Source of the DNA: Phycisphaerales bacterium | Lineage (GTDB): Bacteria; Planctomycetota; Phycisphaerae; Phycisphaerales; SM1A02 | DNA: 64,000 nt | Reading direction: 5' to 3' | Assembly: GCA_014238205.1 (NCBI GenBank) | Contig: JABABM010000012.1 | Span: forward strand, 1-64,000 | Shown here: piece after piece, positions 1 to 64,000 of the stretch | How positions within the stretch are numbered: position 1 is the first letter of the stretch | Layout of the letters: every line of letters begins with the position of its first letter | The notes under the pieces: model-generated | What the model saw: the letters and a program-made list of their open reading frames with translations, nothing else | Told to the model about the DNA's origin: nothing | Databases searched by the model: none | Position numbers and translations under genes: made by a program

Positions 1-1
1 A

Positions 2-664
2 GAGTGGTACCGCCAGGGTGAGATCGAGAAGGCACAGGCATTGATGGACCGCCTCGATACGCTCTTCGGTCGAGGAGGTTTTCCGCCGAACAACCAGTAC
101 AACATCCCGCTTGACATCTTCGTTGCCAATGAAACGCGTGGCGAATACGAACGACAGCCACACCTGGCTCCATCAGATGTCTCCGCGGCACTCCGGTACG
201 GATACCGCGTAGGTGTCGGGCAGTCCCGGCCCGAGGTCTACAAGGAAGCCGTTCGGTTCGCGAAGGAAGTTACGGACTTCTACAAGTCGCATGAGACCAT
301 CAACTACACGACGAAGCTGGGCACGGGGCGAATGAAGGACATCATCGGCCAGCTTGAACAGAGCGCGGAAATAGCCTTCCTCCAACTCATGGTCGACCCC
401 GGGATCCCCATGGAGGAGCGCATGACGATCTGGTCGTCGGTGGATGAACTTGAGCCACAGATGAGAGTGCGTACCTACGACAAGTTGTCGCAGACACTGC
501 AGCACCAGTTGGGTCTACACCCGCTGGGCCGATCCATCACCTTCGCCGAGGGGTTTCCGGAGCCACCTGGAATGCAGGCCTGGCGTCAGCGACTGGCGTT
601 TGAACGACAGCAGGAGAAGGCCGCGGCTGAAGCGGCACGCAAGGAAGGTGTCGAACGAAAGTAG
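2..664 (+). CDS. Hypothetical protein, 5'-truncated by the window edge
   Basis: The reading frame is open from base 2 to the stop at 664, so the internal ATG at 41 is probably not the true start and the gene begins upstream of the window. The visible part, about 220 residues, is soluble, with no signal peptide or membrane segment in view. It is helix-rich and ends in a charged Ala/Glu/Lys/Arg tail (from about residue 195 counting from the ATG at 41). I recognise no domain and assign no function. It converges on the FAH gene; the 12-base gap contains a short CCGGGT/ACCCGG inverted repeat that reaches the FAH stop codon and has no T-tract. Confidence 0.7.
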   Translation, partial: EWYRQGEIEKAQALMDRLDTLFGRGGFPPNNQYNIPLDIFVANETRGEYERQPHLAPSDVSAALRYGYRVGVGQSRPEVYKEAVRFAKEVTDFYKSHETINYTTKLGTGRMKDIIGQLEQSAEIAFLQLMVDPGIPMEERMTIWSSVDELEPQMRVRTYDKLSQTLQHQLGLHPLGRSITFAEGFPEPPGMQAWRQRLAFERQQEKAAAEAARKEGVERK

Positions 665-676
665 TCGGGCCGGGTG

Positions 677-1351
677 CTACCCGGAACGAACCGTGTTTCT
701 CAGCGTGCCGATCGATTCGATCTCGATCTCGAGGACGTCACCATCGGCCAGCCATGTGGGTGGATCGCGGCGGGAACCGACACCACCGGGGGTTCCGGTG
801 AGCAGGATGCTGCCTGCCAGCAGCGTTGTTCCTCGCGAGAGTTCCGCGAGCAGTTGCGCAACCGTGAATATCATGTCACCGGTCGAGGCTTCCTGCACGG
901 TCGTGCCGTTGACCCGTGTTCTGAGCAGCAGGTCCTGGGGATCGGGAACAGCCTGGGCGGGTACCGGGTCTCCAACTGGGCAGAAGGTATCGAAGCTCTT
1001 CCCGCGGATCCACTGGCCTCCACTTCCTTCCCGCTGCCACCAACGCGCACTGACATCATTGGCGGGGGCCCAGGCCGCGACAGCCTGCAGCGCTTCCTCC
1101 TCGGTGGCATCCTTGAGATCCGCCCCGAGGATTGCAGCCAGTTCACCCTCGTAATCCACCTGGGGGCCATGCTCATTGCACGCCGGTGGAATGATGATGT
1201 CCTCGCCGTTGCCGATGAGGGAGGCCGGATTCTTCATGAATACGGTGGGGAGTTCAGTGGGGCTTGCGCCCATCTCTCTTGCATGGGCGTCGTAGTTTCG
1301 ACCAATGCAGAAGATGGCGGGAGGTACCTCTCGTGAGGGGAGCGGTGTCAT
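677..1351 (-). CDS. Fumarylacetoacetate hydrolase (FAH) family protein
   Basis: This is a 224-residue FAH-fold enzyme. Family members hydrolyse or decarboxylate acylpyruvates and related beta-diketo acids using a divalent metal. The lid motif FCIGRNYDAHAREMG (residues 14-28), the acidic metal-binding stretch YEGELA (about 67-72), NDVSAR (99-104) and GKSFDTFCP (118-126) occur in the family order. The C-terminus carries LTGTPGGVG. The ATG at 1351 is chosen because it shares ATGA with the yidD stop, which implies translational coupling. The in-frame extension up to 1522 is read-through over yidD with no family similarity. The substrate cannot be told from sequence; FahA-like acylpyruvase is more likely than true fumarylacetoacetase because of the short length. 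Confidence 0.9.
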   Translation of the reverse strand: MTPLPSREVPPAIFCIGRNYDAHAREMGASPTELPTVFMKNPASLIGNGEDIIIPPACNEHGPQVDYEGELAAILGADLKDATEEEALQAVAAWAPANDVSARWWQREGSGGQWIRGKSFDTFCPVGDPVPAQAVPDPQDLLLRTRVNGTTVQEASTGDMIFTVAQLLAELSRGTTLLAGSILLTGTPGGVGSRRDPPTWLADGDVLEIEIESIGTLRNTVRSG

Positions 1352-1632
1352 GAATCCTGACCAGCCTTTCGGTGTTGTCGTGGTGGAACCGGGTCGAGTC
1401 CTGCCCCTGCGAGAGGATGGCATCGGAGGATTCGTCGTACGGCCAGCCATGAACCTTTGAATGCCCCATGCACCTGGATGGACTCGACGGCATAGTGGGA
1501 GCAGGTTGGGTGATATCGGCAATGGCGACCGAAGATAGGGCTGCCCACGGCCTGGTAGACGCGGACGCAGCCGATCAGGCAGGATCCGAGGATCCCGGCG
1601 TGGTGTTCGTGCTGCTCTTGGTGTTCATCCAT
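1348..1632 (-). CDS. yidD: Membrane protein insertion efficiency factor YidD
   Basis: This 94-residue protein carries the YidD core: a short hydrophobic segment, then CVRVYQAVGSPIFGRHCRYH and PTCSHYAVESI, with the three family cysteines. YidD is a small amphipathic protein that assists YidC-dependent membrane insertion. Its 5' end overlaps the rnpA 3' end by 58 bases in another frame, a common arrangement for rnpA-yidD. Its stop overlaps the start of the FAH gene by ATGA. The C-terminal 20 residues are basic and not conserved. yidC, its usual partner, is not in this window. Confidence 0.92.
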   Translation of the reverse strand: MDEHQEQHEHHAGILGSCLIGCVRVYQAVGSPIFGRHCRYHPTCSHYAVESIQVHGAFKGSWLAVRRILRCHPLAGAGLDPVPPRQHRKAGQDS

Positions 1633-2006
1633 CGTGCATGCAGTGTCCTGCTGGCCTGTTCCAGTGCTTCAGTGCAGTGCTGGAGTGTCGTTGACTCCCT
1701 TGACTGCACGGTGACGACCAGATCATAACTGCCGGGAAGCTGTTGCTGAAGGTGGCGGAATGCCTCGCGGAGGCATCGCTTGACCCTGTTGCGAACGACG
1801 GCATTCCCGATCTTCCGGGAGATCGACAGACCGAGCCTTGGATGGTCGCATTCGTTTGGGACGGCGTGTACCAGGAAGGAGCCTTCGCGGGTGCGGTATC
1901 CCTCCCTGTAGGCTCGCTTGAACTGGGTTGGACGAAGCAGTCGTCCTTTCCGGGGAAACCGAAACCAGCGGGGCATGGAGGTGTCATCGACGATGTCGTT
2001 CATCAT
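1575..2006 (-). CDS. rnpA: Ribonuclease P protein component
   Basis: This 143-residue protein contains the RNase P protein signature RNRVKRCLREAFR (about residues 73-85), preceded by GLSISRKIGNAV. It binds RnpB RNA and helps remove 5' leaders from pre-tRNAs. The start at 2006 overlaps the stop of the CLC gene (ATGA), so translation may be coupled; a second ATG ten codons downstream (MPRWFRF) is an alternative. Unusually, the gene just upstream is a CLC channel rather than rpmH. The C-terminal 18 residues are Ser/Thr/Asn-rich and overlap the yidD coding sequence. Confidence 0.94.
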   Translation of the reverse strand: MMNDIVDDTSMPRWFRFPRKGRLLRPTQFKRAYREGYRTREGSFLVHAVPNECDHPRLGLSISRKIGNAVVRNRVKRCLREAFRHLQQQLPGSYDLVVTVQSRESTTLQHCTEALEQASRTLHARWMNTKSSTNTTPGSSDPA

Positions 2007-3820
2007 CCCTCCTTCTCCAGTTCAATCTGGTAGACCTGCATGAGCCTGTTGCGGGTGATCAGTCCCACCGCATGCTCGACATCCTCCGCCGAGAATACGG
2101 GCAGGGCGTCGACATCATTCCTTGAGAACTTCTCGAGGACCGTATCGAGGGAGTCATCAGTCGTGACCGTTGGGAGGTTGCTCCGTTCAAGTTCGTTGAC
2201 CTGGAGCAGGGGGATCGCATCGCGATAGACAAGTGCCGACTTGAGGTCATCCGAAGTGACCATCCCGGCGTAGTTCCCATGATCATTGACGACAATGAAG
2301 TCACGTACGCCCTTCGTTACGCTCATGTCCAGCAGCACCTGCGCCGGATCATTCTCAGAGACGACAACAGGGTCGCGCAGTGCGATATCACTGACCCTCA
2401 TTCGTCGCAGGATCGTCAGGTCACTCATGACTCCCAGGTGAATACCGAGTTTTCTCAGGCGGGAGGTGTAGATGCTGTCCCGGTTGAAGGACCTGGCAAC
2501 GATCGTCGAAACGACAGCGGCAAACATCAGCGGCATGATGACCTGGTAGCTCTGCGTCATTTCGTAGACGATCAGGATGGCTGTCAGAGGAGCATGGGTT
2601 GTTCCGGCAAGCATCGCTGCCATGCCGACGAGGGCGACGTGGGCCGGGTGCCCGTGAGGGAGCCAGCCCATCCATTCAAGCAGGAGACCCAGGGCCCCCC
2701 CAAGCGATGCGCCAAGGAGCAGCGACGGGGCGAACATGCCACCAGCGCCCCCGGAACCGAGGGTGAGGCTCGTGCCGATGAGTTTCAGGAGAAAGAGCCC
2801 GAGGAGGAGGAGCATGAGTTCGCCCATCGGGTTGAGGGTCTCGTGCCCACCATCCTGGAAGTAGGTCGAAGGATCGATCAATTGCGTGATGACCGGATAG
2901 CCGTTTCCATAGAAGGCTGGCACGTCACCTGTTTGGAGCCACAGCATCCACCCGAGACCGAGCAGGCCCAGGAGTATTCCGCCGATGGCGGGACGAACGA
3001 TCTTTGATACGGGCATGCGATCGAAGAGTGAACCAGTGACACTGAGCGTTCGAATGAACAGGATCGATCCGAGCCCGCAGAGGAGTCCGAGCAACAGGTA
3101 GATGGGCAGTTGTCCCAGGCTGAAGAAGTCGTCACGTCCCATGAACCCATCGCCGACATCAAAGATGGCCGAGTCATGAAGAATTCCATGGGTTGCTGCG
3201 GAAGCAACAACCGCGGCAATGACGATCGGCGTGAACGTCTTCAAGGAGAAGTCCCTGAGAAGGATTTCCATGACGAAGAAGACGCCTGCGATGGGGGCAT
3301 TGAATACCGCCGCGATGCCTGCGGCAGAACCACAGCCCAGGAGCGTGGCGGTGTTCTGGCTTCGCGTACCCAGCAGGCGTGCGATGTTCGAGCCGAGGAC
3401 ACCACCGATGGTGATGATGGGACCTTCAGCGCCTGCAGATCCGCCCGAAACGATCGTCGATGTCGAGCCCAGCCATTTCTGCAGTCCGACGCGGAGACTG
3501 ATTCGTGAACGGCCCCGAAGCACGGCATGCATCAGGGTGGTGACGCCTGGGCCGACATCATCTGCATGGATGACTGCTCGCAGGATGCCGACGATTACTC
3601 CACCGATGCACGGTGCCAGGAGCACGAGCCAGAGAAGCAGCATCTGCCCACTCCTGGCTTCACTCCAGAGTTCCATGCCCCGAAGCGGGGCAATGAACAG
3701 TGTTGCAACCAGTGCCATCATGAGCCCGATGGCTGCCGCTACGATGTACAGGTACCAGTCACGCTCGAATCCGAGGCGGAGGCTGATCTTTCTGAGAACT
3801 CGTGTCATTCCCGGACGCAT
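2003..3820 (-). CDS. CLC-type anion channel/transporter with C-terminal CBS pair
   Basis: A 605-residue protein: a CLC membrane domain (residues about 20-450) followed by two CBS repeats (about 470-600). Clear CLC landmarks are GGSAGAEGP (126-134), which keeps the gating Glu; FNAPIAGVFFVME (173-185); GSGGAGGMFAPS in the second half; and DSIYTSRL, with the conserved pore Tyr. Two positions are unusual. The selectivity motif GSGIP is GPGV (90-93), with Pro at the Ser position. The Glu that follows the EE pair in proton-coupled members is Ile here (residue 186). The ATG at 3820 has an excellent SD (GGAGG, 6-base spacing). It begins the CLC-rnpA-yidD-FAH unit. Confidence 0.93.
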   Translation of the reverse strand: MRPGMTRVLRKISLRLGFERDWYLYIVAAAIGLMMALVATLFIAPLRGMELWSEARSGQMLLLWLVLLAPCIGGVIVGILRAVIHADDVGPGVTTLMHAVLRGRSRISLRVGLQKWLGSTSTIVSGGSAGAEGPIITIGGVLGSNIARLLGTRSQNTATLLGCGSAAGIAAVFNAPIAGVFFVMEILLRDFSLKTFTPIVIAAVVASAATHGILHDSAIFDVGDGFMGRDDFFSLGQLPIYLLLGLLCGLGSILFIRTLSVTGSLFDRMPVSKIVRPAIGGILLGLLGLGWMLWLQTGDVPAFYGNGYPVITQLIDPSTYFQDGGHETLNPMGELMLLLLGLFLLKLIGTSLTLGSGGAGGMFAPSLLLGASLGGALGLLLEWMGWLPHGHPAHVALVGMAAMLAGTTHAPLTAILIVYEMTQSYQVIMPLMFAAVVSTIVARSFNRDSIYTSRLRKLGIHLGVMSDLTILRRMRVSDIALRDPVVVSENDPAQVLLDMSVTKGVRDFIVVNDHGNYAGMVTSDDLKSALVYRDAIPLLQVNELERSNLPTVTTDDSLDTVLEKFSRNDVDALPVFSAEDVEHAVGLITRNRLMQVYQIELEKEG

Positions 3821-3949
3821 GATGCCTCCTCCGCTGATCAGGCCTTGGCATCGGCAAAAGGAGGGATTCTACCCCAGCATGGGGGGGTGTGCACTCCGGC
3901 AAATCCCCTTTTTTGGTACACTACCCGGCTCGACCCAGGAGTCCCATTC

Positions 3950-4189
3950 ATGATCGAAGCCCTGCGAAGCGATGAAATCGTCAAGAAACTCGGTGGCCGT
4001 TTCAAGCTCTGTGCGCTGATCCAGCGCCGGATGAAGGAACTGGTTGTTGACGGGGCTCGCCCCCTTATCGAGCGAGATGGACGGACGGATCTTGAACTGG
4101 TGATCGAGGAGATCCTCCAGGACAAGATCGCTCCCATCTGGGAAACGGAAGAGGCACCAGGCGAGTCCGAGGATGGCGCCGTCCTCTGA
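3950..4189 (+). CDS. rpoZ: DNA-directed RNA polymerase omega subunit
   Basis: A 79-residue protein with the omega core GGRFKLCALIQRRMKELV (residues 15-32), followed by PLIERDGRTDLELVIEEI. Omega binds the beta' subunit and promotes polymerase assembly. The ATG at 3950 gives the normal omega length; the longer open frame upstream runs into the divergent CLC gene and is not conserved. An SD-like AGGAG lies just upstream. The 3' end overlaps the coaC start by 17 bases, the familiar rpoZ-coaBC neighbourhood. Confidence 0.88.
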   Translation: MIEALRSDEIVKKLGGRFKLCALIQRRMKELVVDGARPLIERDGRTDLELVIEEILQDKIAPIWETEEAPGESEDGAVL

Positions 4190-4787
4190 GGACGTGAACA
4201 CCTCGAACCAGATGCCTGGAGGCACTCCAACCAGTAATGCACCTCGCCGACTCCTGGTCGGTGTGACCGGTGGCATTGCCGCGTACAAGACGGCCCAACT
4301 TGTCAGTGCTCTGGTGCAGCGAGGTGACGAGGTTGTCGTTGCCATGACTGACGCAGCGCAGCGGTTCGTCGGATCGACGACGTTCAGCAGCCTGACAGGT
4401 CGTGAAGTGCTCACGAGCCAGTGGTCATCACACGAGGGCCTGACGTCTCCCCATGTGCACTTTGCCATGTGGTGTCAGTGCATGCTGGTTGCACCATGCA
4501 CGATGGACATGCTTGCTCAGCTTGCCTCGGGTCGGACGAATGATCCAGTTGCACTTCTCGTTGGAGCGATTGACAGGGCGACGACGCCCGTGCTGCTCTC
4601 CCCATCGATGAATGCAACCATGCTCGGGCAACCAGCGACTGCACGCAACATCGACATGTTGCGTGCAGACGGCTTCAGCATCATCGAGCCGGTTGAAGGC
4701 TGGCAGGCATGCCGTACCGACGGCGATGGCCGCATGCCGGAACCGGCCCAGCTCATGGACGCTCTTGACCAGGCCCTGACCGATTAA
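4173..4787 (+). CDS. coaC: Flavoprotein, phosphopantothenoylcysteine decarboxylase domain (CoaC only)
   Basis: This 204-residue protein has the CoaC flavoprotein fold: LLVGVTGGIAAYK (27-39), the histidine stretch SPHVHFAMWCQCMLVAPC, the PSMNATML motif, and the substrate-clamp ACRTDGDGRM near the end. CoaC decarboxylates 4'-phosphopantothenoylcysteine with FMN in coenzyme A synthesis. Most bacteria carry a CoaB synthetase domain fused downstream; here the protein stops after the decarboxylase domain, so CoaB must lie elsewhere or be replaced. The start overlaps rpoZ. A second ATG at 4212 also leaves the domain intact. Confidence 0.85.
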   Translation: MAPSSEDVNTSNQMPGGTPTSNAPRRLLVGVTGGIAAYKTAQLVSALVQRGDEVVVAMTDAAQRFVGSTTFSSLTGREVLTSQWSSHEGLTSPHVHFAMWCQCMLVAPCTMDMLAQLASGRTNDPVALLVGAIDRATTPVLLSPSMNATMLGQPATARNIDMLRADGFSIIEPVEGWQACRTDGDGRMPEPAQLMDALDQALTD

Positions 4788-4792
4788 CTCCT

Positions 4793-4831
4793 GCAAAACG
4801 AACCAGTCGCCCGCGGTATGCAGGCGACTGG
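4793..4831 (-). terminator. Intrinsic terminator of rpoD
   Basis: Reading the minus strand, a perfect 9-bp stem (CCAGTCGCC/GGCGACTGG, bases 4803-4811 and 4823-4831) is followed by TTCGTTTTGC. It lies 44 bases past the rpoD stop. The TTCGTTTT tail matches that of the tRNA-Val terminator at 14241-14274. A second palindrome, CCGGCAC-CAG-GTGCCGG (4849-4865), sits between it and the rpoD stop. The stem could also slow coaC transcription from the other side, but no T-tract follows in that direction. Confidence 0.75.
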
Positions 4832-4874
4832 CTCATGTTCATTGCTGTCCGGCACCAGGTGCCGGGGATCGGGT

Positions 4875-6683
4875 TTACATTTCCTCGCCTTCGTGCTCCT
4901 CGATGAAGGAGGAAAGTCGACGGCGTCGAACCGGGTGCTGGAGCTTTCGAAGCGCCTTGGATTCGACCTGACGAACACGTTCACGGGTGACCTTGAAGAT
5001 GCGTCCGACTTCCTCGAGCGTATAGGTGTATCCGTCACCGACGCCGTAGCGAAGCTTGAGGATTTCCCGTTCTCGATAGGTGAGCGTCTTCAGGACATCA
5101 TTGATCCGACCGCGGAGCATGTCGCTCGTGGCCGTCTCGGAGGGTGCTTCCTGTCGTTCATCCTCGATGAAGTCACCGAACTGTGAGTCCTCGGATTCGC
5201 CTACGGGGCGGTCGAGGCTGATTGGATGGCGTGAGATCTTCATGACACGACGTGTTTCCTCGACGGTCATCTCGGCCTGTTCGGCAAGTTCCTCGATGGT
5301 TGGTTCCCGGCCCATCAACTGGAGGAGTCGCTTCTGGATGTTCCTCAGTTTCGACATGGTCTCGATCATGTGTACCGGTACACGGATGGTTCGAGCGTGA
5401 TCCGCGATGGCACGGGTGATCGCCTGGCGGATCCACCAGGTCGCGTAGGTGGAGAACTTGTAGCCTCGCATGTATTCGTACTTGTCGACGGCACGCATGA
5501 GGCCGGTGTTTCCTTCCTGGATGATGTCAAGAAAGGGGAGTCCGCGATTGCGGTACTTCTTGGCAATGGAGACTACGAGTCGGAGGTTTCCTCCGCTGAG
5601 ATCCCGCTTTGCCTGCTCGTACTCGTTGAACACTCGTTCCATCGTGCGTGTCCGGAACTTCAGATCCTCATGGCTTTCAAGGGTCAGGCCCCGAAGTCCA
5701 TGCATTTCTTCCTCCATGACCACGCGGTCTTCCGGGTGGTATCGATCCGGGTACTTCTTGGACCGTTCAAGTTCAAGGGACAGTTCAGCGGTCTTTCTCG
5801 TAATCGACTGGATCTTGTGAAGCAATGGCTGGATCTTTGCCGTACGGAGGCAGCATTCCTCGATGAGGGTTGCGATCTTCCGGCGTCGACGAGCCATCCT
5901 GTCCTTCAGTTCAGCAAGGGCCGTCTTGCCCATTCGGGTCGATTCAGACTTCTCCCAGTCCAGTTCATTCTGCTTCAGGAGCAACTGGACCGTGGCGATG
6001 TTGATCGGGATACGCCTGGCGATCTTTTCCTTGGCATTGTCTTCTGCAGTTGAAATCCGCATGGTGCGATCGAACGGCAGGTCTCCGTTGTGCACCTGCT
6101 GAAGGATTTCAACAGCCTGCCTGGCCGCGTAATCACACTCGAGTACCTGCCGGCGGAAGATCATGCGAGTCGTCTCGATCTTCTTTGCAAGGCGGATTTC
6201 TTCTTCCCGGGTCAGCAGCGGAATGGTTCCCATCTGGGTGAGGTACATGCGAATCGGATCATCAATCCGCTTCGTCGTGGCCTCCTCGATGGCCTGCTCG
6301 ATCGCGGTTTCAGAATCATCGATGAGGCCTGGCTCGTCGTGAGCATGTCCATCACCACTGTTCTCGGCTTCCTCGGCGATCTTCTCGGCCTCGATTTCCT
6401 CCTTGCCCTTGAGGCTGAAGGTCATCCAGGGATTGTCTCGCTTGAACCGAAGGTTCGTATGCATGGGGGCATAGAAGTGAGGTTCGGCCCTGAGCCTGGG
6501 ATCCTCGTAGTTGATCAACTCGATCTGGTGATGCTGGAGGATGACCAGCAGTTCCACGATCTTGTCGGGATGGACCATCTCGTCCGGGATGGTCGTATTC
6601 AACTCCTCGTAACTCATCCACTTCCGTTGCCGGCCGTGAATGATCAGCGAGTGTAGGTTCGGATGTAGTGCTGGAATATGCAT
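4875..6683 (-). CDS. rpoD: Primary RNA polymerase sigma factor (sigma-70)
   Basis: A 602-residue housekeeping sigma factor. Region 1.1-like sequence lies at the N-terminus; region 1.2 is [21 protein letters not shown]; region 2 includes [20 protein letters not shown] and [10 protein letters not shown]; region 4.2 ends with the helix-turn-helix [20 protein letters not shown]. An insertion of helical sequence between regions 1.2 and 2 is typical of primary sigmas. The ATG at 6683 is chosen over the upstream one at 6731 because AGGAGAG lies 3-5 bases in front. It follows dnaG by 51 bases in the classic dnaG-rpoD order, and a terminator follows it. Confidence 0.96.
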
Positions 6684-6734
6684 GTTCTCTCCTGGATCAT
6701 CAGGTGATCCACCTGTTCGTGGACTGCCCACGGG

Positions 6735-8594
6735 TCAACGTCCGGTCTCCCTGTGGATGGCAGACGGTCGTCCGCCACGTCCACTGATCTGTTTAATTCG
6801 TGCAACTGCCTCATCTGCATCATTGGTCGGGTCAGCGCTCCAGGAAGCATCGATGGCATTGTTTTTTCCATGTTCGATCGAGGTACGCAGTGCGTCCGTG
6901 GCTTCCTGGAATGGATTTGAATCCTGTCCAGACTCCTCAAGCAGGCGCTGGCCGATGAACCAGAGATGCGAGGCGAACTCCCCAAGTTGCGAATCGGGCA
7001 GTTCGGACAGCAGTTCCTGCATGGGCGGTGTTCCGCCACCAGCAAGAATAGGAATCAGGATCCGGGCAAGTGCACGATGCCTGTCGACGATGAAGGCATC
7101 GACTTCGAGCAGTCCCGTGCCTGCATGTGAGCCTGGTTCATGGACCAGGATGGCCAGGTAATGTTCTTCTGCAGTACGACGGTGCCCAGGCACAAGCGGT
7201 GCATCGGGGTCCGGGAGCAGTGTCATTGAATCCTGCTTTGGTTCGGCCGTGGGAACCTGCCTGGAATTTCCAGGGGCCTGATCCAGGCTGGTGAGCATCG
7301 ATTCGACCGTAGCCAATGGCATGGCAAGCAACTCGGCGAGTTTGCCCAGGAGCAGGGCCCTGCGTACCCCATGTACGGAGGCCAGGCCCAGTCGCTGCAG
7401 TTCCCCGAGAAATCGCTCGATCATGACTTGCCGCCCGGAAAGCCCTTCCTGTGTTTGAAGGACCTGTTCAAATCGTTGGAGGACGTATTCCAGGACATCG
7501 GTGCTGCATGCAACGACCTGTTCGAAGTGACGTGCCCCGTCTTCCTGGGAAAGGAGATCAGCGGGATCGGCGCCGCCGGGCAGGATGCAGATCCTGACAT
7601 CGACCGGGTGCTTCAGAACCACTTCAAGGGCACGGTCCGCTGCGCGTCGGCCCGCATCATCACCATCGAACAGCAGGACGACGGTATCGCAGAGCCTCGA
7701 GAGGATTCTCGCATGGTCATCCGTCAATGCGGTGCCGAGGGTTCCCACGACATTGCAGTGACCCGCCTGGTGACAGGCAATGACATCGGTGTAGCCCTCG
7801 GTCACGATGGCGCGTCCAGTGTCTGCAATGGCTTTCCGTGCAAGGTGCAGTCCGTAGAGGGTTCGACCCTTCTGGAAGACTTCCGTCTCGGGGCTGTTGA
7901 GGTACTTGGGTTCATCGGCAGGATCAATGATGCGACCACCGAAGCCCACGGGCTGTCCGGCCTGGTTGCAGATCGGGAAGATCAGTCGATTCCGGAAGCT
8001 GTCATAGAAACCGTTTCCTTCGTTACGTTCCTTCAGGAGGCCTGCGGCCAGGAATGCGGCGTGTGCCTTGGCGTTGTCTGGAAGTGATCGCAGCAGGCCG
8101 TCCCAGCCTTCCGGGGCACAGCCGATCTGGAATGATTCGACCATTTCATCACTGATGCCACGAGACTGGATCATTGCTCGTGCCTGGGCACCTGTGTCGG
8201 AAGCGAGCGTCTGCCTGAAGAAGTCCAGTGCGCGGTCATTGGCGCGTCGAACAAGATCTCGTTGTTCTCGCTGCCTGGCATCTTCGGGGCTGGGCGATGT
8301 TTTTGTAAGTGTGATGCCTGCTCGTTCTGCAAGGAGTTCAAGTGCTTCACGGAAGTCCATCTTCAGGTACTTCTCAAGGAAGGTGAAGGCATCTCCGCTG
8401 GCACCGCAGGAAAAGCACTTGTAGAAGGATTGCGCCTTGTGCGTCACCACGGCCATGGAGGGGGAGTGGTCGTCATGGAACGGGCAGAGGCCCACGTGCT
8501 CGCGGCCCTTGGGCTGCAGTGTCACGTACCCGCCGATGAGTTCGACGAGATTGGTCGCATCCCGAACGCGATCGATTTCCAGGCGATCAGCCAT
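6735..8594 (-). CDS. dnaG: DNA primase
   Basis: A 619-residue primase that makes RNA primers for replication. The N-terminal zinc ribbon has ligands C37, H40, C60 and C63 (LCPFHDDHSPS and CFSCGASGDAF). The catalytic core contains NRLIFPICNQAGQPVGFGGR, then the TOPRIM motif AIVTEGYTDVIACHQAG and LLFDGDDAGRRAA. The C-terminal helicase-binding part is less conserved, as usual. It is the first recognised gene of the dnaG-rpoD pair; rpsU, often upstream in other bacteria, is absent, and a 491-base gap without a convincing gene precedes it. Confidence 0.96.
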   Translation of the reverse strand: MADRLEIDRVRDATNLVELIGGYVTLQPKGREHVGLCPFHDDHSPSMAVVTHKAQSFYKCFSCGASGDAFTFLEKYLKMDFREALELLAERAGITLTKTSPSPEDARQREQRDLVRRANDRALDFFRQTLASDTGAQARAMIQSRGISDEMVESFQIGCAPEGWDGLLRSLPDNAKAHAAFLAAGLLKERNEGNGFYDSFRNRLIFPICNQAGQPVGFGGRIIDPADEPKYLNSPETEVFQKGRTLYGLHLARKAIADTGRAIVTEGYTDVIACHQAGHCNVVGTLGTALTDDHARILSRLCDTVVLLFDGDDAGRRAADRALEVVLKHPVDVRICILPGGADPADLLSQEDGARHFEQVVACSTDVLEYVLQRFEQVLQTQEGLSGRQVMIERFLGELQRLGLASVHGVRRALLLGKLAELLAMPLATVESMLTSLDQAPGNSRQVPTAEPKQDSMTLLPDPDAPLVPGHRRTAEEHYLAILVHEPGSHAGTGLLEVDAFIVDRHRALARILIPILAGGGTPPMQELLSELPDSQLGEFASHLWFIGQRLLEESGQDSNPFQEATDALRTSIEHGKNNAIDASWSADPTNDADEAVARIKQISGRGGRPSAIHRETGR

Positions 8595-9085
8595 GGCGCA
8601 CCTCGTGCGTGCAACATGCCCTGGGGCTGTTGTCCATCCACGCGCGCAGACGCATCATCGATCCAATGGAGGAGTTGATCGTGACCACCAGTTCCGTCCC
8701 CGGAGCCCCAGAAGGACTCCACTGCTACACCCTGTTTGCATTTCCGACCCTTCTCTTCCTGACGGACGGACCATGCCTCAAGGTTCCCCTGGACGACAAT
8801 GTTGTCCAAACACCGGAGATGTCGCACACAGACACCACGATGGCTAAGACTGTCATCCTGAAACAATAAAATGTCGAACGTGGCTCGGTGGTCGTTTTTG
8901 CTGGGAGTCACACTGCCGTTGGCAGGGGATGCACCCCGGTTTTCAGTATCGAGCCTCTGTCCCTTTACAGTACGCTGCCTGCGCATTTCGTCAAACGAAC
9001 GAACCAGCAAATTCGGAAAAAAGTGCCCAGGCTCGCCAGTTTTTGTTCATTTTCCTCGATATCGCCAACGCCCGGTAATCTCGCC
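8595..9085. other. Gene-free interval between rpmB and dnaG; one possible RNA stem
   Basis: I find no convincing protein gene in these 491 bases: the open frames on both strands lack conserved features, and the longest overlaps dnaG. The dnaG promoter is expected here. Bases 8621-8628 (CTGGGGCT) and 8704-8711 (AGCCCCAG) form a perfect 8-bp stem enclosing 75 bases close to dnaG. Smaller hairpins (CTGCC-GTT-GGCAG, GGGG-ATGCA-CCCC) lie near 8915-8940. I looked for SRP RNA, tmRNA, RNase P RNA and tRNA signatures on both strands and saw none. Confidence 0.4.
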
Positions 9086-9367
9086 TCAGGAGCCATCTTC
9101 CTGGAGCTTCTGATCTCGTGTCCATCCGTATTTGCGCTTCAGGGGCTTTACGATCAAGCCACTCCGGATGGCTTTTGTTGATGCTTTCACCCAAACGGGC
9201 TTCCCATCAACCAGGGCACGGACCCGCTGAATATTGGGTTTGAAGGTTCGGCGGCTGACACCGGAGATATTGAGGCCAATGCCGCCCTTGTACTTGGGCA
9301 GGCCCCGGTAATGGATGGTGCGGCCAGTGCTCGTTCTGGCTCCGGTAAATTGGCAAACGCGGCTCAT
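9086..9367 (-). CDS. rpmB: 50S ribosomal protein L28
   Basis: This 93-residue protein starts MSRVCQFTG and continues with SGVSRRTFKPNIQRVRA, the L28 core, followed by KPVWVKASTKAIRSG. L28 is a small basic protein of the large ribosomal subunit. It keeps a single N-terminal Cys rather than the four-Cys zinc version. A strong SD (GGAGGAG) lies 6 bases before the ATG. It stands alone, without rpmG next to it. Confidence 0.93.
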   Translation of the reverse strand: MSRVCQFTGARTSTGRTIHYRGLPKYKGGIGLNISGVSRRTFKPNIQRVRALVDGKPVWVKASTKAIRSGLIVKPLKRKYGWTRDQKLQEDGS

Positions 9368-9450
9368 GAGAGACTCCTCCGGCGAAGAATCCGGGATTCT
9401 AGGTCTTCAGGGACATACAGGCAAGGGCATGGGGGCCTGTTGGGGCAGGT

Positions 9451-10953
9451 TCAGGCGGTTTTTGACCGCCTGGCCAGTTCCTTGAGGCTTGCACGGGACT
9501 CGATTCCCTTGCGGTCAAGGACGTAGGTCACCCCGGCATTCTCCATGTCTGGCAGGTCGAACATCAAGTCCAGCATGAATCCGTCGATGACGGCCCGAAG
9601 GGCGCGGGCACCGGTACCACGCTCCATGGCGTGCTCGGCGAAGGTATGCAGGGCATCCTGCGTGAATTCCAGGTGTGCACCCTCAAGTTCAAAGAGGTGC
9701 TGGTACTGCTTCACGATGGCGTTCTTGGGTTCCGTGAGAATGCGGACCATCTGGTCCGTGTCCAGTGGAAGAAGCGGCGTGATGATCGGGAGACGGCCGA
9801 TGAGTTCTGGAATCAGGCCGAAGGACAAGACATCCTGTGGCGTCACCATGGTCAGCAGCTCTTCCTGTTTTTCCGCTGGATCAGGGACGATCAGGCCACT
9901 CTCGGGGGACTGTTCGTCCACGAGGAAGCCGATGCGTTGTCGACCAAGCCGTCGCTGGATGATGTCCTGGATGCCACCGAAGGAACCGCCGCAGATGAAG
10001 AGTATGTGCGTTGTATCCATCTGGATGTACTGTTGCTCGGGGTGCTTGCGTCCACCCTGTGGTGGAACATTGGCGACGACGCCTTCAAGCATCTTCAGGA
10101 GTGACTGCTGCACACCTTCACCGGAGACATCCCGCGTGATGGATACGTTGTTGGATGTCTTGCCGATCTTGTCGATTTCATCGATGTAGATGATGCCACG
10201 TTGGGCTGCATCGAGGTCGTAATCAGCCGACTGAAGCAGCTTCAGGAGCAGGTTTTCGACGTCTTCGCCCACGTACCCGGCTTCGGTCAGCGTGGTTGCA
10301 TCGCCGATGGCGAAGGGGACATTGAGTATTCGTGCAAGTGTCCGTGCCAGCAGGGTCTTGCCGGTACCGGTGGGACCGATCAGCAGGACATTCGACTTGT
10401 CCAGTTCGACCTGGCTGTCTTCGTTCTCAAGATGTGCCAGTCGTTTGTAGTGGTTGTGGACTGCAACGGAGAGGGTTCGCTTGGCATTGGTCTGGCCAAT
10501 GACGTACTGGTCGAGGAACTCGTTGATCTGTCGTGGAGCGGGAATGGATGTAAACAGCGGGCTGCTGCTGCTCATGCGCCGCTTTTCCTGCTTGAAGATG
10601 TTCTGGCAGAGATCGGTGCAGTTGGAGCAGATGTAGATGTCGCTGGGGCCTTCAACCATCGGGCCCACTTCGCGGGAGGTCTTTCCACAGAAGGAACAGG
10701 TAGTCACGCGTCGACCGCGAAAGCCGCCGTCATCACCACCATCACTTCCATCACTTCCAGAGCCTCCACCAGAACCGCCAAAGCCACCTGGGCCTCCGGT
10801 TCCATCGCCTTCTCCTAGACCGCCGCCGTCTTTACCGGTGCCCGTCGAGGACAGGATGCGACGCAATGTTTCATCTGGTACCTGGTCAAACACGGCTGTT
10901 CCGTCTCCCACTTCCCTGTTTGCAGTTGGCTGTCGCCAACTGCCCCCCCTCAT
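9451..10953 (-). CDS. clpX: ATP-dependent Clp protease ATP-binding subunit ClpX
   Basis: AAA+ unfoldase that feeds substrates to ClpP. Counting from the ATG at 10953 (500 residues), the zinc-binding domain has CSFC (86-89) and CSNC (109-112), Walker A is GPTGTGKT (193-200) and Walker B is YIDEIDK (255-261). The pore-loop GGRKHP and the ClpP-contacting IGF tripeptide are present. The odd feature is about 85 residues in front of the zinc finger, including a Gly/Ser/Asp-rich low-complexity stretch; ClpX normally starts almost at the zinc finger. A TTG at 10998 is an alternative start; neither has a strong SD. clpP is not adjacent. Confidence 0.95.
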
Positions 10954-11080
10954 GCTACCCACTGGAATCCGTTCCAGGGGCGTTTGAAACCCCTTCAAGG
11001 CTTCGCCATCTACCCGTATTCTGGCATCGAAAGCGGATGTGATGTGGGTTAAATCACGGTTTCCTGCTCATATTCTCCAT

Positions 11081-11428
11081 TCAGTTCGCTGGCATGTCCG
11101 AGTTGCTTTCATCTTCGGACCTTGCCTGCGAGGTATCGGACTTCCCTGGAGCGAAATGACCCAGGAGGATATTCCGGGCCTGTTCGAACTCCTTGTCATT
11201 CAGTTCACCTTCCTCGTGCATCCTCCGCAGTTGCTCCAGTGAGAAGGAATCTTCGAGACCACTGTCACCACGTTGCATCGATCGCCGCACGATGACCAGA
11301 ATGATCCATGCCACGATGACAATGCCCATGAGGATGAGCAGGGCAGGCAGGATGGCTGGAAAGAGTTGGGAGGGGTCCTGTGGTGGAGACGACGTTGCCA
11401 GGAAGGAAGCAGATGACATGCCGGCCAC
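11081..11428 (-). CDS. Small membrane protein with SHOCT-like C-terminus
   Basis: A 115-residue protein: a short N-terminal stretch, one strong membrane helix (PAILPALLILMGIVIVAWII, about residues 25-44), a basic stop-transfer (RRSMQR), then LEQLRRMHEEGELNDKEFEQ. The last part resembles the SHOCT short oligomerisation domain. The tail is acidic and polar. It begins right after the tig stop and lies between tig and clpX, where many bacteria have clpP. The function is unknown; it may simply be co-transcribed. Confidence 0.75.
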   Translation of the reverse strand: MAGMSSASFLATSSPPQDPSQLFPAILPALLILMGIVIVAWIILVIVRRSMQRGDSGLEDSFSLEQLRRMHEEGELNDKEFEQARNILLGHFAPGKSDTSQARSEDESNSDMPAN

Positions 11429-12922
11429 TCAGGAGTCGCTTTTGCCACTGGTTTTCTTGCCGGACTTCTTCGAGGTCTTCTTTGAACCAGAGGCCTTCTT
11501 GCTGGTCTTCTTGCTGGTCTTCTTCGTGGTCTTCTTCGTGGTCTTCTTCTTCGAAGGCGTCTTTGTTTCACCACTTTGCATCGCCATCCACTCTTCGGCA
11601 TTGACCTCGGTGATGTTCATCTGCTGAACCATGGAGTCAACAGCCTTGTTCTCCATGATCTGGGCATTGAGTTGACGCAATTGGTCGGACTGTGCCAGCT
11701 GTGCATGGAGTTCCATGGGTCGCATGCCACGCTGTGATGCAAGCTTGGCGACCTGTGCGTTGACTTCCTGTTCATTGACCGTGATGCCGTACTGCTTGAT
11801 GACCTTCCGCTGGATGAACATGTTCTTGATGCCCACCGTTGCCATGCGCTCCGTATCTTCTCGGGATTCGGCAATCTTCGTCTCAATTTCCTCGGTATCC
11901 AGTCCCTGCTGCATGAACTGCATTCGCAGGCTTTCCAGCTGATAGGCGACCTGGTGACTGGAGAGCTTCTCCGGAATCTCCACGTCGACGATCTCCGCAA
12001 GTTGCTTTCGAGCCTGGTCACGCATGGCAGTTGCCTGCTCATCATCGCGTCGCTGCTCAAGTGCCAGTTTGACCTGGTCGTTGAGTACTTCAGCCGTGCC
12101 GAGGTTGAAGGCTTCGATGAGTTCGTCCGTGGCCAGGGGCGTGATTCGTTCTGCGACCTGGACCTGGAATGTGATCACCAGATTCTTGCCGCGAACATCT
12201 TCACGCTCATGGTTGTCGGGTCCAACAGTGTTGATCGTGATTCCATCACCAACGCTGACACCCTTGAAGGTCGCATTCAGATCATCGATGAGCAGGCCCA
12301 GGACCTGCCCTCGTTCGCCAGTGGGCGGAAGCACGATGATGATGTTCTCGGAGTCGAAGATCGCAGTTTCTTCACCCTCTGCCATGACATTGGCATGACC
12401 AAGCAGTCGATCACCCGGCTGGAAGTCATTCTTGAGTTCCTCGCCACGTCCATTTCGGAGACATTGGCGTTCGATCTCGTCGTTCACCATCTCATCCGTG
12501 ACTTCCAGGGTCGGCTTGTTGATCTTCACCTTCGTGAAATCAGGAAGTTCAAAGCTGGGGACGATGTCCATCTCGACCGTGAAGGCGAAATCCTGTCCCG
12601 CTTCCACGGTTGGGAAGTCATCCTCCTGTGGCTCCGGCTCCTGGAGCATGTCCAGTTCATTGGTCTTGATGGCATGCTCGAGCGCATCCTTGACGATGGC
12701 ATTGCGGGTTTCATCCCGGATGGCTTCGCCGAAGCGTTTCTCGATGACGGCGCGTGGGACCTTGCCCTTGCGGAATCCCGGCAGGTCGACCGTGCCACCA
12801 ATGGCCTGGGCCTGCTGCTGGAGCTGCGTGTCCACGAGCGCACTGGCAATGGTGACCGACAGCCGCTTCCTGGCTGGGCCGGCATCCTCGACAGTTACGG
12901 TGTAGTTCTCTGTGTCGCTCAT
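11429..12922 (-). CDS. tig: Trigger factor, ribosome-associated chaperone
   Basis: A 497-residue trigger factor. The ribosome-docking signature GFRKGKVP is at residues 49-56, an FKBP-like PPIase domain follows (about 165-245), and then the helical chaperone body. It holds nascent chains and speeds prolyl isomerisation. The ATG at 12922 is preferred over an upstream one because GGAGAG precedes it by 5-6 bases. The C-terminal ~40 residues are an unusual Lys/Thr/Ser repeat (KKTTKKTTKKTSKKTSKK and on), encoded by near-identical 12-base units, which E. coli trigger factor lacks. It is followed directly by the small membrane protein gene and then clpX. Confidence 0.93.
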   Translation of the reverse strand: MSDTENYTVTVEDAGPARKRLSVTIASALVDTQLQQQAQAIGGTVDLPGFRKGKVPRAVIEKRFGEAIRDETRNAIVKDALEHAIKTNELDMLQEPEPQEDDFPTVEAGQDFAFTVEMDIVPSFELPDFTKVKINKPTLEVTDEMVNDEIERQCLRNGRGEELKNDFQPGDRLLGHANVMAEGEETAIFDSENIIIVLPPTGERGQVLGLLIDDLNATFKGVSVGDGITINTVGPDNHEREDVRGKNLVITFQVQVAERITPLATDELIEAFNLGTAEVLNDQVKLALEQRRDDEQATAMRDQARKQLAEIVDVEIPEKLSSHQVAYQLESLRMQFMQQGLDTEEIETKIAESREDTERMATVGIKNMFIQRKVIKQYGITVNEQEVNAQVAKLASQRGMRPMELHAQLAQSDQLRQLNAQIMENKAVDSMVQQMNITEVNAEEWMAMQSGETKTPSKKKTTKKTTKKTSKKTSKKASGSKKTSKKSGKKTSGKSDS

Positions 12923-13000
12923 GGCTCTCTCCGCGGGTTCAACTGGCACGCACTGGTGCGAAGCGACAGAGGATACCTCATCAGCCCGGAATTCTCATGC

Positions 13001-13792
13001 TCAGGCCTTGCTGGCAAGCCCCTCGGCCAGCAGGGAGACGAAATCAATGGCCGCCCGGCCTGGATCCTCGGCATCGGCCATTCGGCGGACGATGGCCGAG
13101 CCCACGATGGCGGCATCTGCAGAGGCCGTGACAGTGGCAACATGGTCTGGTTCGGCAATGCCAAAGCCCACAGCGATAGGCAGGTTGGAGTGTGATCGAA
13201 TGCGATTGACCGCAGCCTTGATGTCCGGCGACTGGTCCTGTTCCCCGGTCAGCCCGGTCCTGGCAAGCAGGTAGACGAATCCTCGGCAGTGGGGCAGCAG
13301 TGTTTCAAGGCGATCATCAGTCGTCGTCGGGGCCACCAGCAGGGTAAAGGACAGTCCCAGTTCATCGATGATGGGCAGCAGTTGGCCTGCGTGGTTGGTG
13401 TCAAGGTCAGGCATGATGACCCCGTCGAACCCCGCCTCAGCCAGTGCTCGCAGAAAGGCCTCTTCACCTCGTCGCTCGACGATGGAGCTGCTCACCATGG
13501 CAACCAGGCCGATATCCGTCTGTGCTCGAACGGCGCGAACTGCATCGAGTACATCATCAACCTTCAGTCCCTGCTCGAGCGTCTCGTGCATGGCTGCGGC
13601 GATGACTGGTCCATCAGCGATCGGATCGGAGAAGGGAATGCCGATCTCGACGATGCTGGCCCCGGCTGCTTCAAATCCGCGAAGGGCGACGACGGTTGCC
13701 TCCAGTTCCGGGTAGCCGGCGACGATGAAGGGCATGATGGCCGTGCGTCCATCGTCCTTGAGTTGGCTGAAGATGTCATCGATGCGGCCCAT
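13001..13792 (-). CDS. trpA: Tryptophan synthase alpha chain
   Basis: A 263-residue TIM barrel that cleaves indole-3-glycerol phosphate to indole and glyceraldehyde 3-phosphate. The signature EIGIPFSDPIADGP gives catalytic E49 and D60 at the same numbering as E. coli TrpA. The phosphate-binding GFGIAEPDHV and VGSAIV are also present. The expected partner trpB is not adjacent; instead a MazG-like gene lies 5 bases upstream and tig lies 78 bases downstream, so trp genes are probably scattered in this genome. Confidence 0.95.
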   Translation of the reverse strand: MGRIDDIFSQLKDDGRTAIMPFIVAGYPELEATVVALRGFEAAGASIVEIGIPFSDPIADGPVIAAAMHETLEQGLKVDDVLDAVRAVRAQTDIGLVAMVSSSIVERRGEEAFLRALAEAGFDGVIMPDLDTNHAGQLLPIIDELGLSFTLLVAPTTTDDRLETLLPHCRGFVYLLARTGLTGEQDQSPDIKAAVNRIRSHSNLPIAVGFGIAEPDHVATVTASADAAIVGSAIVRRMADAEDPGRAAIDFVSLLAEGLASKA

Positions 13793-13797
13793 GGGCG

Positions 13798-14097
13798 CTA
13801 CTTCGTCCCCGGCGGTCCGCCGTCCTCGATGTACTTGTCATGGATCGCCTTGCCCAGGTCCACCTCGGTGATATTCGCCAGGGTCGCCAGCCAGGCCAGG
13901 ACGTCGGCGAACTCCTCGGCGAGGTTGGCTGGGTCACCATCTCCACGTGCCTGCTTGGCGAGTGCTTCGGCCAGTTCACCGATTTCCTCGGAGAACCACA
14001 GGAAGGTCGGGGCGACGCCTCGTGCTGCATCCGTGGCGTGGTAGCGATCGCGAATCAGTTCCTGGAAGTCGGCGATGGTCATGGGTGTATCGGCCAT
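13798..14097 (-). CDS. MazG-like nucleotide pyrophosphohydrolase
   Basis: A 99-residue single-domain protein with the MazG metal-binding pattern: E38xxE41 (FSEEIGELAEAL) and E62xxD65 (AEEFADVLAWL). The family hydrolyses (d)NTPs to monophosphates and is often a housecleaning enzyme. It lies five bases upstream of trpA and is probably co-transcribed with it. The ATG at 14097 is preceded by a C-run without an SD. In other organisms a related fold also serves as HisE, but the ligands and length fit the stand-alone MazG type. Confidence 0.82.
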   Translation of the reverse strand: MADTPMTIADFQELIRDRYHATDAARGVAPTFLWFSEEIGELAEALAKQARGDGDPANLAEEFADVLAWLATLANITEVDLGKAIHDKYIEDGGPPGTK

Positions 14098-14122
14098 GGG
14101 GGGGATGGTAGCAGCCCTTGTC

Positions 14123-14151
14123 TTGTCCCGGTGATGGGGGGGTGGTATCCT
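14123..14151 (+). promoter_or_regulatory. Probable sigma-70 promoter of tRNA-Val
   Basis: A TTGTCC -35 box (14123-14128), a 17-base spacer and a TATCCT -10 box (14146-14151) end 10 bases before the mature tRNA. Spacing and position fit a housekeeping promoter; no experimental start is known. Confidence 0.5.
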
Positions 14152-14161
14152 TGCCGATCAC

Positions 14162-14235
14162 GGGCCATTGGCGCAGTTGGCTAGCGCGCTTGTATGACAC
14201 ACAAGAGGTCACTGGTTCAAGTCCAGTATGGCCCA
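14162..14235 (+). tRNA. tRNA-Val (GAC)
   Basis: The 74-base sequence folds as a full cloverleaf. The acceptor stem is GGGCCAT/ATGGCCC, the D stem is GCGC/GCGC, and the anticodon stem CTTGT/ACAAG has the loop ATGACAC with anticodon GAC at 14196-14198. The T arm is ACTGG-TTCAAGT-CCAGT. The 3' CCA is not encoded, so it must be added by the CCA-adding enzyme. The anticodon GAC reads GUC (and GUU) valine codons. Confidence 0.95.
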
Positions 14236-14240
14236 CTTCA

Positions 14241-14274
14241 AGAACCCCGCTGAAAAGCGGGGTTCTTTCGTTTT
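14241..14274 (+). terminator. Intrinsic terminator of tRNA-Val
   Basis: A perfect 11-bp stem, AGAACCCCGCT/AGCGGGGTTCT with a GAAA loop, is followed by TTCGTTTT. It begins 6 bases after the tRNA. Confidence 0.9.
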
Positions 14275-14371
14275 GGCGAGCCGTCCATCACTGGTATGAT
14301 CGCCTATGCCTGATTTAGGCATGAGCAGCTTGGATCTTCTTTTTAATATTCAGGCTACGGGGATAAACACA

Positions 14372-14557
14372 ATGAAAAACCTAAGTACTCGCCAATTGGT
14401 TCTGACTGGAATATTAGGACTTGGAACAGGCGTCGCCTTCGGCGCCTTCCTGGGGGTCGAGAAAATCCATCACAAGATATTCGTCACCATCGCAGCTTCC
14501 TTGGTGGTCTATATCTTCGTGTATCTGTTACTTATGTTTACAAAGTCCAAGGACTGA
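14372..14557 (+). CDS. Small two-helix membrane protein, hypothetical
   Basis: A 61-residue frame starting MKNLSTRQ, with a GGGGA sequence upstream of the ATG. It has two predicted membrane helices: LTGILGLGTGVAFGAFLG and VTIAASLVVYIFVYLLLMF, and ends with a short basic tail (TKSKD). Base composition is more AT-rich than that of the neighbours. An in-frame ATG at 14306 exists but adds a stretch without conserved character. No family is recognised, and the gene could be spurious. Confidence 0.5.
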   Translation: MKNLSTRQLVLTGILGLGTGVAFGAFLGVEKIHHKIFVTIAASLVVYIFVYLLLMFTKSKD

Positions 14558-14698
14558 TCGAAGATGGTCATCTCATGTTATTTGGATTTGGGTAGTTGCA
14601 GTTTCGTTTAGTTGTAGCCTTGGGTAGTCAATGGCCTCTTGCAGCCATGCATCCTTGCCCACACCTGCAGGTACTCGGAGGGATTGGAAGATGATCAG

Positions 14699-15856
14699 TC
14701 AGGAGCAGGGGCCCCAGGCGCCGATGATGAGCAAGAGGTCGTCGACGTTGTAGGGATCGCCCCACCCGCCGATCACCGCCAGCAGGTCGTCGACATTCAC
14801 CGTGCCATCACCGTTGATGTTGCCTGGACAGTCTGGCGCACACTCTTCAGAGAACGTGTTGCCGCCTGCATCGATCCATTCGCACTCGATGACGTCTTCG
14901 CCGTGGTTACAGAAGGAGGAGTCGGCGACGGTCGGCGCTAGGGAGTTGATGTACATCGCGGCACCGCTCCCGGATACGTTCCCTGAGAAGTCCGAGGACT
15001 CGATCAGGATCGTCGAATGCGACGTGTATATGGCTCCACCTCGCGAGGACGACCACGATCCGCTCATGGCCTGGTTGTCCAGGAACGAACATGACGTCAC
15101 GGTTCCCGAGGTCGAACCAATGTAGACCGCGGCACCAAGACCTCCATCCTCATCGGATTCGAGTTCGTTGCCCTCGAAGAGACAATCCTGCAGCAGGAAA
15201 TCGTCACCATTGTTCAGATACAACGCGCCTCCTCTGCCCGCTCCACCCATGCCGCCCAGATGCTCGCATGAGTTCCCTCGAAACGTGCATTCGATGAACA
15301 TGGGGCTGGAGTCCTTCATCTTGACCGCGCCGCCATGGCTGCCGAAGTAGTAGTCGCCGACGGCCGAGTTGTTCTCGAAGGTGCATCGCTCGAAGCGCGG
15401 GGCGGAGTACACTCCGTAGACGGCGCCACCATTGCCGGGGGTGTCGTATCCACCGCCGTTGTAAGGCTGCGATGTATTGTCCCGGAAGATGCAATCGGTG
15501 AACGTGACGGCAACGCCGGAGAGCCGGACCGCACTGTCATCGTCATCCATGCCGGTGATGGTCATTGATTCGAAGCGGGTTTCCGGTCCTTCAGAGGTAT
15601 GGATGTAGAGAACCCGGCCGCCATTTGAGTTGAGCACGGTCTCTTCGCCAACACCAATCAGGTGAAGTTGCTTTCCTAGCGTGTCAACCATGTCGGCTAC
15701 GTGTTGCCCCGCTGCAATCTGGATGACATCGCCATCACTTGAGGCATTGATCGCGCCCTGGATGGTGGGGTAGTCTGCTGGCACGTTGATCGTCTCCGCC
15801 TGCGCAACACCACACAGCATCAAGCTTGCAGCGATAGCGAGCAGGGGGGTACGCAT
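14699..15856 (-). CDS. Secreted right-handed beta-helix protein with dockerin-like C-terminus
   Basis: A 385-residue protein with a signal peptide (LLAIAASLMLCGVAQA), then VPADYPTIQGAINAS, the usual opening of pectate-lyase-like/nosD-type beta-helix proteins. Repeated coils of the form F-x-x-CTF-x-x-N-x-A and GGA-x-Y follow. The C-terminus has one full EF-hand-like unit (NINGDGTVNVDDLLAVIGGW) and a shortened second unit (YNVDDLLLIIGAWG) that lacks the Ca-binding half. The ATG at 15856 is chosen for its SD (GGAGGAGAG) and the good signal peptide. A promoter lies just upstream. Role unknown: likely surface or polysaccharide binding rather than a defined enzyme. Confidence 0.85.
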   Translation of the reverse strand: MRTPLLAIAASLMLCGVAQAETINVPADYPTIQGAINASSDGDVIQIAAGQHVADMVDTLGKQLHLIGVGEETVLNSNGGRVLYIHTSEGPETRFESMTITGMDDDDSAVRLSGVAVTFTDCIFRDNTSQPYNGGGYDTPGNGGAVYGVYSAPRFERCTFENNSAVGDYYFGSHGGAVKMKDSSPMFIECTFRGNSCEHLGGMGGAGRGGALYLNNGDDFLLQDCLFEGNELESDEDGGLGAAVYIGSTSGTVTSCSFLDNQAMSGSWSSSRGGAIYTSHSTILIESSDFSGNVSGSGAAMYINSLAPTVADSSFCNHGEDVIECEWIDAGGNTFSEECAPDCPGNINGDGTVNVDDLLAVIGGWGDPYNVDDLLLIIGAWGPCS

Positions 15857-15860
15857 GGTT

Positions 15861-15923
15861 CTCTCCTCCAAGCCCATTCCACCACGAACCTGCCCGTGAA
15901 ACAAGGCTGCATTCCAAGGAATG
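15861..15923 (-). repeat. 63-nt promoter/leader element, copy A
   Basis: This segment matches 17404-17466 at 54 of 63 positions without gaps. It ends at the SD of the beta-helix gene. The element has an inverted repeat CATTCC (15875-15880)/GGAATG (15918-15923) and an inner CACG/CGTG pair, and contains the promoter described separately. Differences between the copies fall mostly between the arms. Confidence 0.8.
15876..15904 (-). promoter_or_regulatory. Probable sigma-70 promoter of the 14699-15856 beta-helix gene
   Basis: On the minus strand: -35 TTGTTT (15904-15899), 17-base spacer, -10 TGGAAT (15881-15876), then the SD and ATG at 15856. The same -35 with the same spacing and a TGTAAT -10 precedes the 22138-23406 beta-helix gene. 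Confidence 0.55.
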
Positions 15924-15968
15924 TCCTGGGGGCTGCCTCAGGTGGGTGCCAATGGAGTTTGATCTTGC

Positions 15969-16628
15969 TCAACTGGACTTGACGAGGACATCCGGGAAGT
16001 GGTCGTGAATCAGACCCACCACACCATCAATGACCATCTGCGCAGCGATGCAGATGAGGATGAAACCAACGATGCGCGTCATGGCCTTCAGCCCACTGGG
16101 GCCCAGGCACTTGTGGACAATATCCGCGCTGCGGAAGCAGGCCCACGTGCTGATGGTTACCGCCAGGATGGCCACCATGCCAAGTCCCCAAGCCAGCAGG
16201 CTTGCATCATCATTGTGCAGGTGGGAGGCCTTGGTCAGTAACACGGCGATGGCACCCGGGCCGGCGATGATCGGCATCGCCAGGGGGACGAAGGAGACGT
16301 CGGCGCGTTCACGACACTCGGCGTGCTCCGTGTCGGAAAGGGGCGGTTTGGGATTCATGCACGACCAGCCGATGCTGCCCACGATCAGGCCGCCAGCCAG
16401 TTCGACGGCATGCACGGTGAACCCGAAGAATTCCAGGACCCATGAGCCTCCCAGGAAGAAGACCGTCATCAGGATGAAGACGTTTATTGCGCACTTGCGG
16501 GCCTGCTTGTTGCACCACTTCCGTTCCGCTCCATCGGTCAAGGAGAGGAAGACCGGCACCATGCCGAATGGGTCGGCAATGACGAAGAGAGAGATCAGCA
16601 TGCCGATGAAGAAGTGCATTCCATCCAT
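15969..16628 (-). CDS. MarC/YchE-family integral membrane protein
   Basis: A 219-residue polytopic protein with about six membrane helices. Family landmarks are LFVIADPFGMVPVFLSLT near the N-terminus and VPLAMPIIAGPGAIAVLL in the middle, both in MarC order. MarC proteins are putative transporters of unknown substrate; the link of E. coli marC to antibiotic resistance has not held up. The ATG at 16628 begins the conserved region; the longer frame up to 16832 runs antisense into pyrE. It is divergent from pyrE with 99 bases between the starts. Confidence 0.88.
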   Translation of the reverse strand: MDGMHFFIGMLISLFVIADPFGMVPVFLSLTDGAERKWCNKQARKCAINVFILMTVFFLGGSWVLEFFGFTVHAVELAGGLIVGSIGWSCMNPKPPLSDTEHAECRERADVSFVPLAMPIIAGPGAIAVLLTKASHLHNDDASLLAWGLGMVAILAVTISTWACFRSADIVHKCLGPSGLKAMTRIVGFILICIAAQMVIDGVVGLIHDHFPDVLVKSS

Positions 16629-16727
16629 GAGTTTGATTCCACTGCAAAACGGTCTGCGGCCTGGAACAGGGGGAGGTAAATGCCCCACCCGACAGGCCAT
16701 AGGGTACAGCACGTGGGATGAGGTATC

Positions 16728-17390
16728 GTGGGTGCATCCATGGAACACGGCAAGTCGACATCGCCCCAGGATCGGCAGCAGCGAACTCGTCGCATGCTTG
16801 AGGAGTGCGGTGCGCTCATCGAGCATGATCATTTCGTCTATGCCTCAGGTCAGCACGGCCCGGGATGGATCGCCAAGGATGTCATCAACATGGATCCGGC
16901 TCGTCCTCGTGCGCTGGGCAGCATGCTCGCCGAGGCCATCGAGGAGTCAGGGTGCACGCCGGACCTGGTCTGCGGGCCTGCCATCGGTGGAGTCATCTGC
17001 GCGCAGTACACGGCGCTGGCTCTTGGAGTCGAGTGTGTCTTCGCCGAGCGGGTGCGAACCGGTGAAAGCGAGGAGTTCCACCTGAAACGGCGATACGACG
17101 AAGCCGTCGCAGGTCGCCGAGTGCTCGTCGTCGATGACGTCATCAACACGGGGCATTCCACTGATCTGGTGCTCAAGTCGGTCAAGGCCGCTGGCGGCCA
17201 GGTCATTGCAGTGGCGACTTGGATCAATCGCGGCAACGTCGGGGCCGAGGCCTTCGACGTGGACACGTTCCTCTGTCTCGACGAGGTGGACCTGCCATCT
17301 TTCCCGGCGGCCACTTGCGAGTTGTGCGCACGATCGGTTCCCATCAACACGCACTACGCCCATGGTGCCGAGTTCATCACCGGCCAGTGA
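16728..17390 (+). CDS. pyrE: Orotate phosphoribosyltransferase-like protein
   Basis: A 220-residue type I phosphoribosyltransferase. The PRPP-binding motif RVLVVDDVINTGHS is at residues 131-144; YASGQHGPGWIAKD (38-51) and CGPAIGGVICA (82-92) match OPRT positions. OPRT joins orotate to PRPP in UMP synthesis. The GTG at 16728 is taken as start because GAGG lies 5 bases upstream; the ATG at 16740 has no SD at normal distance. No other pyrimidine gene is adjacent. A promoter-like repeat (copy B) points antisense into its 3' end. Confidence 0.85.
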   Translation: MGASMEHGKSTSPQDRQQRTRRMLEECGALIEHDHFVYASGQHGPGWIAKDVINMDPARPRALGSMLAEAIEESGCTPDLVCGPAIGGVICAQYTALALGVECVFAERVRTGESEEFHLKRRYDEAVAGRRVLVVDDVINTGHSTDLVLKSVKAAGGQVIAVATWINRGNVGAEAFDVDTFLCLDEVDLPSFPAATCELCARSVPINTHYAHGAEFITGQ

Positions 17391-17403
17391 CAGGCTCGCT
17401 TCG

Positions 17404-17466
17404 CTCTCCTCCATGTCCATTCCACCACGAACCTGGCCGTGAAACAAGACTGCAAATCCCGGAATG
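17404..17466 (-). repeat. 63-nt promoter/leader element, copy B, without a following gene
   Basis: An ungapped match (54/63) to 15861-15923, including the TTGTTT-N17-TGGAAT boxes (17447-17442 and 17424-17419), the CATTCC/GGAATG arms (17418-17423, 17461-17466) and the SD GGAGGAGAG. After the SD the sequence diverges completely from copy A and no start codon follows at ribosome-binding distance. It lies between the convergent pyrE and DUF1501 genes and would transcribe antisense to the pyrE 3' part. Confidence 0.8.
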
Positions 17467-17505
17467 CGGTGAAGTGGCTTTGAATGGGGTCCAGGACGTA
17501 TTCAT

Positions 17506-18939
17506 TCACGACAGGAGGTCATGAACGACGCTTCCATGTACATCGGTCAGCCGGAAGTCCCGGCCCATGTGATGGTGCGTCAGCTGCTCGTGGTCGATTC
17601 CGAACTGGTGCAGCATCGTCGCCTGCAGGTCGTGGACGTGCACGGGGTTGCTCGCCACGTTGTAGCCATACTCGTCAGTGGACCCGTACGTGAAGCCCGG
17701 CTTCACGCCGCCCCCGGCCATCCACATCGTGAAACACCGTGGGTGGTGATCACGACCGTAGTTGGTGGCAGTCAGCTTGCCCTGTGAATAGTTGGTTCGT
17801 CCGAACTCTCCACCCCAGATCACCAGCGTGTCATCCAGCATGCCTCGGCGCTTCAGGTCGAGCACGAGGGCGGCCGAGGCCTGGTCGGTCTCCGCCGCCT
17901 GCGTCCTGATGGCACCCGGCAGGTTGTCGTGCTGGTCCCACCCCTGGTGGTAGAGCTGGATGAAACGGACATCACGCTCGGCCAGGCGCCTGGCCAGCAG
18001 GCAGTTGGCGGCATACGTGCCCGGCTTCCGGGCATCGTCGCCGTAGAGCTCGAATACCTCGTCGGGTTCATCGGAAAGATCGGTCGCATCGGGAACCGAC
18101 ATCTGCATGCGATAGGCCAGTTCGTACTGGGCAATGCGGGATTGAATGACCGGGTCAAGTTCACTCTCGTACTGCAACTCGTTGAGATCCTTGAGTCCGT
18201 CAAGCATCCCCCTGCGAACATGGGGCGAGATTCCCTCGGGGTTGGTCAGGTAGAGCACGGGGTCGGCCTCGGCCCGCAACTGCACGCCCTGGTAACGCGA
18301 GTCGAGGAAGCCGCTTCCCCAGAGCCTGGAATACAACGGCTGGCCACCCTTGTTGGCCGTGACCAGCACGATGAATGCGGGCAGATCCCTGTTGACGCTG
18401 CCCAGGCCGTAACTGATCCACGAACCCATGGATGGCCTGCCTGCAACCTGGGAGCCAGTCTGGAAGAAGGTGATGGCTGGATCGTGGTTGATCGCTTCCG
18501 TGTGCATCGAGCGGATGAAGCACAACTCGTCGACGATCCTGGCCGTGTGTGGGAGCAGGTCACTGACCCACGCGCCACAATTGCCATGCTGCTTGAACTT
18601 GAACAGGGAGCCGGCAAGCGGAAGGGTCGACTGGTTGCCTGACATTCCGGTCAGCCGCTGGCCGCGGCGTACGGAGTCGGGCAGTTCCATCCCGTTCTGC
18701 CGTTCAAGGACCGGCTTGTAGTCGAAGAGATCAAGTTGCGATGGCCCGCCACTCTGGAACAGGTAGATGATCCGCTTGGCCCGTGGCGCAAAGCCCGGGG
18801 AGGTGATCCAGTTGGGGATCGAGGCGGCTGCCTGTTGGCCAAGACCACCCAGTGCCATCGCGCCGAGTCCCATCGTCATCCGTGAAAGGAAGTGACGCCG
18901 GGTCGAGTCCAGGACCAGGTTGTCAAGCGGGCCAGGCAA
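17506..18939 (-). CDS. DUF1501 domain-containing protein with Tat signal
   Basis: A 477-residue protein typical of planctomycetes. A twin-arginine signal (TRRHFLSRMTMGLGAMALGG, residues 13-32) starts it, followed by IIYLFQSGGPSQLDLFDYKP and, further on, WGGEFGRTNYSQG and GRDHHPRCFTMWMAGGG. These are the alkaline-phosphatase/sulfatase-like landmarks of DUF1501. The family is nearly always paired with DUF1549/DUF1553 cytochrome-like proteins, as here; the biochemical role is not established. The TTG at 18939 is chosen since GAGGAG lies 8 bases before it, inside the end of the upstream gene. Confidence 0.93.
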   Translation of the reverse strand: MPGPLDNLVLDSTRRHFLSRMTMGLGAMALGGLGQQAAASIPNWITSPGFAPRAKRIIYLFQSGGPSQLDLFDYKPVLERQNGMELPDSVRRGQRLTGMSGNQSTLPLAGSLFKFKQHGNCGAWVSDLLPHTARIVDELCFIRSMHTEAINHDPAITFFQTGSQVAGRPSMGSWISYGLGSVNRDLPAFIVLVTANKGGQPLYSRLWGSGFLDSRYQGVQLRAEADPVLYLTNPEGISPHVRRGMLDGLKDLNELQYESELDPVIQSRIAQYELAYRMQMSVPDATDLSDEPDEVFELYGDDARKPGTYAANCLLARRLAERDVRFIQLYHQGWDQHDNLPGAIRTQAAETDQASAALVLDLKRRGMLDDTLVIWGGEFGRTNYSQGKLTATNYGRDHHPRCFTMWMAGGGVKPGFTYGSTDEYGYNVASNPVHVHDLQATMLHQFGIDHEQLTHHHMGRDFRLTDVHGSVVHDLLS

Positions 18940-18943
18940 CAGG

Positions 18944-21900
18944 CTATCTCCTCATCGTCGCGGCATCGGAACTGAGAATCGTGGAACACACCACGGTCAT
19001 TGCTGCAACCTCCACATCATCGCACCCTTCCTGCCTGGTTGCTTCACCTGTGCTGGCCAGTGCCGAGGCTGCTTCGACATTGGCAGTAAACCCTGAAAGT
19101 TGTTCATCGTGCAGGCGAATCAGGACTTCCAGTTCCCGTTTGCTTGGATGGCGACTTGCCAGAAGCCGGAAGGCGATGGTGATGCGAGCCGTGGTTTCAT
19201 CCCCACCCTCGCTGATCGCGCGTTCTGCAAGAACGCGGGCTGCCTCGATGTATTGGGGGTCATTGAGCAGAACCAGCGCCTGCAGTGGTGTGGTCGTGGA
19301 AGGTCGACGGGCCACGCAGATGTCACGCTGTACGGCATCGAACATCATCATCGACGGCGGGGGGGAGGTGCGCTTCCAGTAGGTGTAGAGGCTGCGGCGA
19401 TGCAGGTCCTCACCGGTTCCCTGGACATAGCTTGCCGCACCCTTGTCCTTCCAGAGGCCAGGCGGCTGGTAGGGGCGAACGCTGGGCCCACCGATCTGTT
19501 CGACGAGGAGGTTGCTGGAGGCGAGCGCATGATCACGGATCATCTCCGCCGTCAGGCGATGCGATGCACCACGGGCAAGCTGAGTGTTGTCGGGATCCTG
19601 CACGCGTTGCCCAGGTTCGGCACGTGACTGCTGCCGATAGGTTCCCGAGCAGACCAGTCGTCGGAGCATGGCCTTGACGTCCCAGCCGGATTCGATGAAA
19701 TCAAGGGCGAGCATGTCCAGCAGCTTGGGATGGGACGGCGGGATGCCCTGGCTGCCGAAATCCTCTGGAGTTGGAACGAGCCCTTCTCCGAAGAGGGTCA
19801 TCCAGAGACGGTTGACCGCAACCCGTGCCGTCAGGGGATTCGTTGGATCGGTTGCCCAGGCGGCGAGGCCGGCTCGGTTTGCAGGCAGTGTTGCCGGGAA
19901 GGGCATGATGTGCTCGGGAGTCGCCGGTTCGACGGCCTGTCGAGGAATCTCGTAGCTGCCACGTTCAAGGAAATACGTGGAACGTTGGGCAGGCATCTCC
20001 CGCATCGTCATGATTTCGGTGATGCCATCCTCGACTGTGACCAGTTCCTTTCGTGCAGCGTGCAACGAGTCCATGCCGGATCGCCAGGCTTCGTCATGAT
20101 TGGCAAGGTAGTAGTCAAGCAGGTCCTCGGACCGTGCTTCGTATGCCTCTTCCAGGGAGGTTCCATCAAAGAGGTGGGCTGCCTCGATCGAGGTCAGGGC
20201 CCGGTTGTAGATCTTGACGGCATCGACCGAACCGTTCTTGAAGCCCCGGTCACGGAATCGCTGGCCGATCGTCAAGGGGCCGGGTCCGCCACCGGTGATC
20301 GGCTTGTACAGGTTGTCGCGAACGATGGCGGTCGAAGCCCGGCTGCCGTTGATGTACATGGCCAGACCGGAGGCCGTTGCCGAGCCATCATGCGTGACCA
20401 GTACATGCGTCCAAGTACCAAGTGCCAGTGGCTCCGTGCCCTCGATGCTGATGGCGTTGCCCGGCCAGAAGTGGATCAACGACCAGCTTGGCCGACCATC
20501 CTTGATGAGCAACTGGTAGCCCTGGCTGCCTGCATCAGTCCAGGCCCGTGAGCGATGGATGACTACCGCGCGATCCAATGTCGCAGGAGTCTTGAGCCAG
20601 AGCGAGATCGTGAATGGATCGACCCGGGAGAACTCCCCGACTCCCGGGAAGTTGATGTTGTTCTCCCCGCTGAGCAGCAGGGCTCCATCATGGATTCCGG
20701 CATGGATGCCGGGAACAGGCTGGGGTGAATCGGTGACTTTCCCAGGCGTGTCCGGATCAGCCATGTTTGCAACCGTGGCGTCCTTGATCTCGTCAAGCGG
20801 ATAGTCGCCCTGGAGCCCGCTGATGTGAAGAACCGGTTCACCCTGTTCAAGCCAGTCCTTGAAGGCATCCTGTGCAGTTTCGACACGTTCTTGCAGGGCA
20901 GAGTCGGCGGCCAAGACCTGCTTCGTGCGTTGCTCGAGTTGCGATTCCTGCTCGGGCGTGGTCAACAGCAGTGAGGGCGTGGGCACCGCGGTCGTGAAGT
21001 GGGAGTAGAGCCCGGATTCATCGATGTTGTCGAAGAAGGCCGAGAGCTGGTAGTACTCCTCCTGGCTGATGGGGTCGAACTTGTGGTCGTGGCACCGGGC
21101 GCACTCCGTGGTCAGGCCAAGTACGGCCGTAGCGAAGGTGTTGACGCGGTAGGAGACGTACTCGACGCGGTATTCCTCCTCGACGCTTCCACCCTCGTTG
21201 GTCTGGCGGTGAAGCCGGTTGAATGCCGTGGCCAGTTGCTGGTTCCGGGTGGGGTCCGGGAGAAGATCGCCGGCCAGTTGCCAGGCGATGAACTGGTCAT
21301 AGGGGAGGTTGTCATTGAACGCCTCGATGACCCAGTCCCGGTACGGCCAGACATTCCGGGCAACGTCGGACTGGTACCCGTAGGTGTCTGCATACCGAGC
21401 AAGGTCGAGCCATGCAGTCGCCATGTGTTCCCCGAATCGGGGTGATGCAAGCAGTCGATCAACTTCCTGCTCGTAGGCACCAGGTTCGCTGCGTGCAAGG
21501 AAGGCATCCATCTCCTCGATGGTGGGGGGCAGGCCGGTCAGGTCAAAACTCAACCGGCGAAGCAGCGTTTCCCGATCGGCTTCGTCTGCAGGGGTGAGTC
21601 CCCGTTCCTCGAGTTGGTCAAGGACATGGTGGTCGATTGAATCAAGGCACCAGTCATCCTGCTTGACCTGCGGGAGGGGACTGCGTCTTGGAGGTACGTA
21701 CGACCAGTGGGGAGACCAGGATGCGCCTTCCTGGATCCAGCGGCCAAGCAGTTCAATCTCGTCCTGGTCCAGTGCGTGGCGTGACCCAGGTGGAGGCATG
21801 CGATCTTCGGGATTGTCTGCGCTGATTCGTTGCCAGAGCAGGCTTTCATGCCTGTTGCCGGGTACGACTGCGAACTCGCCATCGCCGCGTGCGCTCATGA

Positions 21901-22114
21901 GACCCTCGTGGAGGTCAAGGCGAAGGTCGGCCTTCCTGGAGTGGGAGTCGGGCCCGTGGCACTCGAAGCAGTTGGTCGAGAGGATCGGCCTGACCTGGAG
22001 GTTGAAGTCGACGGCCACTACATCTGCCGCCGTGGCAGGTGTTCCTGCAAGGAAAGAGATCGCGACTGGAAATGTTGCGGAGCCCTTGAAGACTTGTGGA
22101 ATCGATCGACTCAT
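18944..22114 (-). CDS. Cytochrome c / DUF1549 / LamG / DUF1553 protein
   Basis: A 1056-residue exported protein. After a signal peptide comes a cytochrome c-like domain with CFECH (49-53), then DUF1549 (about 155-350), which contains a second CxxCH (CARCH, 338-342). A concanavalin/LamG domain (about 465-640) and DUF1553 (about 690-1010; AVNRLWMTLFGEGLV, TAEMIRDHALASS) follow. The set is a planctomycete hallmark, thought to act in extracellular or periplasmic polymer degradation, but it is not biochemically defined. The ATG at 22114 is used; a TTG at 22147 would overlap the upstream gene. It is co-oriented with DUF1501, with 4 bases between. Confidence 0.92.
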   Translation of the reverse strand: MSRSIPQVFKGSATFPVAISFLAGTPATAADVVAVDFNLQVRPILSTNCFECHGPDSHSRKADLRLDLHEGLMSARGDGEFAVVPGNRHESLLWQRISADNPEDRMPPPGSRHALDQDEIELLGRWIQEGASWSPHWSYVPPRRSPLPQVKQDDWCLDSIDHHVLDQLEERGLTPADEADRETLLRRLSFDLTGLPPTIEEMDAFLARSEPGAYEQEVDRLLASPRFGEHMATAWLDLARYADTYGYQSDVARNVWPYRDWVIEAFNDNLPYDQFIAWQLAGDLLPDPTRNQQLATAFNRLHRQTNEGGSVEEEYRVEYVSYRVNTFATAVLGLTTECARCHDHKFDPISQEEYYQLSAFFDNIDESGLYSHFTTAVPTPSLLLTTPEQESQLEQRTKQVLAADSALQERVETAQDAFKDWLEQGEPVLHISGLQGDYPLDEIKDATVANMADPDTPGKVTDSPQPVPGIHAGIHDGALLLSGENNINFPGVGEFSRVDPFTISLWLKTPATLDRAVVIHRSRAWTDAGSQGYQLLIKDGRPSWSLIHFWPGNAISIEGTEPLALGTWTHVLVTHDGSATASGLAMYINGSRASTAIVRDNLYKPITGGGPGPLTIGQRFRDRGFKNGSVDAVKIYNRALTSIEAAHLFDGTSLEEAYEARSEDLLDYYLANHDEAWRSGMDSLHAARKELVTVEDGITEIMTMREMPAQRSTYFLERGSYEIPRQAVEPATPEHIMPFPATLPANRAGLAAWATDPTNPLTARVAVNRLWMTLFGEGLVPTPEDFGSQGIPPSHPKLLDMLALDFIESGWDVKAMLRRLVCSGTYRQQSRAEPGQRVQDPDNTQLARGASHRLTAEMIRDHALASSNLLVEQIGGPSVRPYQPPGLWKDKGAASYVQGTGEDLHRRSLYTYWKRTSPPPSMMMFDAVQRDICVARRPSTTTPLQALVLLNDPQYIEAARVLAERAISEGGDETTARITIAFRLLASRHPSKRELEVLIRLHDEQLSGFTANVEAASALASTGEATRQEGCDDVEVAAMTVVCSTILSSDAATMRR

Positions 22115-22137
22115 CTCGAATCCCAGTCTAGTGTTGC

Positions 22138-23406
22138 TCAGGGACAATTGCCCCAGTTGCCGATGACCACCAGCAGATCATCTACGCCGACGATGCCATC
22201 TCCGTTGAGATCAGCTTCATCGTCGCTGCTGGCCCAGGCCCCGATGATCACCAGCATGTCGTCGACACCGACATGGCCGCTTCCATCGATATCACCGTTG
22301 CAGATCTCACAGTCATCGATGAACTCGTTGTCACCATTGTCGGTCCATGCTCCCTCGATGTGCGTGGGGGTATTGCCGCAGAACTCCGAGGCTGAGAGGC
22401 GTGGGCTGCTGGAGTTCCAACTATAGATTCCACCACCGGCGCCCGCCCCGTTCGAACTGAACGTGGTATTGGAGATCACCGGGCTGATGGAGAAGTTGTG
22501 CATCGCGCCACCTTCATCGATGGCAGTGTTGCCCATGAAGGTGCAGTCCTGGAAGACCGGGATGTTCTGGCTGCTGCTGGGGTCGGCGTTGAATACGGCT
22601 CCACCGTCATCACCTGCTGTGTTCCCAGTGAAACTGCAATTGATGAGTGTTGGCATGCTGGAATCGTTGTAGACCCCGCCGGCATCAGAGCTCGCCGTGT
22701 TTCCGGAGAAGGTGCAGTCTGTCATCAATGGATTGCTGTCATAGGCGTTGAGTACACCGCCGCCATAGTCGGCGCTGTTGTCGATGAAACTGCACCCGGT
22801 CATCTGGGGGCTGCTCGAGTTGTTGTAGATGCCGCCACCGACCCCGGCGCCGGCAGTATTGCCCTCGAAGTAGCAGTCGATGAGCGTAGGCTCGTTGGCA
22901 CTGTATGCCTCATCGAAGTTGCAGATGCCACCGCCATATTCGGCGTAGTTGTAGAAGAACCGGCAGTTGATCACAGTCGGGCTGCTGCCGTTGCGGTTCC
23001 ACATGCCGCCTCCGAAGAACTCCCAGTAGTCGACTTCCTTGTCACCATCCCAGTCGTACCAGGAGGCAAAGCAGTTGGCGATCGTAAAGCCCTCGATGAT
23101 CGTCTGTTCTGTTTCTCCGCCCTGGCAGATGACGCCTCTTCGGCCGAATTGCGTACTTCCTCCATCGATGATGGTGACAGCCGGGCCGTTGGTGCTTCGA
23201 AGCGAGATCGCCTTGCCGAGCATGTCGACGACGTTATTCACGCTGGAGGTATAGGTCCCCGGGGCGACACGGATCTCGTCCCCGTCGATGGCGACATCGA
23301 CCGCGGCCTGGATCGTCGGGTAGTCACCGGGCACGTTGATGACGGCTCCGGTGCTTGCGCCCGAGATGAACAGGCTGAGTGCAACTGCATGCAACAGGGA
23401 TTTCAT
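22138..23406 (-). CDS. Secreted beta-helix protein with paired dockerin-like modules
   Basis: A 422-residue protein with a signal peptide (LLHAVALSLFISGAS), VPGDYPTIQAAVDVAIDGDE and about nine beta-helix coils with CTF/CSF, N-x-A and GGGI-x-N repeats. It ends with two EF-hand-like units, GDIDGSGHVGVDDMLVIIGA and DLNGDGIVGVDDLLVVIGNW, then NCP. Its stop lies 24 bases upstream of the DUF1553 start, so the three genes 23406-17506 may form one transcript. A promoter with the TTGTTT-N17 layout precedes it. The function is unknown; adhesin, polysaccharide lyase and surface scaffold are options. Confidence 0.85.
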   Translation of the reverse strand: MKSLLHAVALSLFISGASTGAVINVPGDYPTIQAAVDVAIDGDEIRVAPGTYTSSVNNVVDMLGKAISLRSTNGPAVTIIDGGSTQFGRRGVICQGGETEQTIIEGFTIANCFASWYDWDGDKEVDYWEFFGGGMWNRNGSSPTVINCRFFYNYAEYGGGICNFDEAYSANEPTLIDCYFEGNTAGAGVGGGIYNNSSSPQMTGCSFIDNSADYGGGVLNAYDSNPLMTDCTFSGNTASSDAGGVYNDSSMPTLINCSFTGNTAGDDGGAVFNADPSSSQNIPVFQDCTFMGNTAIDEGGAMHNFSISPVISNTTFSSNGAGAGGGIYSWNSSSPRLSASEFCGNTPTHIEGAWTDNGDNEFIDDCEICNGDIDGSGHVGVDDMLVIIGAWASSDDEADLNGDGIVGVDDLLVVIGNWGNCP

Positions 23407-23427
23407 GCTTCCTTCTCCTCGATTGTC

Positions 23428-23456
23428 ATTACATCAGCATGGTGGGGACGAAACAA
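23428..23456 (-). promoter_or_regulatory. Probable sigma-70 promoter of the 22138-23406 beta-helix gene
   Basis: Minus strand: -35 TTGTTT (23456-23451), exactly 17 bases, -10 TGTAAT (23433-23428), then GAGGAGAAGG and the ATG at 23406. The leader would be very short. The -35 and spacing equal those of the 15876-15904 promoter. Confidence 0.6.
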
Positions 23457-23507
23457 GTCTCATCTGCGTGTTTCCTGGAGAGTTGCAGTCCTGGTCGCCT
23501 GCGGGGC

Positions 23508-26500
23508 CTAGGGGCAGGGGCCCCAGCCGCCGATGACGATCAGCAGGTCATCGACGCCGACGATGCCGTCCTCGTTGAGGTCGGAGTCAGCGTCACTGCC
23601 GCCCCAGGCCGCGATGATGCTCAGCAGGTCATCGACACCGATGGTTCCACTGCCGTCGATGTCGCCGGTGCAGTCCTCGCCTTCACACTCGTCCGGGATG
23701 CCGTTGCCATCCGTATCTTCGCTGTCGCCATTGGCGATGTCACAGGCGTCCGGAACAGTGTTGCCGTTGCAGTCAAGGGATCCGTCGTAACTGATGTCAT
23801 GGCCGGCGGAGGATTGCCAGGTTACATCAGCATCATCCCTGCCTTGGAAGAGGGCTTCTACGTGCACCTGGGCATCATCGCCACGAACAGTCAGTCGTGC
23901 CACGAGGACGCCGGTCTGCGAAGAGCAATCCTGATCGGTGAAGGATTGTGGTTCACCCTGGTTGTCCTTGGGAGAAATGAACCAGGCTCCATCTTCCGTG
24001 CTCAAGTCACCGCCGGACTCGAAACTGGTCCAGTCGACTCCGATGTCGGAAAGTGCATTCTCAGGATACGGATCGCCCGAGCTGTCAAGGCTGCCGATGG
24101 TGACGAAGCTGTCATATCGAAGTTCGGGGAACGTCTCAAAGAGAGCCGGGTTGATTGATTGCGAGGTTGGTCCGCCAAGCGGATCCTGGTGGAAGGAGGT
24201 CGACGTGGTGATCGTCTTCTGCTGGTTGGCATCGCCTGCAACGGCATCGAGTCGTTCTCCTGGCCCGATGAGTGCATAGACATCCACGCTCCATGTGAAG
24301 TCATCGTCCTCTACAAGTTCCGTCCCGATGATGGAGTGGGCCAGTCCCTGGAAGTTGAAGTCGCTGCATGCAAATCCGCCGCAACTGGTGTCTTCGCCGT
24401 GCCAGTCGCCGCTGCAGTTTGCTTCCTGCGTGATGGTGCAGTTGGATCCAACGCAGCATGCGCCGGTGGGGGGGCCGCATGCATCGGGGACGCCGTCGCC
24501 GTCATCGTCATCGCATGTGACGGCAAGACAGTTGCCTCCACCATCCGTGTACGGGTCGCCGGTGATGTTCTCGGGGGAGTTGTCACAGAGGGTCGAATTG
24601 CTCAAGTACAGTTCCGACACCTCGCCCTCGGAATGGATCGCTCCGCCGGTGTCGGCAACGTTGCCCGAGATCGTGCAGTAACTCAGCGAGAGATTGCAGC
24701 CCTCGTCTGAGTAGAGGGCACTTCCTGCATTCGATCCCTGGACACTGCACTGCGAGAACTCTGTTCCCTGGATCGTTGCGTGGGAGTTCATCTGGAGACT
24801 GAGTCCGCCACCATTTTCAGCCAGCGCGTGGCAATCCAGGAAGGAGCAGCCGTTCAAGAGTACATCGGATGACTGGGCGAAGATGCTGCCACCTTGCTGA
24901 GCAGCCTTTCCATGTTGGAAAGTGCAACTTTCAAATGTTGTCAGCCCACAGTTCCTCAACGAGACATGTCCGCCACTGTAGCCCGATTCAGACACATTGT
25001 TTGGGTCAGTTGCGTCTCCGAACATGCACTGATTGAATGTGGCGCTGCTGTCCTCCATACGTATCTCACCGCCGTTTGCGGAGCCTGAGGATCCCCCCTT
25101 GAGGGTACACCCATTGAAGGTTGGATTGCTGTTTGACCAGATGTAGGCCGAGCCTCCTTTGTCGTCGGCACTGCAGTTGCTGAAGACGCAGAATTCTAAG
25201 ATTGGTGAGGAGTCTCGGATGACGATGCCACCACCGTTGGGAGTATTTCCACCATTTCTGAACTCAAGATTCGTGAAGGTCGCGTTTTCGTCACCACTTG
25301 CAGGTCCGTTGCAGAGCAGCAGTCGGACATCTCCACCGCCATCAATGATCGTTGTCGGGTTTCCATCGAAATCAGGTTCGGCGCCCAGCAGCTGAATGGC
25401 CTTGCCCTGGGTATTGAGCGTCGCATCCAGAAAATAGGTGCCGGCGAGGATTTCGATGATGTCGCCGTCGGAGGTCTCATCGATCGCCGACTGGATGGTG
25501 GGATAGTCGAGGCTTGGCACCACGAAGCCGGCGGAACAGTTTCCGCTCTCATCGCACGAGGTATCGGCGAACCTGTCATACATCTCGTTCTGGCAGAGCT
25601 CATGGAAGCCGAGCCTGATGTTCGAGAGACCGCCGGAGCAGATGTGGCAGTAGCTCATGATGGTGCCAAGATGAGCCTGGCTGCAGTCCTGGGGATCTGA
25701 TCCACAGCCATCAATGCCCAGGTCATGGGTATGTGGGGTGCCGAAGTTGTGCCCCAGTTCATGTGCCACGACCATCAGGTCCCAGTTCTGGTGACTGTTG
25801 TCCTCAAGCGGGTAGGGGAAACTGCCCTGGAGCGAACCAGATACCGCGTAGGCCCAGTCAAGGGCACAGACCACGTTCAGCCAGGCCAGTCCGCCGCTGA
25901 ACGGAGATGAGAGCAGGTGTGCAACATCCCTCTGGATTGATGACATGTTGTCATTCCAGTGATCGCGAAGTTGGCCCAACTGTGTTCCATCCGGCACGTA
26001 TGGATCGGAGTCGTCCTCCCAGGTGCGTACATACGTCAGCTCGATGCGTACCTGCATGTCCGTGACATAGATCTCGGACACGGCAGCGCTGAGCGTCATG
26101 GCATAGGCCGCGGAGGCGTCGGCGTCACCACCGAAGAGATTGCTCGTGTATTCCCAGTCGGTATCGACGGCGAGTTCAACAACGATGCATTCGCCGCGTG
26201 GTGCGTTGCCTTGCCCCTGGGCAGGAGGTCGTGCGAATGCGAATGGTTGCTCGATTTCATCCACCTTGCAGAAGGGTCCCTGCTCTATCCAGTCTTCCAG
26301 GCTGCCTTCGAAGGGGGTGACGTGGAGGTGGTCGGCTCTCCATGGAGTAAAGCCACCAGTCGAAAGATGGTGCGATTCATCTCTTACACGTATAAAGCCG
26401 TTCATGTGCCTGTCGGTCGCTGCGAGGAAGACCTGGGAATCGGTTTCACCAACGACCTGGCCTCTGTAGAGGTGGACGATGTCCTCCTCCTGGAGGAATC

Positions 26501-26762
26501 TTGTTCCCTCGCGATTTTCGACGACCACGACCCCAATGTCGGAGAGGATCGTGAATGGCTCAAGTGCGATCTCGATGTGGCGATTGCCTTCGAGGACCAG
26601 TCCTTCCAGCAGCACAGGCTGGTGTTCATGCTCAAGATCCATGAGATCCTGCCACGATACGCCTGGCAAGGATGGAACAGCTCTGGATTCATTCGTGGCG
26701 AATGAATCCGAAAAAAGGGCAAGAATGAGCACCAATACCGGGTGGCAGCATCTCATCTTCAT
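23508..26762 (-). CDS. Secreted metzincin-type metalloprotease with beta-helix and dockerin-like modules
   Basis: A 1084-residue protein. After the signal peptide (PVLVLILALFSDSFA) comes a propeptide-like region and then a reprolysin-like zinc protease domain with HELGHNFGTPH (334-344) and the Met-turn GTIMSYC. A beta-helix domain starts at VPSLDYPTIQSAIDETSDGD. Near the C-terminus are a GACC-type Cys motif, thrombospondin-3-like Asp-rich repeats (VPDACDIANGDSEDTDGNG) and two dockerin-like units (GDIDGSGTIGVDDLLSIIAA and NEDGIVGVDDLLIVIGGW). Starts at 26762 or 26756 are both possible; the SD sits in a tandem G-rich repeat. Peptide-bond hydrolysis outside the cell is inferred from the intact zinc motif. 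Confidence 0.88.
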   Translation of the reverse strand: MKMRCCHPVLVLILALFSDSFATNESRAVPSLPGVSWQDLMDLEHEHQPVLLEGLVLEGNRHIEIALEPFTILSDIGVVVVENREGTRFLQEEDIVHLYRGQVVGETDSQVFLAATDRHMNGFIRVRDESHHLSTGGFTPWRADHLHVTPFEGSLEDWIEQGPFCKVDEIEQPFAFARPPAQGQGNAPRGECIVVELAVDTDWEYTSNLFGGDADASAAYAMTLSAAVSEIYVTDMQVRIELTYVRTWEDDSDPYVPDGTQLGQLRDHWNDNMSSIQRDVAHLLSSPFSGGLAWLNVVCALDWAYAVSGSLQGSFPYPLEDNSHQNWDLMVVAHELGHNFGTPHTHDLGIDGCGSDPQDCSQAHLGTIMSYCHICSGGLSNIRLGFHELCQNEMYDRFADTSCDESGNCSAGFVVPSLDYPTIQSAIDETSDGDIIEILAGTYFLDATLNTQGKAIQLLGAEPDFDGNPTTIIDGGGDVRLLLCNGPASGDENATFTNLEFRNGGNTPNGGGIVIRDSSPILEFCVFSNCSADDKGGSAYIWSNSNPTFNGCTLKGGSSGSANGGEIRMEDSSATFNQCMFGDATDPNNVSESGYSGGHVSLRNCGLTTFESCTFQHGKAAQQGGSIFAQSSDVLLNGCSFLDCHALAENGGGLSLQMNSHATIQGTEFSQCSVQGSNAGSALYSDEGCNLSLSYCTISGNVADTGGAIHSEGEVSELYLSNSTLCDNSPENITGDPYTDGGGNCLAVTCDDDDGDGVPDACGPPTGACCVGSNCTITQEANCSGDWHGEDTSCGGFACSDFNFQGLAHSIIGTELVEDDDFTWSVDVYALIGPGERLDAVAGDANQQKTITTSTSFHQDPLGGPTSQSINPALFETFPELRYDSFVTIGSLDSSGDPYPENALSDIGVDWTSFESGGDLSTEDGAWFISPKDNQGEPQSFTDQDCSSQTGVLVARLTVRGDDAQVHVEALFQGRDDADVTWQSSAGHDISYDGSLDCNGNTVPDACDIANGDSEDTDGNGIPDECEGEDCTGDIDGSGTIGVDDLLSIIAAWGGSDADSDLNEDGIVGVDDLLIVIGGWGPCP

Positions 26763-26794
26763 TCCCTCATCCCCCCTCATCCCCCCTGATCCCC
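26763..26794. repeat. Tandem 10-bp G-rich repeat at the metalloprotease ribosome-binding site
   Basis: On the minus strand the unit GGGGGGATGA occurs twice in a row, flanked by degenerate copies (GGGGATCA upstream, GGGAATGA covering the start codon). The repeat supplies the purine-rich ribosome-binding sequence of the metalloprotease gene. Unit loss or gain would shift SD spacing. Confidence 0.65.
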
Positions 26795-26814
26795 AGGCTG
26801 AACACGTTGCCTGG

Positions 26815-28926
26815 TTAATCACCTCCACCACACTCGATCAGGAGTGTTCCCGATCCAGCGTCTCCTGATTCCCAGCCACCGACACGGATCGTGTATGGCT
26901 CACCTGCAACGACCGGGACCTCGAGGTACGAGGAATAGCCCCCGCAGCCGGAGCCGTCGTCATTGCATCCCAGGAAGGTGAGATTGTTGCAGTCCCAACC
27001 CTCGTAGCAGACCAGGTCGCTGTCGTAGTCGACGGTGTCACATGTACTCAGGACCAGTGTGCCGGAACATGAGGCGGTGTAGTGGAACCAGATGTCGTTG
27101 TACGTCTGGCCACCCCACTTGCACTGCGAGTGTTCATCTCCATCGGTTGTGGCGGAGACGGTCGAGAACTCGATGATGCCATCCGTTGCGAACCATGCTT
27201 CTTCGCAGTCATCGTTGTACTCGGACTGGCCACAATCAGTGCTTGCACATTCCGTGCCCTGTCCGCGGAAGATTCCACCAAGCAGGTCGCATTCGGCCTC
27301 GAGCATGTCCTGGCAGTTCTCCAGGTCGAGACAGCAGGCGCCTGGTTGCGGGCAGTTCGCCCATGAGCAGGAGGTGTCCTGTCCGTTCCAGGATCCATCC
27401 GCATCTTCACAATCAACGACTGAAACCTCCAGACACGAACCGTCCGGCAGGCAGCATGCACCCACAGGTGCGCAGGTCATGCCCCAGTCACTGATCACCA
27501 GGAGGAGATCATTGACGGTGACACAGCAGTCATCATCGACATCAGAGGCTGGACGGAAGGTGCCGTCGCCACAGGTTCCCCATTCGCTGATGACGGCAAG
27601 CAGGTCATTGACACTGACGACGTAGTCGCCATTGATGTCGGTCGGGCAGTCTCCAAGAGGCTGCTCGCAGGGGTCGATGAAGGTTCCGGTCGGGATGACG
27701 GTTGAAACAAGAACTTGCGGGTCTCCACCGGGTCGGAAGAGTCCCAGTTCAAGTTGTCCTTCAATCGGTTCGGCATTGACATCGAACCGGAAGTTGTAGA
27801 GCGAACCCCAGCGAAGCGCATTGGCGTTCGTATTCTCGCCGTAGGTCTGCGTTGCCCAGAGAACATGTCCAGTCGGTTCCACGAAGCCAGGCCAGTCGGT
27901 CCCATCGAGTACTTCGCCACTGTGGTAGTTGATATCGTGGAAGCCAACGTTCTCGATAGTCGCATTCTGCGGAATCGGAACAGAGAAGGCTCCAACAGAG
28001 CGATGGCAGTTCTGGTTGTACAACGCGTATTCGTAGCGATACATGCCGTTGCCCAGGTCCGTGACAAGCGCGGAACAGACGAGCAGGCCGTCAGCGGGAA
28101 CCATGACATCGGTTTCAACCACATTGGGATTGATCTGTTTCCAGCTTCGGATGGCAGGTTCGACATTGGTCGCACTGATATGGCTGACGGATCCGACGGA
28201 GGAGAAGTTCACTTCTCGCCATGATGCGTTGTTGAACTGGTTGCCCCAAGGAGCCTCATCCGGGCATACGTACTGACCCTCGAAGAAGTAGCGGGCGCCA
28301 TTGTTCTGTGATGGTTCGACATCGCTGTTGGCTATGACGAGGTTGCCGCGTGTGGCGCCTGGGCCACTGTTGCTCAGTCCGAAGGGGTAGGGGTATTCGC
28401 CCAGGTATGCATTCACGACTGATCGTGGCCCGCTTCCGCCCTGGTTGAGTCCTGCCCAATACGTATCAGCGCAGCCGATGCCCAGCGTGTCGCAATCCGT
28501 GCTCTGGCAAGTCCCGCACCCGGATTCGCTGAGTGCGCAGAAGGAATGCTTCAGCCAGGAGATCCCGATCTGTTCAAATCGCCCCTGCTTGAGTCGGTAG
28601 GCATTCATGGCAATCAGCGGAGCCTGGTTCGTCCCGCCATACCAGCCGGCGGGGATGTCGCCCCAATTGCATGAAATGGTGGCCATTGCATATCCACCGT
28701 AGAGCACGCCATCGCCGTTCATGTCGGCGCTGCCGTAATACTCGATGTCCTGGTAGCTGACACCGCCTGCGATGTTCCAGGCAACGATATCCGGGCCGAT
28801 CTGGCCACCCCGTGCTGGGGGCTGGCTGACGGAGTTTCCAGATGAATGGCTTGGAGCTGCAGAAGCAAGGCCCAACATGGTCAGAAGGGCGATTCCGGTC
28901 AGTGCGATACGTGCTGGTGTATTCAT
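26815..28926 (-). CDS. Large secreted protein with internal dockerin-like pair and Cys-rich repeats
   Basis: A 703-residue protein with a signal peptide (IALTGIALLTMLGLASA). Residues about 40-430 form an unrecognised domain rich in aromatic and Asn residues. Two dockerin-like units follow (about 440-510): DINGDYVVSVNDLLAVISEW and DDDCCVTVNDLLLVISDWG. Then come two Cys-rich units (PVGACCLPDGSC and QPGACCLDLENC). The C-terminal ~110 residues resemble a PPC-type beta-sandwich (NDIWFHYTASCSGTLVLSTC, PYTIRVGG). Here the dockerin-like pair is internal, unlike in the sister proteins. It lies 52 bases upstream of the metalloprotease and is probably co-transcribed. Function unknown. Confidence 0.82.
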   Translation of the reverse strand: MNTPARIALTGIALLTMLGLASAAPSHSSGNSVSQPPARGGQIGPDIVAWNIAGGVSYQDIEYYGSADMNGDGVLYGGYAMATISCNWGDIPAGWYGGTNQAPLIAMNAYRLKQGRFEQIGISWLKHSFCALSESGCGTCQSTDCDTLGIGCADTYWAGLNQGGSGPRSVVNAYLGEYPYPFGLSNSGPGATRGNLVIANSDVEPSQNNGARYFFEGQYVCPDEAPWGNQFNNASWREVNFSSVGSVSHISATNVEPAIRSWKQINPNVVETDVMVPADGLLVCSALVTDLGNGMYRYEYALYNQNCHRSVGAFSVPIPQNATIENVGFHDINYHSGEVLDGTDWPGFVEPTGHVLWATQTYGENTNANALRWGSLYNFRFDVNAEPIEGQLELGLFRPGGDPQVLVSTVIPTGTFIDPCEQPLGDCPTDINGDYVVSVNDLLAVISEWGTCGDGTFRPASDVDDDCCVTVNDLLLVISDWGMTCAPVGACCLPDGSCLEVSVVDCEDADGSWNGQDTSCSWANCPQPGACCLDLENCQDMLEAECDLLGGIFRGQGTECASTDCGQSEYNDDCEEAWFATDGIIEFSTVSATTDGDEHSQCKWGGQTYNDIWFHYTASCSGTLVLSTCDTVDYDSDLVCYEGWDCNNLTFLGCNDDGSGCGGYSSYLEVPVVAGEPYTIRVGGWESGDAGSGTLLIECGGGD

Positions 28927-29098
28927 CTCATCAATGTAGTTGGACTGGATATTCGTGCAACCAGAAAGAGTTGATATTCATCACTGAAGGGGCTGTTAGG
29001 CGACTTTTGGTGGTCTCAAGGTCCGAATACGTCACACAAATCGGAATCGGCCGCATAGGGGGGTCGCATCTGACTATCTCGTTGAAAGGAGCACTTCG

Positions 29099-31624
29099 AT
29101 GCGCAGGAGACTCTACGAAAACTTGACGATATGTGGGCTTGTCATGGCCGGGGCATGTACTGCACCAGCCATGTCGGACATCTTCAATTCCCTTGAGGAC
29201 CAGTTCCTCCACGCAGAAGGATCTGGCGAGGGCGATGGAGCATTCATGATGGACATCGACGGAGATTGGGCTGTACTTGCCCGTCCCGATCGCGTGGACA
29301 TCTACCGCCTTTCAGGTACCCGGTGGGTATACCACGAACAGGTGAGTTTGCCGGAGGATGTCGGCGTCATTGGCGATGTTGATCTCTCGGGTGAACTGCT
29401 TGCCGTTTCAACCCCGAAACAATCCCTGGGTGACCAGTCGCCGGAGATGGATGGCGCCGTACACATCTACAAGCGAACGGCCACGGATGACTCGGAAAGC
29501 TGGTCATATCACCAGCGGGTAGATCGTGGGGATGAGCATGGCACCAAGGGTCGATTTGGCGATCTCCAGGCTGTTGCACTTGATGGCGACACCCTGATGG
29601 TGGGCAAGCCCAAGGAAAGCAGCAAGTATCGCGACACCCATGTCTTCGAACTCGATGGCGATGGTTACTTTGCAAAGGTCCAGACGATCCAGGATATCGG
29701 GGGCGAGCGGCTTGATATCTCCGGCAGGTGGGGCGTCGCTGTTGGAGCTGGCCTTCTCAGGAATGCCCAGGACCACTGGTTGAGCCACAAGGAGACTGCG
29801 AATACACCCAAGGGCGCACTTGACGTCCAGATGGGTCCGACGAAAAACAAGGGTGGCTTTGCTGTCAAGAATGACCTTGTCTGGAAGCAGAAGAGCAATG
29901 GGCAATGGACACAGTATGCCCAGTTGGAAGACGCAGACGGACAGCCGGTCAATGGTCCTTCTCGTATCGATGGTGAGTGCATTATCGTTGGCGATTCACA
30001 GTGGGGCGATGGAACCATTGGCAGGGCACTGCTGTTCAAACGGAAGGCAAACTCCAACAGTTGGGAGCATGTCGAAACACTGAATGCTTCTGCAGCAGAT
30101 TCCGATTCGCAGTACGGTTCCTCGGTTGCCATTGGCGGCGACTGGTGCCTGACGGCAGGCAATGATGATCATGTTCTTGCGCACCGCAGGGGCTCGAAGT
30201 CAAATGCACCAAGCATGCAGTTGACCGAGTTGACTGATCCTTCGCCGGCCGCTTACGAGGAGTTCGGTGCCAGTGTCGCAATCAGTCGCGAATGGGCCGT
30301 TGCAGGAATGCCAGGCACCGGGTTCTTTGAATCCAGGAGCAGCTGGAATACCAACAACCCCGGTGCCATAGCCGTGTACAAGCGGAATGGACTTGGTGAA
30401 ACGCAGGGCATGTGGGCAGTTCCCGACTGGTCAGCTGGTACGGAAATAACTCCACCAAACATAATCCTTTCACGACGCCTCGGCACGAAGGTCGCGATCA
30501 GCAACCCCGATGAGGGAAGCCCGATCATCGTGGCATCTGCACCTCCCGCGGTATGGGAAAATGGATGGCAAGGCGAGGGCGAGGTGTTCGTATGGACGCT
30601 CCAGGAGGACGACACGTGGTCCCCTACGCCCGAGTTGCTTCTGCCTGATGATCCCGGTGAGTTCGGCCTGAGCGACAAGTTCGGCGAAGCCATAGCCGTC
30701 TTCGGCAGTGGCGACAACGGACATGCTGCCTGGATCGCAGTGAGTTCGGTCGACAAGCAGATCCAGCCTGGTCCGGTGAAAAGTGGCGTCATCGACATCT
30801 TTGCAAAGTCAGATGAAGGTTTCGCGCACATCTCCCAGGTATCCCTTCCTGGACAGACCGAGCACCTTGGTCGATCGTTGTCCCTGGCAGCGAGGGACGG
30901 ACTTCTGTACCTGTTTGCGACGGATGACAGTGGGCAGGGCACCTTCACATGGACGAGCGACGATGAAGGTGCTACATGGTCCTTCTCTACGGAGTTGTCA
31001 ACGGACGAGGCTCTGGCATCTTCGATCATCGATGCTGCATCAAATGATGGATCCAGCCTCGGGATCACGGTCGGTGATGGCTTGATGTCAGCGAAGGCGA
31101 TCTCGGGACACAAGGGCGGTCGTTACTGGGTTGCCACGGGTGATGCCGATGGTGCCGAGGGATACCAGGTCCGGCTCGAGGAACGCGTGCTTGGCAGCCA
31201 GGCGGCGATGGCTCACGGATACCCATCGAGGGACGCCAATGTTCAGGGTGTCGAATTCGTCGCGACTTCGATGCTCGGTCAGTCCATCGACATCGCCTCA
31301 GCGGATGGTACGCCACGAATGATCGTCGGTGCGCCTGGTGAGGGTGCCACGGATGGGCGCGTGTATGTCTACGAGCCGTGGACGCTGGACCTCAGCGGGT
31401 ACAGGAATCCACTGGACATCATCAATCTCATCGATCTTCTTGAGGATCCGCATCACTACGATATCGATCGGTACGACTTGACGGATGACCATCGAATCAC
31501 GGCAGAGGATCTCTTCTTGTTCATGCAGGAGCCCGAGCCGGTTCCTTCAAAGAAGGCCGGAAAGGCGACGAACAAGTCCAAGAAGAAGTCCAGGAAGTCC
31601 AAGCGTAAGAAGCGACGCAGGTAA
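29099..31624 (+). CDS. Secreted FG-GAP-like beta-propeller protein with basic C-terminal tail
   Basis: An 841-residue protein with a signal peptide (NLTICGLVMAGACTAPAMS). Repeats such as FGASVAISREWAVAGMPGTG, YGSSVAIGGDWCLTAG and LGQSIDIASADGTPRMIVGA match the FG-GAP pattern of integrin-alpha-like propellers. A degenerate EF-hand/dockerin-like segment (DRYDLTDDHRITAEDLFLFM) lies near 775-805, followed by a very basic tail (KSKKKSRKSKRKKRRR). The start has an AAGGAG SD, 8-base spacing. It is divergent from the 28926 gene across 172 bases, and a strong terminator follows. Cell-surface adhesion or matrix binding is a guess. Confidence 0.8.
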   Translation: MRRRLYENLTICGLVMAGACTAPAMSDIFNSLEDQFLHAEGSGEGDGAFMMDIDGDWAVLARPDRVDIYRLSGTRWVYHEQVSLPEDVGVIGDVDLSGELLAVSTPKQSLGDQSPEMDGAVHIYKRTATDDSESWSYHQRVDRGDEHGTKGRFGDLQAVALDGDTLMVGKPKESSKYRDTHVFELDGDGYFAKVQTIQDIGGERLDISGRWGVAVGAGLLRNAQDHWLSHKETANTPKGALDVQMGPTKNKGGFAVKNDLVWKQKSNGQWTQYAQLEDADGQPVNGPSRIDGECIIVGDSQWGDGTIGRALLFKRKANSNSWEHVETLNASAADSDSQYGSSVAIGGDWCLTAGNDDHVLAHRRGSKSNAPSMQLTELTDPSPAAYEEFGASVAISREWAVAGMPGTGFFESRSSWNTNNPGAIAVYKRNGLGETQGMWAVPDWSAGTEITPPNIILSRRLGTKVAISNPDEGSPIIVASAPPAVWENGWQGEGEVFVWTLQEDDTWSPTPELLLPDDPGEFGLSDKFGEAIAVFGSGDNGHAAWIAVSSVDKQIQPGPVKSGVIDIFAKSDEGFAHISQVSLPGQTEHLGRSLSLAARDGLLYLFATDDSGQGTFTWTSDDEGATWSFSTELSTDEALASSIIDAASNDGSSLGITVGDGLMSAKAISGHKGGRYWVATGDADGAEGYQVRLEERVLGSQAAMAHGYPSRDANVQGVEFVATSMLGQSIDIASADGTPRMIVGAPGEGATDGRVYVYEPWTLDLSGYRNPLDIINLIDLLEDPHHYDIDRYDLTDDHRITAEDLFLFMQEPEPVPSKKAGKATNKSKKKSRKSKRKKRRR

Positions 31625-31652
31625 TCCTGCCTCTTCGGATCCTTTCACGGGT

Positions 31653-31683
31653 CCCCGGCCTGCGGGCCGGGGGCCTGTTTTAA
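31653..31683 (+). terminator. Intrinsic terminator after the FG-GAP-like gene
   Basis: An 8-bp GC-only stem CCCCGGCC/GGCCGGGG with loop TGCG (31653-31672), followed by GCCTGTTTTAA. It lies between two convergent genes. Confidence 0.8.
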
Positions 31684-31698
31684 TTCACGATTGTCTGA

Positions 31699-32571
31699 TC
31701 ACTGGCTGAGGCGGCCCGGCAGCATGATGTCGCGAAAGAAGATGTAGTCCGGGCTGGCAATGGAGGTATCTCCTCCGCCGACCAGGTCGTCTCCAAGCTG
31801 CTTGTAATCCGAGAGGGCGTAGGTGTAGGTCGATCCGTCCATGTAGGCAAGGTGAACCTTCCCAGGGTCCCAGTTGATGGCCGGAGCATCTTCCCAGTAG
31901 GGAATGAAGACGCCGGTGCCGGTGCCCGGGTGCACGAGGAACCCATGCAGGTTGTTCACTACGTTTCCATTGTTGTCATGGTTTTCCTCGATGATGCAGC
32001 CCATGGTTCTCGATGGTTGCCGTATCCCCGTCAGGGTTGGACACGGGGTGTAGTTGGTGCCGAAGTAGGGAGGTGGAGTGACGGTTCCATACGTGGAGTT
32101 GTCATCTGCTCCCTTGTTCACCCCGACGAACGAATTCAGCGAGTAACTTCGCAGCCTTAATGTGGGATCCAGCGGCGACTTGTAGATATCAGCGTTTCCG
32201 ATGTAGTCCCAGGCAGCGCCTTCATTGAGAGCTTCCAGAGTTCCCCAGCCCGTGCTGGAGTCGATGTTGCCGGGATCAGAATAGACATAGTCCCGGACCC
32301 ACATCCTCTCTCGAGCTTCGTCGTTGAGATCGCCGTTGAACAAGAGGTCTTCGTTTCGTGGGTGCAGCAGGCGGCCCTTGTTGTCCAGAGCGAACGTGTT
32401 GTTCGCCTTGACGATCTGTCCCTGGTTCGACAGGTCAACCGTTGCCTGAGCTGTGTTCTGGACACTGCTGAGTGACACGATCAGGAAGGACAGGAGCAGG
32501 CCCATGACCGAGATCACGACCATGAGCTCGGTCAGGGTGAATCCAGTGCGGCGATGATGAGGAAATGACAT
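31699..32571 (-). CDS. Type IV pilin-like/pseudopilin protein
   Basis: A 290-residue protein with a class III signal: a short basic leader and GFTLTELMVVISVMGLLLSF (residues 10-29), i.e. the prepilin peptidase site G/F with Glu+5. The rest is a globular domain with LSNQGQIVKANNTFALDNKG and a late GKVHLAYMDGSTYTYALSD segment, which resembles the C-terminal region of planctomycete DUF1559-type pseudopilins without matching clearly. It probably enters a type II secretion or type IV pilus-like fibre. The ATG at 32571 has GGAG 10 bases upstream. Confidence 0.82.
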   Translation of the reverse strand: MSFPHHRRTGFTLTELMVVISVMGLLLSFLIVSLSSVQNTAQATVDLSNQGQIVKANNTFALDNKGRLLHPRNEDLLFNGDLNDEARERMWVRDYVYSDPGNIDSSTGWGTLEALNEGAAWDYIGNADIYKSPLDPTLRLRSYSLNSFVGVNKGADDNSTYGTVTPPPYFGTNYTPCPTLTGIRQPSRTMGCIIEENHDNNGNVVNNLHGFLVHPGTGTGVFIPYWEDAPAINWDPGKVHLAYMDGSTYTYALSDYKQLGDDLVGGGDTSIASPDYIFFRDIMLPGRLSQ

Positions 32572-32672
32572 TCAGGACAAACTCCAGAAGGGCCTTCTGG
32601 CCCATTGGAAGCATACCCCTCGCTGCATGTCGCGGACATGCAAAAGGAGAAAGAGCCTTTGAAAGGAGTTCT

Positions 32673-32912
32673 TCAGGCGTTTTCCGACCAGTCGAAGAGC
32701 GAGAGCATGACCATGAGCACGAGTCCTGCGCCGAGGATCATCAAGGGAATGTTGTCAGGTGATATCGAGATGGTGCCGTCTTCTGCTTTCTGGATCGTAT
32801 CAGGCACGAACAGTATCCAGACCGCTCCTGTGCAGATCAGGAGGGAGGATGCCTCTCCGAGCAGGCTTGTGGGTTTTGTCTTTGGTTTCTTCGCAGTTTT
32901 TTTCTTGGCCAT
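32673..32912 (-). CDS. Small membrane protein with basic N-terminus, hypothetical
   Basis: A 79-residue protein. The N-terminus is strongly basic (AKKKTAKKPKTKPT); two membrane helices follow (LLICTGAVWILFV and LMILGAGLVLMVMLSLF) with a 20-residue polar loop between. GGAG lies 9 bases before the ATG. No family is recognised. The basic head followed by two helices suggests a small inner-membrane protein, perhaps nucleic-acid or phospholipid contacting. Confidence 0.65.
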   Translation of the reverse strand: MAKKKTAKKPKTKPTSLLGEASSLLICTGAVWILFVPDTIQKAEDGTISISPDNIPLMILGAGLVLMVMLSLFDWSENA

Positions 32913-33133
32913 CGTTTGAGGCTCCAGTGTGGGACAGTGGCGAGGAGAAATCAGCCTGTGTTCATTCTAGGGTTTCATCTGCCACGTTGCATGAAGGCAT
33001 GCAAGCAGTGATGCCACCACGTCTTGCATTCTGGAGGTATTCCCGGGTTCGATGTGCCTGTGCACGGTTGACCGACCTTCGGCAACTTCGTAGGGTTCGT
33101 GGCGATTCCGTCTTGTCGCACAGGAGCCTGTGA

Positions 33134-33874
33134 ATGTCGTCGAAGAAGTTGAAGAACGCCGAGGCCGACATGCTGACACACATCGGAATACGCGGGCTCT
33201 ATGACTACCTCCAGGGTCGTTCGCTGCCCCTGATGATCTCACTGTTCCTGCTGCTCCTCTTCTATCCACTCTTCGAGGATCCTGCGAACGAGTTGCCCAG
33301 TTGGCCGGCCCGGATCCTCTTCTCGATCATCCCGATCATCGGGGTGCTGTCACTCCATCCCCGCCGGTGGTCGTTGTATTTCGTACTTGGGCTGGGGGCA
33401 GTCGTATTCGTGATGGAGTGGCTTCCGTTCGGAATGCTGGAGAAGCGGCCGAACGCCGTGGTCTGGATCGAGTCGATCACTGCGATCGTATTCTTCAGTT
33501 TCTGCACGGTACTCATCATCAGATCCGTGTTCATCAGGAATGATCTGAAGGACCATCCCGTGTACGGAGGAATCACGGCATACCTCCTGATGGGGATGAC
33601 ATTTGCGATCATCTACAGCCTGATCAATGAGTTTGACGACAGCGCATTCCACGTGCACGATGCGCTTGTTCGCGAAGACATGCTTCCATGGGGAGACCTG
33701 TTGTATTTCAGTTTCGCGACGTTGACGACTCTTGGATATGGGGATGTCACTCCACTGAACTCGTTTGCCAGGGCGTTGTCCGTTCTCGAAGCGGTTGCAG
33801 GAGTTCTGTACGTCGCGGTCCTGATTTCGCAGTTGATTCTGTCGCCATCTCTGCGAGATCAGCTCAGGAAATGA
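33134..33874 (+). CDS. Potassium channel protein (ion_trans_2 type)
   Basis: A 246-residue membrane protein with about six helices. The last two flank a pore loop with the K+ selectivity filter: FSFATLTTLGYGDVTPLN, with TLGYGD at 199-204. There is no arginine-rich voltage-sensor helix and no C-terminal RCK/TrkA domain; the protein ends soon after the last helix. It is probably a simple tetrameric K+ channel. An AGGAG SD lies 8 bases before the ATG. It converges on the DDAH gene with 3 bases between. Confidence 0.9.
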   Translation: MSSKKLKNAEADMLTHIGIRGLYDYLQGRSLPLMISLFLLLLFYPLFEDPANELPSWPARILFSIIPIIGVLSLHPRRWSLYFVLGLGAVVFVMEWLPFGMLEKRPNAVVWIESITAIVFFSFCTVLIIRSVFIRNDLKDHPVYGGITAYLLMGMTFAIIYSLINEFDDSAFHVHDALVREDMLPWGDLLYFSFATLTTLGYGDVTPLNSFARALSVLEAVAGVLYVAVLISQLILSPSLRDQLRK

Positions 33875-33877
33875 ACG

Positions 33878-34657
33878 TCAACCCACGTCTTCGAAGACGA
33901 TGCTGCAGCAGGTGATGTCACCCTCGGCCTTGCCCAGTTCCGACATGTCGACCCAGTGGACAGTGCAGCCTGCTTCGATGAGTCGCTGGTTCGTCTTGGG
34001 GTGATGCCCAGCTAGCAGCGTGTCTCCAAGGCGGACGACATTGCCGCCATGGGGTTCGCTGGGATCGACTTCTATGATCTTGACATCTCCAAAGCCGGAA
34101 GGGTCGACCCAATCCGGATTGCAGAGAATCGCATGATCGCCGATGGCGGTAGCGCCGGACTTCAGGTGAAGGCAGTCATCGACGGGCAGGATCACAAGTT
34201 CCATTCCGGCCCGTTCCAGGTGCATCCCGAGCTGGTCAAGTCCCTTGGTATTCGATCGTGTACTTCGACCAGCAAAGACCTTGTGGCCCATCCAGAGCAG
34301 GTCGCCGCCATCAACGGTTCCGGGATCCTCGATGGAGACGATGTCGCGATACCTGGAGACGACATTGATCACGCTCTCGGATTCACCCCTGCGGGTGGGG
34401 GCCCCTGATCGGAGTGCGACTGCGACCGTCGGAAGGACCAGGGCCATGTCCTCGACGAACACGGAGTCTGGATGTTCATCAAGCGAATCCAGTTTCAACA
34501 AGGTGCAGCCAAGTGATTCCAGGGCGGCATCACAGTCGGCATGTTGCTTTCTCGCGAGATCGACGTCGATCGGCGACCTGTCGAGATGCGTCAATTGACA
34601 GTCGGCGATTGAATCTGGAATCGGACGGGTGATCGCGTATCGGGTCAAACGTGACAC
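33878..34657 (-). CDS. Dimethylarginine dimethylaminohydrolase-like protein (DDAH)
   Basis: A 259-residue amidinotransferase-fold protein. DDAH landmarks are PDSVFVEDMALVLP, GTVDGGDLLWMG, LHLKSGATAIGDHAILCNP with the catalytic His region, and a C-terminal Cys in GDITCCSIVF. The family hydrolyses methylated arginines to citrulline; some bacterial members instead act on other guanidino compounds. The GTG at 34657 is taken as start because GGAGG sits 6 bases upstream; the open frame above it is antisense to the divergent gene. The 55-base divergent gap probably carries both promoters. Confidence 0.9.
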   Translation of the reverse strand: MSRLTRYAITRPIPDSIADCQLTHLDRSPIDVDLARKQHADCDAALESLGCTLLKLDSLDEHPDSVFVEDMALVLPTVAVALRSGAPTRRGESESVINVVSRYRDIVSIEDPGTVDGGDLLWMGHKVFAGRSTRSNTKGLDQLGMHLERAGMELVILPVDDCLHLKSGATAIGDHAILCNPDWVDPSGFGDVKIIEVDPSEPHGGNVVRLGDTLLAGHHPKTNQRLIEAGCTVHWVDMSELGKAEGDITCCSIVFEDVG

Positions 34658-34712
34658 GGTTGGCCTCCATTGTCGTACACTCGCGCAGTCCCGTACCACG
34701 GAGGAATGTCCC

Positions 34713-35063
34713 ATGCTCGTTGTCGTCAAGATAATTGTCAATGCCCTGCTCATTACGGGCATCACGGAACTGACCAAGCGAAACATCATTGCCGCCGCGT
34801 TGATCGGCGCGCTGCCGATCGTCACGATCCTGGCGATGATATGGATGCATGTCGAAGGGCAGGAGCACAAGAAGATCGCCGAGTACTCCATGGCGACCTT
34901 CTGGCTGGTTCTTCCGACGCTGCCGATGTTCCTTGTCTATCCCTGGCTTTCAGGCAAGGGGGTGGGATTCTGGCCTGCACTGCTGCTGTCCACCCTGGTC
35001 ATGCTTCTGCTCTACGGGGGGCTCGCCCTCTACATGTACATGCAGCAGGGGCAGCAGGCCTGA
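34713..35063 (+). CDS. DUF3147-like membrane protein
   Basis: A 116-residue protein with four predicted membrane helices. The opening LVVVKIIVNALLITGITELT, then KRN, a central polar KKIAEYSMATFWLVLPTLPM and a last helix match my recollection of DUF3147. Function unknown. The ATG at 34713 has GGAGG 8 bases upstream. It is divergent from DDAH and convergent with the SOD gene, 11 bases away. Confidence 0.72.
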   Translation: MLVVVKIIVNALLITGITELTKRNIIAAALIGALPIVTILAMIWMHVEGQEHKKIAEYSMATFWLVLPTLPMFLVYPWLSGKGVGFWPALLLSTLVMLLLYGGLALYMYMQQGQQA

Positions 35064-35074
35064 GCAGCCTGGGT

Positions 35075-35719
35075 TCAGGAGCAGCAGCAGGACTTGGCCG
35101 CCTCATATCGTTCCGAAACGGCGCACCAGTCCACAACGTTCCAGAACGCACTGATGTAGTCAGGACGTCGATTCTGGTAGTTGAGGTAGTAGGCATGTTC
35201 CCACACATCGAGACCAAGAATCGGGCAGCAGGATTTGCATCCGCAGTCGCATCCACTCATGAGTGGATTGTCCTGGTTGGGCGTCGAGCAGATGCACAGG
35301 CCGTCGCCGCAGATGCAGAGCCATGCCCAGCCTGAGCCGAACCGGGTGCCTGCTGCTGTTGCAAAGGCTTCCTTCATTGCTTCAAGCGAGCCGAACGATG
35401 AGTCGATCGCCGAGGCGAGTTCATCGGAAGGACCTTTCGTGCAGTCCGGACTCATGCTTGTCCAGAAGAGCGTGTGGTTCCAGTGTCCGCCGCCGTTGTT
35501 CCTGACTGCTCCACGGATGTCCTCGGGAACTTCGTCAAGGCCTCGCAGAAGGTCATCGAGCGATTTCGCCGCCAACTCATCGTGTCCTTCCAAGGCAGCG
35601 TTGAGCTTTGCAACGTATCCACCGTGATGCTTGTCGTGATGAATTGTCATCGTCGTCGCATCGATATGGGGCTCGAGCGCGTCGGCGGGGTACGGAAGGT
35701 CTGGGAGTGTATGGGCCAT
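35075..35719 (-). CDS. sodA: Fe/Mn-type superoxide dismutase with Cys-rich insertions
   Basis: A 214-residue SOD that dismutates superoxide. Metal ligands are H27 (TIHHDKHH), H82 ([11 protein letters not shown]), D171 and H175 ([19 protein letters not shown]). GGG at 76-78 and the outer-sphere Q149 (TPNQDNPL) favour manganese. Highly unusual are 14 cysteines: [10 protein letters not shown] (135-144), CDCGCKSCC (157-165), C93, C199 and a CCC tail at 211-213. The second cluster sits in the loop between NPL and the [10 protein letters not shown] helix. No signal peptide is seen. The start is set at the Met of [10 protein letters not shown]; 10 bases upstream is GAGG. Confidence 0.93.
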
Positions 35720-35813
35720 CTGCCTGTGTCCTCTTTCAAGTGAAGGTGATCTGGGATCGACCAGTATAGAAGGAGACCCTCCAGGTATGCCAGCCCGGGA
35801 TGCCGCCAGAGGT

Positions 35814-36488
35814 TCAACTGCCTGAATCAAGCACGTCGGTGCACCAATGGCCAAGGTCCGAGAGGCACTCAGGGCTGAGCCCATGGGCCATGTCGTATTC
35901 GTGGTACTCGAATCGTGCCGCTGTGCCCTTGTACCAGGCTTCAATTGCTCGGCCGCTGTCTACAGGTATGACCTCATCCATGCGTCCATGTGAGACGAAT
36001 ACGGGTGTGCCTGGAAGGGACTCGACCGAGGTAGGGTCGCCGAATACGGATTCAACCATGCGACCGGAACAGGCCGCTGCCCCGGAAAGATCAACACGTC
36101 CCCGAAGAAGCAGTGCGTGTGCCAGCATGGCTCCCTGGCTGAATCCAAGAAGTACGACCTTGGAGGGGGAAAGTCGCTCTGCATGTTGCAGGACGAACTC
36201 CTCGGCACGTTCAATGGCTTCCATCGCACCTTGTTCGTCATAGCCGATGCCTTCTCCAGGTGAGAAGTCGAGGTTGAACCACGCCCAGCCTCCGGGCATT
36301 CCCAGTGGCCCCAGGTCGATGGGCGCCTGCGCGCTGAGTACATGGAATCGTTCGTCAAGCACATGGCGAAGTTCATGGAGGTCGCCCATGTGACTCCCGA
36401 ATCCATGGAACGTCACAAGCAGTGGGGCTATGCCCGCGGTCGCATCTCTGGGTGGAGACTCGATGAAACGAAGTGGAGATTCAGGCAT
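35814..36488 (-). CDS. Carboxylesterase/phospholipase-type alpha/beta hydrolase
   Basis: A 224-residue alpha/beta hydrolase. [17 protein letters not shown] forms the oxyanion-hole region, [10 protein letters not shown] holds the nucleophile Ser, [11 protein letters not shown] the Asp and [10 protein letters not shown] the His. Size and motif order fit the YpfH/acyl-protein-thioesterase-like esterases. No signal peptide, so it is cytoplasmic. Its start lies just downstream of the EamA gene stop, so the two may be co-transcribed. The substrate is unknown. Confidence 0.86.
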
Positions 36489-36495
36489 GGAGGGC

Positions 36496-37728
36496 TCAGC
36501 TCGATGAACGGGAGCCAAGTCGTGCAAGCACGATGCCGACAAGGACGAGTCCACAGGCAGCCAGCTGCCAGTCGCTGAGTACCTCTGACAGCATCCACCA
36601 TCCGAGGAATGCTGCGCAGACAGGCTGAAGCAGCAGAACGACCGCGGAGAAGCTTGCGGGGAGTCGGAAGAAGGACCAGGCGATCAGTCCCTGCCCGATG
36701 CATTGGGGAACAAAGGCCAGCAGCACAAGGTAGAGCCAGGCCCTGGAATACTGCTCAGGCATGCTCTCGTTGTAGAAGGGGATGAATATCTCCCCCTGGA
36801 TCATGGCTGCAAGAAACAGGACTGATGCTGCCACGATCGATGCAGTCAGCATGATCTCCAGCGTTCTGAAATCACGCCGGAGCCATTTGACCATCAGCAG
36901 GTACCCGGCATACCAGAAGGCGGTAATGATCGACAAGGTGTCTCCATACATCGGGTTCGTTGCATTTTCCTGGATGGAGTGCCCACGTGTCAGGAGAAGC
37001 CAGATGCCCAAGAAGGCGAGCACGAGACCCACGACGTAGACAGGTCGTAGTTTCTCCTTCAGCAGCAGCCACCCGAAGAGCCCGACGATGAAGACCTGGA
37101 TATTGGCAAGGAGCGTTGCAGTCGCTGCCGTGGTGTATGGGAGTGCCGCATGCCAAAACCCGATGTCGCCTGCAAACAGGAGCCCAGGCAGCAACAGCCA
37201 GAGAGGATTGAGGGATCCGGGCTTGGGAAGTTCATGCGTTCGCTTTGGAAGGATGGCCATCAGGACCAGGAAGAAGGGGACAGCCAGGGCGAATCGCCAG
37301 AAGCCGACGGAAGATGAGCCCATGTACCCGGCGTACATGGCTTTCTCCGCAAAGATTGCAGCGAAGGAGATTGCAACGGCTCCGAGGACAAGCGCAGCGA
37401 TCGAAAGGTACTGCTGCCGTGCATTGGGCTTCTCGCTTGTCTTTGATGAAGTCTTCTTCGACTTCGATTTCTTCTTCTTCTTCGAGGCAACTCGACTGTT
37501 CTGCTTCTTCCTGTAGACAACAAGCGACCCTGCAACGCACAGGATCAACAGGACGCCAATCCAGAGGGCAAGGCTTGACCCAGCCGCATTTTCAGCCAAT
37601 GACTTCAGTTCAGCTCCAATACGGGGTCCAAATCGCGTCGGGTCATTTGATGCCTTTGGGGCGGAAAGACAGCCGGATAGGGGCAGTGCCAGAAGCGGCA
37701 GGGCGAGTGTTGCTCGCTTGGCCATCAT
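36496..37728 (-). CDS. EamA/DMT transporter with lipoprotein-like N-terminal extension
   Basis: A 410-residue protein. The N-terminus reads as a lipoprotein signal (ALPLLALPLSGCLSAP, lipobox LSGC). A single membrane helix follows (LALWIGVLLILCVAGSLVVY), then a very basic linker (KKKKKSKSKKTSSKTSEK), and then about ten helices forming two EamA repeats (AIFAEKAMYAGYMGSSSVGF; AWSFFRLPASFSAVVLLLQP). EamA members export small metabolites. The extension of about 115 residues before the transporter is unusual. Starts at 37728 or 37725 are equivalent. It may be a genuine fusion or a lipoprotein gene joined to a transporter gene. Confidence 0.82.
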   Translation of the reverse strand: MMAKRATLALPLLALPLSGCLSAPKASNDPTRFGPRIGAELKSLAENAAGSSLALWIGVLLILCVAGSLVVYRKKQNSRVASKKKKKSKSKKTSSKTSEKPNARQQYLSIAALVLGAVAISFAAIFAEKAMYAGYMGSSSVGFWRFALAVPFFLVLMAILPKRTHELPKPGSLNPLWLLLPGLLFAGDIGFWHAALPYTTAATATLLANIQVFIVGLFGWLLLKEKLRPVYVVGLVLAFLGIWLLLTRGHSIQENATNPMYGDTLSIITAFWYAGYLLMVKWLRRDFRTLEIMLTASIVAASVLFLAAMIQGEIFIPFYNESMPEQYSRAWLYLVLLAFVPQCIGQGLIAWSFFRLPASFSAVVLLLQPVCAAFLGWWMLSEVLSDWQLAACGLVLVGIVLARLGSRSSS

Positions 37729-37897
37729 GGGAATCACTGGTATAGATCGTTCAAGGATTGGCAGGGGGCCTGGCATTGGTATGGTTTTACCGCGCATGGC
37801 TCCCTGGTGGAGGCTCTCCAGTGGAACTTTCTGGGGACTTCATGCGTCCAACGGGGTAGGATGCTTGTATGGCATTCCCAGAAAGGGAGGATTTGAC

Positions 37898-38206
37898 ATG
37901 AATACGTTCAAGGCAGTTTCCGTGGCAGCTTTATTGGCAGCGTCCACATGTGGTGGATCAGGATGTGCAACAGATGCCCAGACCGGAACACTTGCAGGGG
38001 CTGGCATTGGAGCCCTCGCTGGGCAGGCTATCGGTGGCAACACTGGTTCAACACTCATTGGCGCCGGGGTCGGTGCCGGGGCTGGCTATTTGGTCGGCAA
38101 CGAGATGGACAAGAAGAAGGCCCAGGACGATCGTGATGATCTCCGCCGTGAACTGGAGGAGGAGCGGCGACGCAATCGAAGGTTGCGAGAGAGGTACGAG
38201 GACTAA
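37898..38206 (+). CDS. Glycine-zipper lipoprotein
   Basis: A 102-residue protein with a signal peptide and lipobox (GSGCATDAQTG; Cys at about residue 23), then a glycine-zipper hydrophobic hairpin (LAGAGIGALAGQAIGGNTGS and LIGAGVGAGAGYLVG) and a charged coiled-coil tail (RRELEEERRRNRRLRERYED). Similar small envelope proteins (YmgG/OsmB-like zippers) are found widely; the function is usually structural. The ATG has an excellent SD (GGGAGG, 7 bases). A strong hairpin follows the gene. Confidence 0.85.
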   Translation: MNTFKAVSVAALLAASTCGGSGCATDAQTGTLAGAGIGALAGQAIGGNTGSTLIGAGVGAGAGYLVGNEMDKKKAQDDRDDLRRELEEERRRNRRLRERYED

Positions 38207-38242
38207 GTCCTTCGATCTCAACTGCAGGAACCATGAAGATTC

Positions 38243-38276
38243 AAGGAAGAGGGGCGACTATTCGCCCCTCTTCCTT
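38243..38276 (+). terminator. Hairpin terminator after the glycine-zipper gene
   Basis: A perfect 15-bp stem, AAGGAAGAGGGGCGA paired with TCGCCCCTCTTCCTT around a 4-base loop. The 3' T-tract is weak, but stem strength and position support termination. Confidence 0.7.
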
Positions 38277-38460
38277 CATTAACAGCCCTTGCAACCCATC
38301 ACCCGGCAGCCAGTGAAGTGCTGAGGGGCACGCCAAGCAGGTTTTTGGTTCAACAATCAGGCCCCCTTGGATTCGACCATTGCTTCACCTTGAGGAGCGA
38401 TGTAGGCTGAGAGGTGGAGGCCCTGCACCCCATACATGGGTGATGGGGTTGGAGAAGTTG

Positions 38461-39528
38461 ATGAAGTTGCAGTACTTGTGCTCATGGACCCTGCCAGTCG
38501 TGCTGACTGGCCTGGCTGTTTCCAGCGATGCTGGAACCGGGGACACGTTCTGGCTGGATTCCAACGACAGTTCCCTGACAAGCCAGGTTTCGACCGAGGC
38601 GATTCTTGATGGAACCCTCATTGGAAACTGGGATGCCAAGACGAATCCCGGTGGTACCAAGACCATGCCCGGGGCGTGGGGTGAAGAAGGCAACGAGCCG
38701 ATTCCACTCGATGCACGGCAGGAATTGGCTGGAGGAGGTGCGACCAATCCCTCCGGCACCTTCACGCTGAACATCGACACCGGGATCGGCCTGATCGGTA
38801 TTGAAGATCTCGATGTCGATCTGCTCGGCGGTGAAACTCTCGTTGATATCCCGCTTGATTCGACCGTCTACATGATGTTTGACACATTCCGAACCTACAA
38901 CCCGGCATCACTCTTCGTCGGAGGGTTCGAGATACCCATTCCTGCGGGGTCTGGATCCATTACGTCGTGGGCGATGGCCCAGGATGGCACTGTCGCCGGT
39001 GGGGTCCTTGTTGAAACGGGCACCCCTGGATCATGGACATTCTCGGTCGAGGCGCTTGTAACCATGACGATGGCTGGCAACGTCGAGGGGCAGCCATTCG
39101 AGTTTCCGCCGCAGGAGATTCTCCTGGACATCCAGGGAACCTGCGTCGAGCTGGATGGCGCCTTGACGATCACGATGCAACTGGATGAACTCTCGGAGTC
39201 TTCGCAGGATATTCCGCCCATCCCATTGCCTGAGACACCCTTGGATCTTCCCACGATACTTCCCCCCGGGGATGTGGCCCAGGTCGTTCTTGCAATGGAG
39301 CTTGTCGGCTTTGCGGATTCCCTCTCGATCTCCGGCACGCTTGTTGCACGGGGTGATGCCAAGCAGACCCCGGGTGATGTCAATGGTGATGGATACGTCA
39401 ACGTGGACGACCTCCTGGTCGTCATTTCACAGTGGGGTCCGTGTTCCGGATGTTCCGGTGATCTCAATGAGGATGGAGTCGTTGGAGTGGATGACCTGCT
39501 GGTCATCCTTGCCCACTGGGGCCAGTAA
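38461..39528 (+). CDS. Secreted protein with paired dockerin-like C-terminal modules
   Basis: A 355-residue protein with a signal peptide (SWTLPVVLTGLAVSSDAG). The central ~260 residues are a beta-rich domain without a family I recognise, containing repeated Thr/Val strands and acidic loops. The C-terminus has two EF-hand-like units (GDVNGDGYVNVDDLLVVISQ and DLNEDGVVGVDDLLVILAHW) joined by a CSGCSG linker. GGAG precedes the ATG at 38461 by 6 bases. It is 54 bases upstream of the subtilase gene and likely in the same transcript. Confidence 0.78.
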   Translation: MKLQYLCSWTLPVVLTGLAVSSDAGTGDTFWLDSNDSSLTSQVSTEAILDGTLIGNWDAKTNPGGTKTMPGAWGEEGNEPIPLDARQELAGGGATNPSGTFTLNIDTGIGLIGIEDLDVDLLGGETLVDIPLDSTVYMMFDTFRTYNPASLFVGGFEIPIPAGSGSITSWAMAQDGTVAGGVLVETGTPGSWTFSVEALVTMTMAGNVEGQPFEFPPQEILLDIQGTCVELDGALTITMQLDELSESSQDIPPIPLPETPLDLPTILPPGDVAQVVLAMELVGFADSLSISGTLVARGDAKQTPGDVNGDGYVNVDDLLVVISQWGPCSGCSGDLNEDGVVGVDDLLVILAHWGQ

Positions 39529-39582
39529 CCGCCCCGTTTGAAGGAACTGTCTCAACAATCAACAACAGGATTGGAACCAGGA

Positions 39583-42066
39583 ATGTCCAAAATGATTTCC
39601 CTACCGATTATTGCTCCAGTGGCTCTTGCATCCATGGTGATGGCAGCTGCGGAGGTTGATCCGCAACTGCAGGATCACATGAGACAGGCTCGGCCGGGCG
39701 AAACAGTCCAGGCCCTGCTCTACCTTCACGATCAGCTGGACGTCCTTGGACTTGAAGAACAATTTATCGCCGAGCGTGCGACGCGTGCTCATCGACACCA
39801 GGTCGTCGTCGAGACACTCCAGGCCACGGCGGAGTTCACGCAGGGGGATCTCCTTGCCGATCTCAGGGAGATGCCGGGCGTTGAGTCACACCAGGCATTC
39901 TGGATCGCCAATGTCATCCAGGTGGACGCGTCGGTGCTTGCCCTTGAGCAGTTGTCCCACAGGGACGACATCATGCTCATGTACCTCGATCATCCGATCG
40001 AACTGGTCGAACCGGTTGATCTTGATGGAACAGTGCCCGGTGAGATTGTCCGGGGCGCAGTTCCCGAAGCTGGCGTCGAAGCAGTCCGTGCCCCAGAGTG
40101 CTGGGATGCCGGATTTGACGGGACTGGCGTTCTGGTTGCAAACATCGATACCGGTGTAGATGGTTCACACATCGCGCTTGCAAGCAGGTGGGCGGGCACG
40201 CGTCCGGAATATGCAGGTCATCCTGAGTGGGCCTTCCTGGATCCCTACAACGGAAGCCATGGATCGCCCTATGACTCGGGTTCACACGGAACCCACACGA
40301 TGGGCAGTGTCTGTGGAGGAAGCCCTGGACTGCCAATCGGAGTGGCTCCAGGCGCTCACTGGATGGCTTCCGCTGGAATCGATCAGGGTGGCATTGAGCC
40401 CACTGTTGCAAGTGCCATCCAGGCCTTTGAATGGATGATCGATCCTGACGGTGTACCGTCTACTTCATTCGACGTTCCTTCGGTCTGTTCGAACTCATGG
40501 GGGCTGGTGACGTCTCACGGTTACCCCGAATGTGACCAGACATTCTGGACCTACCTTGATGCGTGTGAACTGGCCGGGACTGTGATTCTCTTCTCGGCAG
40601 GCAACGAGGGTTCAAGTGGTCTTCGTCGTCCAGGTGATCGGGCGACCGATGCATTCAGAACGTGCGCGGTGGCTGCGATCGATCCCTACACTTCCAGTTG
40701 GGATATCGCGAGCTTCTCATCACGTGGTCCGACCTACTGCACGCCAGATGGTAGTGCGGCTGTGAAACCTGATATTGCAGCACCAGGCGTCAACACGTAC
40801 TCATCGGTTCCTGGAAATTCATACTCAAGCTATTCCGGGACATCGATGGCGTCTCCGCACGTCAACGGTGTCGTGGCGATCATGCGACAGGCCAACCCCG
40901 ACCTTCCCGTTGAACAGGTCAAGCAGATCATCTATGACACGGCCGTCGACCTGGGGTCGCCTGGTGAGGACAACGACTATGGACATTGCATGATCGACGC
41001 ATGGGAGGCATTGCAGGTCGCCTTGTCGACCGTGAACCTTTCATTCGACTACCCGGCCGGTCGTCCTGACTACATCGATCCAAGCGGTGGACAGGAAGTT
41101 CCCTTGATCATCTCCGGCCCTGCGACTCCACAGGATGGTTCCGGCCTCCTGCACTACAGCGCAGATGGCGGCCCGTGGATGGAAACGGGCCTTGTCCACA
41201 TCGGCAACGAGGACTACATGGCTGTCTTCCCGGACTTCGATTGCGGAGCAGCGGTCAGCTGGTATCTCTCGATCGAGACCATGGACGGTGAGTACGTCAC
41301 TTCGCCCTACGACGCTCCCAATTCAAGCTGGCTGGGTCATGCATGGTCGGGCCAGGAGGTTGCCTTCGAGGATGATTTCCAGGCAGATACCGGGTGGACG
41401 GTTGGTGGTGATGCGACTGCAGGAATGTGGCAGCGAGTGGAGCCCAACGGCGGCGGAGTTCGATGTGATCCATCAGCCGATGCCGATGGTTCCGGCTCGT
41501 GCTATGTCACGCAGAATGGTGAAGGCGACACGGACATCGATGGTGGCAGCACGATCCTCACGTCACCCATGATGTCAGCTCCCGATGGTGGGACGCTTGC
41601 CTACAAGCGTTGGTACAACAATGGCTTGAATTGCTGTGGGGCAGACGCACAGAATGATGTTCTTGTCGTCGAGTTCACGCTCAATGGCGGTCTGACCTGG
41701 TACGACCTGGAAATTGTCGGTCCGGATGGAGACGAGGTCGACGGAGGCTGGATCTCCGCGGAGTTCCAGCTTGATGCACTTCCGGGCTTCTCGGCAACCG
41801 ACGAGTTCCAGCTTCGGTTCACCGCTTCGGACCTCGGCGAGGGATCGATTGTCGAAGCCGGTGTCGATGCCATCCTGATTGATCGACTCTACTGTGATGA
41901 TGCATCTGTCCCGGGAGATGCAAATGGTGATGGAGAGGTGAATGTCAATGACATTCTTGCGGTCATCGCCATGTGGGGAGCTTCCTGCAGTGACTGCACG
42001 GAAGATCTCAACGGCGACGGCACGGTCGACGTCAACGACCTGCTGCTGGTCATTGCAAACTGGTAA
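39583..42066 (+). CDS. Secreted S8 (subtilisin-type) serine protease with dockerin-like modules
   Basis: An 827-residue protein: a signal peptide, an inhibitor-I9-like propeptide (about 35-135) and a subtilase domain. The triad is D189 (VANIDTGVDGSH), H235 (SGSHGTHTMG) and S421 (SGTSMASPHVNG); the oxyanion Asn is in SAGNEGSS. A beta-sandwich region follows, then two dockerin-like units (ANGDGEVNVNDILAVIAMWG and DLNGDGTVDVNDLLLVIANW) that end the protein. Extracellular endoproteolysis is expected. The ATG at 39583 is favoured over the upstream frame because the signal peptide follows it, though the SD is only moderate. Confidence 0.92.
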   Translation: MSKMISLPIIAPVALASMVMAAAEVDPQLQDHMRQARPGETVQALLYLHDQLDVLGLEEQFIAERATRAHRHQVVVETLQATAEFTQGDLLADLREMPGVESHQAFWIANVIQVDASVLALEQLSHRDDIMLMYLDHPIELVEPVDLDGTVPGEIVRGAVPEAGVEAVRAPECWDAGFDGTGVLVANIDTGVDGSHIALASRWAGTRPEYAGHPEWAFLDPYNGSHGSPYDSGSHGTHTMGSVCGGSPGLPIGVAPGAHWMASAGIDQGGIEPTVASAIQAFEWMIDPDGVPSTSFDVPSVCSNSWGLVTSHGYPECDQTFWTYLDACELAGTVILFSAGNEGSSGLRRPGDRATDAFRTCAVAAIDPYTSSWDIASFSSRGPTYCTPDGSAAVKPDIAAPGVNTYSSVPGNSYSSYSGTSMASPHVNGVVAIMRQANPDLPVEQVKQIIYDTAVDLGSPGEDNDYGHCMIDAWEALQVALSTVNLSFDYPAGRPDYIDPSGGQEVPLIISGPATPQDGSGLLHYSADGGPWMETGLVHIGNEDYMAVFPDFDCGAAVSWYLSIETMDGEYVTSPYDAPNSSWLGHAWSGQEVAFEDDFQADTGWTVGGDATAGMWQRVEPNGGGVRCDPSADADGSGSCYVTQNGEGDTDIDGGSTILTSPMMSAPDGGTLAYKRWYNNGLNCCGADAQNDVLVVEFTLNGGLTWYDLEIVGPDGDEVDGGWISAEFQLDALPGFSATDEFQLRFTASDLGEGSIVEAGVDAILIDRLYCDDASVPGDANGDGEVNVNDILAVIAMWGASCSDCTEDLNGDGTVDVNDLLLVIANW

Positions 42067-42100
42067 AGAGAAAGCTCATTGATCCTGATCGGACGCCGTT

Positions 42101-42493
42101 CTACGTACCTGGTACGAGGACGGCGTCCGCTTCAATTTCAACAAGTGCCTCTGCGAACAGGCACTTGACCACGACCATGGTGCAACATGGCCTGATGTCG
42201 CCCAGCCGCTCTCCATGCGCCCGGCCCACTTGGTCGGCATGCTCCATGTCGGTGATGTAGATCCTCGTTCGGACAATGTCATCGAGGCAGCCACCAGCGT
42301 CAGTGATGGCCTGCTCGATCTTGTCCAAGGCATCGATCGCCTGTGCGTATGGGTCTCCAGGCGAGAGAAGGACGCCCTGTGCATCGGCTCCGATCGTACC
42401 TGTGACGAAGATGCGATCTCCGACTCGTACAGCTCTCGAGTAGCCGACCTGGTCCTCCCATGGTGTTCCACTGGATATGTTCTGTCGTGCCAT
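42101..42493 (-). CDS. RidA/YjgF family protein
   Basis: A 130-residue RidA-fold protein. GYSRAVRVGDRIFVTGTIG, the conserved Arg in IVRTRIYITDM and the Glu near ALVEIEADAVLV follow the family. RidA proteins deaminate reactive enamines/imines made by PLP enzymes. Its C-terminus is short, and the position usually occupied by Cys/Tyr before KCLFAEAL is VVVKC. The ATG at 42493 leaves a 41-base divergent gap to the Mog gene. Confidence 0.88.
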   Translation of the reverse strand: MARQNISSGTPWEDQVGYSRAVRVGDRIFVTGTIGADAQGVLLSPGDPYAQAIDALDKIEQAITDAGGCLDDIVRTRIYITDMEHADQVGRAHGERLGDIRPCCTMVVVKCLFAEALVEIEADAVLVPGT

Positions 42494-42534
42494 GTCCAGA
42501 GCGTACACGCTTCGACGTGTCGTACAATGCCATC

Positions 42535-43110
42535 ATGACCGAAGCGAGTATTGGAATCCTGACGGTATCCGACCGCGCAAGCGAGGGGGTCTACGAGGAC
42601 CGCAGTGGCCCTGCGGTCAACTCCTGGCTTGAGGAGGTACTCACGTCGGAATGGACCTCGCACTGCAAGGTCGTGCCTGATGAGGCACGGACCATCGAGG
42701 AGGCAATCATCGAACTGGCTGATCGAGTCGGGTGCTGCCTGGTCATTACGACAGGTGGTACAGGGCCATCTCCGCGAGACGTGACCCCGGAAGCAACGAT
42801 GGCCGCATGCCAGGCCATGCTTCCCGGATTCGGAGAGCAGATGCGAAGGGCTTCCCTTGAATCAGTTCCGACCGCCATTCTCTCGAGGCAGGAAGCCGGC
42901 ATTCGCGGGTCCTGCCTGGTCATCAACCTGCCGGGCAAGCCTGCGGCAATAGCAGAATGCCTCGATGCCGTCTTTGCAGCAGTTCCGTATTGCATTGATC
43001 TTGTTGGTGGTCCGAGGCTGGAAACACATGATGCTCGACTGGTTGCCTTCAGACCCGCGGGGTCCGAAGCAGATCTGCGATCGGCTCGAGCCCGGGAGGG
43101 CGGGGCATGA
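42535..43110 (+). CDS. mog: Molybdenum cofactor biosynthesis protein (MogA/MoaB type)
   Basis: A 191-residue MoCF-fold protein. IGILTVSDRASEGVYEDRSG opens it; the molybdopterin-binding ITTGGTGPSPRDVTPEAT and the late LVINLPGKPAAIAECLD match MogA/MoaB. MogA adenylylates molybdopterin before molybdate insertion. No other moa/moe gene is near. Its stop overlaps the sufE start by ATGA. Confidence 0.92.
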   Translation: MTEASIGILTVSDRASEGVYEDRSGPAVNSWLEEVLTSEWTSHCKVVPDEARTIEEAIIELADRVGCCLVITTGGTGPSPRDVTPEATMAACQAMLPGFGEQMRRASLESVPTAILSRQEAGIRGSCLVINLPGKPAAIAECLDAVFAAVPYCIDLVGGPRLETHDARLVAFRPAGSEADLRSARAREGGA

Positions 43111-43553
43111 CGGAGGCATCACATGGATCACCGATTACCAGTGAGCACCTGTTCGAAGCCCTGGAGTACCTGGAGGACTGGGAGGACCGATACCGTTTCA
43201 TTCTTGATCTTGGCAGGAAACTTCCTGACATGCCGGAAGAAGCGAAGAACGAGTCGAACTTCGTCCATGGATGCCAGAGTCGCGTCTGGGTTCAGTTGCT
43301 TGAAACCGATGGAGCTGGATCAGCAGTGCAGTTGCAGGCCGACAGTGATGCCTTCATCGTCAAGGGTCTTGCGGCCATGGTGGTGGTGATCCTGTCAGGC
43401 CGAAGCGCAGCCGAGATCGTCGCTCATGATCTGGAATCTGATTTTGCCCGCCTTGGACTGCACGAACACCTGAGCCCGACTCGAAGCAACGGGTTGCATG
43501 GCATGGTGACACAGGTCAAGTCGAGGGCGGCGGCGATGGTTGCTGCGGGCTGA
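43107..43553 (+). CDS. sufE: SufE-family cysteine desulfurization protein
   Basis: A 148-residue SufE. The sulfur-accepting Cys is C56 in FVHGCQSRVWV, and LHEHLSPTRSNGLHGMV is the conserved C-terminal motif. SufE takes persulfide sulfur from a SufS-type desulfurase and passes it to SufBC2D for Fe-S cluster assembly. The suf operon itself is not here. Coupling to mog (ATGA overlap) is notable because both serve sulfur-containing cofactors. Confidence 0.93.
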   Translation: MTEASHGSPITSEHLFEALEYLEDWEDRYRFILDLGRKLPDMPEEAKNESNFVHGCQSRVWVQLLETDGAGSAVQLQADSDAFIVKGLAAMVVVILSGRSAAEIVAHDLESDFARLGLHEHLSPTRSNGLHGMVTQVKSRAAAMVAAG

Positions 43554-43554
43554 A

Positions 43555-44136
43555 TCAGTCCCGCAGCCTCCGGGCTGTTTCAGCAACGGCCTGGCCGAGT
43601 TCCTCGAGGTTCGTCTTCATCCGCTCGTCGGTCATGGTGCCTTCGTCATCGAAGAGATCCCCGACTCCGGGAACGGCGATCTGTGTGGGGATGACATGGA
43701 CGCCGATGCCTGAGAGGATTGTCCGAACATGGCTGAGGCCACGCAGGCCACCCAGTCTTCCAGGTGAGCATGCGACGAGCCCGGCGACCTTCCCCTTGAA
43801 GCCGTCCATGGAGGGGTACCCCTCTTCTGGTCGACTGACCCAGTCGATGCAGTTCTTCAAGGCGGCGGAGAGCGACCCGTTGTATTCGGGGCAGCCGATG
43901 ATGAACCCATCCTGTTCCCTGAAGTGTTGCTTGAGTTTCCGCACAGCCTCTGGAAGCCCCTCGCTGGTCTCAATGTCCTGGTCGTACAGCGGCAGTGGTT
44001 GATCCGAAAGGCGGATCGAGGTGACCTCGGCCCCGGCTCGCTCGGCCCCAATGGCTGCAGTCATGGCGACAAGGTGATTCCAGGATGCTGAACGAAGGCT
44101 GCCGCTGAAGGTGAGGATGCGAGGGATGTTCGCCAT
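43555..44136 (-). CDS. NADPH-dependent FMN reductase family protein
   Basis: A 193-residue flavodoxin-like protein. The FMN phosphate loop is FSGSLRSASWNH (9-20), and PEYNGSLSAALKNCIDWVSR (84-103) is the second family motif. These enzymes reduce FMN or quinones with NAD(P)H (ChrR/YieF/SsuE-like). The ATG at 44136 has GGAG 10 bases upstream. It converges on sufE with one base between. Confidence 0.92.
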   Translation of the reverse strand: MANIPRILTFSGSLRSASWNHLVAMTAAIGAERAGAEVTSIRLSDQPLPLYDQDIETSEGLPEAVRKLKQHFREQDGFIIGCPEYNGSLSAALKNCIDWVSRPEEGYPSMDGFKGKVAGLVACSPGRLGGLRGLSHVRTILSGIGVHVIPTQIAVPGVGDLFDDEGTMTDERMKTNLEELGQAVAETARRLRD

Positions 44137-44198
44137 TTGGGATGAGCTCCGCGATATCTGGAGGTTGCAATATAGAGGATGCAGGGGTGCCATGATCC

Positions 44199-45686
44199 GT
44201 GTACCGTCTCGCCGTGGCAAAGCCTTCACGGAACATGGATGGCGGACACGGCGGCGGCGGCTCCTCGAGGGTGTTGTCACTGTTCGTGCTGGCCATGATG
44301 AATACGGCCCTCGTCGTCGGACTGGAGGGCTTTCCGACGATGGCCGGTTTCGGCCTCAGCCTTGTCACCTGGTACTTGATATTCGGAGTCATATTCTTCA
44401 TACCTGTCGGGTACGTCGCGGCGGAACTGGGTGTCGGATTTCCTCGCGAGGGAGGAGTCTACGAATGGGTCAGGGAGGCGCTTGGCGTCCGGTGGGCATT
44501 TACTGCAAGCTGGATGCAGTGGATCCAGATCGTGGTGTGGTATCCAAGTGTCCTGGCCGTATGTGCACTTGCGGCAGCCGATATCCTGGCTCCTGAACTT
44601 GGTGAATCAAAGTGGTTCACCGTTCCGATCATCATCATCGTCTTCTGGTGTTCAACACTTCTGAACCTCTTTGGAATACAGCTCAGTGGTCTCATTACCT
44701 CGTTGTGTCTTTGGATAGGGACGTTCGTGCCGACCGTGCTGGCGATCACCTTTGCCGCATGGTGGTTGCTCGACGGCCAGCCATCGCAGATACCGCTTGA
44801 GCCCCGGGAGTTGATTCCAGACTTCTCGAGCATCGGGAAGATCGCCATTGCCATGACGCTCTTTTCATTCCTGTCAGGCCTCGAAGTCAATGGTGTTCAC
44901 TTTCGCAGGGTGAAGCAGCCGACTCGTTCCATTCCCTGGTCGTTGTTCATTTCGGTCATTCTCGTGCTGACCGTATCGATTCTCGGCGCACTTGCCGTAG
45001 GCATCCTGGTGCCGCAGGATGGCGAGTCGATGGCAGCGGGGCCACTTGAGGTCTTCAGGATCTTCCTGAATGAATATGGCCTGGGTGGCTGGCTGCCATT
45101 GCTGGCATTGTGCGTGCTCCTGGGAATGGTGGGACACATGATCGTGTGGATCATCGGGCCGGTTGAAACACTGCGATATGCGGCCAAGGACGGGGTCATT
45201 CCTCCTGCATTCCAGAAGGTCAATGCTGCGCTCGTTCCGAAGAATCTTTTGCTCCTGCAGGCGGTCATCGTGACCGTCATATGCACCATGTACATCTTCA
45301 TCGACATGAACAACGTCTTCTACATCGCGACGGTCGTTTCGGCTCAACTGTATCTCGTGATGTACATTCTCATGTTCATCTCCGCGATCGTCCTCAGGTA
45401 TACGAGGCCGGATGTCGAGCGTCCATTCCGGATCCCGTGGGGCAATGTGGGCATCTGGCTCATTGCCGGAACCGGGGCCTTGGCAGGAACCATCGGCATC
45501 TTCATGCTCTTTGTTCCGCCGGATTCCTCGAATCTTCCGCTCTCCCCGGGATTCTTCATGACCATCGTGGCAGCTTCGTTCATCGTGGCATTCCTGGTCC
45601 CGCACTTCGTCTTTGCCTTGCGAAAGCCGGAGTGGAAGAATGCCCACCTCGAGGACGTGCATCACAAGCCCCCAATGGACTTCTAG
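44199..45686 (+). CDS. APC-family amino acid permease
   Basis: A 495-residue transporter with about 12-13 membrane helices. LSLFVLAMMNTALVVGLEGF, FIPVGYVAAELGVGFPREGG and FSFLSGLEVNGVHFRRVKQP match the amino acid-polyamine-organocation family, closest in pattern to glutamate/GABA antiporters. It imports or exchanges amino acids across the cytoplasmic membrane. The GTG at 44199 is kept as start; the ATG at 44235 is an alternative. It sits 59 bases upstream of a peptidase operon on the same strand, which would suit uptake of released amino acids. Confidence 0.9.
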   Translation: MYRLAVAKPSRNMDGGHGGGGSSRVLSLFVLAMMNTALVVGLEGFPTMAGFGLSLVTWYLIFGVIFFIPVGYVAAELGVGFPREGGVYEWVREALGVRWAFTASWMQWIQIVVWYPSVLAVCALAAADILAPELGESKWFTVPIIIIVFWCSTLLNLFGIQLSGLITSLCLWIGTFVPTVLAITFAAWWLLDGQPSQIPLEPRELIPDFSSIGKIAIAMTLFSFLSGLEVNGVHFRRVKQPTRSIPWSLFISVILVLTVSILGALAVGILVPQDGESMAAGPLEVFRIFLNEYGLGGWLPLLALCVLLGMVGHMIVWIIGPVETLRYAAKDGVIPPAFQKVNAALVPKNLLLLQAVIVTVICTMYIFIDMNNVFYIATVVSAQLYLVMYILMFISAIVLRYTRPDVERPFRIPWGNVGIWLIAGTGALAGTIGIFMLFVPPDSSNLPLSPGFFMTIVAASFIVAFLVPHFVFALRKPEWKNAHLEDVHHKPPMDF

Positions 45687-45745
45687 AGTTCACTGGATCT
45701 CGTGCTTCGCTGCTACCATGGCCAAACCCGATCCAGGAGGTCACC

Positions 45746-48700
45746 ATGCGATCAGCAACGTTCTTGACTCCACTTCTCGTGTTCTGTGGCTGCCAGTCCC
45801 AGTCACCTACATCTTCACCTTCATCGTCTCCACGTGTTGAAACCGTCGCTGTCTCGGAGCCGGTGTCACGAGGGGCGGAATACCAGCCCAAGGTGGAAAC
45901 AGGTGCAGCGGACTTTCTGGCGGCGCATCCTTCGATGGACGGCCGTGGCATTGTCGTGGCGATCTTTGATACCGGCGTCGACCCCGGAGCGGATGGTCTT
46001 CAGGTAACGAGCGATGGTCGCCCGAAGATCATCGACATTGTCGATGGAACGGGGAGTGGCGATGTCGATACGTCGACGGTTGCCACGGCTGAGGAAGGAA
46101 TCATCACCGGCCTCAGTGGCCGGGCACTCCTGGTTCCCGGTGACTGGAACAATCCTTCGGGTGAGTGGCACATAGGCATCAAGGCTGCCTGGGATCTCTA
46201 TCCAGGCCAGTTGGTTTCGAGAATGAAGCAGGAACGACGGCGTGCGTTCAAGGAGCAGCATCGGGCCATCGAGGCGGATGTGTCGGGCCAGCTTGAGCAG
46301 CACCAGGCTGCGCACGACGAGGAGACCGACGATGAGCGTCGCACCAGGGAGGAACTGGAATCGCAGCTGGAGCTGCTTTCAGAGGGCCTCGATGATCCTG
46401 GTCCGATCTTCGACTGCGTCGTGTTCAACGATGGGGAGCATTGGCGAGCGGTCGTTGACACTGACGAGGACGGGGACCTGGCCGACGAGGCGGTCCTGTC
46501 CAACTACAGGCTCAATCGATCGTATGCGACATTTGGTGAAGACGACCTCCTGAACTTCTGTATCAATATCTATGAGGAGGGCAACCTGCTCTCGATCGTT
46601 GCCGATGCCGGAGCACATGGAACCCATGTAGCAGGAACCGTCGCGGCTCACTTTCCGGGTCAGCCGGAACTTGATGGCATCGCTCCAGGCGCACAGATCG
46701 TCGGGGTGAAGATCGGTGATACTCGACTGGGATCGACCTCCCTTGGAACTGGTGAGGTTCGTGGTCTCATCGCGGTACTTCGAAACAAGTGCGACCTGAT
46801 CAACATGTCCTACGGTGGTTCAACGGGGTTTCCCGACAGTGGCCGTGTGATCGACATGTACAAGGACATCGTCAACGAGCACGGAGTCATCTTCGTCGCC
46901 AGCGCTGGAAATGCAGGTCCGAATCTCACGACGGTGGGGGCGCCTGGCGGCACGACTACCGAGGTGATCGGTGTCGGGGCGGTTCTGACTCCCGCGATGA
47001 TGCACGACCAGTACGCGATCACCGAGCCCTACGACACGCTTCATTACACGTGGTCCAGTCGAGGCCCAACCTCCGACGGTGATCTCGGTGTCGTCATCAG
47101 CGCGCCGGGAGGGGCGATCTCGCCCGTTCCAAATTGGCAGCTGAAGCGTCACGCCCTCATGAACGGCACGTCCATGTCTTCACCGAACCTCTGTGGTTGC
47201 CTCGCGCTGCTCTGCAGCGGCTTGAAGGCCACGGACCAGGAATGGTCTCCGCATTCGATCCGCAGGGCCATCGAGAATACGGCGCAGCCCATTGCCGGGA
47301 TGGATCGTTTCAGCCTCGGTGCAGGGATGATCAACGTTCCGGGTGCCTGGGACTACCTTCGCCTGAATTCCGACCGAGATGATGATGCGGTCCAGTACAG
47401 GGTCACGACCAGTGGTCGTCACGAAGGACGTGGGATCTACCTGCGGGAAACATGGGAAACGGATCGAGAGGACATGGTCCTTGTCAAGGTTTCACCCGAG
47501 TTTCCAAGAGAGGATCCCAAGAGGGATCGGGTCGATTTCGAGCGGAGGATCCGCTTTGAATCCACGGCCGAGTGGATCGATGCACCGGCCAGCATCATGC
47601 TTGTCCATGGCGGCAGAGAGTTCAGGATCGGGGTGGATCCAACCGAACTTGATGCAGGCAGTCATTTCGGTGAAGTACTCGGATTCGATGCAGATGATGC
47701 CTCGTCAGGTCCATTGTTCCGTGTTCCCGTCACCGTGCTGAAGCCAGTCCATCTTGACGCGGACAATGGCTGGAAGCTCTCCGAGCAGCGGCACTACGAG
47801 GCGGGCGATGTGCAGCGATGGTTCCTCGACGTTCCCCATGGGGCGACCTGGATTGACCTGGAGATCAAGCGACTTGTGGACACGGCCTCTAGGCGACTGG
47901 TCGTCCAGGCAACACAGCTGCTGCCTGATCGACCCTACACGGACACGAACCTCCGCAGGTACCTGACGCTTGATGATGATGATCGAGCATTGGTCAGCAT
48001 CCCGGCGGTTGGTGGCCGGGTCATGGAATTGACCATCGCCCAGTACTGGTCAAGCCTCCAGGCGGGGAACTACCAGGTCACCGTCTCCGCCCATGGACTC
48101 GTGCCATCGAGCAGCCTCGTGTCAATGGATGGCAACCGGTTGACGACGCACGTCGATGTGAAGGCCCCCCTTGGGCCCGAGTTGCTTGATCCGTCCGCTG
48201 AACTGACCTTCGTTCGCCGGTGGCTCCAGTCGAAGGATCGCGTTGTTGCGCCACTTGGGAAGGAACGTGACGAGTTGCCGGAGGGACGTCGAATACACGA
48301 GATGGTTCTGGATTACGACTTCGAACTCGATGAGGATGGAAGCATCCGGGTCTGGGAAGCGGATCTTCCGGAGACACGCGACCTCGAGTCGACGATGGTG
48401 CTCATCTACGACGAGTCGATGCAGTTGATGCTGGCAGCCGTCGGGGATGACTGGCATTCGCTCGCCAAGGGCACCTACCTGGCCAGGTACCACGTCCGAC
48501 ACGATGATCGATCTGCGCTGGAGGATCTCGAGGATCTTCCGCTTCGCTTCGATCGGAAGTTGAAGAAGCCGTTGCGTGTTTCGACCCGGTCCCATCCGGC
48601 TGGCGGATCACACGACGACAGGATCCTCCGACACGGTGAATCAGAGGTGGTGCATCTGGTTGCCCCGAGTCCAGCCAAGCAGAATGCTGCAGCCGAGCCC

Positions 48701-49567
48701 GGTGACCTGTTGATTGGAACCATCCATTTCGGCTCGTCTGCTTCAGACACGGTCGGCGCCGGTCGAAATCCAGATGGCTACCCGCTTGAAATGACGGTTG
48801 CCACGAACCCGATCAAGATGAAGAAGCCCTCCAGGGCGGAAGAGGAGGAGGCCGAGGTTCCCACCAGCGAAACTCTTGCCGAGGCCCAGAAAGAGGCCGG
48901 GTTGAAGCACGCACTCGATTTCAACCATGAGACGGAGCGTGGCGAGTTCGAGGCTTTCATCAGGGAGCAGTTGAAGGAGGATGGGGGCGACCTGGATGTT
49001 CTCGAGCTTCAGCTGGATTGGATCACGAATGATGACACGCTCGAGGAAGATGATCATGCCAGGAGTGTCATCAATGCATCCAATGCACTCCTGGATTCCA
49101 TCGATATCTCCTCAGTAGCCGCTTGGCATGGGATGGAGCATGATGAAGATGATCAGGATGCCGCTGACACGGAGCAGGCAGAGAAGATGGCCAGGCAACG
49201 TGACCTGATCATCATGGCATTGCATGCTCGCGTCGAAGCTGAATCCGGACTCATTGATGTCGGCATGGAGCAGTCCCGGGGAGACCGGGAAGCGGCATTC
49301 GAGGAAACCTGGGGCCAGCTTGAGCAGTGGGGGGACCCCTCAACAACGGACGATGGGTACCAGGTGGCCATAGATCGGGAACGTCGAAGAGACAGGTTGG
49401 CGACGGCGATCGGCATGGTCGATGCACGTTTGAAGAAACATCCCCGTGAACAGTCCCTCTATGAACTCCGTCTCGAGTTGCTGGAAGAACTCGGATGGGA
49501 TCATCTTGTTCAATGGCAGCAGCGTGATCTCCTTCGCCGCTTCCCTGGTTCCTACCAGCCATTCTGA
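45746..49567 (+). CDS. Tripeptidyl-peptidase II-like S8 protease, lipoprotein
   Basis: A 1273-residue protein with a lipoprotein signal (TFLTPLLVFCGCQSQ; lipobox FCGC, Cys16). The protease domain has D75 (AIFDTGVDPGADGLQ), H291 (DAGAHGTHVAGTVA), Asn389 and S476 (NGTSMSSPNLCG). The insert of about 215 residues between Asp and His is the hallmark of tripeptidyl-peptidase II, and the total length is close to eukaryotic TPPII. Large beta-rich and helical C-terminal regions follow. TPPII removes tripeptides from peptide N-termini. Placement outside the cytoplasm as a lipoprotein is notable. The ATG at 45746 has AGGAGG 5 bases upstream. Confidence 0.93.
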   Translation: MRSATFLTPLLVFCGCQSQSPTSSPSSSPRVETVAVSEPVSRGAEYQPKVETGAADFLAAHPSMDGRGIVVAIFDTGVDPGADGLQVTSDGRPKIIDIVDGTGSGDVDTSTVATAEEGIITGLSGRALLVPGDWNNPSGEWHIGIKAAWDLYPGQLVSRMKQERRRAFKEQHRAIEADVSGQLEQHQAAHDEETDDERRTREELESQLELLSEGLDDPGPIFDCVVFNDGEHWRAVVDTDEDGDLADEAVLSNYRLNRSYATFGEDDLLNFCINIYEEGNLLSIVADAGAHGTHVAGTVAAHFPGQPELDGIAPGAQIVGVKIGDTRLGSTSLGTGEVRGLIAVLRNKCDLINMSYGGSTGFPDSGRVIDMYKDIVNEHGVIFVASAGNAGPNLTTVGAPGGTTTEVIGVGAVLTPAMMHDQYAITEPYDTLHYTWSSRGPTSDGDLGVVISAPGGAISPVPNWQLKRHALMNGTSMSSPNLCGCLALLCSGLKATDQEWSPHSIRRAIENTAQPIAGMDRFSLGAGMINVPGAWDYLRLNSDRDDDAVQYRVTTSGRHEGRGIYLRETWETDREDMVLVKVSPEFPREDPKRDRVDFERRIRFESTAEWIDAPASIMLVHGGREFRIGVDPTELDAGSHFGEVLGFDADDASSGPLFRVPVTVLKPVHLDADNGWKLSEQRHYEAGDVQRWFLDVPHGATWIDLEIKRLVDTASRRLVVQATQLLPDRPYTDTNLRRYLTLDDDDRALVSIPAVGGRVMELTIAQYWSSLQAGNYQVTVSAHGLVPSSSLVSMDGNRLTTHVDVKAPLGPELLDPSAELTFVRRWLQSKDRVVAPLGKERDELPEGRRIHEMVLDYDFELDEDGSIRVWEADLPETRDLESTMVLIYDESMQLMLAAVGDDWHSLAKGTYLARYHVRHDDRSALEDLEDLPLRFDRKLKKPLRVSTRSHPAGGSHDDRILRHGESEVVHLVAPSPAKQNAAAEPGDLLIGTIHFGSSASDTVGAGRNPDGYPLEMTVATNPIKMKKPSRAEEEEAEVPTSETLAEAQKEAGLKHALDFNHETERGEFEAFIREQLKEDGGDLDVLELQLDWITNDDTLEEDDHARSVINASNALLDSIDISSVAAWHGMEHDEDDQDAADTEQAEKMARQRDLIIMALHARVEAESGLIDVGMEQSRGDREAAFEETWGQLEQWGDPSTTDDGYQVAIDRERRRDRLATAIGMVDARLKKHPREQSLYELRLELLEELGWDHLVQWQQRDLLRRFPGSYQPF

Positions 49568-49570
49568 CCC

Positions 49571-52237
49571 GTGACAGTTCCCCAGGCATTCCTTCTGCTT
49601 CTCACGGTCGTTCCAGGCCTTCTCATGGGCTGCGATGAAGGCGGTCCTGCAGCAGTACACCTGCCCGAGGCCGAGGTGCTCATGGCCCAGTCAAACTGTC
49701 TTGGCTGTCACGAGGCTGAATCTTCCACGGTGGCTCGAATCGGCCTGATGCCAGGGCCTCGACTTGATGCAGTTGGCGGGCGTATGAGCCCCGCATCCAT
49801 GCGTGCCTTCCTCACCGATCCCGGGGAGGCCAAGCCTGGAAGCCCGATGCCATCGATGCTTCATGGGATGCCGTCGGAGGGGCAGGAGGAGTTGATCGAG
49901 TCATTGGTCCACTATCTGCAGTCGCTTGGTGGGCCATTTGTCGCTGACTCCACGAAACACCTGCCGGTCGAGATCGAGCATGGTCGTGTCCTGTATGAAC
50001 AGGTTGGTTGCATCGCCTGCCATGACGCGGGGGGCATGGGGCATCTTGCTTCCAAGACGTCCATCGAGGCGATGTCCACCTTCCTCCAGGACCCGTTGCA
50101 TGTACGCCCCTCCGGTCGAATGCCCGGCATGCAACTCGACGCACGGGAAGCGGTCGCCATTGCAACCTTCCTTCTCAGGGACCAGGTTGAACCCGAGGGC
50201 CTTTCGCCCCGACAGGGCCTGGTCGCGACGATGTACAGGATCGACAAGCCAATCGTCCCGGAGATGCTTCCCGAGCTGGAAGTGGATCATGTCATGGCCG
50301 TGAAGAACATAGGGCTCGATGATCTACCTCATCCGGATGACTTCTTTGCAATCCGTTTCATGGGCATGATTCACATGCCACGTGAAGGAAGGTGGGGTTT
50401 CAGGCTCACTTCCGATGACGGATCGTGGTTGTACATCGATGGCGAGGAGGTAGTCGAACACGGTGGCACGCACTCGAATACGAGCCGGGAGAACTTCGTT
50501 CAACTGGACAAGGGCGCGCATGGGTTCGAACTTCTGTACTTCGAGTACACCTCATACGAGGAACTGTCGATGGAATGGCGCCCTCCGGGGGGGGAGTGGG
50601 GCCCGGTGCCCGATGTCGCCTTCTCTGCTGAACTGGCTACATTCAATCCGCCAGTTGATCCGTCGTTTGTCATTGATGAGAAGATGCGTGTCGAGGGGGA
50701 GAGCATCTTCAGGAAGTTCCACTGCGCTTCCTGTCATGTTCCCGGGGCGCCCTCGCCCGGGCTGCCTCTTGCATCACTTGACCCGGAGCGGGGGTGCCTG
50801 TCTGCCAACGTCAGGCCGGGCCTGCCGTCGTACGGGTTCACGGATGCCCAGCGTGCCATGCTGTCCGACCTTGTTGATGGTGCCACCCTGCTTGCCCAGG
50901 CACCGTCGCCGGGCAGGAGCGTGAACCATGCCATGGAGCGGTTCAACTGTCTTTCCTGCCATGCCAGGGATGGAACTGGGGGCGTCAGCAGCGAACTTGA
51001 CCGGCTCCTTGTTTCGGAAGCGGACCTGGGAGACGAAGGCAGGCTGCCCCCGGACCTGACGGGAGTGGGCAACAAGTTGAATGAGGACTCGATCTGGAAC
51101 GTGCTGCTCGAGGGTGAACGGATTCGACCGTTCATGTCCGTGCGAATGCCGGAGTATGGAGACGTACTCATTGACCTGCCTGGTCATTTTGCTGATGCAG
51201 ATGCACTCGAGGGCGATGAAGTCGAACCAGCCTTCTCCATCGAGATTGCCGCGGTTGGTCAACAACTGGTTGGCGACAAGGGTTTCAAGTGCATCGAGTG
51301 CCATGTCTTTGATGGCCATCCAAGTCTCGGCCAGCCGGGTCCCGACCTTGCAGATACCCATGAGCGTCTGCGTGCCGGATGGTTCACGTCACTCGTGCTT
51401 GATCCACAGGCAGTCAATCCCGGAACGCACATGCCAGCCTTCCTGGCTACAGACCAGCCCGTGTTCCCGGATCTGCTTGAGGGCGACCCTCAGCAGCAGG
51501 CAGATGCGATCTGGTCCTATCTGTCCCTCGGTGCGTCGATGCCATTGCCTTCCGGTGTGGTGGTTGATGCAAGCGAGTACCGACTGGACCCGGTTGACGA
51601 CCCAATTCTCTTCGGGGTGTTCATGGAGGGTGTAAGCCCGAGGACAATTGCGGTGGGATTCCCGGAACGAACCCATGTAGCCTGGGATTCGGAATCGGCC
51701 CGGATGGCGATGGCCTGGCGTGGAGACTTCATGAATGCCCGGGGCACATGGCACCAGCGGGCAGGCGCCCTGGAAAGGCCGGAAGGTGAAGATGTTCTGG
51801 AGCTCCCCCCTGGCCCGGCCATTACCGCCTTGGCTACGAGCATGAGCCCCTGGCCGGAAGCCGGTGGAATCTCGGAGGGTAATCGTCGAGACGAGGATCG
51901 AATTCCGATCTTCATGTCTCGGCAAGGTGACCTGACCATCGAGGAGAGAGCCCGTCCTTACTTGTGGGCCGGCGGAAGCCGTCTTGTGCGTTCGTTCCAG
52001 GTTCGTTCGACGCAGCACATCTCCGGGCTTCGACTCCGTGCTGCCTTGGGCACTCGGATCGATGATGCTGGAGAAGGGCAGTGGCTGGTCGACGACCATG
52101 TACGTATCACCTCACGAAACGTGGAAGGTGCAGTGCGGATTGCAGAGGGATGGCAGGAATTGCTCCTTCCCATCCGAATGCTCAAGAACGATGACGGGAC
52201 CTGGTCTGGTGTAGTTGAAGTGGAGGTGCTCTGGTGA
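49571..52237 (+). CDS. Pentaheme c-type cytochrome lipoprotein with PA14 domain
   Basis: An 888-residue exported protein starting with a lipoprotein signal (LLTVVPGLLMGCDEG; Cys21). Five CxxCH heme sites are seen: CLGCH 43-47, CIACH 147-151, CASCH 385-389, CLSCH 460-464 and CIECH 574-578, several followed by HMP or RMP Met ligands. Between the second and third sites is a PA14 sugar-binding-like domain (about 215-350; GRWGFRLTSDDGSWLYIDG). The C-terminal ~280 residues are unrecognised. The GTG start lies 3 bases after the TPPII stop. It overlaps the next gene by 4 bases. Electron transfer linked to oxidation by the downstream propeller protein is a plausible role. Confidence 0.9.
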   Translation: MTVPQAFLLLLTVVPGLLMGCDEGGPAAVHLPEAEVLMAQSNCLGCHEAESSTVARIGLMPGPRLDAVGGRMSPASMRAFLTDPGEAKPGSPMPSMLHGMPSEGQEELIESLVHYLQSLGGPFVADSTKHLPVEIEHGRVLYEQVGCIACHDAGGMGHLASKTSIEAMSTFLQDPLHVRPSGRMPGMQLDAREAVAIATFLLRDQVEPEGLSPRQGLVATMYRIDKPIVPEMLPELEVDHVMAVKNIGLDDLPHPDDFFAIRFMGMIHMPREGRWGFRLTSDDGSWLYIDGEEVVEHGGTHSNTSRENFVQLDKGAHGFELLYFEYTSYEELSMEWRPPGGEWGPVPDVAFSAELATFNPPVDPSFVIDEKMRVEGESIFRKFHCASCHVPGAPSPGLPLASLDPERGCLSANVRPGLPSYGFTDAQRAMLSDLVDGATLLAQAPSPGRSVNHAMERFNCLSCHARDGTGGVSSELDRLLVSEADLGDEGRLPPDLTGVGNKLNEDSIWNVLLEGERIRPFMSVRMPEYGDVLIDLPGHFADADALEGDEVEPAFSIEIAAVGQQLVGDKGFKCIECHVFDGHPSLGQPGPDLADTHERLRAGWFTSLVLDPQAVNPGTHMPAFLATDQPVFPDLLEGDPQQQADAIWSYLSLGASMPLPSGVVVDASEYRLDPVDDPILFGVFMEGVSPRTIAVGFPERTHVAWDSESARMAMAWRGDFMNARGTWHQRAGALERPEGEDVLELPPGPAITALATSMSPWPEAGGISEGNRRDEDRIPIFMSRQGDLTIEERARPYLWAGGSRLVRSFQVRSTQHISGLRLRAALGTRIDDAGEGQWLVDDHVRITSRNVEGAVRIAEGWQELLLPIRMLKNDDGTWSGVVEVEVLW

Positions 52238-53661
52238 TCGTTCCCCTGTTGGCAGTCATGATTGCGATGGATCCAGGTTGGAGCGTCGGTACCGTCGCGC
52301 AGCCCGATGACGTGGTGCTGGAGGTCGGGGGAATGGTCTCGCTGGGAGACGGCAGCATCATGGTCTGTACACGGCGTGGCGAGTCCTGGGTCATTGAACA
52401 GGCATTCAGTGATGAGCCTGTCTACACCCTCTACGCGGATGGACTCCATGAACCACTGGGCCTGCTGAAGGAGGACGGCTGGATCTATGCGGTCCAGAGG
52501 GGGGAACTGAGCCGGATGCGAGATGTCGATGGCGACAACAGGATCGACCAGATCGAGACGGTCTGTGATGACTGGGAAATCAGTGGAAATTACCACGAGT
52601 ACGCGTTCGGTCCACGCATCGACAAGGAAGGCAACTTCTGGGTCACGCTCAACAAGCCCTTCGGCAACGAGCCATTCGGAAAGGCGAACTGGCGAGGCTG
52701 GGCGGTTCGCATCAGTCCTGAGGGAAAGATGGAAGGAGCCTGCTCCGGCCTGCGTTCACCGGCAGGCATCGAGATTTCTCCAGGTGGAGAGGTCTTCTAT
52801 ACGGACAACCAGGGGGAGTGGTGCGGGGCGAGCAAGTTGGCGCACCTGGAGGTGGGGGATTTCCATGGACATCCCCATGGGATCGACTCAAGTTCACTTG
52901 ATGCGTCCCTTGTCGAGCATCCAGGTGAAGTGCCCGATGGCCTGTTGATGCCAGAAGTCGTCGGCGAGATACCGCATTTCAAGTTGCCTGCAGTGTGGTT
53001 CCCCTACGACAGGATGGGCCGGTCCCCCTCGGGCATGGTGTGGGACACGACGGGGGGTGCGTTTGGCCCCTTTGAAGGGCAGGTCTATGTCGGTGACCAG
53101 TACGCGCCCATCGTGATGCGCGTCGACCTTGAGCAGGTCGAAGGGCATTGGCAGGGGGCATGTTTCCCGTTTCTTGAGGGATTCGATTGCGGCATTACGC
53201 GCCTTTCCTGGGCCGAGGACAATGGATCACCGGTATTGCTCGTGGGTATGACCGACAGGGGCTGGCCATCACTTGGTTCCCGAAGCGACGGCGTCCAGCA
53301 TGTCAGGTTCAATGGCCAGGTGCCCTTCGCAGTCAAGACCATGCGCGCTCGACCAGGTGGGTTTCGCCTGACTTTCACGGAATCGGTTGATTCTGAAACC
53401 GCCCATCCCGATTCCTTCACCATGCGGAGTTTTACATATCGCCTCCACAGTCCATACGGGTCACCCGAGGTTGATGTCGATGAGCCCGTGATCGAGTCGG
53501 TGAAGATCCTCGAAGGAGGGCTGGTGCTCGATATCCAGGTCGAAGGACTCCGTGAAGGCTACGTGCACGAGCTGGAATTCCCCGGCCTTCGAAATGGTGA
53601 TGGGGATGAACTGTCACATGAACGAGCCTGTTACACACTGATTCGAGTGCCTGGGTCATGA
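52234..53661 (+). CDS. Exported six-bladed beta-propeller, sugar dehydrogenase-like
   Basis: A 475-residue protein with a short hydrophobic start (MIVPLLAVMIAMDPGW). DGLHEPLGLLKEDGWIYAVQ, LRSPAGIEISPGGEVFYTDN and FEGQVYVGDQYAPIVMRVDL give a pattern of NHL/SGL or PQQ-sugar-dehydrogenase-like propeller blades, seen in planctomycete membrane-bound dehydrogenase-like proteins. No heme site. A catalytic His cannot be assigned by eye. Its GTGA start/stop overlap with the heme protein and ATGA overlap with the next gene imply coupled translation. A partner dehydrogenase for the pentaheme cytochrome is the natural guess. Confidence 0.8.
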   Translation: MIVPLLAVMIAMDPGWSVGTVAQPDDVVLEVGGMVSLGDGSIMVCTRRGESWVIEQAFSDEPVYTLYADGLHEPLGLLKEDGWIYAVQRGELSRMRDVDGDNRIDQIETVCDDWEISGNYHEYAFGPRIDKEGNFWVTLNKPFGNEPFGKANWRGWAVRISPEGKMEGACSGLRSPAGIEISPGGEVFYTDNQGEWCGASKLAHLEVGDFHGHPHGIDSSSLDASLVEHPGEVPDGLLMPEVVGEIPHFKLPAVWFPYDRMGRSPSGMVWDTTGGAFGPFEGQVYVGDQYAPIVMRVDLEQVEGHWQGACFPFLEGFDCGITRLSWAEDNGSPVLLVGMTDRGWPSLGSRSDGVQHVRFNGQVPFAVKTMRARPGGFRLTFTESVDSETAHPDSFTMRSFTYRLHSPYGSPEVDVDEPVIESVKILEGGLVLDIQVEGLREGYVHELEFPGLRNGDGDELSHERACYTLIRVPGS

Positions 53662-54386
53662 CGATCCGCATTGCAATGTGGTCTGGTCCTCGCAACATAT
53701 CCACGGCAATGATGCGTTCATGGGGGAATCGAACTGATGCCGTGGTTTCGGATGAGCCCTTCTACGCGCATTACCTGTCAGTCACGGGAGCGGATCATCC
53801 AGGACGCGACGAAACCCTCGCATCGCAGGAGACGGATGCTTCGGTGGTTGCGTCGATGCTTCGTGGTCCCGCGCCTGGTGACGCGGCCATCTGGTACCAG
53901 AAGCACATGGCGCACCATCTTCTGCCTGAAACAGACCGCTCGTGGATGGAGTCCGTTCGTCACTGTTTCCTGGTTCGAGATCCAGCGGCCATGCTGGCTT
54001 CTCTTCATGCCAAGACCCCGTTCCCATCTCTTGAGGACACCGGTCTTCCCCAGCAGGTACGTCTATTCGAGGAGGCGATGTCGATGGGGGACGGGATTCC
54101 ACCCGTGCTTGATGCAGATGACGTGCTTGGAAATCCAGAAGGCGTACTTCGCCAGTTGTGCAATCGACTTGGAGTCGAGTTCCAGGAGAACATGCTTTCC
54201 TGGCCCCCGGGACTGCGTGAGAGCGATGGTGCCTGGGCGCCCTTCTGGTATCACTCCGTTGAATCATCCACGGGATTCAGGCCGCCAGTGAACAACTCCG
54301 GGAAACTTCCCCCTGAACTGGGTGAGGTCATGGAGTCCTGTCTGGGATGCTATGAAGCCCTGTACAAGCACCGAATCGGGGAATAG
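53658..54386 (+). CDS. Sulfotransferase-like P-loop protein
   Basis: A 242-residue protein starting TIRIAMWSGPRNISTAMMRS, with the PAPS/phosphosulfate-binding-like loop GPRNISTAM and the later VRHCFLVRDPAAMLASLHAK, which resembles the 3'-phosphate motif of sulfotransferases. Short bacterial proteins of this type often stand next to, or fused with, aminotransferase class IV proteins, as here (5 bases). The substrate is unknown. Its start overlaps the propeller gene by ATGA. It is cytoplasmic, unlike its upstream partners. Confidence 0.8.
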   Translation: MTIRIAMWSGPRNISTAMMRSWGNRTDAVVSDEPFYAHYLSVTGADHPGRDETLASQETDASVVASMLRGPAPGDAAIWYQKHMAHHLLPETDRSWMESVRHCFLVRDPAAMLASLHAKTPFPSLEDTGLPQQVRLFEEAMSMGDGIPPVLDADDVLGNPEGVLRQLCNRLGVEFQENMLSWPPGLRESDGAWAPFWYHSVESSTGFRPPVNNSGKLPPELGEVMESCLGCYEALYKHRIGE

Positions 54387-54391
54387 AAGCC

Positions 54392-55294
54392 ATGCTCCAG
54401 CACTTCGATGAACGCAATGCCGATCTCCTGGTCAACGTCAATGGGGAATTGCTGCATCGTGACGTGGCGGGAATCAGCCCCTTCGATTCCGCCGTCCAGG
54501 GTGGTGATGCCGTCTGGGAAGGTCTTCGCGTGTACCAGGGGCGGATCTTCCGGCTCCAGGAGCATCTTGATCGACTGAGACGATCAGCCGAGGCCCTTTC
54601 ATTTGAAACGATCCCCGAAGATGCGTTCATCATCGATCAACTGCGGCAGACGCTTGAAGCCAATGCCATGCGTGATGGAGTTCATGTGAGGCTGACTCTT
54701 ACACGTGGAGTCAAGATCACCTCGGGGATGGATCCTCGCCTGAACCAGTCCGGGCCCACCTTGATCGTGCTTGCCGAGTACAAGGCGCCCGTCTACGACA
54801 CGAGCGGGCTGACCCTGAACACCAGTTCGCTTCGCCGATTTCCGCCCCACATGCTCAACCAGAACATTCACAGCTGCAACATCCTCCAGTCGATTCTCGC
54901 CAAGATCGAGGCGACCGCCGGTGGGGCGGACGATGCGCTCATGCTCGATGAGCATGGCTTCCTCGCCGAGACGAATGCGACGCATGTCTTCATCGTGAAG
55001 GATGGTGTCGTCATGACCTCGACGACGACCTCCTGCCCGGAGGGTGTGACCCGCGGCGTCGTACTTGAGATCTGTGCAGCCGAGGAGATCCCTCACGAGG
55101 CCCGCGACATCACGCTCGAGGAAGTGCATGGAGCCGACGAAGTCTTCTGCACGGGCACGATGGGCGAACTGGCCGGTGTCACCCGTGTCGACGAACACGT
55201 CATCGGCGATGGCGAGACCGGCGCCATGACGAAGCGACTCTCCGGGATGTACATGGACAGGACCAGCCGCGAGGGTCAGCAGGTCATCGATTGA
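54392..55294 (+). CDS. Class IV aminotransferase-like protein, catalytic Lys apparently replaced
   Basis: A 300-residue protein with the fold of branched-chain/D-amino acid aminotransferases: FDSAVQGGDAVWEGLRVYQG, LFAE-like region, GADDALMLDEHGFLAETNAT and FCTGTMGELAGVTRVD. The segment that normally carries the PLP lysine (I-K-S-x-N in DAAT, K-x-L-N in ADC lyase) reads NQNIHSCNILQSILAK, with His at the Lys position; an alternative alignment could shift it. It converges on xylulokinase, overlapping by 19 bases. Possible roles: a relative with altered cofactor use, or a transaminase using a displaced lysine. Confidence 0.82.
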   Translation: MLQHFDERNADLLVNVNGELLHRDVAGISPFDSAVQGGDAVWEGLRVYQGRIFRLQEHLDRLRRSAEALSFETIPEDAFIIDQLRQTLEANAMRDGVHVRLTLTRGVKITSGMDPRLNQSGPTLIVLAEYKAPVYDTSGLTLNTSSLRRFPPHMLNQNIHSCNILQSILAKIEATAGGADDALMLDEHGFLAETNATHVFIVKDGVVMTSTTTSCPEGVTRGVVLEICAAEEIPHEARDITLEEVHGADEVFCTGTMGELAGVTRVDEHVIGDGETGAMTKRLSGMYMDRTSREGQQVID

Positions 55295-56790
55295 TCAGAG
55301 AGTCGGTGCATGGCAGGCGCCAGTTCTGGATACAGGGTCTTCCAGGTTGAACGGGCCTGCTTGAAGCAGCGTTCTCCCGGTTCGCATGTTCCAGTGACAT
55401 GGACAAGCGTATCCGCAGCAGCCTGGGCATCGGCAACAGTCCCGGCCCCGATGGATGCCAGCATTGCGGCTCCATATGCGGTGGCGTCGGGCTCGTTGAC
55501 CATTTCAACCGTTACCTGAAACACATCGGCGAGCATTTGCATCCATGTCTCGTTTCGCGATGCCCCTCCGGCGACACGTATGGTCTCGGTTGCATGACCT
55601 GCATGACGAAGGAGGTCAAGCATGTCTGCAAGTCCGAACGAGATTCCCTCCAGTACAGCCCTGGTCATGTGGCGTTGGTCATGTCGACTTGCCAGACCGA
55701 TGAAGGCGCCTCGTGCATGTGGATCATTGTGGGGGGTACGCTCGCCATTGAGATAGGGGAGGAAACAGAGTCCCTCCGCGCCGGGGGGGAGATGTGACGC
55801 CTCACTGACAAGCTCATCGAACCCTGCTGCGTCATCATGTCTTCCAACGATATTTCTCCACCACTCCAGGCATCCGCCTGCAGAGAGCATGCAGCCCATC
55901 ACGTGCCAACGATCCCGAGCGGCGTGGCAGAAACCATGCAGGGTGCCTGAGGGGTCTTGGGGGGGAGTATCTGACTGGGCGAATACAACGCCCGAGGTTC
56001 CGATGGTCATGCTGACAAGGCCTTCCCGTGTCACGCCGCAGGCGAGGCCTGCAGCGGCCTGGTCTCCAGCTCCGGCAACAACCGGGATGCCTTCGGGCAG
56101 CCCTGTGGCTGCTGCGCCCAGGGCGTTGATGGCCCCGACGACTTCGCTTGATTCCTGTACGGGCGGCAGCCACGAGGGATTCACCCCTGTTGAGTTGCAC
56201 ATGGTCTCCGACCAGTTCCTGGACGAGAGATCAAGCCATGAGGTGCCTGACGCATCGGTTGCATCCATGACCCGTGTACCTGTGGCCTTGAACAGGACGT
56301 GGTCCTTGGGAAGGCAGATATGGGCGATCCGCGAAGCAATGTCAGGCTCATGCTCCTGTACCCAGAGGAGCTTCGGTGCAGTAAAGCTGGTCAAGACCGG
56401 CTTGCCTGTGATGGAGATGCAGGTCTCCCGCCCGATTTGATCATGGACTTTCTCACATTGGGAGACAGTCCGCTGGTCATTCCAGAGGATGGCAGGCCTG
56501 AGCACGTTTCCATCCTCATCATGAAGCACGAGGCCGTGCATCTGGCCGGCAAAGGCGACAGCCTTGATTGCGAGGGGGTCATCGAGTCTCTCGACGAGGC
56601 GACGGATTGCACTGGACGTGGTATTCCACCAGGTATCCGGGTCCTGCTCGGACCAGCCCGAATGCGGGCTGCTGCTCGACCACGCGCCTTGTTCTCGAGA
56701 CAAGACTGTGCCTGTCGTGGCATCGACAAGCAGGGCGCGGACACCGCCGGTGCCTATATCGACGCCGAGAACATGGACGGGGGAGGTCAC
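55276..56790 (-). CDS. xylB: Xylulokinase (FGGY family carbohydrate kinase)
   Basis: A 504-residue FGGY kinase. [20 protein letters not shown] binds [23 protein letters not shown] and [10 protein letters not shown] are the xylulokinase signature; [14 protein letters not shown] and [20 protein letters not shown] complete the second domain. It phosphorylates xylulose or a related ketose. The GTG at 56790 is chosen because the conserved fold begins about five residues later; the open frame above it is antisense to the divergent isomerase gene. The SD is weak. It faces the isomerase operon across 82 bases. Confidence 0.9.
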
Positions 56791-56872
56791 ATCACCATCA
56801 TCGAGGAGGCAGCGATGCCTGTCGAGTGGGGGGCTGGCCTGTAGGATGCACCCTGAGAAGGAGGCATCCGCC

Positions 56873-57871
56873 ATGCATCGACCAGTTACGCTCTTCACCG
56901 GCCAATGGGCCGACCTGTCCCTCGAGGAAATGGCCGCAATCGGGGCTCGCCTCGGATACGACGGCCTGGAACTTGCCTGCTGGGGAGACCATTTCGACGT
57001 CAGTCTCGCCATGTCTGATGATGGCTACTGCCAGGGCCGTCATGACCTGCTGGCGAAGCATGACCTGAAGTGCTGGTCGATCTCAACGCATCTTGTCGGC
57101 CAGGCGGTCTGTGATCGGATTGATGAACGACATCACCAGATCCTGCCCGACCATGTATGGGGACAAGGTGATGCTGAAGGCGTACGTGAGCGTGCAGCAG
57201 AGGAGATGAAGAACACCGCGCGTGCAGCTGCAAAGCTGGGTGTTCCGGTCGTGAATGGGTTTACGGGCAGTTCCATCTGGCCCGACTGGTATTTCTTTCC
57301 TCCTACGAGTCAAGACCAGGTCAGCAAGGGATTCGATGACTTCGCACATCGATGGGGACCAATACTCGATGTGTTCAGTGAAGTAGGTGTGAAGTTCGCG
57401 CTCGAAGTGCACCCGGCCGAAATCGCCTATGACATCTACAGCACACAGATGGCTCTTGAGGCCATCGGGCACCACGATGCATTCTGTTTCAACTTCGATC
57501 CCAGCCACCTGCTCTGGCAGGGTGTTGACCCGGTCAAGTTCATTGACATGTTCGGAGACCGAATTGTCCATGCGCACATGAAGGACGTGACCGTCAACCA
57601 CGACGGCGTGGCAGGTATTCTTGGATCACATCTTCCATTCGGCGATCACAGGCGAGGGTGGGACTTCAGGAGCGTAGGCCGTGGAGATGTCGATTTCGAC
57701 GGGATCATCCGTGCACTCAATCGCGTGGGATACGAGGGGCCACTTTCCGTTGAATGGGAAGACCCGCACATGCATCGTGAACATGGAGCAATGGAATCGT
57801 GCGAGTACGTTCGATCCATTGCCTTCCGTACATCCAATGTCGCCCACGATGATGCCTTCCAGAAGGCGTAA
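56873..57871 (+). CDS. Sugar phosphate isomerase/epimerase family TIM-barrel protein
   Basis: A 332-residue xylose-isomerase-like TIM barrel. [17 protein letters not shown]-like opening, [53 protein letters not shown] and a late [15 protein letters not shown] give the metal-binding Glu/Asp/His/Glu set. Members isomerise or epimerise sugars, or eliminate on 3-keto-sugars. GGAGG lies 8 bases before the ATG at 56873. It is first of a three-gene operon, 26 bases ahead of the dehydrogenase. Confidence 0.9.
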
Positions 57872-57897
57872 GCGAATGTCCAGGAGGAGTACTTGAC

Positions 57898-59061
57898 GTG
57901 AGCAATGGCGATCGACCACTACGAATGGGGATGGTTGGCGGTGGGCGGGACGCCTTCATCGGCGAAATCCATCGAGCGGCAGCCCGCCTTGATGGCCAGA
58001 TCGACTTCGTGGCAGGGGCACTGTCCTCTTCCCCGGAGAAATCCGTCGAAAGTGGTCGAGATCTTCGCCTGGCAGAAGATCGATGCTATCCGACCTGGGA
58101 AGCCATGTTGGAAGGGGAACTCGCTCGCCCGGAGGGTGATCGGATCGACTTCATCTCGATCGTCACGCCGAACCACGTCCACTACCCCGTTGCGAGGGCC
58201 TTTGTCGATGCGGGTATTCATGTCGTGTGCGACAAGCCGATGACGCTGACCGTGGATGAAGCCGAGGATCTTGCATCGCTCGTCAAGCAACGGGGGGTCG
58301 TTTTCTGCGTGACGTACAACTATTCTGGGTACCCGATGGTTCGGCAGGCCCGGCATCTTGTCCGTGGGGGTGCCATCGGAGATGTTCGCAAGGTGATCGT
58401 CGAGTACAACCAGGGATGGTTGGCAACTGAACTGGAGTCGACTGGACAGAAACAAGCGGATTGGCGGACTGATCCAGCCAGGGCAGGAGCAGGTGGAGCA
58501 ATCGGGGACATCGGATCCCACGCCGAGCAGTTGATCTCCAATGTCACTGGCTTGCACATCGACACCCTCTGCGCCGACCTGAGCAGTTTCATCGAGGGGC
58601 GGCGGCTTGACGATGATGCAAATGTACTGCTTCGTTTCGATGGTGGGGCTCGGGGCATTCTGACTGCTTCGCAGGTCTGCATTGGAAGCCTGAATGACCT
58701 TCGACTCCGGGTCTGGGGCACGACTGGTGGTCTGACCTGGCACCAGGAAGAGCCCAACTCGCTTCGCCTGACGTCCCTCGACGGCCCGGACACGGTGCAT
58801 CACAGGGGGGGGCTGGGCCTCTGCGAGGAGGCAGTCAATGGAACTCGCCTGCCTGGAGGTCACCCGGAAGCCTTCATCGAAGCCTTTGCCAATGTCTACC
58901 TGGGGGCGGTACGGGCCATGCGAGAGGGACGAGATGATGGCGCGGCGTTCTGCTACCCGGATGTCCAGGAAGGTCTCCGAGGCATGCGTTTCATTGATGC
59001 AGTGGTCCGGAGTTCCAAGGAAGATTGCGCCTGGGCGTCGCCTGCGGGGCAGGAAGCATGA
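57898..59061 (+). CDS. Gfo/Idh/MocA family oxidoreductase
   Basis: A 387-residue NAD(P)-dependent dehydrogenase. The Rossmann loop is [17 protein letters not shown], the catalytic-region motif [18 protein letters not shown] carries the conserved Lys of the E-K-P motif (here D-K-P), and [19 protein letters not shown] follows the HxxD-type active site. These enzymes oxidise sugar or inositol hydroxyls, often at C3. The GTG at 57898 has AGGAGG upstream. Its stop overlaps the next gene's start (ATGA). Confidence 0.92.
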
Positions 59062-60437
59062 ACTGGTTGTTCCTGGCATCGATCGTGCTGTGTCAATCTC
59101 CAGCAGAAGTTCCAGGAACTCAGGATGACCAGCCTCGTGTCCTCGTCTTTTCAAAGACGGATGGATTTCGCCATGGCTCGATCGAGCTGGGAGTCAAGGC
59201 CCTGAAGTCCATCGGCGAGACCGAGTTCAGGGTCGATCACACCGAGGATTCCTCGCGTTTCAATGCGGACGATCTTGCCGCGTTTGGCGCCGTGGTCTTC
59301 CTGAACACGACTCAGGATGTGCTCGATGCTGCCCAGCAGCAGGCCTTCATCGATTGGTACCGGGACGGCGGTGGGTACGTGGGAATACATGCTGCAGCAG
59401 ATACCGAGTATGAGTGGCCCTGGTACGGCCAACTCATGGGCGCCTGGTTCAAGAGCCACCCTGCAGTGCAGGAGGCGGACGTGATTGTCGAGGATTCCAC
59501 GCACCCGGCCATGTCACATCTGCCACGGGTCTGGACATGTACGGATGAGTGGTATGACTACACCGCATCGCCTCGTGGTTCCGTGCGGGTGCTGGCCCGT
59601 CTCGATCACGAAACCTACGAGGGCGAGGGGATGGAAGGTGATCACCCGATCATCTGGTGCCATGCATTTGACGGAGGAACGGCGTTCTACACGGGCCGTG
59701 GGCACACGGATGCCAGTTTTGCCGAGCCGGCGTTCCGTACGCACCTGAAGGAGGCCATCCTGTGGGTGCTCGACGATGGGTGGATCGACCTCGTGCCGGA
59801 GCAGGGACTTTCCGGGTGGAGCGGCACGACTGGCTGGGGCAACGTGCACCGAGTCATTCCCAATGAGCAGGACCGGAGAGATTTCCTGTCAGTTGCAGCG
59901 GGTGCTTCGAAGCCTCCGGAGGTGCTCGTCAATCATGGAGAAGGGAACCCGGGCGACCTGGTGTCCGAGATTGAGTTCGGTGACGTTGAGGTCCACGTGG
60001 AGTTCATGGTCCCTGAGGGGAGCAACTCCGGTGTCTACCTGCAGGGTCGTTACGAGATCCAGATCCTCGACAGCCATGGCAAGGGCCATCCCCGGCACGA
60101 TGACTGCGGCGGCATCTACCAGCGATGGGATGACAATCGAGATCCTCGAGGATACGAGGGCCATCCGCCGCGAGAGAATGCAGCCAGGCCACCTTTTCAA
60201 TGGCAGAGTTACGACATCGTCTTCCGGGGGCCTCGGTTCGATACCGACGGGAACAAGATAGGCAATGCACGGTTCGAGAAGGTGATGCACAACGGAATCG
60301 TGGTGCATGAAGACGTCGAGTTGACAGGGCCGACTCGCGGGGGGTTCACGGGTGAAGTTGCCGAGGGTCCACTGAGGCTGCAGGGGGACCATGGTCCCAT
60401 CGCCTACAGGAATGTCAGGGTGCGGCGGATCGACTGA
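59058..60437 (+). CDS. ThuA-like plus DUF1080 (3-keto-disaccharide hydrolase fold) protein
   Basis: A 459-residue protein with a signal-like start ([16 protein letters not shown]). Residues about 35-240 are a ThuA-like/type 1 glutamine amidotransferase fold ([35 protein letters not shown]). Residues about 250-457 are a DUF1080 domain ([35 protein letters not shown]), a concanavalin-like fold now linked to 3-keto-glycoside hydrolysis. The start overlaps the dehydrogenase stop. It probably acts in the periplasm on the same sugar route. Confidence 0.9.
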
Positions 60438-61394
60438 TCAACCAGGGCAGGTTCCCCAGTCCTGGATGACCAGGAGCAGGTCGTTGACGTCTACGACGGT
60501 GTCGCCATTGATGTCCTCGATGCAGACGCACGATCCCCATGCGCTGATGATGGACAGCAGGTCGTCGATTCCGACCAGACCATCGGCATTGATGTCATCC
60601 TCGCAGACGGGGCACCATTTGTTTCCGCCATTGTCACTCCATGCTCCAACAATGTGGTCCGGGATGCTGTTGCAGAAATCGGAGGCGGAGACCTGTGCGT
60701 CACTGCAGGAGCATCCAAGATAGATCGCGCCCCCGCGGATGTCTGCGGTGTTGCCCTCGAAGATGCAGTCATCGTGTACGCCGGTGCTGTCATTGCCGTA
60801 GGCGATGGCCCCGCCGAAGTCATTGGTGTGATTCGTGAAGAACTGGCAGTTGGTGAATGAGGGGAAGGAGTTGTCGTGAATCCGAACGCCGCCACCATTC
60901 GAGAGGGACGTGTTGTTCTGGAAGGTGCAATCCTCGATGACCGGTGATCCGAGGGCGATATGCATTCCCGCGCCGAAATCAGCATTGCAGTTCTCAATGA
61001 TGCAGTTCCGAATCGTCGGACTGCTTTCAAATACAAAGATCCCTCCGCCGACATTCGAGCCCAGGTAGGGGAGTCCAATGCTGCCCGTCAGGGTGAATCC
61101 CTCGAGCACGGCGGCAGTCGTTTCCCTGTTCCTGAACTGGACAGCGGTTCGATCGCCGATGATGCGTGTCTTCCCGGGGCCTTCCACGGAAACAATGGAG
61201 ATATCCTTGCCGGCGTAGTTCACGGCTTCTTCCCAGGTTCCCGGTTCCACGAGGATCGTGTCCCCGGGCTCGGAAGCCAGTACGGCATCCGAGATGCTGG
61301 GGTAGCTGCCGGGGACAGTCAAGACGGCTGCATTCGACAGGCCTGCCAGTCCAAGCCCCAGGAGAGCTGCAAGGATGGTCGTTTTCATGCTCAT
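60438..61394 (-). CDS. Secreted beta-helix protein with paired dockerin-like modules
   Basis: A 318-residue protein: a signal peptide (TTILAALLGLGLAGLSNA), VPGSYPSISDAVLASEPGDT, and about six beta-helix coils with SPTIRNCIIENC and SPVIEDCTFQNNTS. It ends with two EF-hand-like units (DINADGLVGIDDLLSIISAW and DINGDTVVDVNDLLLVIQDW) and TCPG. Its stop abuts the ThuA gene stop, with no base between. It is divergent from the C25 protease gene. An ATG at 61388 is an alternative start. Confidence 0.85.
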   Translation of the reverse strand: MSMKTTILAALLGLGLAGLSNAAVLTVPGSYPSISDAVLASEPGDTILVEPGTWEEAVNYAGKDISIVSVEGPGKTRIIGDRTAVQFRNRETTAAVLEGFTLTGSIGLPYLGSNVGGGIFVFESSPTIRNCIIENCNADFGAGMHIALGSPVIEDCTFQNNTSLSNGGGVRIHDNSFPSFTNCQFFTNHTNDFGGAIAYGNDSTGVHDDCIFEGNTADIRGGAIYLGCSCSDAQVSASDFCNSIPDHIVGAWSDNGGNKWCPVCEDDINADGLVGIDDLLSIISAWGSCVCIEDINGDTVVDVNDLLLVIQDWGTCPG

Positions 61395-61566
61395 TGTCGG
61401 TACTTTACCAGAGAGGATTGCTCCGCTTATTCACAGTATGCAGGTTGCATCGACATCTGACAGCCATGGAAGCCGTGTTTGGCATCAAAAAATCCCCCTG
61501 AGCCCCTTTAGTGGCCTTCAGGGCTCTTTAAAGGCGGGTTTCTCCTTGCTTAGAGCCCTGTAGGGG

Positions 61567-61581
61567 ATACTCTCAGAGTAT
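61567..61581. promoter_or_regulatory. Palindrome upstream of the C25 protease, possible operator
   Basis: ATACTC-TCA-GAGTAT is a perfect 6+6 inverted repeat located 11 bases upstream of a possible -35 box, in the 252-base divergent interval between the beta-helix gene and the C25 protease gene. It could bind a dimeric regulator. A longer imperfect hairpin (GAGCCC near 61500, GGGCTC near 61527) is also in the interval. No regulator gene is adjacent. Confidence 0.35.
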
Positions 61582-61591
61582 GCTGAACGTG

Positions 61592-61620
61592 TTGTGCCGG
61601 GGGCTGTGCACATTTGATTT
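61592..61620 (+). promoter_or_regulatory. Possible promoter of the C25 protease gene
   Basis: TTGTGC (61592-61597), a 17-base spacer and TGATTT (61615-61620) share the TTGT-N17-TG layout of the beta-helix promoters. The SD GGGAGAG and the GTG at 61647 follow. The -10 match is poor, so this is tentative. Confidence 0.35.
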
Positions 61621-61646
61621 AGCCATGAACCTGAGGGAGAGAACCC

Positions 61647-64000
61647 GTGAAGATCTCGAAGACCCTGAAACGCTTCGTATTCGTGCCTGTCGCTGCGGCT
61701 GCCTGCATCGCCGGGATGACTGATCCAGCTGCAGCTCGAGATGACACGCTCGTCTCCATCGATGTACTTCAGGATGACGCGGAGAGCATTGTTCTGCACT
61801 TTGAGTTCGAAGACTTCCTCCAGAAGCCGGTCCATGTCAACGGTGATCTCTATACATCGATCCTCCTTGGCAAGGAAAGCCTCAAGATGGAAGCAGGCGC
61901 CCCGGCGCTTCCCGATGTCACCCGCTCAGTGATCATTCCCAACATGGGAAGCATGGAAGTCGTCCTGCTTGATGGCGATTTCATCGAGATCAATGACATT
62001 GACATTGCTCCCTCCAAGGGCAACATTCTCAGGACGACTGATCCTGCAACTGTCCCGTGGTCGTTTGGTCCGGTCTACAAGACAGACGAGTTCTGGCCTG
62101 CCGAGCCTGTAACCGCCAGGGAGCCCTACATTCTTCGCAGCAAGCGAGGCCTGGCTGTGACGGTCAACCCCTTCCAGTACAACCCCGTGACGAAGACCCT
62201 GCGGGTCTACAGCAACATGACCGTTGCCGTTGACAACGTCGGCATGGGTCGCGTCAACCTGCTCATGGATGCCAACAAGCATGATGGCGGCAGCGCGTTC
62301 CACAAGATCTACTCGACGCAGTTCGTGAACTACCACGGAGAGTCGCGATCCTATCCAATCGCCGAGGAAGGCAGCATGCTCATCATCGCTGCTGACCAGT
62401 TTGTACCCAACGTGCAGCCCCTTGCTGACCACAAGAACAGCATTGGCCTTGATACGACCCTTGTTGCAAAGAGCGACATCGGTTCGTCCTGGTCCGACAT
62501 CGATTCCTACATTGCCGCCATGTATGCAGGCTCAGATCTCGTGTACGTGCTGCTTGTGGGTGATTCGGATTCGATGCCTGCTCCGACTTCCAGTGGGGGT
62601 CTTTCAGATCCGTCCTACTCAAAGCGTGCAGGCAGCGACAACTATCCCGACATCATCGTCGGGCGTTTCTCGGCCAATACGGCTGCGCATGTGGATATCC
62701 AGGTTGAAAAGACCATTGCCTACGAAGCTGAGCAGTTCACTCAGAAGGACGAGTTCGGTCCGGCACTTGGCATCGCATCCAACCAGGGCCCCGGTGATGA
62801 CAACGAAACCGATGACCAGCACGTCGAGAACATCGGCACAAAGCTCCTCGAGTTCGTCCACACCCAGTGGTACAGCGAATATGACCCCAGTGGTTCGGTT
62901 GCCGATGCAGTCAATGCGATCAACAACGGCGTTGGAATCATCCAGTACACCGGCCATGGCTACCAGTCAGGCTGGGGCAACGGAGCAGCGCTTACCAACG
63001 GCGATGTCAACGGCCTTACCAATACGACCATGTGGCCCTTCATAGTTTCTGTTGCCTGTGTCGTGGGTGAATACAACTCCGGCGACTGCTTCTGCGAGGT
63101 CTGGCAGCGTGCCAGCCACAACGGGCAGCCTACCGGCTCCATTGCTCACTATGGTTCGACGATCAACCAGTCCTGGAGCCCTCCGATGAGCGGGCAGGAT
63201 GCAATGGTTGACTACTACGTCGGTGAAGAATACTTCACCTTTGGAGCCATGTGCTTCATGGGTTCGTGCATCATGATGGATGAGTATGGTTCCAGCGGCG
63301 TCACGGAGTTTGATACGTGGACGATCTTCGGAGATCCATCCGTAATCGTTTCCGGCACGGCTCAGCCCCCGACGGGCATGCGAGTCAGTGGCTCCAACCT
63401 CGTGGCTGAAGGCCCATCTGGCGGACCGTTCTCCCCATCATCAACGACCTATACGATCGAGAACAACGAGGACTATTCGATCGACTACCAGGTCCTCGAG
63501 GATGCCTCCTGGCTCGACATCGTCGGCTCGGGAACGGGAACTCTTCCTCCGCAGGGATCCATCGAGTTGACACTGAACATCAACGGTTCGGCGGACTCCT
63601 TCTCAAACGGTTTCTATGAGGCCAGTATCGAGTTTGCCAACCTCTACAACAATGATGGAAACGTTGTAAAACCCGCCACGCTGACGGTCGGTACTCCGCA
63701 GCCTGTCTACGCCTGGGATCTGTCTGAAGATCCCGGTTGGAGCATGCAGGGCGAATGGGGCTTTGGACAGCCCACGGGTGGTGGAGGGGGTTCCTTCGGC
63801 TTACCAGACCCGACTTCTGGTGCCACCGACAACTACGTGCTGGGTGTGAACCTCAATGGCGATTACAGCACGAACGTAGGTGGTCCTTACTACCTCACGT
63901 CCGAGGCATTTGACTGCTCGAACCTGACCGAGACAAGCGTCTCGTTCATGCGTTGGCTCAATACCGATTACCAACCATATGTCTCAGCTTCCATCGAGGC
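61647..64000 (+). CDS. Secreted gingipain-like C25 cysteine protease, 3'-truncated by the window edge
   Basis: The frame is open from the GTG at 61647 (GGAG 7 bases upstream) to the window end, at least 784 residues. After a signal peptide and a propeptide-like region (about 35-230), the C25 domain carries the His in IIQYTGHGYQSGWGN (H437) and the Cys in PFIVSVACVVGEYNSG (C471), the gingipain dyad. GRFSANTAAHVDIQVEKTIA matches the family. Near residue 570-670 is an Ig-like/BACON-like domain (SWLDIVGSGTGTLPPQG), and a MAM-like beta region begins near 690. A dockerin-like end would be expected but lies outside. Arg or Lys specificity cannot be told. Confidence 0.9.
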   Translation, partial: MKISKTLKRFVFVPVAAAACIAGMTDPAAARDDTLVSIDVLQDDAESIVLHFEFEDFLQKPVHVNGDLYTSILLGKESLKMEAGAPALPDVTRSVIIPNMGSMEVVLLDGDFIEINDIDIAPSKGNILRTTDPATVPWSFGPVYKTDEFWPAEPVTAREPYILRSKRGLAVTVNPFQYNPVTKTLRVYSNMTVAVDNVGMGRVNLLMDANKHDGGSAFHKIYSTQFVNYHGESRSYPIAEEGSMLIIAADQFVPNVQPLADHKNSIGLDTTLVAKSDIGSSWSDIDSYIAAMYAGSDLVYVLLVGDSDSMPAPTSSGGLSDPSYSKRAGSDNYPDIIVGRFSANTAAHVDIQVEKTIAYEAEQFTQKDEFGPALGIASNQGPGDDNETDDQHVENIGTKLLEFVHTQWYSEYDPSGSVADAVNAINNGVGIIQYTGHGYQSGWGNGAALTNGDVNGLTNTTMWPFIVSVACVVGEYNSGDCFCEVWQRASHNGQPTGSIAHYGSTINQSWSPPMSGQDAMVDYYVGEEYFTFGAMCFMGSCIMMDEYGSSGVTEFDTWTIFGDPSVIVSGTAQPPTGMRVSGSNLVAEGPSGGPFSPSSTTYTIENNEDYSIDYQVLEDASWLDIVGSGTGTLPPQGSIELTLNINGSADSFSNGFYEASIEFANLYNNDGNVVKPATLTVGTPQPVYAWDLSEDPGWSMQGEWGFGQPTGGGGGSFGLPDPTSGATDNYVLGVNLNGDYSTNVGGPYYLTSEAFDCSNLTETSVSFMRWLNTDYQPYVSASIE

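Follow-up and report, generated by a model that had tools for sequence, protein, structure and literature searches.

Three gene units, including a sulfotransferase-like gene paired with a lysine-less aminotransferase relative, in one gene block of a Phycisphaerales bacterium

Five consecutive plus-strand genes in a Phycisphaerales genome are three units rather than one system. They occupy positions 45746-55294 of the stretch of DNA that we analyzed (the window, 64 kb in length) and comprise a sulfotransferase-like gene (ST) with a class IV aminotransferase relative (AT), a cytochrome-propeller pair (CYT and PROP), and a tripeptidyl-peptidase II-like subtilase (TPPII). We propose that they form a patchwork operon with ST and AT as its conserved core, here with an amino-acid-type antiporter in front. 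TPPII, and then CYT-PROP, would have been added to this slot, or retained in it, solely in a few close relatives. Taken as a whole, with sulfate activation as the joint task of ST and AT, this explanation has in our judgment an even chance of being right.

The pairing of ST with AT is seen within the order and well beyond it. When each of the five proteins was used to search one set of 151 genomes from the order, ST and histidine-type AT were found in an identical set of 47 genomes (Fisher p 3e-40, inflated by close kinship among the genomes; Fisher values here ignore genome relatedness and are descriptive only). The two genes are adjacent on one strand in 41 of the 47, where a median of 43 bp separates their matched ends. 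Using ST alone, we found 80 named genome loci spread over many phyla, with the cultured Dokdonella and Actinoplanes among the carriers; 66 of these loci have a neighboring AT that covers the position of the catalytic lysine. Except for locally syntenic Verrucomicrobia genes, no third gene recurs beside the pair across the 80 loci, and the genes that lie between ST and AT have nothing obvious in common. One ST with an upstream asparagine-type AT is on a short contig of an archaeal MAG (Euryarchaeota archaeon UBA169, locus L186) and is either real or mis-binned.

AT (54392..55294, plus strand) matches the whole Aminotran_4 domain (155.6 bits against a cut-off of 28.5; 2e-45), and family models call it a branched-chain or D-amino-acid transaminase. 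The first-pass annotation, which had named it aminotransferase-like, was right about the family, but the PLP lysine is replaced by His160 (codon 54869..54871, plus strand): in an end-to-end alignment with the true branched-chain aminotransferases (BCATs) 5cm0 and 5mqz, 'NIKSLN' reads 'NIHSCN' in AT. The tyrosine at position 164 is lost along with the lysine. Full-length alignment to the fold type IV BCATs 5cm0, 5e25 and 5mqz (E about 1e-54) shows the phosphate and pyridine-nitrogen contacts kept; AT differs from these enzymes in its histidine, in the lost tyrosine and in having a sulfotransferase-like gene partner. Specifically, R46, T220 and T256 are retained in histidine-, asparagine- and lysine-type sequences alike, while E193 is shared by the histidine and lysine types and is Thr in the asparagine type; all four are invariant in the histidine type. 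From general knowledge of the family, we take the Arg and Thr residues to contact the cofactor phosphate and the Glu to contact the pyridine nitrogen. We read AT as a protein in which cofactor binding is probably retained and chemistry probably altered.

His160 is invariant in 31 distinct AT sequences from the order. Across the 66 loci, the position is His in 56, Asn in 10 and Lys in none, and the transaminase labels are probably wrong for the whole ST-linked group. The histidine-type AT mostly lies just downstream of ST and the asparagine type upstream. All 18 true lysine-type sequences retain Lys, as do paralogous true BCATs. In the AT tree, an asparagine clade and a lysine clade (each 100/99) stand apart from the histidine sequences; the AT of locus L161, misaligned at the lysine position in pairwise comparison, is placed in the asparagine clade by the tree. 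The structure 7z79, deposited as 'Aminotransferase, class 4', has Asn at the lysine position and groups with the ST-linked asparagine-type ATs (100/99), in a different clade from the window AT. The entry 9j32 has Lys there, which was probably engineered. A divergent class IV aminotransferase on a long branch (L208, contig 85 of genome G015), first labeled lysine-type, carries His at this position; it is an exception to the pairing, and its genome has no ST match.

ST (53658..54386, plus strand) is a compact P-loop protein, sulfotransferase-like as first labeled (PF19798, Sulfotransfer_5, 5e-55; 186.7 bits against a cut-off of 23.2). Its AlphaFold model (pLDDT 89.7) has Foldseek matches to sulfotransferases, including the curacin and olefin-synthase enzymes, retinol dehydratase and LGS1. 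Elimination-type sulfotransferases match weakly, at a TM of about 0.4-0.5, and tyrosylprotein sulfotransferases score equally. An SGPRNxSTA motif (residues 9-17), R107 and S115 are invariant in alignment A1; we assign these, from general knowledge, as 5' and 3' phosphosulfate-binding motifs. An APS kinase encoded in the genome (240 bits) could supply PAPS.

In our proposal, ST would use PAPS to place a sulfo group on the hydroxyl (or amine) of a small substrate, probably one resembling an amino acid or keto acid. AT would bind PLP or PMP non-covalently, having kept the phosphate Arg/Thr and pyridine-nitrogen Glu and lost the lysine and its partner tyrosine. His160 could then serve as acid/base in an elimination, with sulfate or water as the leaving group, rather than in transamination. 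We suggest elimination because two precedents can be joined. ColD, E1 and SpnQ carry a histidine where the PLP lysine would be, and this residue serves as acid and base during a PMP-dependent dehydration with C-O cleavage (PMC8987622); in CurM, sulfation creates a leaving group (PMC5577590). Like AT, the nucleotide-sugar 3-dehydratases ColD, E1 and SpnQ are aminotransferase relatives with a Lys-to-His exchange, the histidine being catalytic and the cofactor PMP in their case; unlike AT, which belongs to Aminotran_4 and fold type IV, they are of fold type I and act on nucleotide sugars, and the comparison concerns mechanism alone. The CurM and olefin-synthase sulfotransferase domains and retinol dehydratase share the sulfotransferase fold with ST and are among its Foldseek matches, but they are 12-14% identical to it, differ in architecture and have no aminotransferase partner. 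Drawn by analogy across folds, the mechanism (PAPS use, PLP or PMP binding, elimination chemistry and substrate) is tentative. A histidine base would not be general to all ST-linked ATs, since in the asparagine clade Asn stands where His would be and E193 is exchanged for Thr. Somewhat more doubtful still is the broadest form of the idea, in which ST and AT constitute a widespread and undescribed two-enzyme pathway, extending across many bacterial phyla and to one archaeal MAG, where sulfation would prime a substrate for a lysine-less fold type IV PLP/PMP enzyme and AT would be the first case within fold IV to parallel the ColD-type switch from lysine to histidine.

Alternatively, AT could be a cofactor-binding pseudoenzyme. 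With PLP, PMP or an amino acid bound, it would regulate ST or hand substrate to it, and ST would be the sole catalyst of the two. Loss of both the lysine and Tyr164, in two clades with different substitutes (His and Asn), would fit relaxed chemistry with binding kept. Set against this, H160 is invariant across proteins of 59-71% identity from many phyla, and nearby active-site positions rank with the most conserved ones, a pattern more typical of a catalytic residue than of a decayed one. This reading also merits only tentative confidence, and we consider a regulatory pseudoenzyme and the sulfation-elimination mechanism about equally likely.

We think it unlikely that AT still performs transaminase-type chemistry, from PMP or by way of another base, on a compound that ST makes or consumes. 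The cofactor-site residues are retained, an antiporter-like amino-acid gene adjoins the pair in this family, the asparagine-type relative 7z79 was deposited simply as an aminotransferase, and SpnQ is capable of transamination despite lacking the lysine (PMC8987622). However, an enzyme with no lysine to restore its cofactor would not be expected to turn over efficiently, and that lysine is absent from all 66 ST-linked ATs.

Our search of the open literature found no description of the ST-AT pairing; most subscription papers fall outside that scope. The same search, directed at an ST-AT fusion, the function of PF19798, 7z79 and the Arabidopsis loci, found nothing usable. Arabidopsis BCAL, a plant branched-chain aminotransferase-like protein, presumably combines a P-loop or sulfotransferase-like part and a class IV aminotransferase part in one chain. 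If so, other names may already exist for the pair.

The genes around ST and AT are closely packed. All five ORFs lie where the first-pass annotation had placed them, and its spacing of +3, -4, -4 and +5 agrees with the sequence at every junction. TPPII (45746..49567) ends in a stop at 49565-49567, three bases before the GTG start of CYT at 49571; CYT (49571..52237) and PROP (52234..53661) overlap in GTGA at 52234-52237; PROP and ST overlap in ATGA at 53658-53661; and the ST stop at 54384-54386 is followed after five bases by the AT start, an ATG at 54392. A GadC-like permease of the APC amino acid antiporter type (44199..45686, plus strand; Pfam AA_permease_2 1.9e-59) ends 59 bp before TPPII, as had been noted, and AGGAGG lies upstream of the TPPII ATG. 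Because it directly precedes ST-AT in two relatives (G084 and G147), we count the permease as the first gene of the same conserved block. It scores 381.8 bits against the GadC equivalog, below the cut-off of 640. A promoter and terminator scan gave no signal above chance and no internal plus-strand promoter-like site. The compact block is probably co-transcribed. A xylulokinase gene on the opposite strand overlaps the end of AT. This ORF (55276-57012, minus strand) is over-extended, with FGGY beginning at residue 81 and the ORF running into the gene that begins at 56936; its true start is probably near 56770. Upstream, a second subtilase with a dockerin-like C-terminal stretch is encoded at 39538-42066, and the protein at 38380-39528, which has no Pfam match, shares that C-terminal stretch.

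Three arrangements of the block were found in relatives, where gene calls in GC-rich DNA with antisense ORFs were based on codon scores. The flanks are conserved, with a molybdopterin-domain gene, sufE and an FMN reductase to the left and xylulokinase and/or a TIM barrel to the right. Between them, G084 and G147 have permease-ST-AT, in a slot that holds no TPPII, CYT or PROP; G117 has permease-TPPII-ST-AT; and the window genome (G000), G075 and G268 have permease-TPPII-CYT-PROP-ST-AT, the G268 block being on two contigs with both ends inside PROP. Recurrence of the six-gene order in two further genomes (G075, and G268 on its two contigs) shows that the arrangement is non-random. In G075, G117 and G268 the permease is immediately 5' of TPPII. 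Because G117 shares a genus with G075 and G268, separate gains are no more likely than a loss of CYT-PROP from G117. In two incomplete genomes from the same genus as the window, searches gave no TPPII, ST or CYT ortholog, an absence that is uninformative at 65-70% completeness.

This pattern bears on the proposal, made in the first-pass annotation, that the permease and the five genes form a single integrated system for peptide use and oxidation. The start/stop overlaps and the order shared by G000, G075 and G268 speak for it, and the description of a compact block, repeated in the same order in two relatives, stands. The single five-part system is not supported. The three modules occur independently: among the 151 genomes, 13 have both ST and CYT where 9.6 are expected (p 0.11), 21 have both ST and PROP where 18.7 are expected, neither of which is an association, and TPPII is present in only four. 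Scattering of the proteins among relatives, which the first-pass annotation had itself named as a refutation, is largely what is seen. The slot exists without TPPII, CYT and PROP in G084 and G147, and G117 has permease, TPPII, ST and AT with no CYT ortholog anywhere in its genome. The peptide-use route had counted on an aminotransferase, and the catalytic lysine is absent from every ST-linked AT. We regard the integrated system as very improbable. Least credible of all is mere stacking, in which genome streamlining would by chance have put genes under a shared promoter and ST and AT would have no joint function; the genome is small and compact, the pair has no third partner, and ST and AT are far apart in five genomes, but their co-occurrence in 47 of 47 genomes holds even where they are unlinked.

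TPPII, the rarest of the three units in the order, carries S8 and TPPII-specific domains, with four Pfam models above cut-off (Peptidase_S8, TPPII, TPPII_Ig-like-1 and TPPII_GBD). Its translation reads IFDTGVD, AHGTHVAG and GTSMSSP, and the Asp/His/Ser catalytic triad is present. Two lipoproteins had been noted in the block: CYT has the lipobox LMGC, and TPPII is a predicted lipoprotein with LAGC or LTGC in its relatives, but the TPPII lipobox in the window is an atypical FCGC. Of 181 genomes in the family, 5 have TPPII, and elsewhere in the phylum it occurs in 21 of 294 genomes. At 19 of these latter loci, no ST, AT, CYT or PROP was found within 1.5 kb flanks.

The heme protein and propeller had been described as an oxidation module, and the pair is kept elsewhere: CYT is found in 31 of the 151 genomes, 29 of which also have PROP, and PROP adjoins CYT in relatives. 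CYT is a pentaheme c-type cytochrome lipoprotein with a PA14 domain (Pfam Cytochrom_C and PA14) and CxxCH motifs at residues 43, 147, 385, 460 and 574 (alignment A3). It passes the SoxX equivalog TIGR04485 (78 bits, cut-off 61). We rejected this identity, as the model matches a single heme segment of what is a pentaheme/PA14 protein; such a match is likely a source of wrong automatic annotation. PROP is a stand-alone exported propeller with a weak Pfam match (DUF7133/SGL propeller) and no CxxCH; it scores 18.7 bits against TIGR02604, the PVC-type heme-binding CxxCH protein, where the cut-off is 122.2. The top Foldseek matches of its AlphaFold model (pLDDT 88.5) are PQQ sugar dehydrogenases (TMt 0.71-0.74), which indicates an sGDH-type propeller. 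The PQQ-dependent enzymes 3a9g, 2ism and 3das share this fold (TMt 0.69-0.74) at 15-18% identity, and PROP is longer, with an extra C-terminal region. H121, R174 and Q193, candidate PQQ-binding residues, are invariant across aligned PROP relatives. As a search of the genome for PqqE gave no match over the cut-off, PROP would have to obtain PQQ from outside or use a different cofactor. A second, longer PROP paralog of 873 aa lies on contig 44 of the same genome (L090), with no CYT neighbor.

We suggest that the quinoprotein-type, sugar-dehydrogenase-like propeller hands electrons to a carbohydrate-binding pentaheme lipoprotein. CYT adjoins a ThuA/3-keto-disaccharide hydrolase gene in 3 of 9 loci (L073, L079 and L080). 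The same type of gene lies 3' of the window block, after a TIM-barrel isomerase-like gene and a GFO/IDH/MocA oxidoreductase, in a 3-keto-sugar-type cluster (56936-60437). At L080, in G095, such a trio (TIM-barrel, GFO/IDH/MocA, ThuA with 3-keto-disaccharide hydrolase) leads straight into CYT-PROP. A role in periplasmic sugar oxidation suits the CYT-PROP pair better than one in peptide use.

The idea of a five-part system thus gives way to a testable claim, that a sulfotransferase-like gene pairs with a lysine-less aminotransferase relative. If the sulfate-elimination idea is true, the pair would represent a new use for PLP/PMP chemistry.
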